Assembly (NCBI GenBank): GCA_030123625.1
Contig: CP126121.1
Span: forward strand, 453,001 to 517,000
Direction: 5' to 3'
Source of the DNA: Nitrospira sp.
Lineage (GTDB): Bacteria; Nitrospirota; Nitrospiria; Nitrospirales; Nitrospiraceae
Length of the DNA stretch: 64,000 nt
Translations under genes and position numbers: made by a program
Shown: positions 1 through 64,000 of the stretch, in pieces
How positions within the stretch are numbered: the stretch's first letter is position 1
Layout: each line of letters begins with the position of its first letter
Notes under the pieces: generated by a model
The model's database searches: none
The model's input: only the letters and a program-made list of their open reading frames with translations
What the model was told of the DNA's origin: nothing

Positions 1-1
1 G

Positions 2-787
2 ACGACATTATATTGTCGGCTCGATTTGCCGGAGCTGATTCCGGTGTTTGAGCGATTTTCCGAGTTACCTGTCGTCTCCGTATCGGAGACTCAGCGCGGG
101 CCGATGCCTGGGATCAATTGGCAGAACACCATCCATCCGGGACTGCCTCGCCATCTGTATTCTATGCATCCAAATCTCGGCAGGTACCTCGCATTCTTGG
201 GCCGAATCTCTCCCGACAGAGGCGTGGAGCAGGCGATCGAGCTGGCCAAACGCACTGATATGCCGATTCGGATCGCGGCCAGGGTGGACCCGGCGGATCG
301 GAATTATTTTGAACATATCGCACCATTATTCGAACATCCGTTAGTGGAATATGTCGGTGAAGTCACCGACGGCGAGAAAGAGGATTTTCTCGGTGAGGCG
401 TATGCGTTGATCTGCCCTGTCGAGCGGCCGGACCCCTTCGGCTTGGTCTTGATCGAAGCGCTCGCGTGCGGGACGCCTGTGCTGGCCTATCGACGGGAAG
501 GCGTTTCAGAAATAGTGGATCACGGATCGACGGGATATTTCAGCGACACCTTGGAGGAGATGGTCCACACAGTGGCGTGGGTACCCAATATCGATCGCCG
601 CCGCTGCCGATCAGCCTTCGAAGATCGGTTTACCGCCGAACGCATGGTGCAGGAGTATCTCTTGTTGTATCAACGATCGATGCACAAAGAAAAAGACCAG
701 TCGGCTGATCAAGGTTCCTACCGCGTCATGCGGCAGTTTCCGCATTCAGCGGCCGCTGAGGAGGCCCGAGTCGAGGCAGCGGCCTGA
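2..787 (+). CDS. GT4-family glycosyltransferase, 5'-truncated by the window edge
   Basis: The frame is open from the left edge, so the N-terminal domain and the start codon lie outside; 261 residues are visible. They form the GT-B C-terminal half: the strand-turn motif FLGRISPDRGVEQAIELAK that opens the nucleotide-sugar domain, and the family signature ending FGLVLIEALACGTPV with the E-x7-E-type glutamates that contact the donor sugar. Family knowledge: GT4 enzymes transfer a sugar from an NDP- or GDP-sugar, usually for polysaccharide or glycolipid synthesis. The last ~30 residues are Ala/Glu-rich and probably disordered. An internal TTG at 26 could mimic a start, but the homologous sequence continues upstream of it. 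The acceptor cannot be told from sequence. Confidence 0.85.
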   Translation, partial: TTLYCRLDLPELIPVFERFSELPVVSVSETQRGPMPGINWQNTIHPGLPRHLYSMHPNLGRYLAFLGRISPDRGVEQAIELAKRTDMPIRIAARVDPADRNYFEHIAPLFEHPLVEYVGEVTDGEKEDFLGEAYALICPVERPDPFGLVLIEALACGTPVLAYRREGVSEIVDHGSTGYFSDTLEEMVHTVAWVPNIDRRRCRSAFEDRFTAERMVQEYLLLYQRSMHKEKDQSADQGSYRVMRQFPHSAAAEEARVEAAA

Positions 788-880
788 TACAGGACAATCG
801 GTCATCCAGCCAAGTACCTGTGTAGTCCTCTCCAGTCGGATGAAATCGGCGGTGACCATAAGAAGAATCTTCTCCGGCCG

Positions 881-3800
881 TTAGTAGACTGGGCAAGCAG
901 CCGTGTGCCGTTTTGATAATACGGCTTGTTCAATGGCGTGACACAACGCGTCAACGGCGCTCTCTTTCGTCAAATAGGCGAATGCGCCGGCCGCTTTCAT
1001 TTTTTGTTCCGTATCGGCCGATTGATTCACCGACAGGCCGATGACGACGGTAGCCGGATGATTCGCCTTGATCTGCTGCGTCGCTTCAATCCCATCCATC
1101 TTCGGCATATCGATGTCCATCACCACCACATCCGGATCGAGCCGCTTCGCGAGTTCGACCGCTTCCATCCCGTCGCCCGCTTCCCCGACAACTTCGAGAT
1201 GATCATACGCCGTCACGATGCTTCGCAAGCCTTGCCGCATCATCGGGTGGTCGTCCACCAGCAGCACACGGATTTTCGAGTGCTGCCGGAGTGCTGAGTC
1301 CTGAGACTTGAGTGCTGAGTTTTTTCCGGACAACTCGGCACTCAGCACTTTATTCTCGGCACTACTTCGGATCGGCAACGCCAACGTCGCCGTGGTGCCT
1401 CGTCCGGGAGCGGACTGCACGTCGAATGTGCCCCCTAGCGCGCGCATGCGTTCTTGGATGCTGAACAGCCCGAACTTGGACGAAATGCCTCCACTAGGTG
1501 TCCCAGCAGCAGCAGCAGCAGCAGCAGCAAGATCAAAGCCTACTCCTTGATCGCTCACCTCGATTCGCAACTGTCCGTCATACCGTTCCAGCCGAACGTC
1601 GGCTTCCCTGGTCCCCGCATGTTTGGAAGAATTGATCAGGAGTTCTCGAACCGATTGAAACAATAAGACGACCTGATCTTCCGGCAGTTTGAGATCGTCC
1701 GTTTCGGGCACGGTCACCGTCACGGTGATCTGATGCTTTTTCATGTACTCGCCCAGCCATTTCAACCCGGCCATCAACCCGTGATCGCGCAACACCGGGG
1801 GGCTGAGATCCGCCACCAAGGTGCGCGTGTAGGTGAGTGCCTCCGATAAGATGTCGTCCATCTTTTTCATCACATCAAAGCAAGCCGGCACGGGGGCAGC
1901 CGCCCGCTTGCCTTGGCCCACGAGGAGCCTGCCGAGTACCAAGGTCTGCTGGAGATGATCGTGTAATTCGGTAGCGAGCCGCTTGCGTTCCCGTTGCTCC
2001 GCAAGGTTCAACTCCGTCGCCATCGTGCGCAGGCGGTCCTGGGACTGCACGAGATCCCGCGTGCGATGGGTCACGCGTTGTTCCAGCTCATCGTTCAATC
2101 GGCGCAGGGCTTCCTCCGCTTGCTTGCGTTCGGTGATATCGTCGATGACGAGCACGATGCGCTCCGGCGTGTCCGGCTCGTTCTCCATCCGCCGAGCGTT
2201 CAAGAGCATGGTGCGGCGGCCGATGGATTCAAAGTCGTGCGTCACCTCGAATTTTTTGAACACCGTGTGTTGCGACAGAATGCTTTCGAGCAGTTCGCGC
2301 AGTTTGGGAATGTTCCACTGGCCGTTGCCCAACTCATACACAAGACGACCTTGAGTCTCGGCTGTACCGACCTGGAACGTGTGATAGAACGCTTCGTTGG
2401 CCGTGTTCACACGAAGATCTTTTCCCAATACAAGCAGCGGGACGGGCGAAGTACGGAGCGTGGCTTCGGCGTAATCGCGCGCGCGCTTCGTTTCCTCTTC
2501 GCTGACGCGTAAGGCCTCTTCCGCCTGCTTGCGCTCGATCAGATCAGCCGCTTGGCGGGCCAGCACGTCGAATAGGCGCAGGTCGCGCTCACTCGGTTGG
2601 TGCGGCTCGCACCAGTGCGTGGAAATCATGCCGAGCACCTTGCCTGCGCGAGAATATAACAACGTGGATTGTGCCGCCCGAATCCCCGCATTTCGATAGC
2701 CCTCAAGCCCGGAGGTGCCGGCCATGAAGTCGCAACTCTCAAAATCCTGCACGATGACGCGTCCGCCGGTCCGCAATGCTTCGCCGCAGATGCAGTTCGA
2801 GTCTGTACCGACCCATTCCCATGCTTCAGCACTTTCCGAGGTAAATCCGCGATGGGCCAGCAGGTGCAACTCACCGGCGCTCCCGCGATCGGGATAGAGC
2901 ATCTGTAGGCTCGCGAAGTTCGACCGCATGATGCCCATCGCCGCATCGAGGATCCGCTCATACAAGCTCTGGACATTGTCCTCGCGGATGAGTGCGGTGC
3001 TCACGTCTTGAAGCTGCCGCATGGCGGCAAGTTCGTCGGCCAACTGCCTGCGACTTTCCCGCAAGGCCTTCTCCACGCGGTCTCGCTCGATGGCGATGCC
3101 GGCCACGTGCGCGCCGAACTCGGCCAGCTTTAATTCCCAGGCGTCGGGCTGGTGCGGTTCGCTGAAACAGAGAAAAAATGAGGCGAGCGGCAAGCCTCCC
3201 GTTCCTAGGATCGGCTTGGAGTATCCCGCGAATATGCCGCAGCTCTGACACAAATCTCGCCACATTTTCGACCCGCGCTCGTCCTTCGTCACGTCCGCGC
3301 ACATCACGGGTTTGCCGGAATAGACCGCTTCGCCGCAGGTGCCGACGCAGAGGCCGTTGATCGGCGCGTCCTGGAGCGCCGCGCCGAATGCAGGCGACAC
3401 ATCCGGAGTGATGGAGCCGGAAATCTTTTTTCGCTGCTCGTCAGCGAGTAAAATGCAGGCGCGGGCGCGTGGATTGAGTTTAGGCACCGTGAGGCACAGT
3501 TCAGTGAGAATTTCGTCGAGCGGGCTGCCGGAAGCGATTTGTTCCATCAGATGCTTCTGTTCGACCAGCAGCGACTCATTCCGCTTGCGCTCGGTGATGT
3601 CGCGCGCGATTTTTGATGCCCCTCTGATCGTTCCGGCCTCGTCTCGAATCGGCGACACGGTAAGCGAAATATGAATGTCGGTTCCGTCTTTGCGCCGCCG
3701 CACGGTTTCGTAATGTTCCAACGTTTCACCGCGCGCGATACGTCCGAGAATCCGTGGTTCTTCGTCTGTGCGATCCGGAGGAAACAGCATCGTAACCGGC

Positions 3801-6800
3801 TTGCCGATGGCTTCGTCCGCCGTATACCCGAACACCTTTTCTGCGCCTTTGTTCCAACTCGTGATAATGCCCCGCAAGTCCTTACTGATGATGGCATCGT
3901 CCGAGGACTGGACGATGGCACTGAGCCTGACCGTCGCTTCCTCGGCCCGCTTCCGCTCGGTAATGTCTACCAGCATATTGACGCCGCCCACGATGTTGCC
4001 CTTGGCGTCGCGCAACGGCGTCGGATAAGGCATGAACCAGACGCGCGTGCCGTCTGGGCGCTCGGCGATTGCTTCAGCCCCGCGGACCGTCCGATTCTCC
4101 TTCAGTGCGATGGCCATCGGACATTGGTCGTGCGGCATCGGCGTGCCGTCGGGATAGTAGAGCTTCCAAGTCACGCACCACTCGTCTGTACCCAGCTCCG
4201 GCACGCGGCCGGAGAATTCCACGGCGGCCGGATTGAAGTGCGTGAGGCGGCCTTCGGCGTCGGTGGTGTAGATCGCAGCCGGCAACGCATCGATCATCTC
4301 GCGAAAGCGGGCTTCCCCCTCTCGCAGCGCGGCCTCGGCATCGCGCCTCATGCGGGCCATTTTCACGTGCGTCTCGACGCGCGCTAGCAATTCCTGGGCG
4401 CTGAAGGGCTTGATGAGATAGTCGTCGGCGCCCTGCTCCAGCCCTTCGACCCGGGATTCTTCGCCGGCTCTGGCCGACAGCAAAATGACCGGAATCATCC
4501 TGGTCGTAGGATCGTCGCGCAACGCCCGGAGTAAGCCAAAACCGTCCAGCCGCGGCATCATGATATCGGTCAGGACCACATCCGGCGGGTCGGCACGCGC
4601 CGCCTCTAAGGCGACTTGCCCATCGGCGGCCGCCAGCACCTCAAAGCGGCTACGCAGCAACCGGCCCACGTACTCCCGCATGTCGGCATTGTCGTCGGCG
4701 AGCAAGACGCGGGGACGGGAGTGCTGAGTCCTGAGTCCTGAGTGCCGAGTGCCCGAATCGGAACTGATCAGATCCGACGACTCGGCACTCAGCACTGAAC
4801 GCTCAGCACTTTCTCCGGACGGCAGCCACCGCGCCGCTTCCTCCACGAACGACATGGCGCCTGACGCCGTCGACATTTTGCCGTGAGTGGCGCCGATGTG
4901 TTGATGCGGCAGATGGCTCTTTCCCAGAGGAATGAACACCCGGAACGTGCTTCCTTTCCCATACCGGCTCTCGACGGAGACCGAACCGCCATGAAGCCGT
5001 GCCAATTCTTGAACGAGGGAAAGCCCAATGCCCGTGCCTTCATACGTACGACCTTGCGACCCCGCGACGCGATGGAACCGCTCAAAAATCTTTCCGAGTT
5101 GGTCATCCGGAATGCCTGTCCCTGTATCACGAACGGTCAGAATGACGTGACGCGCACTTTCAGGTCCCGATAACTCCGCACACTCATTTTCTAACTTTCC
5201 ACTGACCACTCCCCTACCACTGTCCGCTGATCCACTCGCCACTTCTTCCTTCAGACTCACCGCTATTTCGCCATTGAACGTAAACTTAAAGGCGTTGCTC
5301 AACAGATTGAGAACAATCTTTTCCCACATGCCGCGATCCACGAACACGGGCTCGGACAAGGGAGGACAATCGACAATCAGGGAAAGGCCGGCCTTCTCAA
5401 TGGCAGAGCGGAAGACGCTCGCCAAGTCGGTCGTCAATGCGGCCAAGTCCGTCTCTTCATAGACCGCCTGTGCCCGACCGGCCTCGATACGTGAAAAATC
5501 CAACAGCTGGTTCACCAGTTTGAGCAAACGCAACCCGTTGCGATGGACCAGATCGAGCTGTTGATACTGCGAGACGTCGAGCGAAGACGTGGCGTGGCCA
5601 AACTCCGCTTTCAACTGTTCCAGCGGGCCCAGCATCAACGTGAGAGGCGTCCGCAACTCGTGACTGACGTTACTGAAGAACGCGGTCTTGGCGCGGTCCA
5701 GCTCCGCCAACGCTTCGGCCCGTTTACGTTCTTCTTCATAGGCGCGGGCATTGGCAACGGCCGTGGCGATGTGACTGGCCAGGAGGTCCATGAACGTTTT
5801 GTAGTGGTCAGTAAACTCCAGCCGCGGGCTGACGCCCGTCACGACGAACCCCGCCGGCTGTGTCTGACCCGGCTTCGCCATCGGCAGGACGACGGCGCAC
5901 TGTGGTGACTCGGGCCACGCCCCACCTGGCAGCGGCCCGAGCCCTTGATCCAACTTCGCAACCACTTCGGCCCGTCCCGATTTCAGTACGGCACGCAACG
6001 GCCATCCAACCTGTGATCCGCCTGACTCGGACAAATCGACCCTTGACGGTGCGGCAAGCGAACCTTTCGGTAGGGCAGTAAACCCGGCCAGCCGAGCGGT
6101 CGTGCCGTCAGTGTCGAGCAGATAGATGACGACGAAAGGGAGGTCGTACGGATTCCGGGCAAGGATGTCGGCGGCGATCTGGCAAGCATCCTCGGCGGAG
6201 CCGATCTCGTCGCTTGTGCGGGCCAACAATTCCCGCAGTGTCCGCAAGCGCCGCTCGCTGATGGTCCGCTCGGTGTCCTCCGTGACGACGCACAGCATCC
6301 CGCCCACGCCACCCCTCTCGTCGGGAATGGGACTGTACGAGAAGGTGTGGTACGTCTCCTCCGGAAACCCCTTTCGTTCGAGAAACAGCAGCAGCCCCTC
6401 ATCCCACGTGGCCTGCCCGGAGCGGATGACCGACTCGGCACGGGGGCCAATGTCGCCCCAAATTTCCGACCAGACCTCACGCGCCGACCGGCCTAACGCC
6501 CATGGGTGCTTCGGGCCGAGAGTCATCTTGGCGTAGGCGTCGTTGTAGAAGAACGTGAAGTCCGGCCCCCATCCGAGCCACATGGCGTAACGGGAATTGA
6601 GCATAATCCGTAAGATGATCGTAAGACTTTGCGGCCATTGATTAACCGGACCGAGCGCGGTCTTCGACCAATCTTTCGCACGGATCAACTCGCCCATCTC
6701 CCCGCCGCCGGAGAGAAAAGCTGGATCGGATGTCGGCTCTTTGGGGTCTTTTTTTAGCAGATTGGATAATGGCGCGTGATCCACGGACCCTCGTCTACTC

Positions 6801-6811
6801 TTTGTCGCCAC
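881..6811 (-). CDS. Giant hybrid sensor kinase with two complete kinase-receiver modules (kinase D)
   Basis: 1976 residues from a GTG start. Order: PAS-like (~60-180), GAF (~195-355), HisKA with His384 in NVSHELRTPL, HATPase_c (~480-625), receiver 1 (~702-820, Asp749 in LTDIMMPR), PAS (~835-950), PAS (~960-1075), two GAF (~1085-1400), PAS (~1420-1540), coiled coil, HisKA_3 with His1617 in ELHDHLQQ, HATPase_c (~1710-1815), receiver 2 (~1848-1970, Asp1899 in VMDIDMPKMDG). No membrane segment is evident, so it is probably cytoplasmic. It therefore joins a classical HisKA system and a NarX-type system in one chain; receiver 2 resembles NarL receivers but carries no HTH. Both kinase-receiver linkers (~667-697, ~1816-1844) are encoded by heptad-repeat hairpins, and a GCT run encodes eight alanines in the second ATP-lid region. 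The ligand and output are unknown. Confidence 0.9.
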   Translation of the reverse strand: MATKSRRGSVDHAPLSNLLKKDPKEPTSDPAFLSGGGEMGELIRAKDWSKTALGPVNQWPQSLTIILRIMLNSRYAMWLGWGPDFTFFYNDAYAKMTLGPKHPWALGRSAREVWSEIWGDIGPRAESVIRSGQATWDEGLLLFLERKGFPEETYHTFSYSPIPDERGGVGGMLCVVTEDTERTISERRLRTLRELLARTSDEIGSAEDACQIAADILARNPYDLPFVVIYLLDTDGTTARLAGFTALPKGSLAAPSRVDLSESGGSQVGWPLRAVLKSGRAEVVAKLDQGLGPLPGGAWPESPQCAVVLPMAKPGQTQPAGFVVTGVSPRLEFTDHYKTFMDLLASHIATAVANARAYEEERKRAEALAELDRAKTAFFSNVSHELRTPLTLMLGPLEQLKAEFGHATSSLDVSQYQQLDLVHRNGLRLLKLVNQLLDFSRIEAGRAQAVYEETDLAALTTDLASVFRSAIEKAGLSLIVDCPPLSEPVFVDRGMWEKIVLNLLSNAFKFTFNGEIAVSLKEEVASGSADSGRGVVSGKLENECAELSGPESARHVILTVRDTGTGIPDDQLGKIFERFHRVAGSQGRTYEGTGIGLSLVQELARLHGGSVSVESRYGKGSTFRVFIPLGKSHLPHQHIGATHGKMSTASGAMSFVEEAARWLPSGESAERSVLSAESSDLISSDSGTRHSGLRTQHSRPRVLLADDNADMREYVGRLLRSRFEVLAAADGQVALEAARADPPDVVLTDIMMPRLDGFGLLRALRDDPTTRMIPVILLSARAGEESRVEGLEQGADDYLIKPFSAQELLARVETHVKMARMRRDAEAALREGEARFREMIDALPAAIYTTDAEGRLTHFNPAAVEFSGRVPELGTDEWCVTWKLYYPDGTPMPHDQCPMAIALKENRTVRGAEAIAERPDGTRVWFMPYPTPLRDAKGNIVGGVNMLVDITERKRAEEATVRLSAIVQSSDDAIISKDLRGIITSWNKGAEKVFGYTADEAIGKPVTMLFPPDRTDEEPRILGRIARGETLEHYETVRRRKDGTDIHISLTVSPIRDEAGTIRGASKIARDITERKRNESLLVEQKHLMEQIASGSPLDEILTELCLTVPKLNPRARACILLADEQRKKISGSITPDVSPAFGAALQDAPINGLCVGTCGEAVYSGKPVMCADVTKDERGSKMWRDLCQSCGIFAGYSKPILGTGGLPLASFFLCFSEPHQPDAWELKLAEFGAHVAGIAIERDRVEKALRESRRQLADELAAMRQLQDVSTALIREDNVQSLYERILDAAMGIMRSNFASLQMLYPDRGSAGELHLLAHRGFTSESAEAWEWVGTDSNCICGEALRTGGRVIVQDFESCDFMAGTSGLEGYRNAGIRAAQSTLLYSRAGKVLGMISTHWCEPHQPSERDLRLFDVLARQAADLIERKQAEEALRVSEEETKRARDYAEATLRTSPVPLLVLGKDLRVNTANEAFYHTFQVGTAETQGRLVYELGNGQWNIPKLRELLESILSQHTVFKKFEVTHDFESIGRRTMLLNARRMENEPDTPERIVLVIDDITERKQAEEALRRLNDELEQRVTHRTRDLVQSQDRLRTMATELNLAEQRERKRLATELHDHLQQTLVLGRLLVGQGKRAAAPVPACFDVMKKMDDILSEALTYTRTLVADLSPPVLRDHGLMAGLKWLGEYMKKHQITVTVTVPETDDLKLPEDQVVLLFQSVRELLINSSKHAGTREADVRLERYDGQLRIEVSDQGVGFDLAAAAAAAAGTPSGGISSKFGLFSIQERMRALGGTFDVQSAPGRGTTATLALPIRSSAENKVLSAELSGKNSALKSQDSALRQHSKIRVLLVDDHPMMRQGLRSIVTAYDHLEVVGEAGDGMEAVELAKRLDPDVVVMDIDMPKMDGIEATQQIKANHPATVVIGLSVNQSADTEQKMKAAGAFAYLTKESAVDALCHAIEQAVLSKRHTAACPVY
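1280..1364. repeat. Heptad-repeat inverted element, coding, between HATPase and receiver 2 of kinase D
   Basis: Left arm in 7-nt register: AGTGCTG AGTCCTG AGACTTG AGTGCTG (1291-1318), with another AGTGCTG at 1280. A T6 run and a short loop follow, then the right arm ACTCGGC ACTCAGC ACTTTAT TCTCGGC (1334-1361). The arms are near reverse complements. On the minus strand the whole element is read in frame as the linker at residues ~1816-1844, rich in Ser, Ala, Leu and Gln. It uses the same word as the elements at 4720, 30745 and 43870. Confidence 0.85.
1504..1530. repeat. Trinucleotide microsatellite (CAG/CTG) encoding poly-alanine
   Basis: Eight consecutive CAG triplets followed by CAA on the plus strand; on the coding (minus) strand they are GCT codons giving eight alanines at residues ~1762-1769 of kinase D. 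The run lies just before the GxPSGGISSKFG segment of the second HATPase_c domain, the ATP-lid region. The three tandem kinases at 26-37 kb have only two or three alanines, or none, at this place. Confidence 0.9.
4720..4810. repeat. Heptad-repeat inverted element, coding, between HATPase 1 and receiver 1 of kinase D
   Basis: Left arm: AGTGCTG AGTCCTG AGTCCTG AGTGCCG AGTGCCC (4720-4754). Loop of about 25 nt. Right arm: ACTCGGC ACTCAGC ACTGAAC GCTCAGC (4780-4807). Same word and geometry as the element at 1280. On the minus strand it is translated without a stop as the linker at residues ~667-697 that joins the first HATPase_c domain to the first receiver. Confidence 0.85.
5199..5245. repeat. One-armed heptad-periodic tract inside HATPase 1 of kinase D
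   Basis: Words CCACTGA CCACTCC, a 4-nt slip, then CCACTGT CCGCTGA, a 1-nt slip, then CCACTCG CCACTTC. It is 7-periodic like the hairpin elements but has a different word, and no clear inverted arm was found next to it. It is read in frame as a Ser/Gly/Ala-rich loop (residues ~522-537) between two strands of the first HATPase_c domain, just before LTVRDTGTGIPDD. Confidence 0.5.
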
Positions 6812-6999
6812 ACGCTTGCCGGATAAATGGCAATGAATGAGCAGACATTCTCCAGCATACCGGCCTCACTAATAACTAGGGTTATACCTAGAGCGGCTCA
6901 TCGGCACTCATGAGTTGCGCGGGACTGCCGCATTCCGTGAATACACATACGGTCAACTATCATGCGGTTACGTTGGAGGCGACGAAGGGCGGGGGCTTT

Positions 7000-9678
7000 T
7001 CAAGGGCCTGCCAGGCGTCGCGTCATGTTAGCCGTCAAGTGTTGATGCACCGTGGCATACTCGGCCCAAGGATCTTGGGTAAGCCGTGACAACCGTTCCT
7101 CGATATTGTGCAGTGTAAACCGGTCCGAACGTAACTCAGGAGAGCACTCATCCCACGTCAGCGGAACGGAAATAGGAGCTCGCGGCTTCGCGCGCGTCGA
7201 ATAGGCGGCCACCGCAGTCGCGCCTCGACCGTTTCTGAGATAATCCAGATAGACCTTTCCCTTGCGCGTCCGCTTCGACATGTTGTCGGTAAAGCGCGCC
7301 GGAAAGGTGTGCACCATATGTCCGGCCAAAGACCTGGCGAATTGTTTGACCTCGTCCCATGAGTGCCGGCGTTCCAATGGAACCACGACGTGCAACCCTT
7401 TTCCTCCGGTGGTCTTGACAAAAGGCGCCAGGCTCAATTCAGCAAGCAATGTTCTTATGAGACGCGCCGCCTCAACGGCTTCATGCCACGGCACATCCGG
7501 CGCCGGATCTAAGTCGAGGATCATACGGTCCGGCTGATCCAGTCGATCCTGCGTGGCACCCCACGTATGGAACTCCAGGACGCCGAGCTGCACGAGCGCG
7601 ACCAAGGCGGCGGGCGTATTCGCCACCATGTAGCAAGCGGGTCCGTCCGCTTCCTCGACTTCAACGCGATCAATCGCCTCATGGACCTGATCCGTCACGT
7701 GCTTCTGATAGAAGCAGCCGGTGCCGTGGCCGTCCGGACAACGCACCAGCGTCAATGGGCGCCCTCGCAGCTGCGGCAGAATCCAATCCGCGATACGCTC
7801 ATAGAATTGAGCGAATTCCAGTTTGGTGATGCCGTCGTGAGGGAACAACACTCGATAGGGATTCGAGATTTTAATTCCTGCCACCGTCGTTGTCCCGGTA
7901 CGCTTCTGAGTCTCGTGTGGAGATTGAATCCGACGGGCACGGGAGGACGGACGATTCGGGGTACGAACCGCTTCATCCTCTCGTCGATCACCCGTAAGCC
8001 GGCTCGCCGACACAGGTGCGGGCGATTCACGCACGATGACACCGGCCGGCTTATCGCGACGCATGCCCACGAATGACGCCTGACGGAGAAGTCCTTCTTG
8101 CGTCCATCCTGCGAACCTCACCTCCGCCACCAATTCCGGCTTCACCCAATGTACTCCCTTGGCATCCGCGCCCGTCGGAGGTTTCATGAATGCCGGCTTC
8201 GATTGTTGAAGCGATCGCAAGTCATGATGCAATCGAGAGAGTCGTTCTTCGGAAAATCCGGTTCCGACACGTCCCACATAGACCAAATTTCCCTTTCCCT
8301 CGTACACACCGAGCAGTAATGCGCCAAACCCACGTCGCGAACCGGTCGGATCGGTGAAGCCCCCGATCACGAACTCCTGGCGCCGATGGCATTTCAGCTT
8401 GATCCAATTGCGGTTGCGCCCTGGAAGATACTGACTGTCCGTTTGCTTGGCGATCAGACCTTCCAGGCCCTGACGGCAGGCCGCTTCGAAGACGGTGCGA
8501 CCTTTTTCTCGGATATGGTCGCTGTAACGCAGGAGACCGTCCTCCGGTTGTCCGGCCAGCAGCGCCGACAGTTTCCGCTTGCGCTCATGCAGCGGCATCC
8601 CGCGGAGATCGTTCCCGTCGAGAAAGAGCAGATCGAACACGAAATAGACGAGCCGGCCGGCCCTCGCGCCATCGAAGGCATTTTGCAGCGCTTGGAAACT
8701 CATCGTTCCATCCGCAGCAAGCGCCACGATTTCGCCGTCGAGCCAGGCATCGACGACGCGCAAGCCGGCTGCCGCCTTTGCATGGTCCGCCAACTTCGCC
8801 GTCCATTCCAGGCCGTTTCTGGAAAACAGTTCTGCGGCGCCGTTACTGATCCGACAGAGCATGCGGTAGCCGTCGTATTTCAGCTCGTACAGCCAGCCTT
8901 CGTCCTTAGGAGGTTCATCCACCAGCGTGGCCAGTTGCGGCTCCATCCATTCGGGGCAGGACGTCCGTTCACCTCCTTGCTCGCCTCCGGTCCGGGATTG
9001 TGGGCGGCCTCTCCGATGGATCGTTCGATCGAACTCTTTGCGAACCGATCCGGCACGCCGGTCCGTCGCTCGATCCGAATGCCACTCCGCCGGCCGACCG
9101 ACGGCGATTTCATCCATGCTCATTCCGCTTTTCACGCTGTTTGACAACGCGGGCGTTGAATCGATGGCCATTGCCGTACGGGCGGCTTCGTCACGTTCCT
9201 TAATGAGCAGCCAGCTGTTTTCCTCCCGATTGCGCGCTCCGCCCATCCGCACCAAGGTCCAGCGTCCCTGCAGTTTCTGCCCCTCCAGCCTAAATTTAAG
9301 GTGTCCTTTTTCATAGGCTGCCTTCGGATCTCCATCGGGAATCCACTGTCCCCGATCCCAGACCATGACCGTGCCGGCGCCATACTGCCGCGGGGGGATG
9401 ATGCCTTCAAAATCGGCATATTCCATCGGATGATCTTCGACGTGCATAGCCAACCGCTTCTCAGAGGGATTCAGGCTCGGACCCTTGGGAACCGCCCAAC
9501 TTTTCAAGGTCCCGTCGAGCTCCAGCCGAAAGTCATAGTGAAGCCGCCTGGCAGCGTGTTTCTGAATGACATAACGCAACGCCGAGCCGGATCGAGATGG
9601 AGAATCACCCCGAGGTTCCGTGGTGTGCTGAAAATTCCGCTTCTTCCGGTATTGTTGCAACTTCTCTGACGCTTTCAT
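7000..9678 (-). CDS. ligD: Multifunctional DNA ligase D (phosphoesterase-ligase-polymerase)
   Basis: 892 residues, with the three LigD domains in the order phosphoesterase (~35-185), ATP-dependent ligase (~240-530) and primase-polymerase (~600-880). Seen: RRLHYDFRLELDG and DFEGIIPPRQYGAGTV in the phosphoesterase; the nucleotidyl-lysine motif ELKYDGYR with Lys267; DLDPAPDVPWHEAVEAARLI and VKTTGGKGLHVVVPL in the polymerase domain. Known role: end processing, gap filling and sealing in bacterial non-homologous end joining together with Ku. No ku gene is present in the window. The gene follows gap on the same strand after an 81-bp gap and has no obvious Shine-Dalgarno, so co-transcription with gap is possible but unproven. 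Confidence 0.95.
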   Translation of the reverse strand: MKASEKLQQYRKKRNFQHTTEPRGDSPSRSGSALRYVIQKHAARRLHYDFRLELDGTLKSWAVPKGPSLNPSEKRLAMHVEDHPMEYADFEGIIPPRQYGAGTVMVWDRGQWIPDGDPKAAYEKGHLKFRLEGQKLQGRWTLVRMGGARNREENSWLLIKERDEAARTAMAIDSTPALSNSVKSGMSMDEIAVGRPAEWHSDRATDRRAGSVRKEFDRTIHRRGRPQSRTGGEQGGERTSCPEWMEPQLATLVDEPPKDEGWLYELKYDGYRMLCRISNGAAELFSRNGLEWTAKLADHAKAAAGLRVVDAWLDGEIVALAADGTMSFQALQNAFDGARAGRLVYFVFDLLFLDGNDLRGMPLHERKRKLSALLAGQPEDGLLRYSDHIREKGRTVFEAACRQGLEGLIAKQTDSQYLPGRNRNWIKLKCHRRQEFVIGGFTDPTGSRRGFGALLLGVYEGKGNLVYVGRVGTGFSEERLSRLHHDLRSLQQSKPAFMKPPTGADAKGVHWVKPELVAEVRFAGWTQEGLLRQASFVGMRRDKPAGVIVRESPAPVSASRLTGDRREDEAVRTPNRPSSRARRIQSPHETQKRTGTTTVAGIKISNPYRVLFPHDGITKLEFAQFYERIADWILPQLRGRPLTLVRCPDGHGTGCFYQKHVTDQVHEAIDRVEVEEADGPACYMVANTPAALVALVQLGVLEFHTWGATQDRLDQPDRMILDLDPAPDVPWHEAVEAARLIRTLLAELSLAPFVKTTGGKGLHVVVPLERRHSWDEVKQFARSLAGHMVHTFPARFTDNMSKRTRKGKVYLDYLRNGRGATAVAAYSTRAKPRAPISVPLTWDECSPELRSDRFTLHNIEERLSRLTQDPWAEYATVHQHLTANMTRRLAGP

Positions 9679-9701
9679 CGTAGACTCAACGAGAGTGCAG
9701 C

Positions 9702-9713
9702 GCGCGTACGCGC
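9702..9713. promoter_or_regulatory. GC-rich perfect palindrome between gap and ligD
   Basis: GCGCGTACGCGC is a 12-bp perfect palindrome in the 81-bp spacer between the end of gap and the start of ligD. It could be an operator or a weak terminator stem. There is no T tract, so neither role is established. Confidence 0.25.
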
Positions 9714-9759
9714 TTCCGGCAGGATAGACTAACGAATTCGTGATGCGATCCCGACAGCC

Positions 9760-10773
9760 TCAGCTCTCCACCGGCACGATCAACGCCATCGAGACCGCCT
9801 GACGGACCATTTGACTGGCATACCCCCACTCGTTGTCATACCAACTCATCACCTTGACCAGATTGCCGTCGACGACCTGCGTCATATCGACATCGACGAT
9901 AGACGCACGCGAATCTTGGATAATGTCGGAGGATACGATCGGCTCCTCCGTCACGCCCAGTACTCCGGCATACCGGTCGCTGCGCGCCTCTTCCAAAAAG
10001 ATGCCGTTTACTTCCGGGATGCTCGTCTCCCGTTCCGTCAGCATCACGATATCGGAAAGCGAACAAATCGGGACCGGCACTCTGACGGCCGTACCTTGAA
10101 ATCGCCCCTTGAGATGCGGCAAGGCACGTGCCGTCGCCACGGCCGCTCCTGTTGCCGTCGGCACGAGATTGGCGGCTGCCGCGCGCCCGCGCCGCTTGCT
10201 CTTGTGTTCTCCGTCCACCAACGTTTGGTTGGCGGTGTAGGCATGCGTGGTCGTCATCATCGACTTCCGCAGACCCAAGCGACGGTCGATGATTTCCACG
10301 ATCGGCGCCACGCAATTCGTCGTGCAACTGGCGCAGGACAAGATCGGCCCGGCCTTTTCATCATACGGATTCACGCCATAGATGATGGTCGGGATATCCT
10401 CGTCCTTGGCCGCCGCCGAAAGGATCACTCGTTTCGCCCCGGCTTCCAGATGTTTCGACAGCGCAGCCCTGGTCTTGAACTGTCCCGAACACTCGAATAC
10501 GACATCGACTCCCAGCTCTTTCCACGGTAGATCGTGCGGGTCGCGTTCTGCAAAAACGGGATACCTTCTGTCCGCCATCGTGATCGCATCCGGCTCGGCT
10601 TTCACCTGAATATGATAACGGCCATACACCGTGTCGTGATTCAGCAAATAGGCCAGGTTGTCGGGATCAGCCGGATCGTTGATCGCCACCAGCCCCAGTT
10701 CCGGTGTGTTCGCCAGGATCTTAAACGTAGCCCGGCCGATTCGACCAAGACCGTTGATGGCCACTCTCATCAT
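9760..10773 (-). CDS. gap: Type I glyceraldehyde-3-phosphate dehydrogenase
   Basis: 337 residues, normal length. The N-terminal Rossmann motif is RVAINGLGRIGRATFK. The catalytic segment SCASCTTNCVAP places the nucleophile at Cys150; the usual Asn in S-N-A-S-C is Cys here. The C-terminal VKVMSWYDNEWGYASQM is typical. It catalyses the reversible oxidative phosphorylation of glyceraldehyde 3-phosphate with NAD(P), in glycolysis or gluconeogenesis. A GGAGG sits 8 nt before the ATG. It lies 19 bp downstream of the transaldolase gene on the same strand, so the two are probably one transcript linking lower glycolysis and the pentose phosphate route. Cofactor preference was not resolved. Confidence 0.95.
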   Translation of the reverse strand: MMRVAINGLGRIGRATFKILANTPELGLVAINDPADPDNLAYLLNHDTVYGRYHIQVKAEPDAITMADRRYPVFAERDPHDLPWKELGVDVVFECSGQFKTRAALSKHLEAGAKRVILSAAAKDEDIPTIIYGVNPYDEKAGPILSCASCTTNCVAPIVEIIDRRLGLRKSMMTTTHAYTANQTLVDGEHKSKRRGRAAAANLVPTATGAAVATARALPHLKGRFQGTAVRVPVPICSLSDIVMLTERETSIPEVNGIFLEEARSDRYAGVLGVTEEPIVSSDIIQDSRASIVDVDMTQVVDGNLVKVMSWYDNEWGYASQMVRQAVSMALIVPVES

Positions 10774-10792
10774 CGATATGTCCTCCTTGACA

Positions 10793-11950
10793 TCATGCCG
10801 TGTGTCCGAGACGAACGTGACTACGTTTTTTGTCGAGGGCTGCTATGGCGGCATCATAGGCATCGACGAATTTTTGCACCCCTTCATGTTCGAGCTGCCA
10901 TGTGACGCAATTGAAGTTAATGCCTGTCTTTTCCAACTGGAACATGACGAGTTCCGCTTGCTCCAGTTCCGCCTCAACGGCATCGGAGACTACCCGACCA
11001 TGGTCGGCAAAGGCACGCAGGGTCTTCTCGGGCATGGTATTGACGGTGTCCCGTCCCACTAAAGACTCGACATACATGACATCCCGGTAGGCCGGATTCT
11101 TCGTTCCGGTGCTGGCCCATAAAGGCCGCTGTACGCGAGCGCCTTTCGCTGCCAATCGAGCCCATCGATCACTGCTGAACGCTTGTCGAAACGTCCGATA
11201 AGCCAATTTGGCGTTGGCGATCGCCGCTTGGCCCTGCAATTGGGCCGCAGACGATTGTCGACCGCCGTTCCCGATCGGAATGCGCCGCTGCAACAACTGA
11301 TCGACCAGAACGTCGATTCGACTCACGAAAAAGCTCGCCACCGACGCAACCGTCTCCAGCGGTTGACGGGACGTGACGCGCCGTTCGAGAGCTGAAATGT
11401 AGGCTTCGATGACGGCCTGATAGCTGGGAATCGAAAACAACAGGGTGATATTGACCGCGATACCCTCGAAGAGCAGTTGTTCGATGGCTGGAATCCCGGC
11501 ATCCGTCGCCGGAACTTTGATGTAGAGATTGGGCCGATTCACGCGTTTCACATATTGACGCGCTTCATACAGCGTGGCTTCGGTATCGTACGCCGCATGC
11601 GGCGACACCTCGAGACTGACATAGCCGTCCAGGCGCTCTGTCTGAACATAGACCTCATGCAGGACGTCACAGGCCTGCTGCACATCGTGGATCAGCAATG
11701 CTTCGTAAATTTCCTTCGTGGATCGACCTTCCTGCGTGAGGGATTCAATGTGCCGGTCATAATCACGGCTCGTCAGCGCCTCACGAAATGTCGTGGGATT
11801 GGCCGTAATTCCGCGAAGTCCATGGTCGCGAACCCAGCCTTTTAACTCGCCGCCGGCGATCATATGTCGGGTGAGATTATCCAACCAGTAGCTCTGTCCG
11901 TACGTAAGAAGCTGCTCCAATGGATTATCGACCTTTTGAGAGGTCGCCAT
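10793..11950 (-). CDS. tal: Transaldolase (long, ~385-residue type)
   Basis: 385 residues, the length of the longer transaldolases of actinobacteria, cyanobacteria and Nitrospira rather than the ~220-residue short form. The Schiff-base lysine is Lys145 in NLYIKVPATDAGIPA. Other family segments are GVRANPTTF-like near residue 50 and SVASFFVSRID near residue 205. It moves a dihydroxyacetone unit between sugar phosphates in the non-oxidative pentose phosphate pathway. AGGAGGT lies 7 nt before the ATG. It is the first gene of the probable tal-gap transcript. Confidence 0.92.
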   Translation of the reverse strand: MATSQKVDNPLEQLLTYGQSYWLDNLTRHMIAGGELKGWVRDHGLRGITANPTTFREALTSRDYDRHIESLTQEGRSTKEIYEALLIHDVQQACDVLHEVYVQTERLDGYVSLEVSPHAAYDTEATLYEARQYVKRVNRPNLYIKVPATDAGIPAIEQLLFEGIAVNITLLFSIPSYQAVIEAYISALERRVTSRQPLETVASVASFFVSRIDVLVDQLLQRRIPIGNGGRQSSAAQLQGQAAIANAKLAYRTFRQAFSSDRWARLAAKGARVQRPLWASTGTKNPAYRDVMYVESLVGRDTVNTMPEKTLRAFADHGRVVSDAVEAELEQAELVMFQLEKTGINFNCVTWQLEHEGVQKFVDAYDAAIAALDKKRSHVRLGHTA

Positions 11951-11979
11951 AGTCGTACCTCCTCAGAGAACCCACCGCC

Positions 11980-12483
11980 TCATTGCTGTTCACTGACGTG
12001 ACTGGTTCTCTTGCTCCGGTCCTCGATGTTCGGCGATCCCTGTCGGCCGCCGATGTTGATGGTGCCGGCGATATTGTCTTCGCCGCTGGGAGGAGCGGAA
12101 TCCGCGCGCACCACATACTTGATTTCCGATGGATTCTTGAAGCACACGCTCGCCGTCTCGTTGACGTGCAACTTGGCCGTATACTGATTCTTCTTCGCGC
12201 TCATCAACCCACCGAAGCCGCGCTGACAGGACAACTGTCCTTCCATCGGCAAAAGAAAGATCACGCGTGCGTCGCCCTGCTGCCGGTTGATCCAACGAAT
12301 CTCATCCCCTGGATGAGCAGTGACGATCGCCGGCGATACATGATCCTCCCGAATGATGATGTCCTTTACTTCACCGGTCCTCGTGACCGTCGGTGTCCCA
12401 TATCTTTCCCCGAACCCCATATGCTGACAGGCTCCCAATGCAAATAGGGCGGCTCCCATCATGATGCTATATTGGACCTTCAT
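11980..12483 (-). CDS. Cupredoxin-like exported lipoprotein
   Basis: The longer open frame begins at 12663, but the supported start is the ATG at 12483, 9 nt after AAGGAG. That gives 167 residues beginning with a short signal peptide and the lipobox LGAC (Cys near residue 19). The mature part has cupredoxin-type features: IVTAHPGDEIRWINRQQGD resembles the strand where copper proteins carry N-terminal ligand segments, and VNETASVCFKNPSEIKYVV resembles the C-terminal ligand loop. A complete His-Cys-His-Met copper set is not evident, so metal binding is uncertain. The role is unknown; it ends 29 bp before the tal start on the same strand and may be co-expressed with it. Confidence 0.7.
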   Translation of the reverse strand: MKVQYSIMMGAALFALGACQHMGFGERYGTPTVTRTGEVKDIIIREDHVSPAIVTAHPGDEIRWINRQQGDARVIFLLPMEGQLSCQRGFGGLMSAKKNQYTAKLHVNETASVCFKNPSEIKYVVRADSAPPSGEDNIAGTINIGGRQGSPNIEDRSKRTSHVSEQQ

Positions 12484-12761
12484 TATCATTCTCTCCTTAG
12501 TTCTTATTTGCTGGTGACCACGCAACTCCGTGTCACTGAAGGATGACTTGTGCAAAAGACGCACCGGGATGGGAGCATGCCTTTCGGACTCGACACGACG
12601 ATAGCAATTCCGGCGACAAAATGGGATGCGGCGCTCGTGGCTCTTCCGATGACTCGAGGTCATGACAGGGATCTTCTGTCCCTCAGAGAACGACTTATCC
12701 GTTTAGATCTACGCCGGCGTTGGCAATCTTTTCAACACCGTCCCAGGCATGACCGGTGTCT

Positions 12762-13316
12762 TTACCAATAGAAGGGATACCCGTAATATTCTCTGTATCC
12801 CCATGCGTAAGGAAAACCGTAGCCGTAGTAGGGCGCATAGCCGCTTCTCGTGCGATCCCAATCCCAGACCGTGATGTGCTTGACGGCCAGCTCAGGAACT
12901 TGCTCCTTGACATCGTCGATCTGGATCATGGTCTTGCCCAGCACTTCCCCCACGACAGTCACGCGTGTCTTCTCATCATCGAACACGGCGGGATCAGATA
13001 CGTGATCGCCGCGGTCGATGACGACGAATCGGCCTTTCGACTCGGCATCCTGCCCGGTAGGCATCAAGTCTTCGGACAGCGGAATCTGCAACACCTCAAG
13101 CCTTGTTCCTTCTTGCGTCCGTTTTGCCGACAGGACCTTGCCGCCCGCCAGCATCAGCTTTCCCCGATAATTCTCAGGATGGTCCTTGATGTCGGAGTAT
13201 CGGAGATCTTTATCGACACGTCCCTCCAACCGTTCGGGAATCACGTCCGTGCGCTGACAGGCGGTTGCAACAAGACACAACAAAGCAAGGCTCAATGAAA
13301 GACGTGTACGCTTCAT
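12762..13316 (-). CDS. slp: Slp-family outer-membrane lipoprotein, copy 1
   Basis: 184 residues from the ATG at 13316. It has a lysine/arginine signal start, a hydrophobic stretch and a lipobox-like VATAC, then the Slp core (YSDIKDHPENYRGKLMLAGG, KGRFVVIDRG, VTVVGEVLGK, HITVWDW). E. coli Slp is an outer-membrane lipoprotein of about the same size induced by starvation. The tail is rich in Tyr and Gly (repeated YGY-type steps). It lies 70 bp downstream of a close paralogue on the same strand and is about equally long; the central regions are nearly identical in DNA. Confidence 0.85.
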   Translation of the reverse strand: MKRTRLSLSLALLCLVATACQRTDVIPERLEGRVDKDLRYSDIKDHPENYRGKLMLAGGKVLSAKRTQEGTRLEVLQIPLSEDLMPTGQDAESKGRFVVIDRGDHVSDPAVFDDEKTRVTVVGEVLGKTMIQIDDVKEQVPELAVKHITVWDWDRTRSGYAPYYGYGFPYAWGYREYYGYPFYW

Positions 13317-13386
13317 GACTACCTCACTTTCCTTTGGACACTTCGACCATCTGACATGTAACAAACCGACTCTGCAATACCGAGTT

Positions 13387-13947
13387 TTACCAATAATAGG
13401 GATATCCGTAGTGCCCCGAATATCCCTTCCACCCAGAGGGGGCCGCGTAGCCGGCATACGGGCCATAGCCGCTATTCACATGATCCCAATCCCAGACCGT
13501 GATGTGCTTGAGGGCCAGCTCAGGAACTTGCTCCTTGACATCGTCGATCTGGATAGTGGTCTTGCCTAGCACCTTCCCCACGACAGTCACACGTTTATTC
13601 TCGTCATTAAACACCGCTGGATCCGATACCTGATCGCTGTTGCGATCGAGCACGACGAACCGGCCTTTGGATTCGGCATCTTTCCCGGTGGGGATCAGAT
13701 CTCCGGACAGCGGAATCTGCAGCACCTCAATCAGTGTTCCGTCTTGCGTCCGCTTTGCCGACAAGACCTTGCCGCCCGCCAGCATCAGCTTTCCTCGATA
13801 ATTCTCAGGATGGTCCTTGATGTCGGAGTATCGGAGATCTTTATCGACACGTCCCTCCAACCGTTCGGGAATCACGTCCGTGCGCTGACAGGCTGCTGCA
13901 ACAAAGCACAGCAGAATGAGGCTTGCCGAACGACGTGCGTGTTTCAT
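13387..13947 (-). CDS. slp: Slp-family outer-membrane lipoprotein, copy 2
   Basis: 186 residues, ATG at 13947 directly after AGGAGGAGGT. Signal peptide with lipobox-like VAAAC; mature protein matches copy 1 through the whole Slp core, differing mainly in the leader and in the Tyr/Gly-rich tail (SGYGPYAGYAAPSGWKGY). It is the upstream copy, so the two are probably transcribed together. Recent tandem duplication is inferred from the long identical DNA stretches; the signal peptides are the most divergent parts. Confidence 0.85.
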   Translation of the reverse strand: MKHARRSASLILLCFVAAACQRTDVIPERLEGRVDKDLRYSDIKDHPENYRGKLMLAGGKVLSAKRTQDGTLIEVLQIPLSGDLIPTGKDAESKGRFVVLDRNSDQVSDPAVFNDENKRVTVVGKVLGKTTIQIDDVKEQVPELALKHITVWDWDHVNSGYGPYAGYAAPSGWKGYSGHYGYPYYW

Positions 13948-14073
13948 GACCTCCTCCTCTCCTCTCACCCAATTCAGACCTCTGACATCTAAACCTGGCT
14001 GTGTGCAATATCGATTCCTCGAATGAATACCGGCGGCGGTCAGCATTTCGGTCACAAGACGGGACACAAGCTG

Positions 14074-14502
14074 CTATTCTTCCTCGACCTCGAGCTTGCT
14101 GACGACATCCTTCACGCCCGCGCCGTACACATCAGCCACCAGGCTCCGAACGGCATCCCGATCCTTCACTGTCCCTCTTAATGTAGCCGTTCCGTCTTTG
14201 ACGGTGAACTCGATCTCCTCACTCCTGAGGAAGGGACGTTTCGAAAGCTGGCATTCCACCGCTTGCCCGAGCTCCGAATCGGATTTCCACTGCCAGTCGT
14301 TCGTACCGCCCATCGGACCATAGGAAACGTTCCGGCACGGATCGTCGAGGTTATAAGACCGATTATCGTCCCAGGGATAGCCATAAATATCGAAGTCCCC
14401 ACTTGTGCCGGCTCTGCCGAGATCTTTGGCTCCCACTTCGACATTCCACTGAAACGCCGCGCCGACTAAGAGAATCCCTAGCAACCATGCTCGTCTGTCC
14501 AT
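14074..14502 (-). CDS. Exported BON-domain protein
   Basis: 142 residues from the ATG at 14502 (a longer frame starts at 14568, without a ribosome site). Residues 1-25 form a signal peptide. A Tyr/Asp/Asn-rich stretch follows, then a BON domain at ~75-140 with ELGQAVECQLSKRPFL and the hallmark VKDGTATLRGTVKDRDAVRS. BON domains are found in periplasmic proteins such as OsmY and are thought to bind phospholipid or envelope surfaces. It reads in the same direction as the Slp pair, 126 bp upstream, and fits an envelope-stress theme. Confidence 0.8.
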   Translation of the reverse strand: MDRRAWLLGILLVGAAFQWNVEVGAKDLGRAGTSGDFDIYGYPWDDNRSYNLDDPCRNVSYGPMGGTNDWQWKSDSELGQAVECQLSKRPFLRSEEIEFTVKDGTATLRGTVKDRDAVRSLVADVYGAGVKDVVSKLEVEEE

Positions 14503-14854
14503 GTCATACCCCCGTGGGAATAGATAGAATGATTCTTCTTTTTTATTGTTTCGCAACGACCGTACCAAACCATCGCGCGTGGGAAGGGCAGCGGGCGAGC
14601 AAGCCTATGAGAATTTTCATATATAGTAGAAGCCCGCTGATACCTATTTTCCGCTTCGGGACTCTGGAGGCGAGAACTTACACTTACTGTCTCGACGGAG
14701 ACGAAATGTCCCATGGATCATTGCTCTCTATCAGAGCATCCAAGGAATATTTTCCGGTAGAAAAGATCGCTTAATGATCGGAGCAGGCTCGAGGAACAAT
14801 CCATGAGGAGCGACTTCGCGAAGCCGCTACCCCACGACATAATCGGTTGCGTTG
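14503..14854. other. 352-bp intergenic region, no gene seen
   Basis: It holds the upstream region of the BON gene (minus strand) and the 3' flank of the PRC-barrel gene. An AT-rich patch, TTTTCATATATAGTAG at about 14613, is the only promoter-like feature. No hairpin terminator or coding signal was recognised. Confidence 0.4.
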
Positions 14855-15601
14855 CTACGCCACATCCATTCCATAGTGTTTGAACAGTCGAACCTCATAA
14901 TCCGGTGTGATGAGCATCGATGGATCATAGGCCGGCGCCGATCGGATGGCGTGCCTGGTCAGTGCCATGGCAACCGATCGACTGTACCAGTCGAATGGTC
15001 CGATTCGTCCGGTCTGCACCAGGACCTTCTTGCCGGGCAGCCAGTTCCTCGTATCGACCTCAACATACCGGATGATCCAATCCTTATCGTCGATGACGAG
15101 ATCCCCCATGTGACCGATTTCGCCGTCTTGGGCACGAATCCCACAGCCGGTCACGGCGGCGCTGCTGCGCAGATGGGACGGTTCGGGGATTTCCCCCACA
15201 AGAAATTCATCCAATCTCGTTGTCGAAGCATCAGGGAAAGGAATCGGGCTTCCCCACATCGTGGTGTCCGGCTGCCAATATGGCGCCCACTGAAAACGCT
15301 CATAATAGGTTTGCTCGTACCGGCATGGAATTGACGTGGTACTCTTGATCGAAGGAGCGTGCTCAATCTGCTCCTTGGGCAGATTGACTCGTATGGAAGC
15401 ATCGGCATCGTCGATCGTTCCGATTACAACCGGCGCAATCAACACATGGCGACCCATGAGCCATCTTCCGGTCCTCACCACCAGATACCGAACCGCCCAG
15501 TTTTGATCGTCGAAATAGAGCCCTCGTATCGTCCCCACCTGCCCATCGATACTACGAAGGGTCAATTTGGCGATGTCCTGTACACGTCTCAATTGCTTCA
15601 T
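14855..15601 (-). CDS. PRC-barrel domain protein, copy 1
   Basis: 248 residues from the ATG at 15601 (GGAG 5 nt upstream); an ATG at 15628 is possible, but the paralogue at 19287-20033 has exactly 248 residues from the matching Met. Two PRC-barrel units are visible: residues ~8-65 (SIDGQVGTIRGLYFDDQNW, then RYLVVRTGRWL) and ~155-225 (AQDGEIGHMGDLVIDDKDW, then RYVEVDTRNWLPGKKVLV). PRC barrels mediate protein or RNA contacts in RimM and photosynthetic H subunits; in stand-alone bacterial forms the role is unclear. No signal peptide, so cytoplasmic. Confidence 0.85.
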   Translation of the reverse strand: MKQLRRVQDIAKLTLRSIDGQVGTIRGLYFDDQNWAVRYLVVRTGRWLMGRHVLIAPVVIGTIDDADASIRVNLPKEQIEHAPSIKSTTSIPCRYEQTYYERFQWAPYWQPDTTMWGSPIPFPDASTTRLDEFLVGEIPEPSHLRSSAAVTGCGIRAQDGEIGHMGDLVIDDKDWIIRYVEVDTRNWLPGKKVLVQTGRIGPFDWYSRSVAMALTRHAIRSAPAYDPSMLITPDYEVRLFKHYGMDVA

Positions 15602-15833
15602 GCCTGCTCCGGACTTGGGCCGTGCCATAGTGACGACTCACCTCGGCTACATTCCACTAGGGAACTCCCTGGTTTTGCCACATGACTGGAGGAAATGATC
15701 GGCCCAATTCTAAAGTGATTTCGCGAAAGGCTTGTAGAACAGCGATGGCTGTGCCATCGGCAATCTCGATTTTTGAGAGGTCTACTTTTTTATTACGGTC
15801 GGTAGGAGCGAGCCGACAAGTAGGTCGTGTCGT

Positions 15834-16364
15834 TCATGAATTAAGGGCAGCGGCATTCCACCCAGATGTGTATCGGGCAATGGCGGCGACGGTGAGGCCG
15901 AACAAGAAAATCCAAAAGAGGAATCCAAGGCCGGTCGCGCTCGGGGATCTGTCCTGCCCCTGCTGAGTCGAAACATCCGTCTGGGCATCCGCTTGTGTTG
16001 AAGCATGAGAAGAGGTTTTCCCGACCCACAATGGTACAAGAATAACGGCTATGGCCAAGGACGAGAGCCAGTAATGTTCCACTATGTCGAATCGAAACGG
16101 GATCAGCCAGATGCCTCCGGCCCATATGAAGAGCGCCGGCAGTCCGACCCCTTCTTCTATATTATTATTCGCTGCCGTCACCATGATTGAGATCACGGCT
16201 AACGCCATGAGACTCGCGACGACGATTTGTAAACATGTGCTTCGTTCAGGAGTGTGTAATGCTTGAGCCAGCATTTTGAGGGGAACGGCGATTGTGTCTA
16301 TGCCTCCCCATGCGATGGCGATCACAATCAAGCCCAACATCCACAAGACAAGAATCTCTGCCAT
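15834..16364 (-). CDS. Small integral membrane protein, family unknown (copy 1)
   Basis: 176 residues with four probable membrane helices (~5-28, ~45-65, ~75-115 as a pair, ~145-168). The start ATG has GAGAGG upstream. It is not recognised as a named family. The segment from ALFIWAGGIWLIPFRF through ATGLGFLFWIFLFGLT aligns with the protein at 16922-17335 (shared GGIWL-x-P, a YW pair, GLGxLFWxxLxGL and RY near the end), so the two are paralogues. A Ser/Thr/Gln/Asp-rich hydrophilic loop at ~120-140 separates the third and fourth helices. Confidence 0.65.
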   Translation of the reverse strand: MAEILVLWMLGLIVIAIAWGGIDTIAVPLKMLAQALHTPERSTCLQIVVASLMALAVISIMVTAANNNIEEGVGLPALFIWAGGIWLIPFRFDIVEHYWLSSLAIAVILVPLWVGKTSSHASTQADAQTDVSTQQGQDRSPSATGLGFLFWIFLFGLTVAAIARYTSGWNAAALNS

Positions 16365-16921
16365 GGAAGGCCTCTCGATGTATCCGGTGCTCGCAGCGGA
16401 TCAGCGCTGAATCTCTACAACAGCCTTTCGTTCCATTCGACGCAACTATGAATATTTTTGATAGACTGCAAAATGCGCGCCGTGTCGTCATGGCATGGTT
16501 GTCGATCTTTCTCCTATGTCTTTACGGAGATTCACCACTTTAAGGCACGACCTCGACATACAGACGGACGACCTTGCTGTATCTCTCGTACGACCTTACT
16601 GTATCTCTTTTTCCCGGGACGGGATATGAAGTTGCAGTCGTTCAGTTGTCCGAAAATACAACAGGATCGCAGCGACACGCCGAAGACTTGCCGATTATTG
16701 AGGCTGTGTCTAAATAGGATGAGCCGCGTGCCGACATTCGGACCGAGTCGAGTGTTATGTAATGACTCCTCGTCAGGAGAGGGAATTTTTTCCTAGTCTT
16801 GAATCTGTTGTTCTCACCAATTCTGTTCCTTTTCGCCCGGAGGTGTCGCTTAATCGACACATAACAGATACAGCGCGTCCTCTCACTCATATCACTTCAC
16901 TCGCTACCAGCAGCATGGGTT
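16365..16921. other. 557-bp intergenic region with a short tandem repeat
   Basis: No convincing gene. The region carries the upstream sequence of membrane-protein copy 1, three ACGACCT-led tandem units at 16547-16611, and a run of weakly open frames without ribosome sites. Confidence 0.5.
16547..16611. repeat. 21-22-bp tandem repeat, three units
   Basis: Units begin at 16547, 16568 and 16590, each starting ACGACCT. The last two share ACGACCTT-x-CTGTATCTCT with one internal difference; the first is more diverged (ACGACCTCGACATACAGACG). The unit length is two helical turns. It is upstream of the minus-strand gene at 15834-16364. Confidence 0.75.
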
Positions 16922-17335
16922 TTAGGAAGCCTGCAGAACCGACCCATCTGATATGGCATACCGAAAGAGAGCGACCATGGCCAGGCCTACCAGAATCAAC
17001 CAGAATAGTACTCCCAATCCGACCGGAGCCACCGACAGATCATCCTGCTTACTCAGTACAGACGACTGTGCACTCTTGCGCCTCTTTCTCCTGGGCGGAC
17101 GGGGCACGGCAGCCCTGAACAAGGCGATAAAGATGGCGACGAATAGGAACGGTACCCAATACACGCCGACCAACGGCGGACCGACCGGCGTCAACCATAT
17201 TCCTCCGGCCAACATAGCGAAGAAGAACAGCGCGAATACCGGCCATGCTCCCCAACCCCCTTCCTCACCGGCGTATACGATCAACGCCCACATGACGGCA
17301 AACGCCAAAAACAACGCGACAAGAATCTCCACCAT
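16922..17335 (-). CDS. Small integral membrane protein, family unknown (copy 2)
   Basis: 137 residues from the ATG at 17335, 8 nt after GGAGG; a TTG two codons upstream is less likely. Three to four membrane helices (~5-22, ~30-48, ~55-75, ~108-130), with a basic loop RPPRRKRRKS at ~80-90 that should face the cytoplasm. Shares GGIWLTP, VYW and GLGVLFWLILVGL with the protein at 15834-16364, but lacks the extra N-terminal region. The function is unknown; it reads in the same direction as its neighbours. Confidence 0.65.
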   Translation of the reverse strand: MVEILVALFLAFAVMWALIVYAGEEGGWGAWPVFALFFFAMLAGGIWLTPVGPPLVGVYWVPFLFVAIFIALFRAAVPRPPRRKRRKSAQSSVLSKQDDLSVAPVGLGVLFWLILVGLAMVALFRYAISDGSVLQAS

Positions 17336-17697
17336 ATACAAATCCTCCGCCTCTCGTCACACACACGGTTCAACCTGTCCCGCTATTTTTCTTTTCATAT
17401 TCTGAAATTTCGCAAAATCCACGCCATCGCCTATCCATGCAGACAAGTGCTTTAAAATTAGGATGTTCGCGAAACCCTTCCATGGAAAGAAATTGAAGGA
17501 CTATCCGAACCGGGAGAGAGAAGAATGTCTCTCAAATGTCTCTCAATGGACAACTCGTCCCCAAAGCCTTTCGGCTTATGCATGCGAATTGCCTATGACC
17601 GAAATGATTCTCGGCGCATCGAAGAATCCGCACAATGCTGGAGAGATGGTTCAGTCGTTCAGGGGCACATGGACATGGCGACGGGCTTACTCGTGAC
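17336..17697. other. 362-bp intergenic region, no gene supported
   Basis: It includes an imperfect direct repeat AATGTCTCTCA at about 17524-17546. Plus-strand frames here run antisense into the 3' end of the barrel gene and have no ribosome-binding site. No terminator hairpin was recognised. Confidence 0.4.
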
Positions 17698-18999
17698 CTA
17701 CCGAAACTCTTTGGACCAAAAGACAAAAAACCCGTGCCTCCCGGCGATTGGTGGGCCACCGCCGTGGTCGCTATAGATGCCGAAGTTATAGCTGTAGTTG
17801 ATTTCGATCTGCGAACGCCAGGGACCGCCGCTCACCACACCCCCGCTGACTGCGGGCATGGGATCCATTTGGTTACGGATGCTGCCGTCCGGTTGAAAGC
17901 GCGCTTGCTCCACCAACCCATAGGAACCGCGAATATACGGATAGAGAAAAAAGACGGCCTCGTACCGATAGGTCGCATGCACGATGGCATAACGAGTGGG
18001 AACCAGCTCATTGAACGCGACGCTCGGTAAAATCGGCAATGCAAGTGCTTCCCACTCATAGCCGGTCGGTCGACCCGGCAAGCGAAACGCTGAGAATCGG
18101 TCGAGATCCTGTCCAATCCCGCCATAGAATGAAACGATGAGCCGATGCCGTTCATTCTTGATCCAAGGAATGCCGGTGGCGGCAAGCGCATAGAAACTGC
18201 CCATGAGATAGTCTCGTTCTCGATCCGCATTCGGCTTATCGAAGGCGACACCTCCCCATTGCCTCCAATTGGTGCGGTAACCGTATAAGAAATCGCCGCC
18301 GATAGCGTACCCCCGATGCGGAAGTTCCATGAGGTTACGTTCCAAGGCATCGTTTCGCAGACGCAGATGCACCCGTCCTTCATACGTATCGCTGGGCACA
18401 ATGAAGTTCGGCGAGGCATCCCCGCTGCCTCTGAACCAACGATAGCCGGGTTCATACGTCAGGGACATCTCGAGTGCGTTGTCCTGATGACCGGGTGACC
18501 ACAGCTTCCGATAGGCGATTCCAAAGCCCGCGAACACGTAATTCCACACCACCTCGACACCGCGAATGATTTGTCCCTCGACATATTCCGCCCGACCGAG
18601 AGGAATGATCATGTTGTTGAGCGTGAATCGTAATTCCCATCCGGGCAAGGAGCGAATGCCGACATTATACGCCAGGTCATTGACGGCGACGGCGAATGTA
18701 CCTCGGAATCGTTCCGTGTAATCGCCTGAATGGCGCCACACATAGAAGGCGCCGAACGGCAATACTTGATAGAAGCTCGGCCCGTCGTGAAGATACTGCA
18801 CGCCGAAACTTGCGGCGGTCACGGTCTTGCGGTCACGGGGGGCCACGTCGACCTTTTCGCCGAGCACTTCCGTGTGGAATTCTTGTCCCGCCAATGGAGT
18901 CGGCTGGTCTTGGGCTCCGACCGGATCGATCAATAGGATTGAAATAAAACAACAGAGTGCAAGAGGTACGTACGAGTGACCGACGAACATTTCAAACAT
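17698..18999 (-). CDS. Probable outer-membrane beta-barrel protein, family unknown
   Basis: 433 residues. Residues ~10-30 form a signal peptide ending near VGAQD. The rest is dominated by alternating aromatic/polar strands with short Gly/Asp/Asn turns (for example RFTLNNMIIPLGRAEYVEG, RLIVSFYGGIGQDLDRF, YRYEAVFFLYPYIRGSYGL) and ends in aromatic-rich HGFFVFWSKEF, a pattern expected of outer-membrane barrels. No specific porin family was recognised. A Met three codons in (at ~18990) is an alternative start; neither has a clear ribosome site. Its placement among lipoproteins and BON protein agrees with an envelope role. Confidence 0.6.
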   Translation of the reverse strand: MFEMFVGHSYVPLALCCFISILLIDPVGAQDQPTPLAGQEFHTEVLGEKVDVAPRDRKTVTAASFGVQYLHDGPSFYQVLPFGAFYVWRHSGDYTERFRGTFAVAVNDLAYNVGIRSLPGWELRFTLNNMIIPLGRAEYVEGQIIRGVEVVWNYVFAGFGIAYRKLWSPGHQDNALEMSLTYEPGYRWFRGSGDASPNFIVPSDTYEGRVHLRLRNDALERNLMELPHRGYAIGGDFLYGYRTNWRQWGGVAFDKPNADRERDYLMGSFYALAATGIPWIKNERHRLIVSFYGGIGQDLDRFSAFRLPGRPTGYEWEALALPILPSVAFNELVPTRYAIVHATYRYEAVFFLYPYIRGSYGLVEQARFQPDGSIRNQMDPMPAVSGGVVSGGPWRSQIEINYSYNFGIYSDHGGGPPIAGRHGFFVFWSKEFR

Positions 19000-19286
19000 G
19001 TCTGAAAAACGAGGCGTTGACCTGTCGTGACATACTCAGGATAGCCTCGTCTGTCCCCCATACGGCTTGCGTATTATAAGAGATGAGGGAAATGAATGCA
19101 GCGGTTTTACGACACGTTCAGAAGGCGAAGAGGGAAGACCGTCTCTGCAGACGATCACGGCCTGTTTCCATCAGACCCGGCACCGGTGAATCATGACTGC
19201 TCTCATTGTGGAGCCATGGAGCACATCCTGAAAAGATGAGAAGGGTCATGGTTATTGGTCCACTGAGCGCCTACGGACCCGCTGAG

Positions 19287-20033
19287 TTACGCTGCCGCTT
19301 TTCCATAGTGCTTGAAGAGCTGTATTTCATAATCCGGCGTAACGAGCATCGAGGGCTCATAAGCCGGTGCCGATTGAATGGCGTGCCGGGTCAGCGACAT
19401 GGTGACCGATCGGCTATGCCAATCGATCTGCTTGATGCGGCCGGTTTGCACCAACACTTTTTTCCCCGGCAGCCAATTCCTCGTATCCACCTCTACATAT
19501 CTGACGTTCCAATCCTCGTCGTCGATGACCAAGTCTTCGATATGACCGATTTCTCCATCCTGAGCGTGAATGCCGTAGCCGGTCACCTCCGCACTGCTGC
19601 GGAGGTGGGACTTCTCCGGCGATTCGGAGAAGACCGGTTCGTCCACATTCATCGGAGGCGGATCGGGATAAGGAATCGGGGTCCCTAAAACGGTTGTGCC
19701 TGCTTGCCAGTACGGCGCCCACCGGAAATGCTCATAGTAGGCTTCTTCGTACTGGCGTGAGATCGGCTTCGCCTTCTCGATGGGTGGTGCCTGCTCGATT
19801 TGCTCTTTTCGCAGATTGATCCGCATGGATGCATCGGCATCATTGATGCCGGCCACGGCAATAGGCGCAATGAGCACATTTCGTGAGGAAAGCCAACCCC
19901 CGGTGTTTATGATCAGGTATCTGACGATCCAGCTTTGATCGTCGAAGTACAATTCCGATATCGACCCCATCCGGCCGTCAATGGCGGACAGTGTCAATGC
20001 GGCGAGGTCTCGAACACGCCGAAATTGCTTCAT
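19287..20033 (-). CDS. PRC-barrel domain protein, copy 2
   Basis: 248 residues from the ATG at 20033, which has AGGAAGG upstream; the open frame extends further to 20075 but into the end of an older gene. Same two PRC units as copy 1 (SIDGxxGxI-type at ~18 and AQDGEIGHIEDLVIDDEDW at ~165) with about two thirds identity throughout, including the same middle spacer WAPYWQ and the same C-terminal PDYEIQLFKHYG. The gene once lay 24 bp downstream of a small membrane-protein gene that is now broken. Confidence 0.85.
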   Translation of the reverse strand: MKQFRRVRDLAALTLSAIDGRMGSISELYFDDQSWIVRYLIINTGGWLSSRNVLIAPIAVAGINDADASMRINLRKEQIEQAPPIEKAKPISRQYEEAYYEHFRWAPYWQAGTTVLGTPIPYPDPPPMNVDEPVFSESPEKSHLRSSAEVTGYGIHAQDGEIGHIEDLVIDDEDWNVRYVEVDTRNWLPGKKVLVQTGRIKQIDWHSRSVTMSLTRHAIQSAPAYEPSMLVTPDYEIQLFKHYGKAAA

Positions 20034-20056
20034 ACGTTTCCTTCCTGGTTGCGGTG

Positions 20057-20240
20057 TCAAAACGTATATTGCCAATCGCTGTGCTCGATTCTACTGGAAA
20101 GATCCCTTGCCACCGGACCGATTTCATAGTGGGCCTCATCCCGTATGATCGCCGCGGTGCCGAGCAAGAGAATCGCGCCGACGGCCCACCCCATCCATCC
20201 TCAAAATCCAAACCGCCAAAGCAACCACGCTCGCCACAAG
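20057..20240 (-). pseudogene. Remnant of a small membrane-protein gene
   Basis: Two frames on the minus strand join into one protein: GLVASVVALAVWILR (about 20240-20196), then MGWAVGAILLLGTAAIIRDE continuing to a TGA at 20057. The break is a 4-bp tandem duplication (CCATCCAT on the plus strand, 20191-20198), which shifts frame. The N-terminal half of the gene is missing: at ~20240 the sequence becomes the coding strand of a truncated Hsp20 gene in the opposite direction. The remaining 45-residue open frame ends 24 bp before PRC copy 2. Confidence 0.65.
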
Positions 20241-20579
20241 CCCGGTCTTCGAAAAGAAGATATCAAAGTGGAATTGACTCCCCACGGCCTCAGCGGCGAA
20301 CGCAAGCGCGAGCATGAAGAGACACGAGGCGGAATCTACCGTTCGGAACGCAGCTATGGCTCGTTCAGGCGTACAGTGCCGGTTCCTGACGATGTTCAAA
20401 TCGACCAAGCAAAGGCGACATTCGAAAACGGCATCCTCACCGTCAACATGCCGGTTCCCGTAGCGACCCAGCATCGTCGGGAAATTCCTATTGAAGGAAA
20501 TGAAGGAGCATCGCGGTCACAGACCCCTGGTCAACAGCCTTCGACACAAGGACAGACCTCTAAAACCAAGGCGGCGTAA
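20241..20579 (+). pseudogene. Truncated Hsp20/alpha-crystallin gene
   Basis: From PGLRKEDIKVEL onwards this is the alpha-crystallin domain of a small heat-shock protein: GERKREHEE, IYRSERSYGSFRRTVPVPDD and FENGILTVNMPVP are diagnostic. The N-terminal region and first strands are absent; the sequence upstream is the antisense of another gene's remnant. About three residues are also missing between TPHGL and SGERK, where intact members have a strand. The frame is open further upstream to 20145 but that part is antisense and has no ribosome site. The tail is Ser/Gln/Thr-rich. It is probably non-functional, though a fused product cannot be excluded. Confidence 0.75.
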
Positions 20580-20603
20580 GCAGGGAAGAATTCCCTCGAA
20601 TCC

Positions 20604-20632
20604 GGCCGTACCACTGCTTCGGGGGTACGGCC
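20604..20632 (+). terminator. Stem-loop terminator candidate
   Basis: A 9-bp perfect stem GGCCGTACC / GGTACGGCC with an 11-nt loop, followed by GTTTCAT. The T tract is poor, so termination may be weak. It lies 25 bp after the Hsp20 fragment stop and before the convergent gene at 20690-21925. Confidence 0.6.
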
Positions 20633-20689
20633 GTTTCATGTGCCAATATCCATGGTCACCGACTCCTGATTCCATCATGTCGAGAACGA

Positions 20690-21925
20690 TTAGAAATTAA
20701 AGATCCCGCTTTCTTCTGCCCCTTCATACATTTGACCGGCCTCGTACTCACGCAACCTTTCCTGGTTGCTACGGTGGGATCCCTCCTCGGTCGGCAGTTC
20801 GTAATAGTCGAAGTACCAGTCATCATCGTACAAGCCATCGTTGAAATACCCGCCTGAATAGGCCGAAGCCGATTCTGATTGGTTATCGAATGCCTTCACA
20901 ATAGAGGTGACGTATCCATCCGGCGCCACTTGCGCCAGGATCTGATCCCCCACATGCAGGCCCACATCCAAATCCTCGGCCACCAGAAGGTGCACCTCTC
21001 GTCCGTTTGGTTCTTTCACAATATAAAATCCATCGCGGTCGATATTGAGCACCTCGCCCTTCATAACGACTTCGCCACGGACCTCTTGCGATGGGTTTTC
21101 GGAGCGGGCATTCGATGCTTGCCCCTCCGACCTCTTTCCCTCATGGACTGACCGCATGGCGGACAACACCTTCCTTTCAATGTGTACCGTCTTATCTTGG
21201 CTGGTCACTTTCTGAGCAAGGACAAACGGCTTGCCGCTCAACCGGGCCATCGGCCCTTCCACGGAGATCTCCTGGCCATAGGCGAGATTCAGGTCTTGAA
21301 GAGACGCTTTCTCTCCAAGGTCGGCGACGATTTGTTTTCCATCTTTGGTCACGATCCTGACGACCTGATGAGACTTGTCGCCTCTCTTGATCTTCAGCTC
21401 TTTGATAATTGCGACTTTTCCACTCACCGTTTTTGCCGATTGACGCGCGTGTTGAGAGGGCATCCGACGGTCGACGCGTATAATGTCTCCATCGACATTG
21501 ATTTCTCGAGCAAATATCACATGACGACCATTGACCTTATTCTCCGGTCCACGTATCGAAATCCAATCTCCAGTCCGAAGTTCCACATCGCGAAATTGTT
21601 TGGCTGGTCCCAAATCCGCCACGACGACATGTCCTTGTGTCGTGCTCAGTAACACAACCAAGTGTTCCTGTCCGGTGTCTCGCACGAGGACCTTCTTCAT
21701 CTGGCCGATTTCGCCGCTGACATGCCTCCACGACTCCATAGAGTTGTAGGGGGGCGATTGTCGATCGCCACCCAAGTTCAACGATTGTTCCATCGACTGT
21801 TCTCGTAACGGGTAACTACCTTCCGTGGTCTCGGATTGCTGTGACCAAGCATCAGCGGTATAGCAGAAGGTCATGAATCCCAAGCCCGCGAGCGGCAACG
21901 CGACACGAAGCAATAACGTAGTCAT
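20690..21925 (-). CDS. Exported protein with three OB-like repeats, family unknown
   Basis: 411 residues; AAAGGA 6-7 nt before the ATG. Residues ~1-28 form a signal peptide. Three repeats of ~75 residues follow, each starting with V-S/R-G-E/K-V/I and ending in a hydrophobic strand: ~68-150 (VSGEIGQMKKVLVRD, VADLGPAKQFRDVELRTGD), ~165-248 (VSGKVAIIKELKIKRGD, VADLGEKASLQDLNLAYGQ) and ~285-350 (VRGEVVMKGEVLNID, VAEDLDVGLHVGDQI). The pattern resembles small beta-barrel (OB-type) modules. The C-terminal ~60 residues are acidic and Tyr-rich. It is not recognised as a named family. Confidence 0.65.
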   Translation of the reverse strand: MTTLLLRVALPLAGLGFMTFCYTADAWSQQSETTEGSYPLREQSMEQSLNLGGDRQSPPYNSMESWRHVSGEIGQMKKVLVRDTGQEHLVVLLSTTQGHVVVADLGPAKQFRDVELRTGDWISIRGPENKVNGRHVIFAREINVDGDIIRVDRRMPSQHARQSAKTVSGKVAIIKELKIKRGDKSHQVVRIVTKDGKQIVADLGEKASLQDLNLAYGQEISVEGPMARLSGKPFVLAQKVTSQDKTVHIERKVLSAMRSVHEGKRSEGQASNARSENPSQEVRGEVVMKGEVLNIDRDGFYIVKEPNGREVHLLVAEDLDVGLHVGDQILAQVAPDGYVTSIVKAFDNQSESASAYSGGYFNDGLYDDDWYFDYYELPTEEGSHRSNQERLREYEAGQMYEGAEESGIFNF

Positions 21926-22400
21926 GATGTGTTCCTTTCACGTTATGAAGATGAAAATAAACTGATCGCCGCACCGGCAAAAACCGTCGTGCTCATGCGC
22001 CATCGATAAATTTCGCAAGGGCCATACCAAGACGATGTGACGACTGTTTGGCATGGCCATCGACTCATTCCCTCACGTTCCGCAGGGCAACGCGAGACAC
22101 GGACATGACGTCGCTTAAAAACGGCAGCGGACACACTGTCTCCATACATCGGAATAACCTGTTTGTGGACGACGCTTGTGTCTCATCACAGATAAGACTT
22201 GCCGAAGCGCGGCACCGATGTTGCGTCCTTCTCCCGGAAGTATCGGTACAAGGAGAATCGTGAGGAAGAAGATGTTTGCAGCTTTCACATCTTCACGATC
22301 ATCCGGCTGATCGCCACGATGGTTGTTGTGCCGGTGATTGCAGACTGATCAGCGCGCAGGGTCTTCTCTCGAAGAAGTACGGCAGATCTGTCTTGTGAAA

Positions 22401-22414
22401 CGGACAACCTGTCC
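22401..22414. promoter_or_regulatory. GGACAACCTGTCCG palindrome, possible operator
   Basis: Inverted repeat GGACA-N3-TGTCC, 168 bp before the SDR start codon. The same 14-mer occurs upstream of nuoA (40776-40789). The factor is unknown. Confidence 0.4.
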
Positions 22415-22487
22415 GATCAGGCACATCGTGCCCTCTGTATCCTGCGTACTGCCAACTCTACAGAGAGGATCTTCATGGCGCTATCAT

Positions 22488-22517
22488 TTGACACCCCACT
22501 CATTGACACCCCACTCG
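22488..22517. repeat. 15-bp tandem repeat
   Basis: TTGACACCCCACTCA is followed directly by TTGACACCCCACTCG. Each unit offers a TTGACA -35-like hexamer about 65-95 bp before the SDR start; no matching -10 was recognised with confidence. Confidence 0.7.
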
Positions 22518-22581
22518 ATCCCACTGTACCGGTACCGTGATCGTCGAATGGAAATACCGAGACAAATACATGGGGGACCAC

Positions 22582-23598
22582 ATGAATCCGAGTCACAATG
22601 GAAAAGGAAAACGCGAAGTCGTCGTCGTGACGGGCGCCTCAGCAGGGGTCGGCAGAGCGATCGCCAGAGAGTTTGCCGCGCACGGCGCTTGCGTCGTCCT
22701 GTTGGCCCGCAGCCGAGACGGCCTGGAAGGAGCCAGGCAGGATGTCGAACGCCTTGGGGGTCGGGCTTTGCCGATTCTGACGGACGTCTCCGACGACCTG
22801 CAAGTGGAAGCGGCGGCGGATCGAGCAGAACGAGAGTTCGGCCCCATCGATATCTGGATCAATAATGCCATGGTGTCTGTTTTGTCGCCGGCGCTCCAGA
22901 TGACGGCGGCAGACTACCGGCGAGTGACGGAGGTCACGTATCTGGGATACGTGTACGGAACCTTGGCGGCTTTGCGCCGCATGGTGCCGAGGGATCGCGG
23001 CATCGTCGTGCAAATCGGGTCCGCCCTGGCCTACCGAGCCATCCCACTGCAATCCGCCTATTGCGGCGCCAAACATGCGATTCAGGGGTTCACGGAATCG
23101 CTTCGTTCGGAGCTCATTCATGACAAGAGTCGCGTCCATCTGTCGATCGTCCAATTGCCGGCGGTCAATACGCCGCAATTTTCCTGGATCAAGACCCGGA
23201 TGCCGAATCACCCCCAGCCGGTGCCGCCGATCTTTCAACCGGAAGTCATTGCCAGATCCGTGTACTGGGTCGCCCATCATCCACGACGCGAGTTCACGAT
23301 AGGCATGTCCGCGGTGCAAGCGATCCTCGGCGATAAATTCATCCCCGGGATCTTGGATCACTATTTGGCGTACATGGGATACGGCGCTCAGCAAACACAG
23401 GAGCCGGTGGAGCCCGATCGTCCGAACAATCTCTACGATCCCTTGCCCGGTGACTATGGCGCAAGAGGAGAGTTCGACGGCCGTTCCACCGACTACAGTG
23501 TCCAAGCTTGGATCAATCGCTACCGCGGTTGGTTGGCGCTGGGACTAAGCCTGGGAGCGTTATCGTCTCTGTATTGTGCGTCCAGAAGGTCGGCATGA
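22582..23598 (+). CDS. SDR-family oxidoreductase with C-terminal membrane anchor
   Basis: 338 residues from the ATG at 22582 (GGGGGA upstream; another ATG at 22570 is less well placed). Classical SDR features: cofactor loop TGASAGVGRAIAREF, NNAMV replacing the usual NNAG motif, catalytic Ser in QIGSALAY and Y-x3-K in SAYCGAKHAIQG. This family with ~340 residues and a C-terminal hydrophobic segment (GWLALGLSLGALSSLYC) is common beside respiratory or stress genes. The substrate is unknown. It precedes the cydA-like gene by 58 bp in the same direction and may be co-transcribed. Confidence 0.85.
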   Translation: MNPSHNGKGKREVVVVTGASAGVGRAIAREFAAHGACVVLLARSRDGLEGARQDVERLGGRALPILTDVSDDLQVEAAADRAEREFGPIDIWINNAMVSVLSPALQMTAADYRRVTEVTYLGYVYGTLAALRRMVPRDRGIVVQIGSALAYRAIPLQSAYCGAKHAIQGFTESLRSELIHDKSRVHLSIVQLPAVNTPQFSWIKTRMPNHPQPVPPIFQPEVIARSVYWVAHHPRREFTIGMSAVQAILGDKFIPGILDHYLAYMGYGAQQTQEPVEPDRPNNLYDPLPGDYGARGEFDGRSTDYSVQAWINRYRGWLALGLSLGALSSLYCASRRSA

Positions 23599-23656
23599 GG
23601 TCCACGGCTCTCGTCTTCAATCACGTGAATGACGCCTTACGGTACCGATATTCACT

Positions 23657-24985
23657 ATGATACCGGACCTGATCGCCGCTCGATCCCAGATGGCCATGTC
23701 CCTGGGCTTCCATATCGTCTTTGCCGCGCTGGGCATCGCGATGCCGGTCCTGATGGCCGTCGCAGAGTGGCGCTGGCTGAAAACGAAGGATGAAGAATCT
23801 CTCGCGCTGGCGAAGCGATGGTCGAAAGGGACTGCGATTTTGTTCGCGGTCGGCGCCGTGTCCGGAACCGTGCTTTCGTTCGAGTTGGGCTTGCTTTGGC
23901 CGTCATTCATGGAACGGGCCGGTCCAGTCGTCGGGCCTCTCTTCGGGCTGGAAGGGTTTGCGTTCTTCACGGAAGCCATCTTTCTCGGGATCTATCTCTA
24001 CGGCTGGTCGCGGATCTCGCCGCTCGCGCATTTTATATCCGGTCTCATCGTCGCGGCGAGCGGAATCGCGTCCGCCGTCTTCGTCATCGCGGTCAATGCC
24101 TGGATGAATGCGCCCACCGGCTTCGATCTCACCGACGGCAAGCTCACCAATGTCCGACCCTTAGTTCCGCTCTTGCACCCGCTGGCCGTTCAGGAATCGT
24201 TGCATATGTTGCTTGCGGCCTTTGCCTCGACAGGATTTCTCGTGGCCGGCGTGCACGCGTTTCTTCTCCTGCGCCGTCCGTCGGATCAATTTCACCGGAA
24301 TGCGATCGCCATCGCGCTGGGGGTCGGCGGGATTCCCGCCCTCCTTCAACCGTTAAGCGGGGACTTCATCGCTCGAGCGGTCGCCGATCACCAGCCGGCG
24401 AAGCTGGCCGCGATGGAATCGCTCTTCACCACGGAAGCCGGAGCGGATTTCGTCCTCTTCGGACTTCCTGATGCTTCCATGCAAACCATCGACTATGCGG
24501 TGATGATTCCAAACGGATTGAGCCTTCTCTTGCATGGAGATTCTCGGGCCGTGGTTCCGGGGCTCGATCGGATTCCCCGTGAAGACTGGCCGCCCGTGGC
24601 CGTCACCCACGTGGCCTTCCAGCTCATGGTGACCTGTGGGGTGATCATGGCCGGAGTGACGATCTGGGCCGGTTGGCGTTGGTGGAATGGACAATTGGAA
24701 AGGAGCCGCCGGCTCTTGCGCGCATTGGTTATCACAGCTCCATTGGGATTCATCGCCATCGAGGCCGGGTGGGTTGTGACCGAGGTGGGACGTCAACCCT
24801 GGATCATACAAGGGCTTATGCGCACCTCGAAAGCGGTGACGCCGATGCCGGGCCTTTGGATTCCAATGATGACCTTCTCGGCCTTGTATGTCGTGCTGGC
24901 GGGGGTCGTCGTTTGGGCTATTTGGCGCCACATTGCGGCTGCCGCCGTCGTCTCTGAGCGAAGGGAGGAAAGGAGAGCCGCCTAA
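23657..24985 (+). CDS. cydA: Cytochrome bd-type quinol oxidase subunit I, short Q-loop (CIO-like)
   Basis: 442 residues, about nine membrane helices. His19 in SLGFHIVFAALG matches the high-spin haem ligand; the glutamate-rich proton-path segment is FELGLLWPSFM...GPLFGLEGFAFFTEAIFLG; His in QESLHMLLAAFAS matches the b558 ligand, and GRQPWIIQGLMRTS is conserved. The protein lacks the long Q-loop insertion of E. coli CydA and so resembles cyanide-insensitive oxidases. It oxidises quinol and reduces oxygen in the inner membrane. The gene begins without a clear Shine-Dalgarno. Its partner subunit follows 2 bp downstream. Nitrospira genomes carry several bd-like paralogues, so the physiological acceptor is inferred. 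Confidence 0.92.
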   Translation: MIPDLIAARSQMAMSLGFHIVFAALGIAMPVLMAVAEWRWLKTKDEESLALAKRWSKGTAILFAVGAVSGTVLSFELGLLWPSFMERAGPVVGPLFGLEGFAFFTEAIFLGIYLYGWSRISPLAHFISGLIVAASGIASAVFVIAVNAWMNAPTGFDLTDGKLTNVRPLVPLLHPLAVQESLHMLLAAFASTGFLVAGVHAFLLLRRPSDQFHRNAIAIALGVGGIPALLQPLSGDFIARAVADHQPAKLAAMESLFTTEAGADFVLFGLPDASMQTIDYAVMIPNGLSLLLHGDSRAVVPGLDRIPREDWPPVAVTHVAFQLMVTCGVIMAGVTIWAGWRWWNGQLERSRRLLRALVITAPLGFIAIEAGWVVTEVGRQPWIIQGLMRTSKAVTPMPGLWIPMMTFSALYVVLAGVVVWAIWRHIAAAAVVSERREERRAA

Positions 24986-24987
24986 CG

Positions 24988-26013
24988 ATGCCTTCGTACG
25001 AGCTCATGGTCGCTGCCGCGCTGGTCGGTGCCCTCACCTTCTATTTGTTGTTCGGTGGAGCGGACTTCGGAGCGGGGATCTGGACTTTCTTCGCGATGGG
25101 GCGCCAAGGACAGCCTCAACGTGCGTTGATCGATCAAGCGATCGGTCCTATTTGGGAGGCCAACCATGTCTGGCTCATCATCGCCGTCGTGATTCTCTTT
25201 ACAGCGTTCCCGCCGGCCTTTGCCGTGATCTCCATAAGACTGCACATCCCCTTGACCTTGATGCTGATCGGGATCGTGCTGCGAGGCACCGCCTTCGCCA
25301 TACGAACTCACGATATTACATCGCGTCCCGATGGGTTCACCGGCGCGCCGGCCGTTTGGCATTGGATATTCGCCTGGTCAAGCTTGCTCACACCGACCAT
25401 GCTGGGCATCGTCCTTGGAGCAATTGCCTCGGGACGCGCTGCCGGACCGACCGACACAATCAGAGAAACCTTCGTCGACCCTTGGCTGGCACCGTTTCCC
25501 ATCGCGGTCGGCCTGCTGGCAACAGCATTGGTCGCTTACCTTGCCGCAGTCTATCTGATCATGGAAAGCCGAGACCCGGGCTTGCGCCGCCTCTTTCGGC
25601 ACCGGGCCATCATGAGCGGAATACTCGTCATCATCTTGGCCACCGTCGCCCTGTTTCTGACCGGAGAAGGAGCGCCGGAAATTCATCACGGTCTGACTGG
25701 AACGGCTGTCGGCCGTGCAACGGTCGTGACCACAGGGCTGCTCCATATCGCCGTCCTGTGGGCCCTGATCACCGAGCGCGATCTGCTGGCTAGATTCTTG
25801 GCGGGAGGCGGAGCAGTCGCTGTGCTGTGGGGGTGGGCCTTATCGCAGTACCCATATCTTGTCGAGCCGTCGGTCACTATTTACGATGCGGCCCCGTCCG
25901 AAACACTGGATATTTTGCTGGCGAGTCTGCTGTTGGGATCCGTCGTGCACCTTCCTTTTCTGTTTTACTTATACAACGTGTTCAAGGGAGATGCGCTCTC
26001 GCGATCGGCATAG
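24988..26013 (+). CDS. cydB: Cytochrome bd-type quinol oxidase subunit II
   Basis: 341 residues, eight to nine membrane helices, the length of CioB/CydB proteins. The N-terminal LLFGGADFGAGIWTFF and GPIWEANHVWLIIAVV are hallmark segments; the C-terminal FLFYLYNVFKG is also typical. It pairs with subunit I to form the haem-bearing oxidase and is translated almost continuously with it (ATG 2 bp after the cydA stop; AGGAGAG upstream). No small CydX-like subunit was seen after it; the gene ends 20 bp before the convergent kinase A. Confidence 0.9.
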   Translation: MPSYELMVAAALVGALTFYLLFGGADFGAGIWTFFAMGRQGQPQRALIDQAIGPIWEANHVWLIIAVVILFTAFPPAFAVISIRLHIPLTLMLIGIVLRGTAFAIRTHDITSRPDGFTGAPAVWHWIFAWSSLLTPTMLGIVLGAIASGRAAGPTDTIRETFVDPWLAPFPIAVGLLATALVAYLAAVYLIMESRDPGLRRLFRHRAIMSGILVIILATVALFLTGEGAPEIHHGLTGTAVGRATVVTTGLLHIAVLWALITERDLLARFLAGGGAVAVLWGWALSQYPYLVEPSVTIYDAAPSETLDILLASLLLGSVVHLPFLFYLYNVFKGDALSRSA

Positions 26014-26033
26014 TGATCACTCCTTTTTGCGCA

Positions 26034-28451
26034 TCACTCGTCGCGCGCCACTCGCGTCGTTTTCTCCTTCTGCGCGAACGGAAGCATAAGCGTTGCCGTC
26101 GTCCCATGTCCTGGGGTCGAATAGAGATCGAACCTTCCTCCCAGCGACAGCATGCGTTCTTCGATGCTGAACAATCCGAACTTCGAGGAGATGCCGCCGC
26201 TAGGGTGAGGTCCGGCAGCAACAGCGGCAAGATCGAAGCCTGCCCCGTCATCACTCACGATGATGCGCAGATTCCCATCAACCAGCTCCATGGTGACCGT
26301 CGCATGGCCGGTGCCTGCATGTTTCGAGGAATTGATCAAGAGCTCGCGCACTGATTGAAACAGCAAGATGACTTGGTCTTCCGGCAATTGCACCTCCTTT
26401 CCTTCCGGCACCTTCACCGTCACGGTTTGTTCATGCTTCTTCATGTACGCCCCGAGCCATGTGAGGCCGGCGGCAAGGCCATGGTCGCGCAACACCGGCG
26501 GGCTGAGTTCAGTGACGAGTGTGCGGCTATAGGTCAACGCCTCCGATAAGATGTCATCCACACGGTTGAGCGCGATTTCATGTCCGGGACCCCCGGCGGA
26601 CCGCTTGCCTTGTCCGACAGTCAGCTTGCCGAGCACCAGCAGCTGTTGCAGATGATCGTGCAGTTCGCCGGCGAGACGTTTGCGCTCGCGCTGCTCGGCC
26701 AAACTCAACTCGCCGGCGAGCGATCGCAGGCGCGTTTGCGATTGGACCAATTCGGACGTCTTCTCATTCACTGCCCTCTCCAGTTCCACGGCCCAGCGTT
26801 GCAGATGCTCTTTAGCCTGAAGCAACTCCTGCTCGGTCTTACGCCGTTCGGTGATGTCCGTCACCAGGGCAAGCCCATACATCGGTCTCCCTTCATCATC
26901 GCGCAAGAGCGAGATAAACTTGCGGACCCAGACCGGCTCGCCGTTCTTATGCATGTACCGATTTTCAATTTCGAAATAGGGTAGCTCCCCCCTGAGAAGT
27001 CGCTTGGTCTCCTCAAGATTGGCGTCGCGATCCTCCACGTGGACCAACTCTGAAAAGTGAACCTGCAAGAGTTCCTCTTCGGTATAGCCCAACATCGCGC
27101 AGTAGGCCGGATTGCATTGCACGAAGTTTCCATCGAGATTGACGATGACGATTCCCGTCCCCGCATGCTCAAACACATTCCGGAACCTTGCCTCGCTCTC
27201 ACGCAGTTTGGTTTCCGTCTGCTTGCGCTCGGTGATATCGCGCATGATCTTCGACGCGCCTATGATACGGCCCTGCTTATCTCGGACCAGCGAGATGGTC
27301 AACGACACCGAAATATCACGGCCGTCCTGGCAACGCCGCACGGTCTCATACTGCCGGATCGACTCGCCCTTCCGTAGGCGGTCGAGGATCGCGGACTCCT
27401 CCTCCAATCGATCGGGCGGAAAGAACAGGGTCACCGGTCGACCAATGACTTCGGCTGCCCTGTAGCCGAGCAGGGTTTCCGCAGCTCTGTTCCAACTCGT
27501 GATGGTGCCCTGCAAATCTTTGCCGATGATGGCGTCGCTGGTATTTTCGACAATCGCCGCGAGTCTGGCCTGTTCTTCCTCCGCTCGTACGATGGCATCA
27601 ATGTTCGTCACCGACCCGACCCAACGGCTGACAATCCCTTCCTCGTCCCGCACGGGCAGCGCCTGCGCAATGACCCTGGTGTAACTTCCATCAGTACGGC
27701 GCAGACGCTGCTGCGACTCGAAGGCCCGGCCGGTCTCCATGCAGCGGAGCCATTGGCTAAGATTGACCTCCCGGTCGTCGGGATGCAGAGCTTCGACCCA
27801 ACCATGCCCGGCCACCTGTTCCGGCGTCTGGCCGGTAAACCGGCACCAGTCTTCGCTCGTCCAGGTAATCAAGCCGGCCGCGTCGGTTTCAAACAGCATG
27901 CTCGGCACGGTCTCCGCCATCGTTCGAAATCTCAGTTCACTCTCACGCAGCTTCGCTTCCGCCTCCTTACGTTCGGTCGTTCCTATGTTCGCGGCCGACT
28001 GCGCCAGCCGCAGCCGTTCTTCACTCTCTTGAAGCCTCGCCTCGGTCTGCTTGCGCTCGGTAATGTCTTGTACGACCCCGGTCATACGGACGGGTTGTCC
28101 GGTCTCATCATAGTAGAACCGCCCGGTGCCGCTGATCCATCGCACGCTGCCGTCGGGATGCAGGAATCGATATTCATCGACATACGGTATGTCGCGCCGT
28201 GCCATCATACTGTTCAGCTTCTGCCACACGCGCCCGCGATCATCCGGATGCAGCAGGTCCGTGAAGGATTGGATGTGGTCGTGGTCCCGCCCCTCCCCTG
28301 AGCCGGCCGCCCCCTCATGCATGCCGAACCATTGGACCTCCCCGCTGACGATGTTCCATTCCCATGCACCGTAACCGGTGAGGATGTCCAATAGGCGGCT
28401 TTGGTGTGTGATTGAAGTTGGATTCGACCCGCGTGCGGGAAGGTCGTCCAT
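26034..28451 (-). CDS. Multi-PAS HisKA_3 sensor histidine kinase A
   Basis: 805 residues; TGGAG 9 nt before the ATG. Four PAS domains are visible (~20-125, ~170-280, ~290-410, ~420-540), a coiled coil, HisKA_3 with His598 in ELHDHLQQLL, and HATPase_c (~690-790) ending in GTTATLMLPFAQ. It has no membrane segment and no receiver. Residues 145-158 (LRLAQSAANIGT) are the start of a fifth PAS domain whose body is missing: the chain passes straight into TERKEAEAKL. The first ~160 residues are nearly identical to kinase C. Such kinases signal to NarL/FixJ-type regulators; none is encoded next to it. It converges on cydB with 20 bp between stops. Confidence 0.9.
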   Translation of the reverse strand: MDDLPARGSNPTSITHQSRLLDILTGYGAWEWNIVSGEVQWFGMHEGAAGSGEGRDHDHIQSFTDLLHPDDRGRVWQKLNSMMARRDIPYVDEYRFLHPDGSVRWISGTGRFYYDETGQPVRMTGVVQDITERKQTEARLQESEERLRLAQSAANIGTTERKEAEAKLRESELRFRTMAETVPSMLFETDAAGLITWTSEDWCRFTGQTPEQVAGHGWVEALHPDDREVNLSQWLRCMETGRAFESQQRLRRTDGSYTRVIAQALPVRDEEGIVSRWVGSVTNIDAIVRAEEEQARLAAIVENTSDAIIGKDLQGTITSWNRAAETLLGYRAAEVIGRPVTLFFPPDRLEEESAILDRLRKGESIRQYETVRRCQDGRDISVSLTISLVRDKQGRIIGASKIMRDITERKQTETKLRESEARFRNVFEHAGTGIVIVNLDGNFVQCNPAYCAMLGYTEEELLQVHFSELVHVEDRDANLEETKRLLRGELPYFEIENRYMHKNGEPVWVRKFISLLRDDEGRPMYGLALVTDITERRKTEQELLQAKEHLQRWAVELERAVNEKTSELVQSQTRLRSLAGELSLAEQRERKRLAGELHDHLQQLLVLGKLTVGQGKRSAGGPGHEIALNRVDDILSEALTYSRTLVTELSPPVLRDHGLAAGLTWLGAYMKKHEQTVTVKVPEGKEVQLPEDQVILLFQSVRELLINSSKHAGTGHATVTMELVDGNLRIIVSDDGAGFDLAAVAAGPHPSGGISSKFGLFSIEERMLSLGGRFDLYSTPGHGTTATLMLPFAQKEKTTRVARDE

Positions 28452-28965
28452 GAACAGGCTCCAGAGGCTCTAGTCCAGCTGCCGCTATGGAGCCGGCAAA
28501 CAGATCAGGAATGGTCTGCAAAAATGTTTGAATCTTCTACTTTTGCTTCACGCGATACAACCCTAGAACGTGGGATCGTACGAGGAGCAACATAATGAAT
28601 GCGTATGAAGCAAAGGTGAACCCTCGATGAAGATCTCTTCACTCGAATGACTTGAGTTCATTCAAAATCTCGGGTGAGGAGACGCATGCCGGATGAAAGG
28701 AGACGTTGCGCCTTCTGTGGCATTATGTGCTCGGGGTAGTCCCAGTGCGTAATGGGGTTTTATTCGAAGTATAATCGCAAGACTATGGTTAGTGTCACGT
28801 TTCAATTGATTGACCGTCGAGACCGATAGGTCAACTGTCCACGGCGGGCAATTACCACATTCTCTTACCGTTTCGGTTTTACATATAACTAACACCTTGT
28901 TCAGTAGTGACGTCCCTCTCGCGCTCGGCACAGTCCGTAAATTGAAACGATGACTTCAGGACGTT
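28452..28965. other. 514-bp spacer between kinase A and a small membrane gene
   Basis: It contains the kinase A promoter region. TAGTCCCAGTGCG at about 28737 matches CAGTCCCAGTGCGGGAG at 37093, upstream of kinase C, so the upstream flanks of A and C were duplicated together. No gene of reasonable length is supported; one 11-codon frame at 28595 has a ribosome site but nothing to identify it. Confidence 0.45.
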
Positions 28966-29148
28966 ATGGTGACACTGATCGCCGGCAGCTTGTTACTGGG
29001 AATCATCATCGTAGCCCTGTACTTCTTCGGGGCTTTCAAGTCTCCCTATATCGGCCTGCCCTACTTTTGGCTGTTCCGTTTTGCCTTGTTGCTCTTCTTG
29101 ATGCTGCTCATGCTGACGTTTTGGTATAGCGGAAGAGAACCGCCCTGA
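28966..29148 (+). CDS. Two-helix small membrane protein
   Basis: 60 residues with two strongly hydrophobic segments (~3-22 and ~35-54) separated by a short SPYIGLPYF loop. A CAGGA lies 6-8 nt before the ATG. It is not a recognised family. The last third of the gene and its downstream flank recur in degraded form at 34470-34520, between kinases B and C, which shows that the gene was duplicated along with a kinase. It is divergent from kinase A. Confidence 0.55.
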   Translation: MVTLIAGSLLLGIIIVALYFFGAFKSPYIGLPYFWLFRFALLLFLMLLMLTFWYSGREPP

Positions 29149-29291
29149 TCCGACCGTCAAGACACGGTAAATCAGTGGAGTGGAGTGATCTCGTCCGCGG
29201 AGATGCCTGCCTTTTGAACAATTGCGCCGTGCAGGCGCGACATACCGCAGGTTTGAGATGCCTTGCGCTTCGCATTCGAGCTGTAACCCAT

Positions 29292-29363
29292 TCAGCTTAC
29301 CGCCTCGTGAATCGCCCCGTACAACTGTTCCACCGCCGCTTCTTTGGTGAGCAACAGCGCCGA
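29292..29363 (-). pseudogene. Receiver-domain fossil 1 (C-terminal end only)
   Basis: The minus strand reads SALLLTKEAAVEQLYGAIHE and ends at a TGA at 29292. This matches the last strand and helix of NarL-type receivers, as in kinase D (AYLTKESAVDALCHAIEQAV) with the conserved T-K-E/D. The upstream receiver core is absent. Confidence 0.6.
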
Positions 29364-29632
29364 CAGGGTCGTGTCATCGTGACATTCGACCGCCGAGGTT
29401 TTCTCATGCTGGCGCAACAGTGGGCATTTCTCCGCCATTCATCGCTTCTCCACTTCCCACCCACTGCACTGCATCAAGCCCGCGCTTGACGCCCATACTT
29501 TTATGCCATAGGAGCGGTGCTTCTCCATTGCGATCACGATTTCGAATCCATGAAAGCGATTGTGTCGTTTCAAACTCTCGACTGGACCGGCCTGCTCGTT
29601 TCTAGGTAAGCAGGGTTCTTTGTCCTGCCCAC

Positions 29633-29695
29633 TCATGTCTTCAGCACATGTTGTATCGTCTGATACAGTTCATCCACAGCCGCTTCCTCCCATGG
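29633..29695 (-). pseudogene. Receiver-domain fossil 2 (C-terminal end only)
   Basis: The minus strand reads EEAAVDELYQTIQHVLKT to a TGA at 29633, the last helix of a receiver. The 35 nt encoding VDELYQTIQ are virtually identical to fossil 3. No receiver core precedes it. Confidence 0.6.
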
Positions 29696-29832
29696 TGAAC
29701 GCTTTATGGTTAATGGTGAGTGACGGGACGATCCAGATTCTGTCGGTGTCTTGGTTGTTGTTGCACCGTCGACCATTGACAGTGGGGAGAAGATGGCTTG
29801 TCCCATCATTTTTCCTGATGTACAGTAGCGGC

Positions 29833-30104
29833 ATGCCACATGTCCTTCACCCCTATATCGAGTCCGACCAGTCCATTTGCGGCGGGAGCCCACGGTCGCC
29901 GGCACTCGTATTACGGTGAGGACGATAGCTACATATGTCTTGCAATATGGTCTTTCTCCTGATGAATTGCTCACCTACTATCCACATGTCGGCTTGGCGG
30001 CGATTTACGATGCGCTGTCGTATTATTACGACCACCGCACCGAGATCGATGCCGAGATAGCTTCGCAGAAAGATTGCGAATTCCCTCCCACGGCGGCCAG
30101 GTAA
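29833..30104 (+). pseudogene. Frameshifted DUF433 gene (antitoxin-type)
   Basis: Starting at the ATG at 29833, the first frame reads MPHVLHPYIESDQSICGGSP, the typical DUF433 N-terminus. At about 29890 the similarity jumps to another frame: TVAGTRITVRTIATYVLQYG, SPDELLTYYPHV, IYDALSYYYDHRTEIDAEI. One nucleotide has been lost near AGCCCACGG; restoring it gives a complete ~90-residue DUF433 protein. DUF433 proteins are often antitoxins paired with a DUF5615 (PIN-like) toxin, but no toxin frame follows. A sequencing error is the alternative to a true mutation. Confidence 0.75.
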
Positions 30105-30166
30105 CCCCCACTTGCGTGACATGATATTCTCATGAGGTCACTCACCGCTCTTCACTGTTTCACTCT

Positions 30167-30244
30167 TCACCACTCACTGGCCCTTCGGCACTGCTGTATC
30201 GTCTGATACAGTTCATCCACGTCCGCTTCTTTGGTGAGCAGCCT
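30167..30244 (-). pseudogene. Receiver-domain fossil 3 (C-terminal end only)
   Basis: The minus strand reads RLLTKEADVDELYQTIQQCR to a stop at 30167. This is the last strand and helix of a receiver. It lies immediately downstream of kinase B, whose own intact receiver ends at 30338, so a second receiver once followed it. Confidence 0.6.
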
Positions 30245-30337
30245 CGCGCTGTGTTGCGCCGGGTGGTACGTCCTGACGCAGGATATGATTCGACAATCAG
30301 CACACGGTACGTCGCACGTTGCACATTGATTGATGGA

Positions 30338-33300
30338 TCAATGGGATGAGGAGAGCTTGTCGGCGGAGGCGCCGACCTCCTGAACGATCGCATCATGCAG
30401 CTGATCGACCGCCGTATCTTTGGGAAGGACCGTGGCGGCACCGGCCCGCTTCATCGCATCGCTGTTATCGTCACCGGTGTTGACCGAGATCCCGATGACG
30501 GTCGTCTCCGGCCATCGGTTCTTGATGTGTGCCGTGGCATCGATCCCGCTCATTCTCGGCATATTGATGTCCATCACCACCACGCGCGGATGGAACTCCC
30601 CGACCAGCTGTACCGCCTCCGCACCATCCCGAGCTTCTGCGACGACATGCAGGTCGTCATAGGCATCCAACACGAAACGGAGGCCTTGCCGTACCATGGC
30701 ATGGTCATCAACGAGCAGAACGCGAGTAACTGCGTTCTTCTGGTGGAGTGCTGAGTGCTGAGTGCCGGGTGCTGAGTCGGGCAAGTGCTGAGTGTCCGAC
30801 TGTCCGGACTCAGGACTCAGCACGTTCGCCTCAGTACTCCTTGCCAAGGGCAAGACGAGCATCGCTGTCGTTCCCCGTCCCGGCGCCGACTGGATGTCGA
30901 AAGAGCCGCCCAATGCCCGCATGCGCTCCCGGATGCTGAACAGTCCGAACTTCGAGGAGATCCCGCCGCTAGGAGTTCCTTCAGCAGCAGCACCAAGCTC
31001 GAAGCCTTTGCCTTCATCACTCACGGTCACGCGCAGACTGTCATCGCGCTGCTGCATGAGGACGGTGGCTTTGTCCGTCCCGGCATGTTTGGAAGCATTG
31101 ATAAGGAGTTCGCGGACGGATTGAAAGAGCAACACGCGGTGAGCCTCCGGTAATTCAGGTTCGCGATTTTCGGGGACAAGAACCGTGACGGTCTGATTGT
31201 ACTTCCTGAGATGCTCTCCCAACCATTTGAATCCGGCGGCCAACCCGTAATCATGCAACACGGATGGACTGAGTTCCGCGACGAGCGTACGGCTATAGGT
31301 CAACGCCTCCGAGAGCACCTCGTCCACCTTCGTCATCATCTCTGCCGCAGCCGGCACGTCGGCGATCCGACGTTTCCCCTGTCCGATCATCATCTTCCCA
31401 TAGACCAGTAATTGTTGCAGATGATCATGGAGCTCGGTCGCCAACCGTTTGCGCTCCCGTTGCTCGGCCAGACTCAACTCGCTGGCCAGTGCCCGCAAGC
31501 GCTTTTGTGATTGCATGAGCTCGGCGGTCTTCATGCTGACTGTCTGTTCCAGCTCGACGTTCCAGCGCTGGAGGCACTGTTGGGCTTCGCGCAACGCTTC
31601 CTCGGCGCGGGCGCGTTCTACCGCCGCCCAGGTTCTCTCCGCCGTTTCCTGTAAGAGCGTGATTTCTTCCGTTTTCCACTGACGCGGTTCGGTGTGGTGA
31701 ACGCCGAGATTGGAGACCCAGCGACCGCCTTTGACGAGAGGAACGCCGACGGCGGACCGGACATGTAGGCCGGCGAAAGCCCTTTTATCCGCCTCTCGTA
31801 AATCCGTAGCCGCATTCACATCGGAGATGACGACCACTTCTCCGCGCTTTAATGTTTCTACCGTCGCGTCGAAATCCGCGGTAGGAAAACTGCCGATGAG
31901 TTTCGGCACCCGTCCGCTCGTGTAATTATCCTGTACGATCCACGTGTCGCCGTCCGGCGTCATATCGGCGTAAAACACGCGGTCGGCCTGCAATGACTCG
32001 CCGACGACGCACATCGCCGCCCGTTGAATCTCCAACGGGTCGGACAGCGGGCGCAAGGCATCGCTCAATTTCAAGATAAATTCCTGTCGCCGCTCGCTCA
32101 GTTTGCGCTCGGTGATATCGAGCGACACGCCGCTGAACCGAACAGGCTCTCCGGCATCGTTATACGAGAACCGTCCGTGGAGCGAGAGCCATCGCAATTC
32201 ACCGGTATCGGCTCGGTACATGCGATGTTCTTGCGCAAATAACCCCCGCTCGCGCTTCGCCCATTCGATCGCGGCCGTGTGACGGCCGCGATCATCTGGA
32301 TGCATCCGCTCGCGCCAACGCTCCAGCGACACCGGTCCGGTTTGCGTCTTGTAGCCCTGCATGGCGGCATGTCGCCGGTTCCACACCGTCGCCCCCGTTA
32401 GCCAATCGATGTCCCAAAAGCCGAGGTCCGCACCGTCCAAGGCCAATCGCAGTCGCTCTTCACTATCGCGGAGCTGATTTTCCACCTGCTTCCGCTCGGT
32501 GATATCCGTCGCGATCCCGAGTACTTGCCGTACCTGTCCTTCGGCGTCCCGTTGCCACACGATATCCCGACTGAGAAACCATCGATACGATCCGTCGCGA
32601 TGTCGGAAGCGATATTCCACCTGAGCGGGGACCCCGTCCTCCAATTCCTGAAAGCCTTCGAAATGCCGGAGCAATCGTATGGCATCCTCGGGATGTACGA
32701 CGGTCGGAATGAAGTCCGCCCCCAAGGCATGAGCTTCCTCCGGGCTGTAGCCCAATACGACCCCGGTGTGTCGATTCACGTAGACATTCCGCTGTTCTTG
32801 GAGATCGAAGATGTACAGTACACCGGGAAGCACGGACGCCATTTCGCTGATGAATCGATGGTTTTCCCGCAACTGCTCCTCGGCCCGCACAAAAGCATCC
32901 ACATCCGTCACCGATCCGACCCAACGTCGAATCGTACCTTGATCATCGCGCACGGGCAGGGCTTTCGCGATGACCCACGCATAGGTGCCGTCCGTTCGGC
33001 GCACCCGTTGCCGAGACTCGAAAGGCATGCCTCTCTCCAAACACTGGAGCCACCGGTCGAGATTGGGCGCCCGGTCTTCGGGATGTAGCGCCTCGGCCCA
33101 GCCGTGCCCCGCCACTTGCTCCGGTGTCTGTCCGGTAAACCGGCACCAATCCTGGCTGGTCCAGATGTTCCAGCCGGCGGCGTCGGTTTCAAAGAGGAAA
33201 CTCGGCACGGCTTCCGCCATCGTGCGGAACCGTGCTTCGCTTTCGCGCAAGGCGTACTCCGCTCGAGCACGTTCGGAGGACTCCTTGTAACGGGACATGA

Positions 33301-34186
33301 TGATCGTGGCGGCGTGGGTGAGCACATCAACCAGTTCGAGGTCGCGAGCTGTGGGCTGACGAGGCTCATTGAAATACAACGCCAAGGTACCCAGTGCGGG
33401 CCCATCGGTGGCGCGCACGGGGAATGACCAACTGGCTCGGAACCGATGCTCCTGCGCCAGCCACAGCCAGGGCCGCCATCGCGGGTCCTGGGCAACGTCA
33501 GGCGTGATGACTGCCGCGATCTGGTACATCGCTAATCCGCAGGACAACGAGTCCATCCCGATCTTGAAACCCTCCACGCTTCGCGCATAGGCCTCGGACA
33601 TGCCTACGACATGGCCGAGTGTCGCGCCGTCAGCACGGACACGGTAAAAGGCCGCCCGCGCGTCTCCCCCGAAATACTGGACGGCAGTACCGACCAGAGG
33701 GCGGAGCGAGTCTTCCAGCGATGCGCCGTTCATGGCGGCTTGGAATGCCTCCTTCTGACCGCTCTGCCAAGCTTCGTTTTCGCGCAACGCTTGCTCTTGG
33801 CGCCTGACGGCGGTGACGTCCTGCACGACGCCGGCCATGCGGATCGGTCGGTGGCTGTCGTCGTAGTAGAACCGCCCGGTGCCGCTCATCCATCGCACCG
33901 TGCCGTCCGGGTACAAAAATCGAAATTGATCAGAGTACTGCGTCTCCCGCCGCGCCATCGTGCCGAGCACTTTTTTCCAGACACGCCTTCGGTCATCCGG
34001 ATGGAGCACATGGGAAAACGCTTCGACGTTGCCGCTGAGGCTTTTCGTTCGCATGCCGATCAACCGCTCATGGGCGCCGAACCACTGCGCATCTCCACTG
34101 ATGATGTCCCAATCCCATGCACCGAAGTCCGTGAACGGCGGACGGGCCGAAGAGTCATCGATGGTGTTGCGAGGAAAGTCTTCCAT
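30338..34186 (-). CDS. Hybrid PAS/GAF HisKA_3 sensor kinase with fused receiver (kinase B)
   Basis: 1282 residues; AGGAG 7 nt before the ATG. Order: PAS_3 (~15-130), GAF (~145-295), PAS (~310-430), PAS (~435-560), PAS (~565-690), GAF (~705-860), HisKA_3 with His920 in ELHDHLQQLLVYG, HATPase_c (~1010-1110), receiver (~1155-1275) with Asp1206 in VVMDINMPRMSG. No DNA-binding domain. The kinase-receiver linker is encoded by a heptad-repeat hairpin (30745-30840). The last ~320 bp of coding sequence are almost identical to kinase C, with an abrupt end of identity at about 30675. It is soluble and cytoplasmic by sequence; its signals could be redox or small ligands, which cannot be told from sequence. 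Confidence 0.9.
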   Translation of the reverse strand: MEDFPRNTIDDSSARPPFTDFGAWDWDIISGDAQWFGAHERLIGMRTKSLSGNVEAFSHVLHPDDRRRVWKKVLGTMARRETQYSDQFRFLYPDGTVRWMSGTGRFYYDDSHRPIRMAGVVQDVTAVRRQEQALRENEAWQSGQKEAFQAAMNGASLEDSLRPLVGTAVQYFGGDARAAFYRVRADGATLGHVVGMSEAYARSVEGFKIGMDSLSCGLAMYQIAAVITPDVAQDPRWRPWLWLAQEHRFRASWSFPVRATDGPALGTLALYFNEPRQPTARDLELVDVLTHAATIIMSRYKESSERARAEYALRESEARFRTMAEAVPSFLFETDAAGWNIWTSQDWCRFTGQTPEQVAGHGWAEALHPEDRAPNLDRWLQCLERGMPFESRQRVRRTDGTYAWVIAKALPVRDDQGTIRRWVGSVTDVDAFVRAEEQLRENHRFISEMASVLPGVLYIFDLQEQRNVYVNRHTGVVLGYSPEEAHALGADFIPTVVHPEDAIRLLRHFEGFQELEDGVPAQVEYRFRHRDGSYRWFLSRDIVWQRDAEGQVRQVLGIATDITERKQVENQLRDSEERLRLALDGADLGFWDIDWLTGATVWNRRHAAMQGYKTQTGPVSLERWRERMHPDDRGRHTAAIEWAKRERGLFAQEHRMYRADTGELRWLSLHGRFSYNDAGEPVRFSGVSLDITERKLSERRQEFILKLSDALRPLSDPLEIQRAAMCVVGESLQADRVFYADMTPDGDTWIVQDNYTSGRVPKLIGSFPTADFDATVETLKRGEVVVISDVNAATDLREADKRAFAGLHVRSAVGVPLVKGGRWVSNLGVHHTEPRQWKTEEITLLQETAERTWAAVERARAEEALREAQQCLQRWNVELEQTVSMKTAELMQSQKRLRALASELSLAEQRERKRLATELHDHLQQLLVYGKMMIGQGKRRIADVPAAAEMMTKVDEVLSEALTYSRTLVAELSPSVLHDYGLAAGFKWLGEHLRKYNQTVTVLVPENREPELPEAHRVLLFQSVRELLINASKHAGTDKATVLMQQRDDSLRVTVSDEGKGFELGAAAEGTPSGGISSKFGLFSIRERMRALGGSFDIQSAPGRGTTAMLVLPLARSTEANVLSPESGQSDTQHLPDSAPGTQHSALHQKNAVTRVLLVDDHAMVRQGLRFVLDAYDDLHVVAEARDGAEAVQLVGEFHPRVVVMDINMPRMSGIDATAHIKNRWPETTVIGISVNTGDDNSDAMKRAGAATVLPKDTAVDQLHDAIVQEVGASADKLSSSH
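30745..30840. repeat. Heptad-repeat inverted element, coding, in the kinase-receiver linker of kinase B
   Basis: Left arm: AGTGCTG AGTGCTG AGTGCCG GGTGCTG AGTCGGG (30745-30779), then CA and AGTGCTG AGTGTCC. Right arm: ACTCAGG ACTCAGC ACGTTCG CCTCAGT ACTCCTT (30806-30840). Same word family as 1280, 4720 and 43870. It is read in frame on the minus strand between the HATPase_c domain and the receiver. Kinase C has a shorter linker there without it. Confidence 0.85.
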
Positions 34187-34565
34187 GGCCGGCTCCTACA
34201 TGTGATTGGAATGGGATGTGTTTCTTCTATGAATCGCCGGCGATGGAGCCGTCGATGGATTAATTTGGTGTACGAAATATGAGGAGATGACATATTACGA
34301 TCTCGCCAAGGGGTAATACAATCGTCCGATAAAAAACAAGGCTTGTTAGTAGGAATAGAAGCCTTGGCGCATCGGTCCGGCGCGCTTCCTCTATCAGGTA
34401 AGGAAAAGCCGAGGCCTAGATGAAGAAGAAGCAAGGGCGCATTTTTCCCGGCCCTATGCCTCTTACTGCTGAAGTCCGGTATAGCGGAAGAGAAGGTCCC
34501 GCTGAGGGACAGAAGCCGACGGTCAACACACGGTAACACGGTACGCGCACACATTGATCGGGCTG
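34187..34565. other. 379-bp spacer between kinases B and C with a duplicated small-gene remnant
   Basis: Around 34470-34496 the plus strand carries CTGAAGTCCGGTATAGCGGA, a match to the end of the small membrane gene at 29110-29135 (GTATAGCGGAAGAGAA in both), followed by similarly related downstream sequence. The rest of that gene has decayed. A periodic ACACGGTA ACACGGTA stretch lies at about 34525 directly after the kinase C stop side. Confidence 0.5.
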
Positions 34566-36944
34566 TTAGTGAGGCGGGGTAAACTTGTCGGCGGATACGC
34601 CGACCTCCTGAACGATCGCATCATGCAGCTGATCGACCGCCGTATCTTTGGGAAGGACCGTGGCGGCACCGGCCCGCTTCATCGCGTCGCTGTTATCGTC
34701 ACCGGTGTTGACCGAGATCCCGATGATGGTCGTCTCCGGCCATCGGTTCTTGATGTGTGTCGTGGCATCGATCCCGTTCATTCTCGGCATATTGATGTCC
34801 ATCACCACCACGCGCGGATGGAACTCCCCGACCAGCTGTACCGCCTCCGCACCATCCCGAGCTTCTGCGACGACATGCAGGTCGTCATAGGCATCCAACA
34901 CGGAACGAAGCCCCTGTCGAACCATCGCGTGATCGTCTACCAGCAATACTTGCACCATGGACCGTCCTTTTTGTTGAGCATCGCGCTCCTCCTCGACGAT
35001 ATGGCTCGCCATGGGCAAGATCAATGTGGCAGTGGTTCCACGGCCCGGGGCTGATTGAATGACAAATGATCCACCCAATGCCCGCATTCGTTCCTGTATG
35101 CTATATAATCCAAATTTCGAGGAAATTCCGCCACTAGGAATTCCCGCAGTCACAGCAGTACGATCGAATCCTTTGCCTTCATCACTCACCGTCACGTGCA
35201 AATGTTCATCGCGCCGTTCCAGTCGGACGGTGGCTTTTCCGGTTCCGGCATGCTTGGAGGCATTGATGAGAAGTTCCCGGACGGATTGAAAGAGCAAGAC
35301 GCGGTGTGCTTCCGGTAGTTTGAATTCATGGTTTTCCGGGACAAGCACGGTCACGGTCTGGCCGTGTCTCCGCATATACTGGCCCAGCCATTTCAGGCCG
35401 GCGCCCAACCCATCGGCATAGAGTACGGGCGGACTGAGTTCTGCGACGAGGGTGCGGCTATAGGTCAACGCCTCGGACAACATGTCATCCACACGTTCCA
35501 GCAGGCGTCCACAATCAGGGTTGCCAGCGGCGATTCGTTGTACCTCTCCGATCGCCATCTTGCCGCATACGAGCATTTGTTGAAGATGGTCGTGCAGTTC
35601 GGTCGCGAGACGTTTGCGCTCGCGCTGCTCGGCCAGGCTCAACTCGCTGGCGAGCGCCCGCAGGCGTTCCTGCGATTGCACGAGTTCCGCGGTCTTCTCG
35701 TTCACGGCTTCTTCCAGCTCCGTGGTCCAACGCTGCAGATGCTCCTTTGCTTGATGCAACGCTTGCTCGGCTTTGCGCCGTTCGGTGATGTCCGTGACCA
35801 AGGCGACCAAAACTTTCGGGTGCCCTTCATGGTCTCTGAGAAGCGAGACAAACTTGTGGACCCATACCGGCTCCCCATTCTTATGCACGTACCGATTCTC
35901 GATTTCGAAATACGGCCGTTCCTCGGTCAGAAGCCGCTTGATCTCCGCGTGATTGACGTCACGATCGTCAGGATGCACGATCTGTGAGAAATCGAGATTC
36001 CGAAGCTCCTCTTCCGTATAACCCAGCATCGCGCAGTAGGCCGGATTACACTGCACAGAGCCGCCATAAAGGTTGGCGATGGCGATCCCGGTCCCCGCAT
36101 GCTCGAACACATTGCGGAACCTGGCTTCGCTTTCGCGCAGCTTCGCTTCCGCCTGCTTACGCGCGGTAATGTCGAAATTCACTCCGACCATGCGAATCGG
36201 TCGGCCGGCTGTGTCGCGCCGCGTCGTCGTATTCGCATGAATCCAGCGAACAGTTCCGTCGGGTCGAACAATGCGATGCTCGTACGCGTAGGGAATGTCC
36301 GGATTCTCCGAGGAAAGACGAACGATTCGTTCCGCCTCGGCCACATCATCGGGATGAACCTGCCTCCGCCAATGCTCGTAGGTTCCTCCGAACTGTCCTG
36401 CGGAAAGACCCCAGATTCGTTCGGTCTCCGGCGACCACACGATGGTTTGGGCCGCAAGGTCCCAATCAAATGTCCCGATGTTCGCGGCCGACTGCGCCAA
36501 CCGCAGCCGTTCTTCGCTCTCTTGAAGCCTCGCCTCGGTCTGCTTGCGCTCGGTAATGTCTTGTACGACCCCGGTCATACGGACAGGTTGTCCGGTGTCA
36601 TCATAGTAGAACCGCCCGGTGCCGCTGATCCATCGCACGCTGCCGTCGGGATGCAGGAATCGATATTCATCGGCATACGGTATGTCGCGCCGGGCCATGC
36701 TGCTGTTCAACTTCTGCCACACGCGCGCGCGGTCAGCCGGATGCAACAGGTCCGTGAAGGAGTGGATGTGGTCGTGGTCCCGCCCATCCCCTGGGCCGGC
36801 CGCCCGCTCATGCATGCCGAACCATTGGACCTCCCCGCTGACGATGTTCCATTCCCATGCACCGTAACCGGTGAGGAGGTCCAATAGGCGGCTTTGGTGT
36901 GTGATTGAAGTTGGATTCGACCCGCGTGCGGGAAGGTCGTCCAT
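34566..36944 (-). CDS. Hybrid PAS HisKA_3 sensor kinase with fused receiver (kinase C)
   Basis: 792 residues from the ATG at 36944, with AACAGGAG 8 nt upstream; the frame is open to 37040 but kinase A starts at the same MDDLPARGSNPTS. Order: PAS (~20-125), PAS (~150-265), PAS (~275-395), coiled coil, HisKA_3 with His451 in ELHDHLQQML, HATPase_c (~540-640), receiver (~665-785) with Asp716 in VVMDINMPRMNG. Its first ~480 bp match kinase A almost perfectly and its last ~320 bp match kinase B, so it is a mosaic or the donor of both. It has no HTH output domain. Confidence 0.9.
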   Translation of the reverse strand: MDDLPARGSNPTSITHQSRLLDLLTGYGAWEWNIVSGEVQWFGMHERAAGPGDGRDHDHIHSFTDLLHPADRARVWQKLNSSMARRDIPYADEYRFLHPDGSVRWISGTGRFYYDDTGQPVRMTGVVQDITERKQTEARLQESEERLRLAQSAANIGTFDWDLAAQTIVWSPETERIWGLSAGQFGGTYEHWRRQVHPDDVAEAERIVRLSSENPDIPYAYEHRIVRPDGTVRWIHANTTTRRDTAGRPIRMVGVNFDITARKQAEAKLRESEARFRNVFEHAGTGIAIANLYGGSVQCNPAYCAMLGYTEEELRNLDFSQIVHPDDRDVNHAEIKRLLTEERPYFEIENRYVHKNGEPVWVHKFVSLLRDHEGHPKVLVALVTDITERRKAEQALHQAKEHLQRWTTELEEAVNEKTAELVQSQERLRALASELSLAEQRERKRLATELHDHLQQMLVCGKMAIGEVQRIAAGNPDCGRLLERVDDMLSEALTYSRTLVAELSPPVLYADGLGAGLKWLGQYMRRHGQTVTVLVPENHEFKLPEAHRVLLFQSVRELLINASKHAGTGKATVRLERRDEHLHVTVSDEGKGFDRTAVTAGIPSGGISSKFGLYSIQERMRALGGSFVIQSAPGRGTTATLILPMASHIVEEERDAQQKGRSMVQVLLVDDHAMVRQGLRSVLDAYDDLHVVAEARDGAEAVQLVGEFHPRVVVMDINMPRMNGIDATTHIKNRWPETTIIGISVNTGDDNSDAMKRAGAATVLPKDTAVDQLHDAIVQEVGVSADKFTPPH

Positions 36945-37171
36945 GAACAGGCTCCTGTTGAGTGCGGCCCTTTGCCGGGCCGTCCGTTGTGGAGCCGACA
37001 AACGGATTAGACTATGTTCGGGTGTACGAAGTGAAGGCATATTACGCTTCGCCTAGGGCGCAATCAACCGTGAATCTCATCTTCTAATTAGGGACAGTCC
37101 CAGTGCGGGAGTCCGTTCTATCCGAGTATGGTAGCGGATGACCAAAGTGAACAATGCACCAAGGAGGCACA

Positions 37172-37447
37172 ATGAATAAGGTGATGTGTTCGGCGATTGC
37201 GGTGGCCTTTTCCTTGAGTTTTGCCGCGATGAGCAATGCCGGTGATATGAAGGCCGAGAGGGAAAAGGCTAAAGGACAAATGAAAGGCGAGATGGAAGAA
37301 GCCAAGGGCGAGATCAAAGCCTTGAAGGAAGAAGCGAAGGGCAACGATATGAAGGCGACAGGAGAACGGGCGAAGGGCAATATCAAAGGTTCCGTCGAGA
37401 AGGGGAAAGGAGAAGTAAAGGCGCTGAAGGAGAAAATGAAAGATTAG
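37172..37447 (+). CDS. Small exported Lys/Glu-rich protein
   Basis: 91 residues from the ATG at 37172, with AAGGAGG upstream (an ATG at 37154 lacks one). Residues 1-23 form a signal peptide ending SNAGD. The mature part is almost entirely Lys, Glu, Ala, Gly and Met in an 11-15-residue quasi-repeat (KGQMKGEMEEAKGEIKALKE, then KGNIKGSVEKGKGEVKALKE), predicted to be helical or disordered. It recalls CsbD- or LEA-like stress proteins in composition, without a diagnostic match. It stands alone between oppositely oriented genes. Confidence 0.7.
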   Translation: MNKVMCSAIAVAFSLSFAAMSNAGDMKAEREKAKGQMKGEMEEAKGEIKALKEEAKGNDMKATGERAKGNIKGSVEKGKGEVKALKEKMKD

Positions 37448-37509
37448 ATCGACCTGACAACAGACGGCCGCGCTGGCGATGGAGAAGCAGGGTTCCTGAC
37501 CGATTAGAC

Positions 37510-37764
37510 CTATCCATAACGCAATTTGAGCATCACGTTCGCGCCGGCGAGGACGAAGGTGATGGCGTTGGCGAGAATAATGGGGAGCGAATCGATCATC
37601 AGGCCATAGATCAGCCAGCAGAAGACGCCGGTCGTAAACGTGCCCAACATGGCCAACGACAGGTCCTTGGTCGATTTGCTCTTCCAGGTGCGGATCACTT
37701 GCGGCAAGAAGGCGATCGTCGTCAACGTTCCCGCCAGCAGTCCCAATGCGGTGGTGATATCCAT
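37510..37764 (-). CDS. SemiSWEET-family sugar transporter
   Basis: 84 residues, the normal size of bacterial SemiSWEETs, with three membrane helices. The PQ motif is in TTIAFLPQVIRTWKSKSTKDL, followed by the conserved Ser-Leu turn; the third helix carries ANAITFVLAGANVMLKL. These proteins dimerise and move sucrose, glucose or similar sugars down a gradient. The ATG lies 9 bp after the stop of the debranching-type glycosidase on the same strand, so the two form an operon and probably share a sugar. Substrate identity is inferred. Confidence 0.9.
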   Translation of the reverse strand: MDITTALGLLAGTLTTIAFLPQVIRTWKSKSTKDLSLAMLGTFTTGVFCWLIYGLMIDSLPIILANAITFVLAGANVMLKLRYG

Positions 37765-37773
37765 GGCCTTGCC

Positions 37774-40086
37774 TCAATTCCTTTCAGGACGATGATGTCT
37801 TGTCTTATTATCCACCAGAACGTCTAAGTCGCCCTGTTGCTTCACCACGTCGACGTGGACGCCCTGCGCCTCGCGTCGAAAAGCGAGGTCGACCAGGGCT
37901 CCGCCCACATGCAATCTGCGCAGTTCCAATCGGTCGAGAAAATCAGGCAACAGCGGCCGGCTGATACGGAGCCGTTTCTCGAACGCTTCCGGAATTAAGC
38001 CGAGCAAAGTCGTCAAGAGAAAGGGAAGCGTCCCGGAAGCCCAGGCCTGCGGATGGCAGGCGACAGGATAGTTGACCGGGATTTCATACTCCTCCCGATC
38101 GAAGCCGCAAAAGAGTTCCGGAAGCTGATGCGCATGGAAATGATAGGCGGCATCGACCAGCCCATGGAAGATCCGCAGCGTCTCCCGATCTCGTCCATAG
38201 CGCCGGAACCCCGCGGCGATGATCGAATTGTCGTGCGGCCACACCGTGCCGAGGTGATAGCCGATGGGATTATAGGCGCGTTCCTTAGACGAGAGGGTAC
38301 GGACACCCCATCCGCTGAACATATCTTCAGCCATGAGCCGCTTGATCGTTCGCTCGGCTTTGTTCTGGTCTGCGATGCCGGTCCAGAGCGCCTGGCCCGG
38401 ATTGGAGGAAACGACGGCGGCCTGCCGCCCGTCCGCCTGCAGAGCGAGCGCGTAACAGCCTTCATCTTCCATCCAAAAATCCCGGTTGAACCGTTCGCGC
38501 AGCCGCCCGGCCTCGCGAATCAAACGATCCGCGCGGTCTCGATCGCCGGCCCGCTTGAACAATTCCGCGATCCCGAGTTTGGCGGCATACCCGTAACCCT
38601 GTACTTCCACCATCGCGAGGGGCGGCGCAGCGACCTGGCCCTCGGCGGTGACAATGGCGTCTCCCGAATCTTTCCACCCCTGATTGATCAGCTTGTCTTT
38701 CGGCCGGCTGGCATAGGTGAGATAGCCTTCTCCATGCCGGTCGCCGTAGGTATCCATCCAGGACAGCGCCCGTTCGATGGAAGTCCGCAATTCATTGAAG
38801 AGGTTCAGAGAACCGGTCCAGGCCGCATGCTCCGCGACCAGCATCAAGAACAACGGAGTCGCATCGATCGTTCCGTAGAACGGAGTGTGGGGAACGGCGT
38901 CCAGATTCGCCATCTCGCCGACTCGGAGCTCGTGGAGAATTTTTCCCGGCTCTTCGTCCCGCCACTGGTCCTCTTTCGTGCCTTGATATTTTGCCAATAG
39001 GCGCAAAGTCTGTTCTGCGATTCCCGGATGATAGGCCAGCATTTGCCAGGCGGTGATCAGGCTGTCGCGACCGAACAACGCGACGAACCACGGCACTCCG
39101 GCCGCAAAAAACGTTTCATCCCCAAAGTGTGTGCGCAAGACTCGGAGACCGCGGAAAGAGCGCTCCATGAGCTGATCGAGGGCTGATCCGTCGGTCACGA
39201 CTTTGGTCACATATCCCATCCAGACCTGCGTTTCTCGTTCGAGCTCCCTCTCCAATCGGCTGAACTCCTCCGGATCGGGAGTCACAGGGCGGGTGGTCGC
39301 CCGGTCCTTGGATTCGCCGATCAGGAGCGCCACATCGATTCGGTATCGGCCGCGTGGGCCTACGCGCACAGCGAACTCCGCCGTAGTGCCATGACGCTTA
39401 TCGGGTGGCGGATCGAAGACGACCGTCAAGGTGCGGATAAGGCCGTCTTTGCCGTCGTAGGTCCAACGCAACGTATCGGCTTCCCAGGTCGGCCGATGAA
39501 GCGTACCGAACTGCTTCGGCAGCAGCCCCCGAACGGCAAAGATATCCTCGAAGGCCGATTGAATCGTCAGCGTGAGTGGGAACTCGAGCGTCTGAAGGGT
39601 GAAATTTTGGATGTGCAGCCGATCGCGCAGCGCCGGGGTTTCATTGTCGATCAGCCGCCGCCACGTCATGCCGATTTTTTCCTCATTGAGAATAGCGCCG
39701 CCCACCAACTCAATTTTGGGGTTCGTCAACGTAAAGACGCCGATCGAGCCCTGGACCGATGAAGCAGACAGTTGAGCCGGTTTCTTCCCTGCCAGCTCGA
39801 TTTCATAGCCGTTCACATAGCGACAGTCGTGATAGTAGAGCCCCATGCCATGAGACTCGCTCAGGAGCACGTTTCCGTCCGGCCGCGCCACGAAAAAGAC
39901 ATTCTCGTTCTTGACGACGATCGCATCGGCGAGGCTGTCGGCCGTGGTCGGCCGCGCCTTCGTGAGCGTCTCCTTTCGCCGTTCATCCTTGGATTCCGCC
40001 GCTTGCAACAACGTGCCGGACCAGAGCGGCACGGTCGCCGGCCACATGAGGGAAACACGCAGCAGCGAGCGACGATTGATCTTCAT
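37774..40086 (-). CDS. Debranching-type glycosidase (amylo-alpha-1,6-glucosidase family) with export signal
   Basis: 770 residues. The N-terminus MKINRRSLLRVSLMW with a hydrophobic stretch to about residue 29 is a twin-arginine-like leader, unusual for this normally cytoplasmic family. Residues ~60-250 match the N-terminal glycogen-debranching domain (LLSESHGMGLYYHDCRYVNG). The catalytic (alpha/alpha)6 barrel spans ~300-740 with FFAAGVPWFVALFGRDSLI, WKDSGDAIV and GYHLGTVWPHDNSIIAAG. Family members hydrolyse alpha-1,6 or related glucosidic bonds. With SemiSWEET 9 bp downstream, a role in periplasmic oligosaccharide breakdown and uptake or export is a reasonable inference. Confidence 0.85.
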   Translation of the reverse strand: MKINRRSLLRVSLMWPATVPLWSGTLLQAAESKDERRKETLTKARPTTADSLADAIVVKNENVFFVARPDGNVLLSESHGMGLYYHDCRYVNGYEIELAGKKPAQLSASSVQGSIGVFTLTNPKIELVGGAILNEEKIGMTWRRLIDNETPALRDRLHIQNFTLQTLEFPLTLTIQSAFEDIFAVRGLLPKQFGTLHRPTWEADTLRWTYDGKDGLIRTLTVVFDPPPDKRHGTTAEFAVRVGPRGRYRIDVALLIGESKDRATTRPVTPDPEEFSRLERELERETQVWMGYVTKVVTDGSALDQLMERSFRGLRVLRTHFGDETFFAAGVPWFVALFGRDSLITAWQMLAYHPGIAEQTLRLLAKYQGTKEDQWRDEEPGKILHELRVGEMANLDAVPHTPFYGTIDATPLFLMLVAEHAAWTGSLNLFNELRTSIERALSWMDTYGDRHGEGYLTYASRPKDKLINQGWKDSGDAIVTAEGQVAAPPLAMVEVQGYGYAAKLGIAELFKRAGDRDRADRLIREAGRLRERFNRDFWMEDEGCYALALQADGRQAAVVSSNPGQALWTGIADQNKAERTIKRLMAEDMFSGWGVRTLSSKERAYNPIGYHLGTVWPHDNSIIAAGFRRYGRDRETLRIFHGLVDAAYHFHAHQLPELFCGFDREEYEIPVNYPVACHPQAWASGTLPFLLTTLLGLIPEAFEKRLRISRPLLPDFLDRLELRRLHVGGALVDLAFRREAQGVHVDVVKQQGDLDVLVDNKTRHHRPERN

Positions 40087-40476
40087 GGTATGCCTCCTTG
40101 GGGCGGTAGAACCATCGCGGGCCGGGCAACAGGCCGCGCGGCAGCGTTCTCTGAGCCTTGAACGGTGGCATCATGGAGCCGACTCCCCTTCGTATGTCAC
40201 CGCTCATCTGCGAAGGTCATGACGCCGTAGACCAGGTATCCATCTTGTATGCTCAGCCGTTTCCCGCACCGCGAAACTGCAAGGAACAGACCTCTTCATC
40301 ATGCTGGAGTACGGAGGAATATGGCGAGCGCGCCATTGTTCGCGTTCGCGTTGTTCGCATTCGCGCAACAGACTCCAGTTTTGCGAGTTGGGACGTTCCG
40401 AATCACTGTTTCGATACCTCGCATGCAGGCACCGAAATTGCGCCATGTGCAGTGACACTGGAAGAGGGAGGACATT
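40087..40476. other. 390-bp intergenic region
   Basis: Divergent region between the glycosidase and the DUF1328 gene. It has a quasi-repeat of GTTCGC units at about 40338-40370 and no supported gene. No terminator was seen. Confidence 0.4.
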
Positions 40477-40656
40477 ATGTTGTTGAAATGGGCCTTCATC
40501 TTTTTGGTCGTGGCATTGGTTGCAGCCGCGTTCGGATTTACCGGCATCGCCGCCGGAGCGGCGACCATTGCCAAGACACTGTTCTATTTGTTTTTAGGGA
40601 TATTTTTTATCTTGCTCATCGCGGGCATCATCCTGGGGCACAAAGTGTTTTCGTAG
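40477..40656 (+). CDS. DUF1328-family small membrane protein
   Basis: 59 residues. The N-terminal [20 protein letters not shown] followed by [13 protein letters not shown] and a second helix is the DUF1328 signature (usual length 50-60). GGGAGGA lies 5-6 nt before the ATG. Two membrane helices. The function of DUF1328 is unknown; members are often induced by stress. It is in the same direction as nuo, 279 bp before nuoA, and probably separately transcribed. Confidence 0.85.
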
Positions 40657-40754
40657 CGAATGCTCTGTCTCGAGCGCTTCTCGCCTTCTACAATAATACC
40701 GCTCATGCGCATGGAACAGTGGTCTTGTAGAAGGCTGTTCGCACTATCCGGGAC

Positions 40755-40789
40755 GGAACAAACTGTCTCTGCCTGGGACAACCTGTCCG
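40755..40789. promoter_or_regulatory. Two GGRACAA-C-TGTC elements upstream of nuoA, possible operator
   Basis: GGAACAAACTGTC (40755) and GGGACAACCTGTCCG (40775) are spaced 20 bp apart, about two helical turns, and the second is the same palindrome as that upstream of the SDR-cydAB genes at 22401. They lie about 150-180 bp before the nuoA start. Confidence 0.4.
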
Positions 40790-40935
40790 CGCTAGACGCC
40801 CGTCCTCAGCAATCAGTGAAGCCGATGAGTGTCTCTCGGCGCTTTTATTGATCTGGATATTGGCTCGTCCCTTGCTTGACGTACTTGAGATTGAAGACCG
40901 TCACGATATGAGCTCGCGACCAAAGGGAGGTCCGG

Positions 40936-41391
40936 ATGGTATTGCAGTGGATGTGGCAAATGGGACTCTATGCGGTGGGTGTCCTCATCGTGATGGCCGT
41001 CATGTTGGGACTACCGGCACTCCTGGGAGAGCGACATTGGAAAAAGCCTGAGCGCCGACGAGATATCGCTACCGGCGTCCCGTATGAGTCGGGTATCCAG
41101 CCGACGGGGATTGCGCAAATCCGCCTCCCTATTCAGTACTACCTTATCGCGATGTTTTTCGTGATTTTCGACTTGGAAGCCGTCTTTCTCTACGCCTGGG
41201 CGGTGGCGGTCAAAGAGACTGGTTGGCTCGGCTTCATCGAGGTGGTGATCTTCGTCACGATTCTTCTGGCGGCTCTCGCGTATCTCTGGCTCATCGGCGC
41301 CCTGGATTGGAGCGCACGATATCAACGACCGTCTGTCCATCGCCTTCATCGCCTGCAAGCCAAGGAGCGGCGTGATGCGCATATGGCATAA
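40936..41391 (+). CDS. nuoA: NADH-quinone oxidoreductase subunit A
   Basis: 151 residues, three membrane helices. The loop [31 protein letters not shown] is the NuoA hallmark, including the E-S-G and the FDLE at the start of helix 2 ([13 protein letters not shown]). GGGAGG sits 5 nt before the ATG, one of the few strong ribosome sites of the operon. It is the first gene of nuoA-N and overlaps the start of nuoB by 17 nt. Confidence 0.95.
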
Positions 41392-42082
41392 CGGACGACT
41401 TGAGGGCGTTCCCATCAAAGACGGTGGGGATGGGTCTCTGACCGCCGTGGTCGGTCAGTCGGTGTTGCTGGCAAAGCTGCAAGACCTGCTGGCTTGGGGC
41501 AGAAAGAACTCGTTATGGCCGCTGAACTTCGGCTTGTCCTGCTGCTACGTGGAAATGGCCACGAGCCTTACCAGCGTGTACGACGTGGCCAGGTTCGGCG
41601 CCGAAGTCGTCCGCGGTTCTCCGCGCCAAGCTGACGTGCTCATCGTGTCCGGAACGGTGTTCATCAAGGTCGCTCCGATCATCAAACAACTGTACGAACA
41701 GATGATGGAACCACGATGGGTGATCTCGATGGGTTCCTGCGCCAACTCCGGCGGGATGTTCGATGCGTACTCGGTCGTGCAGGGCGTGGACAAGTTCCTG
41801 CCGGTGGACGTCTACATGCCCGGTTGCCCTCCGCCGCCCCATGCCTTCATGGAGTGCCTGCTGTTGTTGCAAGACAAAGTCGGCAAGGAGCGACGGCCTT
41901 TAAGCTGGTGGTTCGGCCCACAGGAGGTTCAGACACCCATTATGCCTTCGATGCGGGATGCGAAACGGGAAGAGCGGGCCCGTCGGGGGGAATATCCGAC
42001 CACGGACATCCTTCCCAGGACGAATCTCCTTTCGCCGCACTTTGCGGGAGAACTTCCCGATCGACCGGCCTCCCAGCCATGA
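41375..42082 (+). CDS. nuoB: NADH-quinone oxidoreductase subunit B
   Basis: 235 residues from the ATG at 41375 (7 nt after AAGGAG; a GTG one codon upstream also possible). Ligands of the N2 cluster are present: [11 protein letters not shown] (adjacent cysteines), [10 protein letters not shown] and [10 protein letters not shown]. The C-terminus beyond ~residue 175 is an extension rich in charged residues. NuoB passes electrons to quinone at the junction of the arms. It overlaps nuoCD by 4 nt (ATGA). Confidence 0.95.
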
Positions 42083-43866
42083 ACCATCAACCAGCAACCA
42101 GTGAAGCCCCTCAGATCCATGGTTTCGGCCTGATCGATGAACTCACGGCTCGCTTCGGCTCCGAGAGAATCCTGGCCGTTCAACCGACCAAAGATGAAAT
42201 CACGACCATCTGGATCCATAAGAACCGGCTCCGTGAAACCCTTTGGTATTTGAAATCTGCGATTCCTCGTCCGTTTCCGATGCTCTTCGATTTGAGCGCA
42301 ACAGATGAACGGCTGCGTCGAAACCATGCCGGGCCGGTCGGCACCTTTACTGTCTTTTATCGCCTCTTTTCGTTCGACCGAAATCAATCGCTCCGCATTA
42401 AAGTCTCACTCCGCGACGAGCCCTTCTCATTGCCCTCCATTGTGGATCTTTGGCCTAACGCCGATTGGTACGAACGCGAGGTGTATGACATGTTCGGCAT
42501 TCGGTTCGACGGCCATCCGTTTCTCCGCCGCCTCCTCATGCCTCCTTGGTGGGACGGTCATCCTCTCCGGAAAGACCATCCCGCGCGTGGGACGGAAATG
42601 GGCCGCTTCCAACTGCCGCCGGAAAAGCTTGCCATGGCACAGGAGGCGTTGCAGTTCAATCCCGACGACTGGGGTTTAGCCCACAGGCATCATGATCCGG
42701 ACTTCGACTATATGTTCATCAATCTCGGACCGGCCCATACCGGCACGCATGGTGTCTTGCGGCTTGTCACGCAACTCGCGGGCGAAGAAATCATCGACAT
42801 TGTGCCCGATATCGGTTTCCACCATCGAGCCAAAGAAAAGATCGCCGAGCGCCAGACCTGGCATACGTTCATTCCCTATACCGACCGTGTGGACTACCTC
42901 CAAGGCGTGCTCAACGAAATGCCCTACTGTCTCTCGGTCGAACGACTGGCCGGCATCACGGTCCCTGACCGGGCACAGGTCATCCGCGTCATGATGTGCG
43001 AGTTCTATCGCCTTGCCAGCCACCTCGTCTGGTACGGCACCTTCGCGCAGGACGTCGGCGCCCTCTCACCGGTCTTTTACATGTTCAACGATCGCGAGCG
43101 GATCCATGCCATCACGGAAGCCATCTGCGGCGGCCGCATGCACCCGAACTGGTTCCGTATCGGTGGCGTGTCCCAGGATCTTCCCGTCGGATGGGACAAA
43201 CTGGTCAGGCAATTCGTGGATTACTTGCCGAGCCGTCTGGATGAATACGAGCGCCTTGTCATGGACAATCCGATTTTCAAGCAACGGACTGTCGGTATCG
43301 GCGCCTTCTCGCTTGAAGACGCCATGGCGTGGGGCGCCACCGGACCGATGCTGCGTGCCTGCGGACTGCCGTGGGATCTGCGAAAAGTTCGGCCCTACTC
43401 CGGCTACGATCAGTTCGACTTCGACGTTCCGGTCGGTTCTCACGGCGACTGTTACGACCGGGCGGTGGTGCACATCCTGGAGATGCGGCAGTCGTTGCGT
43501 ATCATTCGGCAGTGCCTCGAACACATGCCGTCCGGTCCGTACAAATCGCTCGATTCTCATGCCACGCCTCCTTTGAAGGAACGCACGATGCACGATATCG
43601 AAACGCTCATCCATCACTTCCTGGGGGTGAGTTGGGGACCGGTGCTTCCGCCGGGCGAAGCGGAAGTCCCGACGGAATCGTCGAAGGGCCAGACCAGCTA
43701 TTATCTGACCAGCGACGGGGCACAAGTGTCGTACCGGACGAGAATACGCACCCCGTCGTTCGCGCACATTCAGATGGTGCCGTTTATGGCCCGCGGCGAA
43801 TTATTGTCCGATCTGCTGGCCGTCTTGGGCAGCATCGATTTTGTCTTGTCGGATGTGGATCGGTGA
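42079..43866 (+). CDS. nuoCD: NADH-quinone oxidoreductase fused subunits C and D
   Basis: 595 residues. The NuoC part (~1-180) has [18 protein letters not shown] and [13 protein letters not shown]; the NuoD part (~205-595) has [45 protein letters not shown] and the terminal [13 protein letters not shown]. The fusion is as in E. coli. It starts inside the nuoB stop (ATGA). A longer frame upstream to 41716 exists but is the out-of-frame shadow of nuoB. Together with NuoB it forms the quinone-binding pocket. A heptad hairpin fills the 87 bp after its stop. Confidence 0.96.
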
Positions 43867-43869
43867 AGA

Positions 43870-43949
43870 AGTGCTGAGTGCTCAGTGCTGGGTGCTGAGC
43901 ACAAAGCGAACTCGTTCTGAAACTCAGGACTCAGCACTCAGGACTTAGC
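43870..43949. repeat. Heptad-repeat hairpin filling the nuoCD-nuoE spacer
   Basis: Left arm: AGTGCTG AGTGCTC AGTGCTG GGTGCTG (43870-43897). Right arm: ACTCAGG ACTCAGC ACTCAGG ACTTAGC (43922-43949). It begins 4 nt after the nuoCD stop and ends 4 nt before the nuoE ATG, so it is essentially the whole spacer. Same word as the coding elements in kinases D and B. Confidence 0.9.
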
Positions 43950-43953
43950 ATTT

Positions 43954-44418
43954 ATGCTATCGGACATCGAACGCCACGAAATCGAAGAAGCCTTGAAACA
44001 TTACCCCGACAAACGAGCCGGTACCATCGACGCCTTGTTGCTCCTCCAACGGCGGCGAGGATGGATCTCGGATGAATCCCTCCTCGATATCGCACAATTT
44101 CTCGATATGACACGTGAGGATGTGGATGGGGTGGCGACCTTTTACAACCTGATCTTTCGGCAGCCGGTCGGACGCCATGTCCTCTTCATGTGCGACAGCA
44201 TCAGTTGCTGGATCATGGGATACGAGCGGGTACGGCATCAGTTGCACAGCCGCTACGGTGCGGATATGGGACAGACGACGGACGATGGTCGGCTAACGAT
44301 ATTGCCGATTGCCTGCCTCGGGCATTGCGAGCGGGCACCGGCGATCATGATCGATACCGATATCTATGGCAATGTGACTCCCGACAAGATCGAACGCATC
44401 GTGGAGAAATATAAATAG
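43954..44418 (+). CDS. nuoE: NADH-quinone oxidoreductase subunit E
   Basis: 154 residues. The [2Fe-2S] N1a ligands are FMCDSISCWIMG (C-x4-C) and ACLGHCERAPA (C-x3-C), normal spacing. The fold is thioredoxin-like after an N-terminal helical region (DALLLLQRRRGWISDESLLD). The ATG follows directly on the right arm of the hairpin; the nearest purine run is GGA 13 nt upstream, so no standard ribosome site is present. It works with NuoF in NADH oxidation. Confidence 0.95.
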   Translation: MLSDIERHEIEEALKHYPDKRAGTIDALLLLQRRRGWISDESLLDIAQFLDMTREDVDGVATFYNLIFRQPVGRHVLFMCDSISCWIMGYERVRHQLHSRYGADMGQTTDDGRLTILPIACLGHCERAPAIMIDTDIYGNVTPDKIERIVEKYK

Positions 44419-44432
44419 AGAAGTAAGGCAAA

Positions 44433-44474
44433 GGTTGGAGGTAGGAGGTTTGAGGCTTCCTACCTCTAACCTCA
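44433..44474. repeat. Heptad-repeat hairpin in the nuoE-nuoF spacer
   Basis: Left arm: GGTTGGA GGTAGGA GGTTTGA (44433-44453). Right arm: CTTCC TACCTCT AACCTCA (44456-44474), the reverse complement of GGT-words in the same 7-nt register. The word differs from that of the preceding spacer. The loop is only 2 nt, so the hairpin should be compact. The purine-rich arm contains GGAGGTAGGAGG, which resembles ribosome sites but lies 36-50 nt before the nuoF ATG and would be paired. Confidence 0.85.
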
Positions 44475-44489
44475 AGCTGGTTTCCAAAC

Positions 44490-45794
44490 ATGGAACATCC
44501 CCTCACCCAACACATCGCACGGGACGGCCGGTATCGGTCTTTGCAAGAGTATGGCAAGACCGGCGGCTACCGCAGCCTGAAGCGCCTGGGCGAGGGACTG
44601 TCTCCGCAAGATGTCCAGAGGCTCGTGACTGAATCGGGTCTACGCGGGAGAGGCGGCGCCGGATTTCCGACCGGCAGCAAGTGGAGCTTCGTCCCGATGG
44701 GAGCCGATGCGCCGAGGCCAAAGTACATCGTGGCCAATGCCGACGAGATGGAACCGGGTACGTTCAAGGACCGTGTGCTCATGGAGGGCGACCCCCACGG
44801 CCTGGTGGAAGGCATGATCCTCGCCGGCTATGCCATACAAGCGGAAGTCGGTTTCATCTTTCTACGCGGCGAGTATCATCTGTCCGCTCAATACTTAACG
44901 AACGCCGTTTCCGAAGCCTACAAGGAAGGGTACCTCGGAAGGGCGCTTCCGGGAACGGACTTTCGTTTCGACCTTCACCTCCATGCCAGCGCGGGCCGTT
45001 ACATCTGCGGAGAAGAGACCGCCCTGCTCAATGCCTTGGAAGGCAAACGGGCCATTCCCCGCGCAAAGCCTCCTTACCCTCAGATGGTCGGCCTGTGGGG
45101 CCGGCCGACCGTCGTTCAGAACGTCGAGACGTTGTACAACCTTCCTCACATCGTCAACCATGGCTCGACGTGGTATCACAGTCTCAGCCGCAGTAAAGAC
45201 GGCGGCACGAAACTCTACGGCATGAGCGGCCGCGTCACGCATCCCGGATGCTGGGAACTCCCTCTCGGGACCACGGCACGCGAACTGCTGGAACACTATG
45301 CCGACGGCATGTTCGACGGCTTCGGTTTTCGTGGACTGCTCCCCGGCGGCGCCTCCACGGCATTCCTCACCGAAGAGCACCTCGATTTACCCATGGATTT
45401 TTCTTCGATCCCACCGCAAGTGGGCCGGCTGGGAACCGGCACCATGATTGTGCTCGACGACCGTACCTGTCCGGTCGGATTCGTGCTCAATCTGGAAAAG
45501 TTTTTTGCCCGCGAGTCCTGCGGCTGGTGTACGCCCTGCCGGGAAGGACTGCCTTGGGTCGCGCGTCTATTACAGTGCTTCGAGGAAGGGCGTGCGACGA
45601 ACGATGATCTGACGTTGCTGGAGATGCATGCCGAACTTCTCGGCCCCGGCCATACGTTCTGCGCGTTGGCGCCCGGCGCAGTGGAACCTTTGAAATCAGC
45701 GTTGAAATACTTCCGCGACGACTTTGTGCGGCATATCCGCTTGGGGCAATGTCCCTGGAATGTGAAGGTGAAGCGGCAACAGGTGTTGGTGTAA
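44490..45794 (+). CDS. nuoF: NADH-quinone oxidoreductase subunit F
   Basis: 434 residues. GLRGRGGAGFPTGSKWSF is the FMN/NADH-binding glycine-rich loop, CGEETALLNALEGKRAIPR the second nucleotide motif, and ESCGWCTPCREG plus a later Cys (HTFCALAPGA) ligate the N3 [4Fe-4S] cluster. It is the NADH-oxidising subunit. No Shine-Dalgarno is evident before the ATG; the upstream arm of the heptad hairpin ends 15 nt before it. nuoG follows after 4 bp. Confidence 0.96.
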   Translation: MEHPLTQHIARDGRYRSLQEYGKTGGYRSLKRLGEGLSPQDVQRLVTESGLRGRGGAGFPTGSKWSFVPMGADAPRPKYIVANADEMEPGTFKDRVLMEGDPHGLVEGMILAGYAIQAEVGFIFLRGEYHLSAQYLTNAVSEAYKEGYLGRALPGTDFRFDLHLHASAGRYICGEETALLNALEGKRAIPRAKPPYPQMVGLWGRPTVVQNVETLYNLPHIVNHGSTWYHSLSRSKDGGTKLYGMSGRVTHPGCWELPLGTTARELLEHYADGMFDGFGFRGLLPGGASTAFLTEEHLDLPMDFSSIPPQVGRLGTGTMIVLDDRTCPVGFVLNLEKFFARESCGWCTPCREGLPWVARLLQCFEEGRATNDDLTLLEMHAELLGPGHTFCALAPGAVEPLKSALKYFRDDFVRHIRLGQCPWNVKVKRQQVLV

Positions 45795-45798
45795 TTCT

Positions 45799-48552
45799 AT
45801 GGCTTCCATCGTCGTTGACAACCGATCTTATACCGTCGATGAACGACAGAACCTGCTCGCGGCCTGTTTAGGCATCGGGCTGAACCTGCCGTATTTTTGT
45901 TGGCATCCGGCCATGGGATCGGTCGGGGCCTGTCGCCAATGCGCGATCAAACAGTTCAAAGACGAACAGGATCAACGCGGTCGCCTGGTCATGGCTTGTA
46001 TGACACCCGCCTCCGACGGCGCCCGCATTTCGATCGAAGATCCCGAAGCCAAGGCCTTTCGAGCGTCGGTCATCGAATGGCTGATGGTGAACCATCCGCA
46101 CGATTGTCCGGTCTGCGATGAAGGCGGTGAATGCCACCTGCAAGACATGACCGTCATGACAGGCCATGCCTACCGCCGCTACCGGTTTCCCAAACGGACC
46201 TATCGCGACCAGGACCTCGGCCCCTTCATCAAACACGAAATGAACCGCTGCATCCAATGTTATCGCTGCGTGCGGTTCTATCGGGACTACGCGGGCGGAC
46301 GTGATTTGAACGTCTTCGGTTCCCACGATGCCGTCTATTTCGGCCGGGAACAAGACGGCACCCTGGAAAATGAATTCAGCGGCAACCTTGTCGAGGTCTG
46401 CCCGACCGGCGTGTTCACCGATAAGACGCTGTTCCATCACTATACGAGGAAATGGGATTTGCAATCGGCCCAGTCGATCTGCCCCCATTGCAGCTTGGGA
46501 TGCAATACGACCCCGGGAGAGCGCTACGGTATCTTGCGCCGAGTCGTCAACCGCTACAACTCTCACGTCAACGGGTACTTCATCTGTGACCGTGGCCGGT
46601 TCGGATACGACTATGTCAACAGTGACGGCAGAATCAAGCGGGCGCTTGTACGGCCGACGCCCGACCACGCCGGCCCGGCAAGGCCTGAGGGAGTCCCCGA
46701 CGTCCTCGCTTCTGCGGCTGCTCGTTTACGGAGCGCGCGCGGGATCATAGGAATCGGCTCTCCCCGCGCGTCATTGGAGGCGAATGTCGCCCTTCGCTCG
46801 CTCGTCGGCGCCGGCAGGTTTTTTCTCGGCATCGGAGACCGTGAGCACCGGCTCCTCTCGACCATCCTGACTATTCTGCGAACCGGTCCGGTACCGTCTG
46901 CTTCGATACGGGAAGCAGAAGAGTCGGACGCCGTCCTCGTACTCGGTGAAGACCTGTTGAACAGCGCCCCCCGTTTGGCGCTCGCTCTCCTGCAATCTGT
47001 TCGACAACAGCCGATGCAGCGAGTGGATGAACTGAAGATATCCCGCTGGGACGATGCCGCAGTGCGCAACATCGTGCAGGGCGGACGCGGACCGCTCTTT
47101 TTGACCGGCTATCGGCGCACCTGGTTGCACGAATATGCGACGGAAAACTATTTCGCCGCCCCGGACGATATCGCCGGGCTGGGATTCGCCGTCGCACAGT
47201 CCATCGGCACGGACAATCCCACCATCACGAATGTCTCAAAAGAAGTACGCGAGCGGGCTCATCGCATCGCTGAAGCCTTGACCGGAGCCGAACGGCCGTT
47301 GGTGATCGCCGGCACCGGAAGCGGTTCGGATGCCGCGATCGAAGCCGCCGCCAATGTCGCGTGGGCTCTCCATCGCGTAGGGAAACGTCCCCGTCTCAGC
47401 TTCGTCCTTCCCGACTGCAATAGCCTGGGACTCGCCCTGCTGGGCGGTGGAACGCTCAACGACGCGTTCGAGTCGGTTCGGCGGGAACAGGCGGACGCGG
47501 TGATCGTCTTGGAGAACGACCTGTACCGCCATACCGAATCCGCGGCGGTCAATGCCTTTTTCGACGCCGCAAAAACCGTGATCGCCATCGACTCGTTCCA
47601 TCATCGCACGGCGGCGCGTGCCGACGTCCTTCTGCCGGCAGCCACGTTCCCGGAATCCGATGGGACCCTCGTCAATCACGAAGGCCGAGCGCAGCGGTTT
47701 TACCAAGTCTTCGTGCCGGATGGCGATATCATGGAAAGTTGGCGTTGGCTGAGGGATCTTGCTCGAACAACATCGGACTCGACAGGGGATCTGTCCGGTG
47801 TGGCCGCCTGGCAAACCTTTGATGATGCCGTCGCCGGTACGGCGGAGGCTGTTCCGGAGTTCTCGAAGATCAGAGAGGTGGCTCCCTCCGCCGGTCTTCG
47901 CATGGCCGGACAAAAGATTCCCCGACAGCCGGAGCGGTATAGCGGCCGAACGGCCATGATATCCCAGCTCACCGTCCATGAACCGCCGCCGCCGCCCGAT
48001 CCCGATACGCCGCTGGCCTTTTCCATGGAGGGTTATCGAGGACCGGTTGTGTCGCCGCTCATTCCGCAGTTCTGGGCTCCCGGATGGAATTCCGTCCAAG
48101 CCTTGAACAAATATCAGGACGAAGTCGGTGGTCCGCTGCGCGAAGAAATGCCGGGCGTGCGGCTGATTGAGCCGGTCGCTACGAAGACTCCATCGTGGTT
48201 CACGAACATCCCGCCTCCCTTTAGACCCGCCTATCGTCGGTGGCTGCTGTTGCCGCTGCCCGCTCTGTTTGGAAGCGAGGAATTGAGCAACCGATCGCCG
48301 GCCATCGCCGAACGGATATCGAAGCCGTTCATTTCGCTGCATCCATCGGATGGAGCTCGGCTCCGTCTTGAGGAAGGGATGGCGATTGAATTGACATTGC
48401 AGGGATCCACCTGTCGCTTGGGCGTACGTTTGGAATCTTGCACGCCGCCGGGCACGGCAGGCCTCTCCCTGGTGCATGAGGCATTCCATATGAGATTGCC
48501 GGCTTGGGCCGATCTTACCGAATCGATCAAAGCCGAACGGAGGGTGGCGTGA
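45799..48552 (+). CDS. nuoG: NADH-quinone oxidoreductase subunit G
   Basis: 917 residues. N-terminal [2Fe-2S] ligands in FCWHPAMGSVGACRQC, then HPHDCPVCDEGGECHLQDM (N5), RCIQCYRCVRF with CPTGVF (N4), and CPHCSLGCN with a later Cys in YFICDRG, the N7-type set found in E. coli and Thermus. The remainder is the molybdopterin-type fold without cofactor. It carries electrons from NuoF to NuoI. The stop overlaps the first copy of a duplicated nuoG-nuoH junction. Confidence 0.95.
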   Translation: MASIVVDNRSYTVDERQNLLAACLGIGLNLPYFCWHPAMGSVGACRQCAIKQFKDEQDQRGRLVMACMTPASDGARISIEDPEAKAFRASVIEWLMVNHPHDCPVCDEGGECHLQDMTVMTGHAYRRYRFPKRTYRDQDLGPFIKHEMNRCIQCYRCVRFYRDYAGGRDLNVFGSHDAVYFGREQDGTLENEFSGNLVEVCPTGVFTDKTLFHHYTRKWDLQSAQSICPHCSLGCNTTPGERYGILRRVVNRYNSHVNGYFICDRGRFGYDYVNSDGRIKRALVRPTPDHAGPARPEGVPDVLASAAARLRSARGIIGIGSPRASLEANVALRSLVGAGRFFLGIGDREHRLLSTILTILRTGPVPSASIREAEESDAVLVLGEDLLNSAPRLALALLQSVRQQPMQRVDELKISRWDDAAVRNIVQGGRGPLFLTGYRRTWLHEYATENYFAAPDDIAGLGFAVAQSIGTDNPTITNVSKEVRERAHRIAEALTGAERPLVIAGTGSGSDAAIEAAANVAWALHRVGKRPRLSFVLPDCNSLGLALLGGGTLNDAFESVRREQADAVIVLENDLYRHTESAAVNAFFDAAKTVIAIDSFHHRTAARADVLLPAATFPESDGTLVNHEGRAQRFYQVFVPDGDIMESWRWLRDLARTTSDSTGDLSGVAAWQTFDDAVAGTAEAVPEFSKIREVAPSAGLRMAGQKIPRQPERYSGRTAMISQLTVHEPPPPPDPDTPLAFSMEGYRGPVVSPLIPQFWAPGWNSVQALNKYQDEVGGPLREEMPGVRLIEPVATKTPSWFTNIPPPFRPAYRRWLLLPLPALFGSEELSNRSPAIAERISKPFISLHPSDGARLRLEEGMAIELTLQGSTCRLGVRLESCTPPGTAGLSLVHEAFHMRLPAWADLTESIKAERRVA

Positions 48553-48724
48553 TCGACTGGGAATCCACTGTATTCATCGCTCCGACGCATGAGATTCCCT
48601 GGGGGGGCAATTGCCGACTTGGGGTGATCTTACTAAATCGATCAAAGCCGAACGGAGGGTGGCGTGATTGATTGGGGACGAACCGGCTTCATCGTCGCGA
48701 CGATGCTCGGCAGCCTGCTCACCG
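48495..48724. repeat. 115-bp imperfect tandem duplication across the nuoG-nuoH junction
   Basis: The segment containing the nuoG tail, a CGGAGGG ribosome site and the GTG start of nuoH is present twice, offset by 115 bp (for example CGATCAAAGCCGAACGGAGG at 48524 and 48639). In copy 1 the GTG at 48549 opens a frame that begins MIDW like NuoH but ends after 40 codons. The working nuoH start is the copy 2 GTG at 48664. Third positions have diverged, so the duplication is not recent. Confidence 0.9.
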
Positions 48725-49629
48725 TCGCCGCACTGTTGATCTGGGTCGAACGTCGGCTGCTCGGAATCTGGCAGGAACGCTACGGACCGAATCGCGTGGG
48801 ACCGGGAGGGATTCTGCAATCACTCGCCGACATGATCAAAATTTTCACCAAAGAAGATTGGATTCCCCCCTTCGCCGATAAGGTCGTCTTCGTGCTGACG
48901 CCGGCCATCGTCGTCGTCACGACGCTGATGGCGTTTGCCGTCGTCCCGATCGCGCCCGGTTTTGTCGTGGCGGACATCAATATGGGGGTCCTGTTCTTTT
49001 TGGCCATGTCCAGCCTTGCCGCGTACAGCGTGATCATCGGGGGCTGGGCATCGAACAACAAGTTCGCGTTTCTCGGAGGCCTCCGCGCCACCGCACAACT
49101 CTTGAGCTACGAAGTCTTCATGGGCCTGTCGCTGATGGGGTCGGTCGTGCTGGCCAGCTCGTTCAACTTGAGCGACATCGTTGAAGCCCAGCGTCATCTC
49201 TGGTTTGTCGTGCCTCAGTTTTTGGGGTTTGTGGGATTTTTCATCGCCGGACTGGCTGAAGCGCACCGCGCGCCGTTCGACCTTCCGGAAGCGGAAACGG
49301 AGCTGGTGGCGGGTTACCATGCGGAATATTCCGGCATGAAGTTCGGCATGTTTTTCGTCGGCGAATACCTGAGCATCACGTTGCTCTCGGCGATGATCGT
49401 GATTCTGTTTTTCGGCGGGTGGCATGGGCCGGTGCTGCCGCCGGTCTTGTGGTTTCTTCTCAAGACCTTCGTGTTCATTGCACTGATCATCCTCGTACGA
49501 GCGACATGGCCGCGGTTACGGTTCGACCAATTGCTGTCCTTCGGCTGGAAGGTGGGAATGCCGCTCGCCGTCATCAATCTGTTGATTACCGGAGGAGTGG
49601 TGCTGGCTCGAATGGGAGAGGGACGTTAA
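48664..49629 (+). CDS. nuoH: NADH-quinone oxidoreductase subunit H
   Basis: 321 residues, eight membrane helices, GTG start 5 nt after CGGAGGG. Characteristic loops: [65 protein letters not shown] and [15 protein letters not shown]-like ([20 protein letters not shown]). It forms the membrane end of the quinone channel. The terminal TAA lies inside the first heptad of the next hairpin. Confidence 0.95.
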
Positions 49630-49695
49630 ACGTGAATCGTGAATCGCAAGAAGTTTCCTACGTTTAACGGTTAACGATTCACGAATAACGATTCA
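49624..49695. repeat. Heptad-repeat hairpin in the nuoH-nuoI spacer
   Basis: Left arm: CGTTAAA CGTGAAT CGTGAAT CGCAAGA (49624-49651), in which the nuoH TAA is part of the first word. Right arm: CGTTTAA CGGTTAA CGATTCA CGAATAA CGATTCA (49661-49695), five contiguous heptads all starting CG. The arms are complementary (GTGAATCG with CGATTCAC). It is the cleanest case of 7-nt register and has a third word family. Confidence 0.9.
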
Positions 49696-49712
49696 TGAAA
49701 AGCTGAAAAGCC

Positions 49713-50243
49713 ATGCGATATATCATCGATCTCTTGATGGGTCTCTGGATCGTCTTCAAACGGACGTTCAGCAAGCCCGTCACGGTTCAGTATCCCGAGG
49801 AACGACCCTATCTGCCGCCGCGTTGGCGGGGACGGATCGTGCTGACGCGCGATCCCGACGGCGAAGAGCGTTGCGTCGCCTGCTATCTCTGCGCGGCCGC
49901 CTGCCCTGTCGATTGCATTGCGCTGCAGGCCGCCGAAGACCCGACTTCCTATGATCGCCGATACCCGGACTTTTTCAGGATCAATTTTTCACGCTGCATC
50001 TACTGCGGATACTGCGAAGAAGCCTGTCCGACGTACGCGATCCAGCTCGTGCCGGATTTCGAGCAGAGCGAGTACGCCCGCCGCAATATGGTGTATGAGA
50101 AGGAAGACTTGTTGATCAGCGGGACCGGCAAATACCCCGGCTACAACTTTTATCGAGTGGCCGGCGTCAAGATTCGCGACAAAGATAAGGGCGAGGCTGA
50201 ACATGAATTCCCGCCCGTAGACGTGAAGAGTTTGATGCCGTAA
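49713..50243 (+). CDS. nuoI: NADH-quinone oxidoreductase subunit I
   Basis: 176 residues with two [4Fe-4S] ferredoxin motifs, [15 protein letters not shown] and [15 protein letters not shown] (N6a, N6b). The N-terminal amphipathic helix ([21 protein letters not shown]) anchors it to the membrane arm. It passes electrons to NuoB. The upstream sequence CTGAAAAGCC is a poor ribosome site. A 9-mer hairpin fills the 111-bp spacer that follows. Confidence 0.95.
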
Positions 50244-50265
50244 AGAAGGCAAGCTGGCGGGAAGA

Positions 50266-50340
50266 GCGAGACAGGCGAGACAAGGACGACGGAGGCACCT
50301 GGGGGACAATAGCGAGTCTCGCACTTCTCGCTTGTCGCGC
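50266..50340. repeat. 9-nt-periodic hairpin in the nuoI-nuoJ spacer
   Basis: Left arm GCGAGACAG GCGAGACAA (50266-50283). Right arm, read on the opposite strand from 50340 to 50314: GCGCGACAA GCGAGAAGT GCGAGACTC. Same two-armed plan as the heptad elements but the period is 9 and the loop is about 30 nt. Confidence 0.75.
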
Positions 50341-50354
50341 GTGAAGCCTGAATT

Positions 50355-50858
50355 ATGGAAGTCCTATTTTACATCGCCGCTTCGGTCACCGTCCTGGCGG
50401 CGTTCCGCGTGATCACTCACCTGCACGCGGTGCATGCCCTCCTCTATCTCATCGTCGCGCTGATCGCATTAGCCGTGATTTTCTATTTGCTGGGCGCGCC
50501 GTTCGCCGCCGCCTTGGAAATCATCATCTATGCGGGCGCCATCATGGTGCTCTTCATTTTCGTGGTGATGCTCCTGAACCAAGGCCCTTTAACCGTGGAG
50601 CAGGAGCGCCGTTGGCTGTCGCCCGGCATCTGGAAAGGGCCCAGCCTTCTGGCTCTCGTGCTGCTGGGAGAGGTGCTCTACATCATCATGGCGGACCCCG
50701 CGCCGCCGCACGATCTCGTCAGCATCCAGCCGAAGCAAGTGGCGATCAGCCTCTACGGTCCATATGTGATCGCCGTCGAACTGGCCTCGATGCTGCTGCT
50801 GCCCGGTTTGATCGGCGCGTACCACATGGGGCGGCGACTCGGAAGGGAGCGCCGCTGA
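50355..50858 (+). CDS. nuoJ: NADH-quinone oxidoreductase subunit J
   Basis: 167 residues, five membrane helices. Helix 3 region [25 protein letters not shown] is the diagnostic pi-bulge helix of NuoJ. The ATG has no purine-rich ribosome site. The stop overlaps the nuoK start by 1 nt (TGATG). Confidence 0.94.
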
Positions 50859-51157
50859 TGCTGACGACTCACGCATTGATCCTGGCGATGATTCTGTTCT
50901 GTGTGGGGCTCATCGGTATGCTGATGCGGCGCAATATTATATTCATGTTGCTCTCCATTGAAATCATGCTCAACGCCGCCGGTTTGGCGTTCATTGCAGC
51001 CGGCGCCCGATGGGGCCAGGCCGATGGCCAAGTCATGTACTTGCTCATCTTGACGTTGGCGGCGGCCGAGGTGTCGGTGGCGCTGGGGATCGTGCTCCAG
51101 ATTTCATCCCGGTTCCACACGTTGGATGCCGATGCGATCAGCGAGATGAAAGGATGA
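50858..51157 (+). CDS. nuoK: NADH-quinone oxidoreductase subunit K
   Basis: 99 residues, three membrane helices, the normal length. The conserved membrane glutamates are in [16 protein letters not shown] and [21 protein letters not shown] lies 9 nt before the ATG. A longer frame to 50612 is the shadow of nuoJ. Confidence 0.95.
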
Positions 51158-51159
51158 AA

Positions 51160-51224
51160 GCGCGAGGGGTGAGGCGATCTTGTGAGTCGTCATCTCCTCA
51201 CGCCTGACACCTCACGCCTTACGA
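51160..51224. repeat. Heptad-repeat hairpin in the nuoK-nuoL spacer
   Basis: Left arm GCGCGAG GGGTGAG (51160-51173). Right arm CTCACGC CTGACAC CTCACGC CTTACGA (51197-51224). The words are complementary (GGGTGAG with CTCACGC-type). A fourth word family. It ends 6 nt before the nuoL ATG. Confidence 0.85.
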
Positions 51225-51230
51225 TACGAC

Positions 51231-53132
51231 ATGCTGAAACTTCTGTGGCTCATCCCGGCACTTCCTCTCGCCGGCTTTCTGTGGTTGGCCGTGCTGGGCG
51301 GACGTTGTTCCCGCCGGCAGATCGCCTGGGTCGGGACCGGGTCCGTCGGCGCCGCAGCGCTGATCACCGGACTCGTCGCCTTCGAGTTTATCCCGCAGCT
51401 CTCCCGCACGACATCCTACCGCCAAGTCTCGTGGAGCTGGCTGGACACATCCGGCCTGACCGTGGAAATCGCCTGGCATCTTGATGCGCTGGCCTTACTG
51501 ATGTTGCTCGTCGTGACCGGCATCGGTTTTCTCATTCATCTCTATTCCACAAGCTATATGAGCGATGACGACGGGTACCGCCGATTCTTCGCCTATATGA
51601 ATTTGTTTGTGGCCGCCATGGTGACGTTGGTCCTCGCCGACAATCTGCTCCTTTTCTATGTGGGATGGGAAGGCGTCGGCCTCTGCAGCTACCTGTTGAT
51701 CGGTTTCTGGTATCGGGACTCTGAGAATGGAGCGGCGGCGCAGAAGGCGTTCATCGTCACCCGCATCGGAGATACGGCGTTGGCGATCGGCCTGTTCATC
51801 ATCTTTTCCCATCTGGGAACATTATCGATGCAAGAAGTCTCCATGCGTGCCGCCGATATGTGGTCCGTGGGATCGACGCTCGCCACCACGGTCGCAGCTC
51901 TTCTGTTGATCGGAGCGCTCGGCAAATCGGCGCAGCTCCCGTTACATGTATGGCTCCCGGACGCCATGGCCGGTCCTACGCCGGTCAGCGCCTTGATCCA
52001 TGCGGCGACCATGGTGACCGCCGGAGTCTACCTCATCGCTCGCATGCACGGCCTCTTCACCCTTGCGCCGACGGTGCAGCTTGCCGTGGGGGTCATCGGT
52101 GTCCTGACGCTCCTGCTTGCCGCCGTCAATGCACTGATGCAACGGGACATCAAACGTGTGTTGGCCTACTCCACGATCAGCCAAATTGGCTACATGTTTC
52201 TCGCGCTGGGGGTCGGAGCGTGGTCTGCGGCCTTGTTCCATTTTTTGACGCACGCCTGTTTCAAAGCGCTGCTCTTCCTCTCCGCCGGATCCGTGATCTT
52301 GAGCCTCCACCATGAGCAAGATATGTATCGGATGGGCGGGTTACGACGGAGCCTGCCCGTGGCCTTCTGGACCTTTCTCATCGGAGCGGCCGCTCTGTCC
52401 GGCGTCCCGCTTATCACATCCGGCTTTTACAGCAAGGACTGGATTCTTTGGTCGGCATGGTCATCGCCGTTCAGCAATGACTGGCTTTGGATCGGCGGCA
52501 TCATCGGCACCATGCTGACGGGCCTCTACAGCTTTCGCATGGTGTTTCTGGTGTTCTTCGGCGAACAGCGAACCAAGCCCGGTCCGGAGGCGGGGCTTGC
52601 CGTCTCCATTCCGCTGGTCCTGCTCGCCCTGCTTGCCCTGACGGTCGGATTCTTGGAGATTCCCAGAACGCTCGGAGACCTCCCGCTCTTCAGCCGTTAC
52701 CTGGGCCATACCTTGCCGAACCAAGCGGCCGTCCCGGAAGTGGAGATCGGAGAAGAAATCCGTAAGCAAATCGTGGCCGGCTTCATGTCGTTGCTCGGCA
52801 TCGGCTTGGCCTTCTCCGCGTTTTTCCCGAGAACCGACCCATCGGGCCGCACGATATCCCCTTCGTGGCGATATCACGTCGCGGCGCTATGGCAGAAAGA
52901 GTGGGGATTCGATTACACCTACGATCGCCTGTTGGTGCGGCCATGGCTTTCATTGACCGGCACCTCCGGCGATGCGGTTGATCGCGCGTATCAATGGCTG
53001 ATCGATGCGATCAGCCTGACGCACGGGCAATTCGTACGCACGCAGACGGGCAAGGTTCGGTGGTATGCCGCCACCTTGGCCGTAGGAGCCCTCGTCCTTC
53101 TTGGACTCTTTATTGGATTGCACCCTCGATGA
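51231..53132 (+). CDS. nuoL: NADH-quinone oxidoreductase subunit L
   Basis: 633 residues, about sixteen membrane helices, including the C-terminal extension that makes the lateral helix. Proton-channel signatures: FVGWEGVGLCSYLLIGFWY-like (LLFYVGWEGVGLCSYLLIGF), KSAQLPLHVWLPDAMAGPTP, SALIHAATMVTAGVYLIAR and LAYSTISQIGYMFLALG. It is the distal antiporter-like subunit. No ribosome site is seen before the ATG. The stop overlaps nuoM. Confidence 0.95.
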   Translation: MLKLLWLIPALPLAGFLWLAVLGGRCSRRQIAWVGTGSVGAAALITGLVAFEFIPQLSRTTSYRQVSWSWLDTSGLTVEIAWHLDALALLMLLVVTGIGFLIHLYSTSYMSDDDGYRRFFAYMNLFVAAMVTLVLADNLLLFYVGWEGVGLCSYLLIGFWYRDSENGAAAQKAFIVTRIGDTALAIGLFIIFSHLGTLSMQEVSMRAADMWSVGSTLATTVAALLLIGALGKSAQLPLHVWLPDAMAGPTPVSALIHAATMVTAGVYLIARMHGLFTLAPTVQLAVGVIGVLTLLLAAVNALMQRDIKRVLAYSTISQIGYMFLALGVGAWSAALFHFLTHACFKALLFLSAGSVILSLHHEQDMYRMGGLRRSLPVAFWTFLIGAAALSGVPLITSGFYSKDWILWSAWSSPFSNDWLWIGGIIGTMLTGLYSFRMVFLVFFGEQRTKPGPEAGLAVSIPLVLLALLALTVGFLEIPRTLGDLPLFSRYLGHTLPNQAAVPEVEIGEEIRKQIVAGFMSLLGIGLAFSAFFPRTDPSGRTISPSWRYHVAALWQKEWGFDYTYDRLLVRPWLSLTGTSGDAVDRAYQWLIDAISLTHGQFVRTQTGKVRWYAATLAVGALVLLGLFIGLHPR

Positions 53133-54697
53133 TCCTGTGGCTGCTCATCGTCATTCCTTTGCTGGCTGCCCCGCTCGCCTGGTGGGCGGCGCGCGCCTCG
53201 CGCCTCTTGACCCTATGGATAGCGCTCTGCGCATTCGCAATCGACGGTGTGCTGTCCTTCATCGTCTGGCTTCGATATCGGGTTCCGGAGCACGCGATCC
53301 AGGGACAATGGATGTTGGAGAGCCATACCCCTTGGATCCCGCAATGGGGAATCGATCTGCACCTCGGTCTGGACGGTCTCAGTTTCGTCCTGATCGTCTT
53401 GACGAATGTGCTCGGCCTTGTCGCGGTGGTATCCTCCTGGACGGAAATTCGAGAACGGCAGGGATTTTTTTATTTCAATCTGCTGCTCGTTCTGAGCGGT
53501 GTCATCGGCGTATTTCTCGCCCTGGACCTGTTCCTCTTTTTTCTGTTCTGGGAAGTCATGCTCTTGCCGATGTATCTCATCATCGCGGTCTGGGGGCATG
53601 AGAATCGCCGCTATGCCTCCTTCAAGTTCTTTCTCTTCACGCAAGCCGGCAGCCTCGTGCTGCTCGTGGCGATCGCGACGCTGGCCCTGCTTCATCGGGA
53701 CGCCACAGGAGCGCCGAGCTTCGACTACCACGATCTCCTCGCGCTCTCCATTGCGCCGTCCACCTCCTGGTGGCTCATGGTGGCGTTTTTCGTGGGTTTC
53801 GGCGTGAAACTCCCCGTCGTGCCGTTGCATACGTGGCTTCCCGATGCCCACACGGAAGCGCCGACCGGGGGCAGCGTGATCCTGGCGGGGCTGTTGTTGA
53901 AAACCGGCGCCTATGGACTCTTGCGTTTTACGGTTCCTCTGTTTCCCGAAGCCGCGCAGACATTCGCGCCGATTGCCATGTCATTGGGGGCGGTCGGAAT
54001 ACTGTACGGAGCCGTGTTGGCGTTCGCTCAGACGGATTTCAAGCGGCTGGTCGCATACAGCAGCGTGAGTCATCTCGGATTTGCGCTGATCGGGATCTTT
54101 GCCATGAACAGGCTTGCGCTCCAAGGCGCGGTGATGCAACTCGTCGCGCATGGTGTCAGCTCAGCGGCTTTATTCATGTTGGCCGGTGCCCTCCAGGAAC
54201 GGCTCCACACGCGGGATATGCGCCGCATGGGAGGCTTGTGGACGTCGGCGCCGCGGCTCGCATCCATCGCACTCTTTTTCGCCATTGCATCTCTCGGTCT
54301 GCCGGGACTGGCCAATTTCATCGGAGAGTTTCTGGTGCTCTTCGGATCGTTTCACACGCATCCATGGTTGACGGCACTGGCCGCCACGGGCATGGTGACG
54401 GCGGCGATCTACTCGCTGGCGCTGATTCAGCGAACGTTTCACGGACCTCTCGGAGCCGAACGGGAATTGCCGGATCTCTCGGGTGCCCCCTTCGCCGTAC
54501 TGGTCTCAATGATGGCCATTGTGGTCTGGCTAGGCTTGTATCCCATGGTCTTGCTTTCGACGACTGAACCCATACTGCCGTTTCTTCATTACCTTGGACC
54601 GTCTACGCCGAACGCAGCTCCATCGCAGCCGAGCGATAATCCTCCGATTTTGATACTCCAGCCTCTCCCGCATCTTTCACATGCGAGCACACGATGA
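53129..54697 (+). CDS. nuoM: NADH-quinone oxidoreductase subunit M
   Basis: 522 residues from the ATG overlapping the nuoL stop (ATGA); a longer frame from 52994 is in the nuoL coding region. Signatures: LFFLFWEVMLLPMYLIIAVWG, LPVVPLHTWLPDAHTEAPTG, SVILAGLLLKTGAYGLLRF and LVAYSSVSHLGFALIGI. Antiporter-like proton-pumping subunit. Only one NuoM is encoded, so this is the canonical complex rather than the two-NuoM variant reported in Nitrospira. Confidence 0.95.
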   Translation: MILWLLIVIPLLAAPLAWWAARASRLLTLWIALCAFAIDGVLSFIVWLRYRVPEHAIQGQWMLESHTPWIPQWGIDLHLGLDGLSFVLIVLTNVLGLVAVVSSWTEIRERQGFFYFNLLLVLSGVIGVFLALDLFLFFLFWEVMLLPMYLIIAVWGHENRRYASFKFFLFTQAGSLVLLVAIATLALLHRDATGAPSFDYHDLLALSIAPSTSWWLMVAFFVGFGVKLPVVPLHTWLPDAHTEAPTGGSVILAGLLLKTGAYGLLRFTVPLFPEAAQTFAPIAMSLGAVGILYGAVLAFAQTDFKRLVAYSSVSHLGFALIGIFAMNRLALQGAVMQLVAHGVSSAALFMLAGALQERLHTRDMRRMGGLWTSAPRLASIALFFAIASLGLPGLANFIGEFLVLFGSFHTHPWLTALAATGMVTAAIYSLALIQRTFHGPLGAERELPDLSGAPFAVLVSMMAIVVWLGLYPMVLLSTTEPILPFLHYLGPSTPNAAPSQPSDNPPILILQPLPHLSHASTR

Positions 54698-56178
54698 CGA
54701 CGACGGATCTTTTCGCGCTCTCGCCCCTCCTCACGATGGGAACCTTTTGCATCATCACCATGCTGGGGATCGCCGTTCGCCGGCACCATGCGACCATCGC
54801 CGCGCTGGCCGCCGCAAGTATCGTGATGACCCTCGGCACATTGCCGCTGGCGGCATCCGTCGTGCCGCGGACCGTGGCGATGTTGCTGCGGCTCGATACC
54901 TATGCCTTGCTGTATATGGGGCTCGTGTCGGCGGCGACACTGATCATCATTGCACTGTCCTACCGTTATTGGACGCTGCACGTGGAAGACCGCGAGGAGT
55001 GCGAGGAGTTCTATCTCCTCATCTTGATAGCCACGTTCGGCGCCCTCGTTCTCACGGCGTCCGTGCATTTCGCCTCGTTTTTTCTCGGATTGGAGTTGAT
55101 CAGCGTCTCGTTGTACGGCCTGATCGGCTATTTACGGGCACGTCGTGCCCCGCTGGAAGCCTCGCTCAAGTATCTGTTGCTCGCGTCCACCGCCTCGGCC
55201 TTTCTTCTGTTCGGCATGGCATTGCTGTACTTCGAAACCGGCACCATGGTCTTTGCCGAAGTAGGCGCCGCCATGACAGCCCACGGCACAAAGCCGCTCC
55301 TCTGGTTGGGTGGATTCACCCTGGTGATGGTGGCGATCGGCTTTAAGCTCGGCCTTGTTCCATTTCACCTGTGGATTCCGGACGTCTATCAAGGTGCGCC
55401 GGCGCCCATCACGGCGTATGTCGCGACCGTTTCCAAGGTCGCCGTCGGGGCGCTGTTGCTTCGCTTTGTCTCCGACCTGCGGATTCTGGAAGTCCAAATC
55501 CTTGCTATGTTCTTTGCGTTCCTCGCCATCCTCTCTATGTTCGGGGGCAATTTCCTGGCGCTACAGCAACAGAATGTCAAACGATTGCTCGCCTATTCAT
55601 CCATTGCGCACTTCGGCTATTTACTGGTGGCGCTCCTCGCGGGAGGCCCGTTCGCTGCCGAGGCCGTGACGTTCTATCTCGTTGCCTATGCCACGATGAC
55701 GTTGGGAGCCTTCGGCGTCGTGACGGCTCGTTCCACGCCTCTCCGAGACGCCGACACATTCGAGGATTATCGCGGGTTATTTTGGTCGCGGCCATGGGTG
55801 GCCCTCACATTCATCCTCTCCCTCTTGTCCCTGGCCGGCATTCCGATCACGGCGGGATTTTTTGGGAAATTTTACGCGATCGCGGCCGGAGTCCAGGCCG
55901 ACCTCTGGCTCCTGGTATTGCTCCTGATCGCCAATAGCGCCATCGGCGTCTATTACTACTTGCGCCTGATTGTGACCATGTTCGACCGTTCAGCTGTGGC
56001 CATCGCGGTTGAAGGCGGCACCGGGCATGAAATCACGGGTCATTGGGCAACTGTTCTATCATTGGGTTTGATTGCATCGATGCTTCTCTGGTTGGGTGGT
56101 TATCCCGGACCGGTGATCGACTTCATCCGATTAGTCGTCACAGATCTGACCGCCACGGTACTGCATGCAAGCTACTAA
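54694..56178 (+). CDS. nuoN: NADH-quinone oxidoreductase subunit N
   Basis: 494 residues, fourteen membrane helices. Signatures: FFLGLELISVSLYGLIGYLR, FKLGLVPFHLWIPDVYQGAP, VKRLLAYSSIAHFGYLLVAL and AGIPITAGFFGKFYAIAAG. Third antiporter-like subunit and last gene of the operon; it overlaps nuoM by 4 nt. No intrinsic terminator was recognised in the following 100 bp. Confidence 0.95.
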   Translation: MTTTDLFALSPLLTMGTFCIITMLGIAVRRHHATIAALAAASIVMTLGTLPLAASVVPRTVAMLLRLDTYALLYMGLVSAATLIIIALSYRYWTLHVEDREECEEFYLLILIATFGALVLTASVHFASFFLGLELISVSLYGLIGYLRARRAPLEASLKYLLLASTASAFLLFGMALLYFETGTMVFAEVGAAMTAHGTKPLLWLGGFTLVMVAIGFKLGLVPFHLWIPDVYQGAPAPITAYVATVSKVAVGALLLRFVSDLRILEVQILAMFFAFLAILSMFGGNFLALQQQNVKRLLAYSSIAHFGYLLVALLAGGPFAAEAVTFYLVAYATMTLGAFGVVTARSTPLRDADTFEDYRGLFWSRPWVALTFILSLLSLAGIPITAGFFGKFYAIAAGVQADLWLLVLLLIANSAIGVYYYLRLIVTMFDRSAVAIAVEGGTGHEITGHWATVLSLGLIASMLLWLGGYPGPVIDFIRLVVTDLTATVLHASY

Positions 56179-56295
56179 GAAGCACGAGTTGATGTGATGG
56201 ATCATGGATGAGTTCTAGAGAGTCGCCTCGCTGCATGGTACCTGCGAGCGTTGGTTGATGAAGGAAGAAGTCTCGCGAATAGAGGGCATCCATTC

Positions 56296-56709
56296 ATGAA
56301 CGGCAAGAGGAGCATCGTATCTATTCGGCTGCTGCTATTCAGTGAAGCGGTCGTGTTTCTCATTGCCGCTTTCGTGCATACGGGTCTGTGGATTGATGGA
56401 TATCGACACCGGGAAGCACGAATTGCGGAAAGCGTGCTGGCCGGTGCGCTCTATGTCGGACTCGGCCTCAGTTGGTGGCGTCCACTTTGGACCAGAAACG
56501 CCGGCCTGCTGGCACAGGGCTTTGCGCTGGCTGGAACTCTTATTGGATTGTTGATGATCGTCGTGGGGGTCGGGCCGCAAACAATCCCGGACATTCTTTA
56601 TCACTTCGGCATGGTAGGCCTCTTGTCATGGGGACTGATCTACACCATTCGCACACCCACCGGCCTGAGCGAGGAAGCAGGACGGTCATGGCCCCGGCAC
56701 GCGGCCTAA
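56296..56709 (+). CDS. Four-helix membrane protein, family unknown
   Basis: 137 residues from the ATG at 56296 (a GTG at 56251 extends the frame by 15 residues; neither has a strong ribosome site). Four membrane helices at ~8-28, ~42-62, ~70-92 and ~98-118. Segments LLLFSEAVVFLIAAFVHTG and AESVLAGALYVGLGLSWW are distinctive, but no named family is recognised. It follows nuoN by 117 bp in the same direction. Confidence 0.6.
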   Translation: MNGKRSIVSIRLLLFSEAVVFLIAAFVHTGLWIDGYRHREARIAESVLAGALYVGLGLSWWRPLWTRNAGLLAQGFALAGTLIGLLMIVVGVGPQTIPDILYHFGMVGLLSWGLIYTIRTPTGLSEEAGRSWPRHAA

Positions 56710-57472
56710 GGAGAAGCCCGAGGTAACGCGATGAAGAAGCCGAGATGAAGAAGCCGAAGAGAGGGCCCACGTTATTGACAGAGATCCTATTCATCCGAAG
56801 CTTCTTTCGCCGGAAGTTCAGATAGCTTGATAAACGAAAATCCAATCTTTAGTTCATCACTGGGCTGTCGGGGGTCATCCTTACAGGTGCAGCCGACGAA
56901 GAGTCTCCGATCTCACCGAATCCGCGCTGCCTGCCGATTACTACGAGCATGTGTTGCTGTAATAGATATCGCCCGCCATGGAATAGGTCTAGAGGATTGC
57001 CTAGCTGCATGGCATCTCAGAGACCTGTTTGACTGAAGGATGCCTCGCATCAACGCTGCAAGGGTGAGGTATGTTCGGCTAAACCTTTCGAAGAAATATG
57101 CCGCCGGTTCTCGCTAGGCATGAGCAGAACGGATCGGATGTCTGTCGATTTCGCGAGCTCCCGTTCGACTAAGGAATAGAGGCAGAACAATGGATCAGCG
57201 AAGAGAGGGCATCTACCGTGGACGGTGACAGATGTTCGAGGAGCTGAAGTAACCACGGCGTGAAGTTCGATACAGAGGTAGTTGAATATTCTCGGGGCGA
57301 TAGAGTGGTGCGGAAGATATCGAAGGTCTTGTGGTGTTAGACGAGCCGGAAGCTTACAGGAGTGGCTTCGCGTAGCGGATGAACCGGTCCGCCATCTCGT
57401 AAAGGTATGGGCCTTGCGACTCCTGCTCCTGTGATGAAGTTCATTCATTCAACAGTAAAAAGGAGGTCCGCC
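56710..57472. other. 763-bp region without a supported gene
   Basis: About 60 bp at 56978-57040 (CTAGAGGATTGCCTAGCTGC and following) resemble 56204-56264, which lies just after nuoN, at roughly 70 percent; the segment between them, holding the membrane-protein gene, may have been inserted or flanked by a duplication. A 132-codon minus-strand frame at 57050-57448 has no ribosome site and no recognisable motif. Confidence 0.4.
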
Positions 57473-58069
57473 ATGCGTTTCTCACTGACCACTCTCCTGT
57501 GTCTTTTTATCTTGGCCGTCGGGTCTCCTGTTTCGGCAAAGAATCAGCAGCCAAAGAAACCCGATCCACAAACCATGATGGAAACCTACAAGAAGCTCGC
57601 GACACCGGGAGAACAGCACAAGAAACTTGCCGAGCTCGAAGGGACCTGGATTACTCAGACGAAGCATTGGATGGAGCCGGGCAAACCACCTGAGGAAACG
57701 GCCGGGACCTGTGAAATGCACATGATGTTGGATGGACGCTTCCTGCGGCAAGAATGCACCGGTGAAATGATGGGCCAACCGTTCACCGGCATCGAGGTGA
57801 CCGGGTATGACAATTACACCAAAAAGTATGTCACGACCTGGAAAAGTACGATGGGAACCGGTCTGTTTGTCATGCACGGGACCGGCAGCACGGATGGAAA
57901 GACCATCACACTGAAAGGCGATCACTCCGATCCCTTTCAAGGTGTCATGAAACACCGCGCGGTATGGAAAGTTTCTGATTCGAACACTCAACTCTTCGAG
58001 ATGTACCACGTCGGGAAAGATGGCAAAGAGATGAAGGGTATGGAGATCCGCTATGAGCGGAAGCAGTAG
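57473..58069 (+). CDS. DUF1579-family exported protein
   Basis: 198 residues from the ATG at 57473, 6 nt after AAGGAGG. Signal peptide at 1-22 (LCLFILAVGSPVSAKNQ). The DUF1579 core is present: KLAELEGTWITQTKHWMEPG, RFLRQECTGEMMGQPFTG, GYDNYTKKYVTTWKSTMGTG and GKTITLKGDHSDP. Members fold as lipocalin-like barrels; the function is unknown. It opens a run of same-strand genes with good ribosome sites that extends to the window end. Confidence 0.85.
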   Translation: MRFSLTTLLCLFILAVGSPVSAKNQQPKKPDPQTMMETYKKLATPGEQHKKLAELEGTWITQTKHWMEPGKPPEETAGTCEMHMMLDGRFLRQECTGEMMGQPFTGIEVTGYDNYTKKYVTTWKSTMGTGLFVMHGTGSTDGKTITLKGDHSDPFQGVMKHRAVWKVSDSNTQLFEMYHVGKDGKEMKGMEIRYERKQ

Positions 58070-58095
58070 TCCCGCCGGCGAGAGGAGGTCGTGTC

Positions 58096-58617
58096 ATGAG
58101 CAAGAACGTGATGGCGAACGCCTCAATGACGATCGAGGCTCCGAAACGCATGGTGTGGGAGGAGACACTCATTACTCCAGCGGTATTGCTGGTAGCATTT
58201 GCTGCGCTCTTCTCAGTTCTTTGGACCGGAACCTATTCGGCAGCGGCAGAATCGGCTCGTAGCACCGCCGACCCGGCGGTATACCCTGAATCGGACGGGC
58301 AGATGGGCAACGACTTTTTTCCTCCCACCGGCAAGGGCGCCGAAGCCGCGAAAGCGGCTGTTCGCAACCGGTGCAGTGATGCGTTCTGTACCATCCAGAT
58401 CCAGCGCAGCACAAGAAGGTACGAGGTGTATTGGCTCTCAGGGTGCGACACGTTCCGCCTGAGCCATTTCAAAGGACGCTTCCTCGCTCACAACGGCGGA
58501 TCGCTGCGAGTGGACCTCCTCGACTCATCACGTAAGGCGATCTATCGCCTATGGGGCGGCGGGAAGACCAGAGTGAACTGGGGTCCGGTCTATTACATCA
58601 GGACCTGTAATCGATGA
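58096..58617 (+). CDS. Membrane-anchored protein with conserved cysteines, family unknown
   Basis: 173 residues; GAGGAGG 8 nt before the ATG. One membrane helix at ~27-47 (PAVLLVAFAALFSVLWTG), then a ~120-residue extracytoplasmic part with four cysteines (NRCSDAFCTIQIQ, SGCDTFRL, RTCNR at the end), likely in disulfides. It is not recognised. It lies 26 bp after the DUF1579 gene and is probably co-transcribed. Confidence 0.65.
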   Translation: MSKNVMANASMTIEAPKRMVWEETLITPAVLLVAFAALFSVLWTGTYSAAAESARSTADPAVYPESDGQMGNDFFPPTGKGAEAAKAAVRNRCSDAFCTIQIQRSTRRYEVYWLSGCDTFRLSHFKGRFLAHNGGSLRVDLLDSSRKAIYRLWGGGKTRVNWGPVYYIRTCNR

Positions 58618-58701
58618 GCCGACTTCGAGTTCAAAGCTTCTCTCTTTCGCTCGACGGGTACGGTGCCGGTCCAGACCAGGACGTGATGGAGGAATAAGAT
58701 C

Positions 58702-59067
58702 ATGCCGGCAAACACACCCGAGGAAATCTGCCGCCTTTTCCAGCAGTACATGCTCACTGGAGACCTTGATGCAGTGCTCGCGCTCTACGATCGTGAAGTG
58801 GCGTTTCTGAATCAAGCCGGCGACGTGATCAGAGGACGAGACAGGCTGAAACTGGAGTTGTCGCCGCTGGTGGCGGCGAAGCCTCGCTTCGAGTTCTCCA
58901 TCAAGGAGATCGTCCACGCCAATGACATTGCGCTGATGCATACGCACTGGACCGTATCGGGATCACAGCCGATGAGGACCTATGCGATCGAGGTGGCCCG
59001 GCGCCAGCCGGATGGAACATGGCGCTGGCTCATCGGCGATCCTTTTACCGTCGGCAAGCATACGTGA
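58702..59067 (+). CDS. SnoaL/NTF2-like protein (DUF4440-type)
   Basis: 121 residues; GGAGG 9 nt before the ATG. The cone-shaped NTF2 fold is indicated by ICRLFQQYMLTGDLDAVLAL, YDREVAFLNQAGDVIRGRD and HTHWTVSGSQPM. Such proteins bind small hydrophobic molecules or act as isomerases or hydrolases. The C-terminal GTWRWLIGDPFT matches the family. It precedes the FAD monooxygenase by 45 bp, a common pairing. Confidence 0.8.
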   Translation: MPANTPEEICRLFQQYMLTGDLDAVLALYDREVAFLNQAGDVIRGRDRLKLELSPLVAAKPRFEFSIKEIVHANDIALMHTHWTVSGSQPMRTYAIEVARRQPDGTWRWLIGDPFTVGKHT

Positions 59068-59112
59068 TCGACAGGACTTCGCATAATCAATCAATATTTC
59101 TTGGGTCCTGCG

Positions 59113-60720
59113 ATGCCGATTCAAACAGAAGTGCTCATCGTCGGCGGCAGCCTCAATGGACTGACGGCGGCGTTGCTCTTAGCTCACCACGGCATTGGTT
59201 GTCTCGCGGTTGAGCGCCATCCCGACACGCCTATTCAGTATAAATTCGCCGGCATTTCGCCCCGCAGCATGGAAATTTACCGCTCGCTCGGCATCGAAGA
59301 AGAGATCCGCGCAAAGCGTACCGGCGACCAGCAGGCCGGCGGCGTGGCCCGCGCCAAGAACCTGGCGGATCCCGATATTCAATGGATGCGCGCCCATGCG
59401 TGGCCGGATGTCGAGGGTCTGAGTCCGACGCCGCCGGCCACCTGCGATCAGCATGTACTTGAACCGATCTTGCGGGCGCATGCGCAGCGTCTGGGAGCGG
59501 ATGTGCGATTCAACACGGAATTCATCTCCTTCGAACAAGACAATCAAACCGTGCGAGCGCGCATCCGTCATCGTGCGACAGGCAAAGAAGAAGATGTCGT
59601 GGCCGAATACGTGATCGCGGCGGACGGCGCCGACGGCACCACTCGAGAGAAACTTGGCATCCCGCGTCACGGCCCCGGAGTGCTTCAACACTGGATGAAC
59701 ATCATTTTCGACACCGATCTGCCGCCGACGCTGCAGGGCAAGCCCTTGACATCTTGCTTCGTGACCGACCTCAACGGCACCTTCACGCCTCGTGAAAACG
59801 GACGCTGGCTGCTGGCATTGCAATATTTTCCTGAGCGGGGTGATCGTCCGGTGGACTTTGACGCCAATTACTGTCGAGAGCTTGTTCGAAGGGGTGCCGG
59901 AGAAAAGGATGTGAAGGCGGACGTAGTGGATGTCCGACCTTGGGAGGTGGCGGCCTTCATCGCCGAGCGTTTCAGGAAAGGCCGCGTCTTCCTGGTGGGC
60001 GACGCCGCGCATGTAATGCCGCCCACCGGCGCGTTCGGCGGCAACACCGGCATTCATGACGCGCACAATTTGGCATGGAAACTGGCCGCGGTCCTGAAAG
60101 GCGCGGCCGATGCCTCGTTGGTGGACAGCTATGACAGCGAGCGCCGGCCCGTCGCGGAGCATTCGCTGGAACAAGCGCTGGCGCGGCTACAAGCGTGGTT
60201 CAAGGATCCCGGCCAACGATTGCCGTCGGCCGTCGCCATGGCGGAAGACTATGACGTCGTCTTCGGTCAACGTTACGATGGCGGTGCCCTCATTGCAGAG
60301 CATGGCGCTCGCGAGCGCGCGTTCGAGAATGCGCGGGGGCTTTCGGCACGTCCCGGCACCCGCGCTCCGCATCTATGGGTCGAACGCGATGGACGACGCA
60401 TCTCCATCCTCGATCTCTTCGGCAAAAAGCTTGTCTTATTGACGGGAACACGCGGCTCATCATGGTGCGAAGCGGCGCAGCGAATCGCTGGAAGCATACG
60501 CTTCCACCTCGACTGTTGCCGTGTCGGCGGCGAAGGTGATGTGACTGATGTCGAACACCGCTGGCCCGGTGCGTACGACATCGATGAAGATGGGGCTGTA
60601 CTGGTACGGCCCGACGGCTTCGTAGCGTGGCGATCGCGCAATGGTCCGGCCGAGCCGGAACGAGTCCTCAACGATGTGCTTGCGCGAATCGCTTCCGAAT
60701 CCCGATATTCACCTCAATGA
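59113..60720 (+). CDS. FAD-dependent aromatic-ring monooxygenase
   Basis: 535 residues from the ATG at 59113 (a TTG at 59101 also in frame; no clear ribosome site for either). The N-terminal dinucleotide fold is LIVGGSLNGLTAALLLAHHG, in which the third glycine of GxGxxG is Ser, as in RdmE-type polyketide hydroxylases. The second FAD motif is LVGDAAHVMPPTGAFGGNTG. The C-terminal ~130 residues form the thioredoxin-like domain of this group (phenol hydroxylase/TfdB-like). It would hydroxylate an aromatic or quinone compound with NAD(P)H and oxygen. The substrate is unknown. Confidence 0.88.
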   Translation: MPIQTEVLIVGGSLNGLTAALLLAHHGIGCLAVERHPDTPIQYKFAGISPRSMEIYRSLGIEEEIRAKRTGDQQAGGVARAKNLADPDIQWMRAHAWPDVEGLSPTPPATCDQHVLEPILRAHAQRLGADVRFNTEFISFEQDNQTVRARIRHRATGKEEDVVAEYVIAADGADGTTREKLGIPRHGPGVLQHWMNIIFDTDLPPTLQGKPLTSCFVTDLNGTFTPRENGRWLLALQYFPERGDRPVDFDANYCRELVRRGAGEKDVKADVVDVRPWEVAAFIAERFRKGRVFLVGDAAHVMPPTGAFGGNTGIHDAHNLAWKLAAVLKGAADASLVDSYDSERRPVAEHSLEQALARLQAWFKDPGQRLPSAVAMAEDYDVVFGQRYDGGALIAEHGARERAFENARGLSARPGTRAPHLWVERDGRRISILDLFGKKLVLLTGTRGSSWCEAAQRIAGSIRFHLDCCRVGGEGDVTDVEHRWPGAYDIDEDGAVLVRPDGFVAWRSRNGPAEPERVLNDVLARIASESRYSPQ

Positions 60721-60758
60721 AGACCGCAAGCTGACGAACTAACAAGGAGTGTACCTAT

Positions 60759-60884
60759 GTCGAACGGTCTATCATCCGCAAAGAGCACATCGGCGACGTC
60801 GACGAGACCGGCCGGGGTTTCTTTCTTCTTAATTATTTCGTCACCCATGATGCGGGCGACACGGATCGCACCGCAAGAAGGTGA
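60759..60884 (+). pseudogene. Frameshifted gene fragment of unknown family
   Basis: AAGGAG followed by an ATG at 60757 marks a start, but the coding-like sequence lies one frame over: ERSIIRKEHIGDVDETGRGF followed by FLLNYFVTHDAGDTDRTARR to a TGA at 60884. One inserted base after ATGTC would give a protein starting MSERSII. The frame actually opened by the ATG (60757-60993) has unlikely composition. The family was not identified. Confidence 0.5.
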
Positions 60885-61006
60885 GGGCCGGAGGTTGATA
60901 ATGACTGATTCGACGATGCGAATAGACATGGGGCGAATGATCGAAGCGTCCCTCACTCAGCCAACGTCCAAGGCAACTCAGTTTACCTCTTGAGGCAGGT
61001 GCTGCG

Positions 61007-61453
61007 ATGCCCGTCACTCTCAACCACACCATCGTTCATGCACACGATCCGCAGCGGACGGCACAATTCCTCGCCGAAATGCTCGGCCTCGAACCGGCGC
61101 GTCAATTGGGGCATTTCACCGTCTTGCAGGTCGGCCCGACATCGCTGGACTTCATCCAGACCGACGAAGAAATCAGGCAGCGCCACTTCGCCTTTCTGGT
61201 CGACGAATCGGAATTCGATTCTATCTTTCAACGCATTCTGTCGCGCGGGCTTAACTATTGGGCCGATCCGTTCCGCGAGCAGCCCGGTGAGATCAATCAT
61301 TGGGACGATGGCCGCGGCGTTTATTTCGATGACCCGAACGGTCACTTGATCGAAGCGATCACGCGGCCCTACGGGTCCGGTGGGTGTGAGGCCGAGCACC
61401 CTCATCCGTTGCTCGATTGCGACGAGTCGCAGTCGCCGGAAGCATCACGATGA
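61007..61453 (+). CDS. VOC-superfamily protein (glyoxalase/dioxygenase-like) 1
   Basis: 148 residues. The two beta-alpha-beta-beta-beta modules of the VOC fold are visible: TLNHTIVHAHDPQRTAQFLA with LEPARQLGHFTVLQVG, and RHFAFLVDESEFDSIFQRIL ending in GRGVYFDDPNGHLIEAITRP. Candidate metal ligands are His at ~7, His at ~61 and Glu at ~116 (HLIEAIT). The last 20 residues form a His/Glu-rich tail. Substrate unknown. Confidence 0.82.
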   Translation: MPVTLNHTIVHAHDPQRTAQFLAEMLGLEPARQLGHFTVLQVGPTSLDFIQTDEEIRQRHFAFLVDESEFDSIFQRILSRGLNYWADPFREQPGEINHWDDGRGVYFDDPNGHLIEAITRPYGSGGCEAEHPHPLLDCDESQSPEASR

Positions 61454-61622
61454 AAAGCCGGACAGTACAGCCGGCCGTCGGAAGGAGAGCTGTCGATTTT
61501 TCGGTGGCCGTACGACTAGGAGTAAAGAGTGAGTCGCGAATCACTCAATTGCAAAACCCGTGGCAGCTGTCACGAGGATAACAGGTTCTTGCTAAGAGAG
61601 AAGGCCAGGAAGGAGAACGAAC

Positions 61623-62003
61623 ATGAAAAACAAAGTCTGTTTTTTCGAGATCCCGACTTCGGATATCACTAAGGCCAAAACGTTCTATGAAACGGTGTTC
61701 GACTGGAAGGTCCAGCAGGAAGGCGACGAAGGGGCCATGGCGCTCACGACACCGACGGACAAAGATCACCATCCGACCCAGCTCGGCGGCATTAATGGAG
61801 GATTCTACAAACGCAAATCTAAAGACGACCATCCGTCGGTCGGGTTGGAAACCGATTCGATCGATACCACACTCAAGGCCATCGAGAAAAACGGTGGGAC
61901 GGTCGTGACGCCGAAACATTCCCTCGGCGAGTGCGGCTTCATGGCCGACTTTGCGGATCCGGAAGGCAATGTGATGTCGCTGTGGGGAAAGTCGAAGCAC
62001 TAA
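61623..62003 (+). CDS. VOC-superfamily protein 2 (COG3324-like)
   Basis: 126 residues; AAGGAG 9-10 nt before the ATG. Typical start CFFEIPTSDITKAKTFYETV with FDWKVQQEGDEG, and end GFMADFADPEGNVMSLWGK. Members of this group are short VOC proteins of unknown substrate, often in clusters with cupin, SRPBCC and PhnB-like genes as here. Whether metal is bound is unclear because the usual ligand positions are not all His or Glu. Confidence 0.85.
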   Translation: MKNKVCFFEIPTSDITKAKTFYETVFDWKVQQEGDEGAMALTTPTDKDHHPTQLGGINGGFYKRKSKDDHPSVGLETDSIDTTLKAIEKNGGTVVTPKHSLGECGFMADFADPEGNVMSLWGKSKH

Positions 62004-62034
62004 ACCTCGAAATCAGGACGAATGGAGATGTGCC

Positions 62035-62502
62035 ATGTCATTTGATTTGCCGGACGTCATACTCGGACCAGGTCAAGGGCGGACCATTCATGTACCACAG
62101 CATCCGATTACGTACAAAGCCAGGAAAGAAGAGACGAGAGGCGCATACGCCTTGCTCGAGGTGATTGTCGCGGGTGAGGGTCCCCCTCAGCACATCCATC
62201 ACGCCGAGGAGGAGGCATTTTACATCCTGGAAGGGGAACTCAACGTCCAGGTAGGACAGCGGATCGTCAAGGGGACTGCGGGTTCCTTTATCCTGGTTCC
62301 TCGAGGGACGGTTCACACCTACTGGAAGGTCGGATCGGCTCCGGCAAAACTCCTGGTGATTATTTCTCCTCCGGGGTTTGAGCAGTACTTTATCGATGTT
62401 GTTGGCGACGAGGAAATAGACGATATGGCGACCTTCATCAAAAGAGGCATGGCTGTCGCTCAGAAGTACCACTTGGAGATCGTCGGACCGCCACGGGGAT
62501 GA
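62035..62502 (+). CDS. Cupin-domain protein
   Basis: 155 residues; TGGAGA 8 nt before the ATG. The two cupin motifs are PQHIHHAEEEAFYILEGELN (G-x5-HxH-x4-E-x6-G type, with His-His-Glu ligands) and PRGTVHTYWKVG (later His). The remaining C-terminal part is helical. Cupins of this type are often quercetin dioxygenase-like or small-molecule sensors. It overlaps the next gene by 4 nt (ATGA). Confidence 0.85.
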   Translation: MSFDLPDVILGPGQGRTIHVPQHPITYKARKEETRGAYALLEVIVAGEGPPQHIHHAEEEAFYILEGELNVQVGQRIVKGTAGSFILVPRGTVHTYWKVGSAPAKLLVIISPPGFEQYFIDVVGDEEIDDMATFIKRGMAVAQKYHLEIVGPPRG

Positions 62503-62999
62503 GCGAGGGATCTTCGGCTTTCGAGAGGGACCATGCCGGCAGTCAAGCTCACGAGGCCCGCGACTCTACACTGCGAGTGAGATCGCCCAGAGTCAGTGAT
62601 CGGTACAAGTGTTGCTGGCTCCTCATGGCCCTTCTGTTCGTCGCGGGAGTGATGAACCTATTCTGGATGGCGGCCATCACTCTCTTCATCCTGGCGGAAA
62701 AGATTGTCCCGACCGGTGATCTCATCGGACGCATCGCGGGAGGGATGCTGATTGCCGGAGGAATCGTATTTATCATGGATGAAGTCGATGACCTCATCGC
62801 AGAAGGTGACAAGGTGGTGGTGCGGTGGAGACTGCTTGGAACGCACAAAGGCGACTTCCGCGGCATTGCTCCCACAGGCCGGGCTATCGCGCTCAAGGGC
62901 ATCGCCATCTACCGGGTGAAGGACGGTAAGCTGATGGAGCGTTGGGTTGTATCCGACCTGCATGGCCTGCTTGAGGAAATCCGAGGATCGAGCAGATGA
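62499..62999 (+). CDS. Fusion of a DUF2182 membrane fragment with a SnoaL-type ester-cyclase fragment
   Basis: 166 residues. Residues ~30-90 match the C-terminal helices of DUF2182 membrane proteins (CCWLLMALLFVAGVMNLFWM, LAEKIVPTGDLIGRIAGGML). From about residue 92 the chain is the C-terminal half of a SnoaL-like ester cyclase (DDLIAEGDKVVVRWRLLGTH, IAIYRVKDGKLMERWVVSDL). Neither part is complete: DUF2182 lacks its first helices and metal motif, the cyclase its first ~60 residues. The junction IVFIMDEVDDLI is in frame. A deletion joining two neighbouring genes is the likely origin; function is doubtful. Confidence 0.75.
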   Translation: MSEGSSAFERDHAGSQAHEARDSTLRVRSPRVSDRYKCCWLLMALLFVAGVMNLFWMAAITLFILAEKIVPTGDLIGRIAGGMLIAGGIVFIMDEVDDLIAEGDKVVVRWRLLGTHKGDFRGIAPTGRAIALKGIAIYRVKDGKLMERWVVSDLHGLLEEIRGSSR

Positions 63000-63070
63000 C
63001 AGGCGTTTGTCGTATGTGGCGTATCGATGAAGTGAAGCGACTGAAGAAAGTCGTATGCGGGTGGAGTTGA

Positions 63071-63430
63071 GGTGATGATGCGGATCTTCGGGCGCTTTCG
63101 ACGATTGACGGACTGGCTGGTTGGTGGACGGAAGAGACCAGTGGCGCGACGGGGATTGGGAAAACCATCACCTTCCAGTTTCGCAATCCAAAGGGCGAGG
63201 TCATAGGTGCGTTCGATATGGAAGTGATGAAGCAAGAGCCCAAGCTGGTTCAGTGGACGTGCCGTAAAGGTCCTGCCGAATGGATCGACACGGAAATCAC
63301 CTTCGACTTGAAGCAGGAGAACGATCATGGCCATGAGAACCGCCACCATGTGAACAAGGCCTCATCTCATGTCGTGGCGCACGCGTTCATCAATAGCTTA
63401 AGGAACGATCGAGGTTTGTTTCAGTTCTGA
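63071..63430 (+). pseudogene. SRPBCC (AHSA1-like) gene lacking its start and tail
   Basis: After a TGA at 63068, the frame reads DLRALSTIDGLAGWWTEETS, then VIGAFDMEVMKQEPKLVQWT and GPAEWIDTEITFDLKQEND, a clear AHSA1/SRPBCC domain. The first ~15 residues and the start codon are missing, and after ~residue 80 the sequence leaves the family (Asn/His-rich) and ends at 63430. The first ATG in frame is at 63218, in mid-domain. It is most likely a decayed gene. Confidence 0.75.
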
Positions 63431-63445
63431 CAATGGAGGAGCGAC

Positions 63446-63949
63446 ATGACGAAACGACCGGCGAAAAACACGGTTTGTCTTTGGTACAACCACGATGCCG
63501 AGGAGGCGGCGCGGTTTTATGCCAAGACTTTTCCCGATTCATCTGTCGGCGCCATCCACCGCGCGCCGGGAGACTTCCCGTCCGGCAAGAAAGGGGATGT
63601 CTTGCTTGTTGAGTTCACGGTGATGGGCATTCCCTGCATCGGCCTGAATGGCGGACCGGAGTTCAAGCACAATGAATCGTTCTCGTTCCAGGTCGCCACT
63701 GACGATCAAGAGGAGACCGACCGCTACTGGAACGCCATCGTTGATCACGGCGGCGAAGAAAGCGTATGCGGCTGGTGCAAGGATAAATGGGGCGTGTCCT
63801 GGCAGATCACCCCCGTGGCGCTGACCCAGGCGATCAGCGATCCTGACCCCGCCGCAGCCAAGCGCGCCTTCGATGCGATGATGGAGATGGGAAAAATCGA
63901 CATCGCGAAGATCGAGACGGCGCGCAAGGTGAAGAACTCTAAGGATTGA
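63446..63949 (+). CDS. PhnB-like VOC protein (3-demethylubiquinone methyltransferase-like fold)
   Basis: 167 residues; GGAGGAG 5-6 nt before the ATG. Family segments: VCLWYNHDAEEAARFYAKTF, VEFTVMGIPCIGLNGGPEFK, FQVATDDQEETDRYWNAIVD and GWCKDKWGVSWQITP. The name 3-demethylubiquinone methyltransferase in databases is historical; the fold is VOC and no methyltransferase motif is present. The substrate is unknown. It closes the run of VOC/cupin/SRPBCC genes. Confidence 0.88.
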   Translation: MTKRPAKNTVCLWYNHDAEEAARFYAKTFPDSSVGAIHRAPGDFPSGKKGDVLLVEFTVMGIPCIGLNGGPEFKHNESFSFQVATDDQEETDRYWNAIVDHGGEESVCGWCKDKWGVSWQITPVALTQAISDPDPAAAKRAFDAMMEMGKIDIAKIETARKVKNSKD

Positions 63950-64000
63950 GTCACCTAGCCGGCGGACTCGCATAGCAGCGGCATACGCAACGCTAGAGGT

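Follow-up and report, generated by a model that had tools for sequence, protein, structure and literature searches.

Two-armed heptamer arrays in Nitrospira nuo spacers as a plausible multi-family class of dispersed repeats

Short tandem heptamer repeats are known from cyanobacteria, in which STRR comprise several words; we know of no two-armed convergent geometry for cyanobacterial STRR. In Xanthomonas, the GGGAATC repeats (Rehm et al. 2015, PMC4692102) are, in the part of the paper available to us, described as heterogeneous (GGGANTN)n arrays with positions 1-4 and 6 conserved and four units being commonest. They lie mostly between same-direction genes, with few copies between divergent genes and some within genes, and convergent inverted pairs were counted in 70 cases in Xcc and 75 in Xac. 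The same part of that paper deals with one word family, studied as quadruplex formers, and mentions three Calothrix heptamers. Paired sites of 3-5 tandem units of 7-8 nt have been described in Geobacter metallireducens as putative regulator-binding sites (Aklujkar et al. 2009, PMC2700814, accessible text), and in Beggiatoaceae the accessible account lists 169 sets of the single word TAACTGA, as direct repeats with one inverted case (MacGregor 2015, PMC4679880). For Nitrospira, RepRanger (PMC12306157) has N. moscoviensis in a table, while its main text, as far as available, is without the terms heptamer, tandem or RAYT. Multi-word two-armed heptamer elements in Nitrospira are the subject of no title among those listed in our literature searches, which covered few subscription journals.

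Here, we analysed a 64-kb stretch of Nitrospira DNA (the window) with a nuo operon, whose gene and spacer positions in a preliminary description were correct. That description held that all nuo spacers longer than 70 bp, except nuoG-nuoH, are two-armed, and five of the six such spacers indeed carry arrays in two arms, with words of 7 nt or, in one spacer, 9 nt (Table 1). The sixth arose differently, as a tandem duplication of ~115 bp; of the 20 further operons retrieved, 19 have a 4-nt overlap of nuoG and nuoH, and the twentieth (G016) is out of range. The 9-nt word of nuoI-nuoJ, with two copies only and weak alone (lag-9 score 8), is of a type that recurs in two other species, in I-J of G021 and in CD-E of G055, and the G021 spacer falls in the same spacer class as I-J of the window. 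The nuoK-nuoL spacer resembles the K-L spacer of the genome's second nuo operon (z 9.4).

Table 1. Spacers and elements in the window (window coordinates)
Feature	Position	Strand	Description	Arms
Element in gene (locus L014)	1289..1350	+	A family, in frame, kinase-receiver linker	
Element	4719..4810	+	two-armed, A family; inside gene in one gene call, outside in another	
Element in gene (locus L164)	30743..30820	+	two-armed, A family, in frame, kinase-receiver linker	
nuoCD-nuoE spacer	43867..43953	+	two-armed, AGTSCTG (A) family	GT-arm ~43870-43897, AC-arm ~43922-43950
nuoE-nuoF spacer	44419..44489	+	two-armed, word AGGTTGG/AGGTAGG	~44432-44455 and ~44458-44477
nuoG-nuoH spacer	48553..48663	+	tandem duplication (nuoG end + nuoH start), outside this element class	
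nuoH-nuoI spacer	49630..49712	+	two-armed, CGTKAWH (C) family, inner loop CGCAAGAAGTTTCCTACG	~49631-49646 and ~49665-49695
nuoI-nuoJ spacer	50244..50354	+	two-armed, 9-nt word GCGAGACAG x2	~50266-50283 facing ~50311-50339
nuoK-nuoL spacer	51158..51230	+	two-armed, GTGAGGC-type word	~51162-51176 and ~51196-51223

These arrays exceed chance by far, as predicted for a true 7-nt autocorrelation compared with shuffled and Markov controls. In 464 kb, made up of the window and 20 evenly spaced 20-kb stretches, we detected 20 lag-7 arrays, 15 of which had an inverted counterpart no more than 90 nt away, versus 2 and 0, respectively, in one order-3 Markov sequence. At other lags, arrays and partnered arrays numbered 19 and 11 (lag 14), 11 and 2 (lag 12), 7 and 3 (lag 6) and 0 and 0 (lag 8). 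The expected enrichment in same-strand spacers was also found: among 52 such spacers of 60-125 bp, delimited by a simple custom gene caller covering 71% of bases, lag-7 arrays occur in 8 versus 0.20 expected, lag-14 arrays in 8, lag-11 arrays in 1, and arrays at lags 5, 6, 8, 9 and 10 in none. Elements are concentrated in nuo: of the same-strand spacers measuring 45-160 bp, 9 of 11 contain one there, versus 3 of 64 in the rest of the sample (p = 9e-8). The 21 Nitrospira nuo operons compared contain 86 distinct spacers, of which 48 have the two-armed form versus 0.1 in shuffles, with periods of nearly always 7 and 9; identical spacers of the near-identical G064 and G065 were counted once in these counts and in the folding analysis.

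The view that each spacer has its own word is correct inside the window operon only; the words themselves belong to families dispersed over the genome. The nuoCD-nuoE element has at least 36 BLAST matches in its own genome (40 of 61 candidates were scored, and some matches are two of one element), and the nuoH-nuoI element has 16 and is also matched in 21 of the 76 genomes of the genus. In a scan of the 76 genomes, AGTSCTG x3 gave 755 matches in 67 genomes versus 111 in 41 for the reversed control. As shown here, two word families are thus genome-wide and present across the genus. A member of the class would follow the plan (GTNNNNN)n - loop - (NNNNNAC)n, in which 2-5 degenerate heptamers in a row face, across the loop, a second array built on that motif in convergent orientation. 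The GT-phased array is the leading one by 23:0 in the A family and 14:1 in the C family (one C locus counted twice), and among nuo arms GT is at an invariant phase in 48 of 55 and AC in 1 of 55. In a wider set, biased towards these two families, the GT phase is found in 73 of 96 lag-7 arms and 12 of 13 lag-9 arms. Loci for the unit and geometry statistics were partly fetched by A- and C-family queries, which biases family sizes; the nuo GT count is unbiased.

Within elements, units behave as instances of a motif. Substitutions between units comprise more transversions than transitions (116:71 in A, 188:47 in C, 41:30 in F3 and 21:11 in F5), and this excess speaks for a motif and not for decay. 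Neighbours within an array resemble each other no more than do units taken from different elements (A 5.46 vs 5.62, C 5.09 vs 5.29, F3 4.85 vs 5.15, F5 4.94 vs 4.99), and slippage is therefore not the main source of units. Likewise, the second arm is the reverse complement of the first, in register, at the level of the family motif but not of individual units: the arms of one element correspond only through the shared degenerate motif and are not copies of each other.

Based on these data, we lean towards a model in which several families of miniature dispersed repeats occupy the spacers, and the hairpin is a by-product rather than a tuned regulator of nuo. The variability of the words had been taken to exclude dispersed repeats; this argument is not supported, since the words tested form genome-wide families and a C subfamily shares both arms and loop. 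In that subfamily, arms and loop are common to unrelated sites, in both loop orientations. C-family loop pairs are alike in 20 of 325 cases versus 0 with shuffled loops, and 15 of the 20 are without any flank match, although only a few elements contribute the alike pairs, which are not independent of one another. Because the loop is shared at unrelated sites, some copies have spread as whole units. Against the dispersed-repeat reading, A-family loops are unlike a typical MITE burst: they are mostly unrelated between unlinked sites, with 17 of 465 pairs alike and 10 of these 17 having flank homology. In other words, whole-element copies at unrelated sites, as in MITEs, are found in the C subfamily and mostly not in the A family. 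By eye, the element borders inspected showed no target-site duplication. The 45 copies placed in context comprise 27 between same-strand genes, 6 between convergent and 0 between divergent genes, 8 in called genes and 4 at locus edges. In-frame elements lie in the linkers of 5 kinase-receiver hybrids and of one Lhr-like helicase; read by eye, the helicase linker has different word families in different species. The spread over phyla, from 80 loci among the matches listed in one protein search, is a lower bound.

In the dispersed-repeat model, elements would persist where spacers and linkers tolerate them, new copies would be installed by a putative mobilising activity with specificity for the phased motif, allelic swaps may travel partly by homologous recombination, and the RNA/DNA hairpin would simply result from two facing motif arrays. 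The comparison of nuo operons bears on this turnover. We used 20 operons selected as close NuoI matches, not drawn randomly from the 79 genomes, and comprising 19 other genomes and the second operon of the window genome. Counting array-free classes, each junction has 5-8 spacer classes among 20-21 operons. Where flanks are at least 0.92 identical, the spacers (those of 30 to 160 nt) are unrelated (z <5) in 23 of 56 pairs at CD-E, E-F, I-J and K-L, in some cases with flank identity of 0.94-0.99, and even sister species have unrelated words at the same junction. The anticipated replacement of words with retention of geometry is therefore seen. At H-I, unrelated spacers were found in 0 of 25 such pairs, the genomes concerned having an array-free spacer. 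Homologous recombination between lineages seems to account for some of these swaps. A viral-contig search with NuoE returned no relative. In close relatives, retained elements show ordinary point drift, for instance CD-E in G015, G017, G060 and G078, and they are therefore not continually rewritten; the array detector used in this comparison, stricter than that of the nuo spacer count, found none in G015, although its CD-E and I-J spacers are element-like by eye. Among the rows, G016 is doubtful (distances beyond the range at E-F, G-H and L-M, I-J and K-L lacking, position on a long branch), as are G060 and G066, with contig ends within the operon region, and G034 at H-I, with no stop in place; G064 and G065 were both kept in the flank-pair and spacer-class comparisons.

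Random insertion leaves unexplained the nuo enrichment and the re-occupation of junctions and of the helicase linker by unrelated families, and these could reflect selection for something at those sites. We weighed a scheme in which each heptamer is a site for one DNA- or RNA-binding protein and selection maintains the facing arrays at operon junctions; this we hold to be possible, at a clearly lower probability than dispersed repeats. It would fit the fixed positions with restricted alternatives (AGTSCTG, CGTKAWH), the independent units, the strict geometry, the nuo enrichment and the repeated occupation of the same junctions, and binding of Csp, one per heptamer, has been proposed for TAACTGA in the accessible part of PMC4679880. 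It is difficult to reconcile with copies in in-frame protein linkers, with unrelated words at the same junction of sister species and with the ordinary point drift in close relatives.

Selection of RNA hairpins for intercistronic control, i.e. for mRNA stability, processing or translational uncoupling, appears improbable. Predicted folds are strong (z of -7.6 for CD-E, -5.3 for E-F, -3.1 for H-I, -2.9 for I-J and -2.4 for K-L, compared with -0.7 for G-H), element spacers fold better per nt than non-element nuo spacers (-0.346 vs -0.248), and elements prefer same-strand spacers. However, facing units pair no better than in unit-order shuffles, of which 484/500 and 467/500 were at least as good, and the folding energy equals that of unit-shuffled versions (mean z 0.03 and 0.14). 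Nor is the sense strand favoured: it has the stabler fold of the two strands in 25 of 48 spacers with elements (p 0.32), compared with 25 of 38 non-element spacers (p 0.03). The covariation term is unfavourable, with two-sided change in 1 of 14 predicted pairs, and in-frame coding copies also argue against this explanation. On the pairing, covariation and unit-shuffle tests a covarying RNA hairpin was rejected, and a tuned hairpin is not supported. A known structured RNA family was rejected as well, since the three Rfam matches in 43000-52000 are all far below gathering score.

Even lower we place heptamer microsatellites made by replication slippage, with the second arm formed by fold-back template switching. 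Relatives do differ by unit-size indels, of one unit between G017 and G018 and, in the linker of the helicase, of 21 nt, equal to three units and without a frameshift; this origin is weakened by the dissimilarity of neighbouring units and of arms noted above, by the strict GT-first geometry and by periods of almost only 7 and 9. Comparably doubtful is word-agnostic machinery, dependent on neither Y1, RVT_1 nor Ku, that would write or install convergent heptamer arrays with GT phasing where gaps permit it, using words that vary by lineage on a two-armed plan whose period and polarity, like the plan itself, do not. If true, it would explain independent units, unmatched arms, spacer replacement with no visible trace of the earlier spacer and the like behaviour of a coding linker; the conserved C-subfamily loop speaks against it, at least for those copies.

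No mobiliser was found, the parent transposase having been looked for only as Y1_Tnp. Mobilisation of REPINs by a RAYT (Y1 transposase) would account for the paired inverted arms and their loop, for a largely extragenic location and for the absence of copies between divergent genes among the 45 examined, and Y1_Tnp is present in 61 of 76 genomes, but it is very unlikely: N. moscoviensis (G003) and G064 have nuo elements and no Y1_Tnp match, which rejects RAYT as a requirement, the window genome has four Y1 loci, all without a two-armed lag-7 array, and the compensatory arm changes common in REPINs (PMC3116915, accessible part) were not seen here. Writing by a reverse transcriptase, or telomerase-like, has the appeal of predicting both convergent arms and independent units; RVT_1 matches occur in 31 of 76 genomes and in none of the window genome, N. 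moscoviensis and G064, and we rejected it on the lack of a match in the first two. Ku end joining was rejected because Ku is found in 9 of 76 genomes and the element carriers G015, G017, G018 and G021 are without it.

Taken together, the pattern points to a poorly described, fast-swapping dispersed repeat class rather than a regulator of nuo genes. As a caution, Nitrospira intercistronic hairpins and low-complexity linkers (e.g. SALSTQHSAL) can be derived from repeats and need not be regulatory or domain sequence. Unrelated families replace one another at the same junctions and in the frame of a conserved gene, so that architecture is separable from sequence, and the factor that fixes the period and the mover of the elements become testable.

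Several described systems share parts of this design, as far as their accessible texts go. REPIN/REP elements (PMC3116915) are also dispersed, with two inverted arms and a spacer; their REP arms are conserved, they are linked to a RAYT and they show compensatory changes, whereas the Nitrospira arms are heptamer arrays for which we found no such link and no compensation. Rickettsia palindromic elements (PMC10969869) are likewise small palindromic repeats in frame inside proteins; they are ~150 bp, and heptamer phasing is absent from the available description. The Beggiatoaceae TAACTGA arrays (PMC4679880) are similarly many, intergenic and sometimes in genes, but lie mostly just upstream of start codons. 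The Geobacter metallireducens sites (PMC2700814) are mostly opposite-strand pairs at variable distance in several classes per genome, as in Nitrospira; word turnover and in-frame linkers set Nitrospira apart from that description. The Xanthomonas type is closest: Nitrospira has 7-nt degenerate units, usually around four, that are dispersed and mostly intergenic, in convergent inverted pairs with the G-rich arm first in both the A and the C family. Thus, the two-armed form, initially not recognised as known, has a partial precedent in the GGGAATC pairs (PMC4692102). Unlike Xanthomonas as described there, Nitrospira has many word families per genome with a common GT phase and family swaps at individual junctions, and, judged from words and motifs, a single GGGAATC word with quadruplex potential is not found. 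The reading we find somewhat the best, accordingly, is a multi-family variant of the known dispersed heptamer repeats, spread by a putative agent. While bacterial heptamer repeats have so far been reported word by word in the accounts available to us, in Nitrospira one architecture is common to unrelated word families.

The elements in the nuo spacers of this Nitrospira chromosome (genome G000) are best read as a variant of the dispersed heptamer repeats already known, made up of several families and quickly replaced. In an element, a GT-phased array of degenerate heptamers (GT-arm) is followed by a loop and a convergent array of the same motif (AC-arm). In the window, the nuo gene and spacer positions of the preliminary description were confirmed, as were its arrays of 7-nt units, each opposite an inverted array, in CD-E, E-F, H-I and K-L; the I-J spacer holds two copies of a 9-nt word. 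The G-H spacer originated by tandem duplication. The duplicated stretch is ~115 bp long and 82% alike, covering the end of nuoG and the start of nuoH, and at this site the two genes overlap by 4 nt in all but one of the 20 further operons retrieved. A second nuo operon of G000 (CD to N) has its own set of elements, and the CD-E spacers of the two operons are 0.89 identical versus 0.76 for the flanks. The chromosome was assigned to Nitrospira from the nearest NuoI matches of the window, headed by N. moscoviensis (G003) at 89%. The nuo spacers of N. moscoviensis (L031 / L138) carry two-armed arrays of 9-nt period and GTCTATCTG type alongside 7-nt ones and other words.

Coordinates of features and, by nuo junction, two-armed spacers, mutually non-aligning spacer classes (array-free ones included) and minimum class changes on the nuoG tree and on trees of the junction-adjoining 600 nt
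Feature	Coordinates	Two-armed	Classes	Changes, nuoG	Changes, flanks
Window (chromosome a single contig of 4,691,675 bases)	453001-517000
Tandem duplication	window 48495-48702
Second nuo operon (L144)	G000:C1:4019556-4036556
CD-E		18/20	7	10	7
E-F		6/12	8	9	10
H-I		5/19	5	5	4
I-J		10/18	6	7	7
K-L		9/16	8	13	10
L-M		0/1

In 464 kb of G000, we found 20 arrays with 7-nt autocorrelation, 15 of them with an inverted partner within 90 nt, versus 2 and 0 in a single Markov-3 control. The proposed enrichment in same-strand spacers was borne out: among those of 60-125 bp in the G000 sample, 8/52 contained 7-nt arrays versus 0.20 expected. We pooled 21 nuo operons: that of the window, the second one of G000 and 19 belonging to further genomes of the genus. 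Of their 86 distinct spacers of 45-160 nt, 48 were two-armed versus an average of 0.1 in shuffles. Taken one period at a time, two-armed spacers numbered 36 at period 7 and 8 at period 9, while periods 6 and 8 gave one each and periods 5, 10, 11 and 12 none; the total of 48 also includes period 14, beyond these single-period counts. Same-strand spacers of the sampled G000 were two-armed in 9/11 cases within nuo versus 3/64 elsewhere (Fisher p 9e-8), convergent spacers in 1/13 and divergent ones in 0/8.

The words are families with copies beyond their own spacer. Within G000, BLAST gave at least 36 matches for the CD-E element (family A, AGTSCTG), among the best 40 of 61 candidates scored and with some elements matched twice, and 16 for the H-I element (family C, CGTKAWH). 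A search of 76 genomes of the genus for three AGTSCTG units with at most two mismatches gave 755 matches in 67 genomes versus 111 in 41 for the reversed pattern; where a genome has a handful, single ones may be chance. G000 had 100 versus 23 for the reversed control, and G003 had none. In family A, G2 (0.98) and T3 (0.97) are nearly invariant and position 4 is the most variable, while family C has C1, G2 and T3 at 0.97-0.99, with variation at positions 4, 6 and 7. Unlike what simple decay would give, transversions exceed transitions among units (A 116:71, C 188:47). The GT-arm precedes the AC-arm in 23/23 A and 14/15 C arrangements (one C locus counted twice). Of 55 nuo arms, 48 have GT at an unchanging phase, 16 have TG (the same letters) and one has AC. 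Family A ends at the outer unit border in 26/32 cases on the left and 28/32 on the right, approximately as expected from a fixed end phase plus chance matches; for family C (19/29 and 15/29), degenerate positions blur the test.

Loops are also shared between copies. Among C-family loops, which occur in both orientations, 20/325 pairs were alike versus 0 with shuffled loops; 15 of these lack a flank match, three are orthologous E-F sites and two have short flank matches. Among A-family loops, 17/465 pairs were alike versus 1 after shuffling. Ten of the 17 have homologous flanks; the CD-E spacers of the two G000 operons are among these ten. In 80 nuoI loci from many phyla, at least 19 lag-7 arrays had an inverted partner versus 0 in the control (lag 9, at least 5 versus 1). 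Among the loci listed, at least 9 of the 80 carry paired lag-7 arrays: 4/7 Nitrospira, Manganitrophus, two contigs from Bacteroidales and a single contig each of acidobacterial and deltaproteobacterial origin. The acidobacterial contig QHZO01000058.1 (L040) has two-armed heptamer arrays with GTCAAAG-, GTCCGTG- or AAGTGGC-type words in its H-I, I-J and L-M nuo spacers and at one further site. This single locus contributes 6 of the 19 paired arrays among the loci listed and has the GT phase in 9/9 arms; the GT phase was not found in Bacteroidales arms.

The suggestion that relatives exchange the word held in part. At CD-E, E-F, I-J and K-L, spacers were unrelated in 23/56 pairs with flank identity of at least 0.92. 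At H-I, by contrast, array-free spacers drift normally (25/25 pairs at the same flank identity of the same type). Close relatives, too, retain the element with point changes. From the class-change counts on the nuoG tree versus the flank trees, it therefore follows that some swaps move with their flanks and many do not. The flank-linked swaps have the pattern that recombination would give. Genome G021 is an example of mosaicism: its spacers at H-I and I-J belong to the window's class, whereas its nuoI/nuoJ flanks within 300 nt are 98-100% identical to those of G055. Between L139 and L141, the nuoI-nuoJ flanks are 98-100% identical for 300 nt on each side and 70-94% beyond, yet the spacers are completely different, a candidate very recent swap or recombination.

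The elements show no tuning for arm pairing or a sense-RNA hairpin. Their predicted hairpins are strong for their composition, and unit-order shuffles matched facing units at least as well in 484/500 cases for A (32 elements), 467/500 for C (29) and, in the further families F3 and F5, 360/500 (8) and 208/500 (4). Shuffling the units left folding energy unchanged (mean z 0.03 for n 17 and 0.14 for n 22). Sense RNA was stabler than antisense in 25/48 element spacers (p 0.32) and in 25/38 non-element nuo spacers (p 0.03), and in the single alignment folded, 1/14 predicted pairs had a two-sided change, with an unfavourable covariation term. Neighbouring units were no closer to each other than units of different elements (likeness: A 5.46 vs 5.62, C 5.09 vs 5.29, F3 4.85 vs 5.15, F5 4.94 vs 4.99). 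Length changes by whole units nevertheless occur: G017 and G018 differ by one 7-nt unit at an orthologous element.

We examined the context of 45 copies of families A and C: 27 are flanked by same-strand genes, 6 by convergent and 0 by divergent ones, 8 fall within called genes and 4 are at the edge of a locus. Five of the eight in-gene copies bridge HATPase_c and Response_reg in frame, one lies between DEAD_assoc and WH3_Lhr (Lhr-like helicase) and two touch gene ends. The five kinase-receiver hybrids, with the in-frame element as inter-domain linker, are L159, L164, L169, L179 and L014; their kinase and regulator genes look fused across an intercistronic element. The helicase linker (L254-L282) is in frame and 15-35 residues long. 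In 29 of 30 orthologous loci, read by eye, many species have CAGCACT-type arrays in this linker, several have two-armed GTGAGGC-type ones (e.g. G009, G028, G076, G061, G032), a few have other arrays, and some have little or none (e.g. G019, G077, G034); linker length differs by 21 nt (three heptamers) between G000/G056 and G031/G053. Word families vary by species, and thus this coding site replaces words as the spacers do.

As candidate mobilising or writing agents, Y1_Tnp (RAYT), RVT_1 (reverse transcriptase) and Ku match in 61, 31 and 9 of 76 genomes, respectively. None is a requirement: Y1_Tnp has no match in G003 and G064, RVT_1 none in G000, G003 and G064, and Ku none in, e.g., G015, G017, G018 and G021, yet all of these have nuo elements. 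The agent may have since been lost or be of another family. The closest known system is the convergent pairs of Xanthomonas GGGAATC heptamers (PMC4692102), for which one word family is described; the Nitrospira variant differs in being multi-family and fast-replacing.
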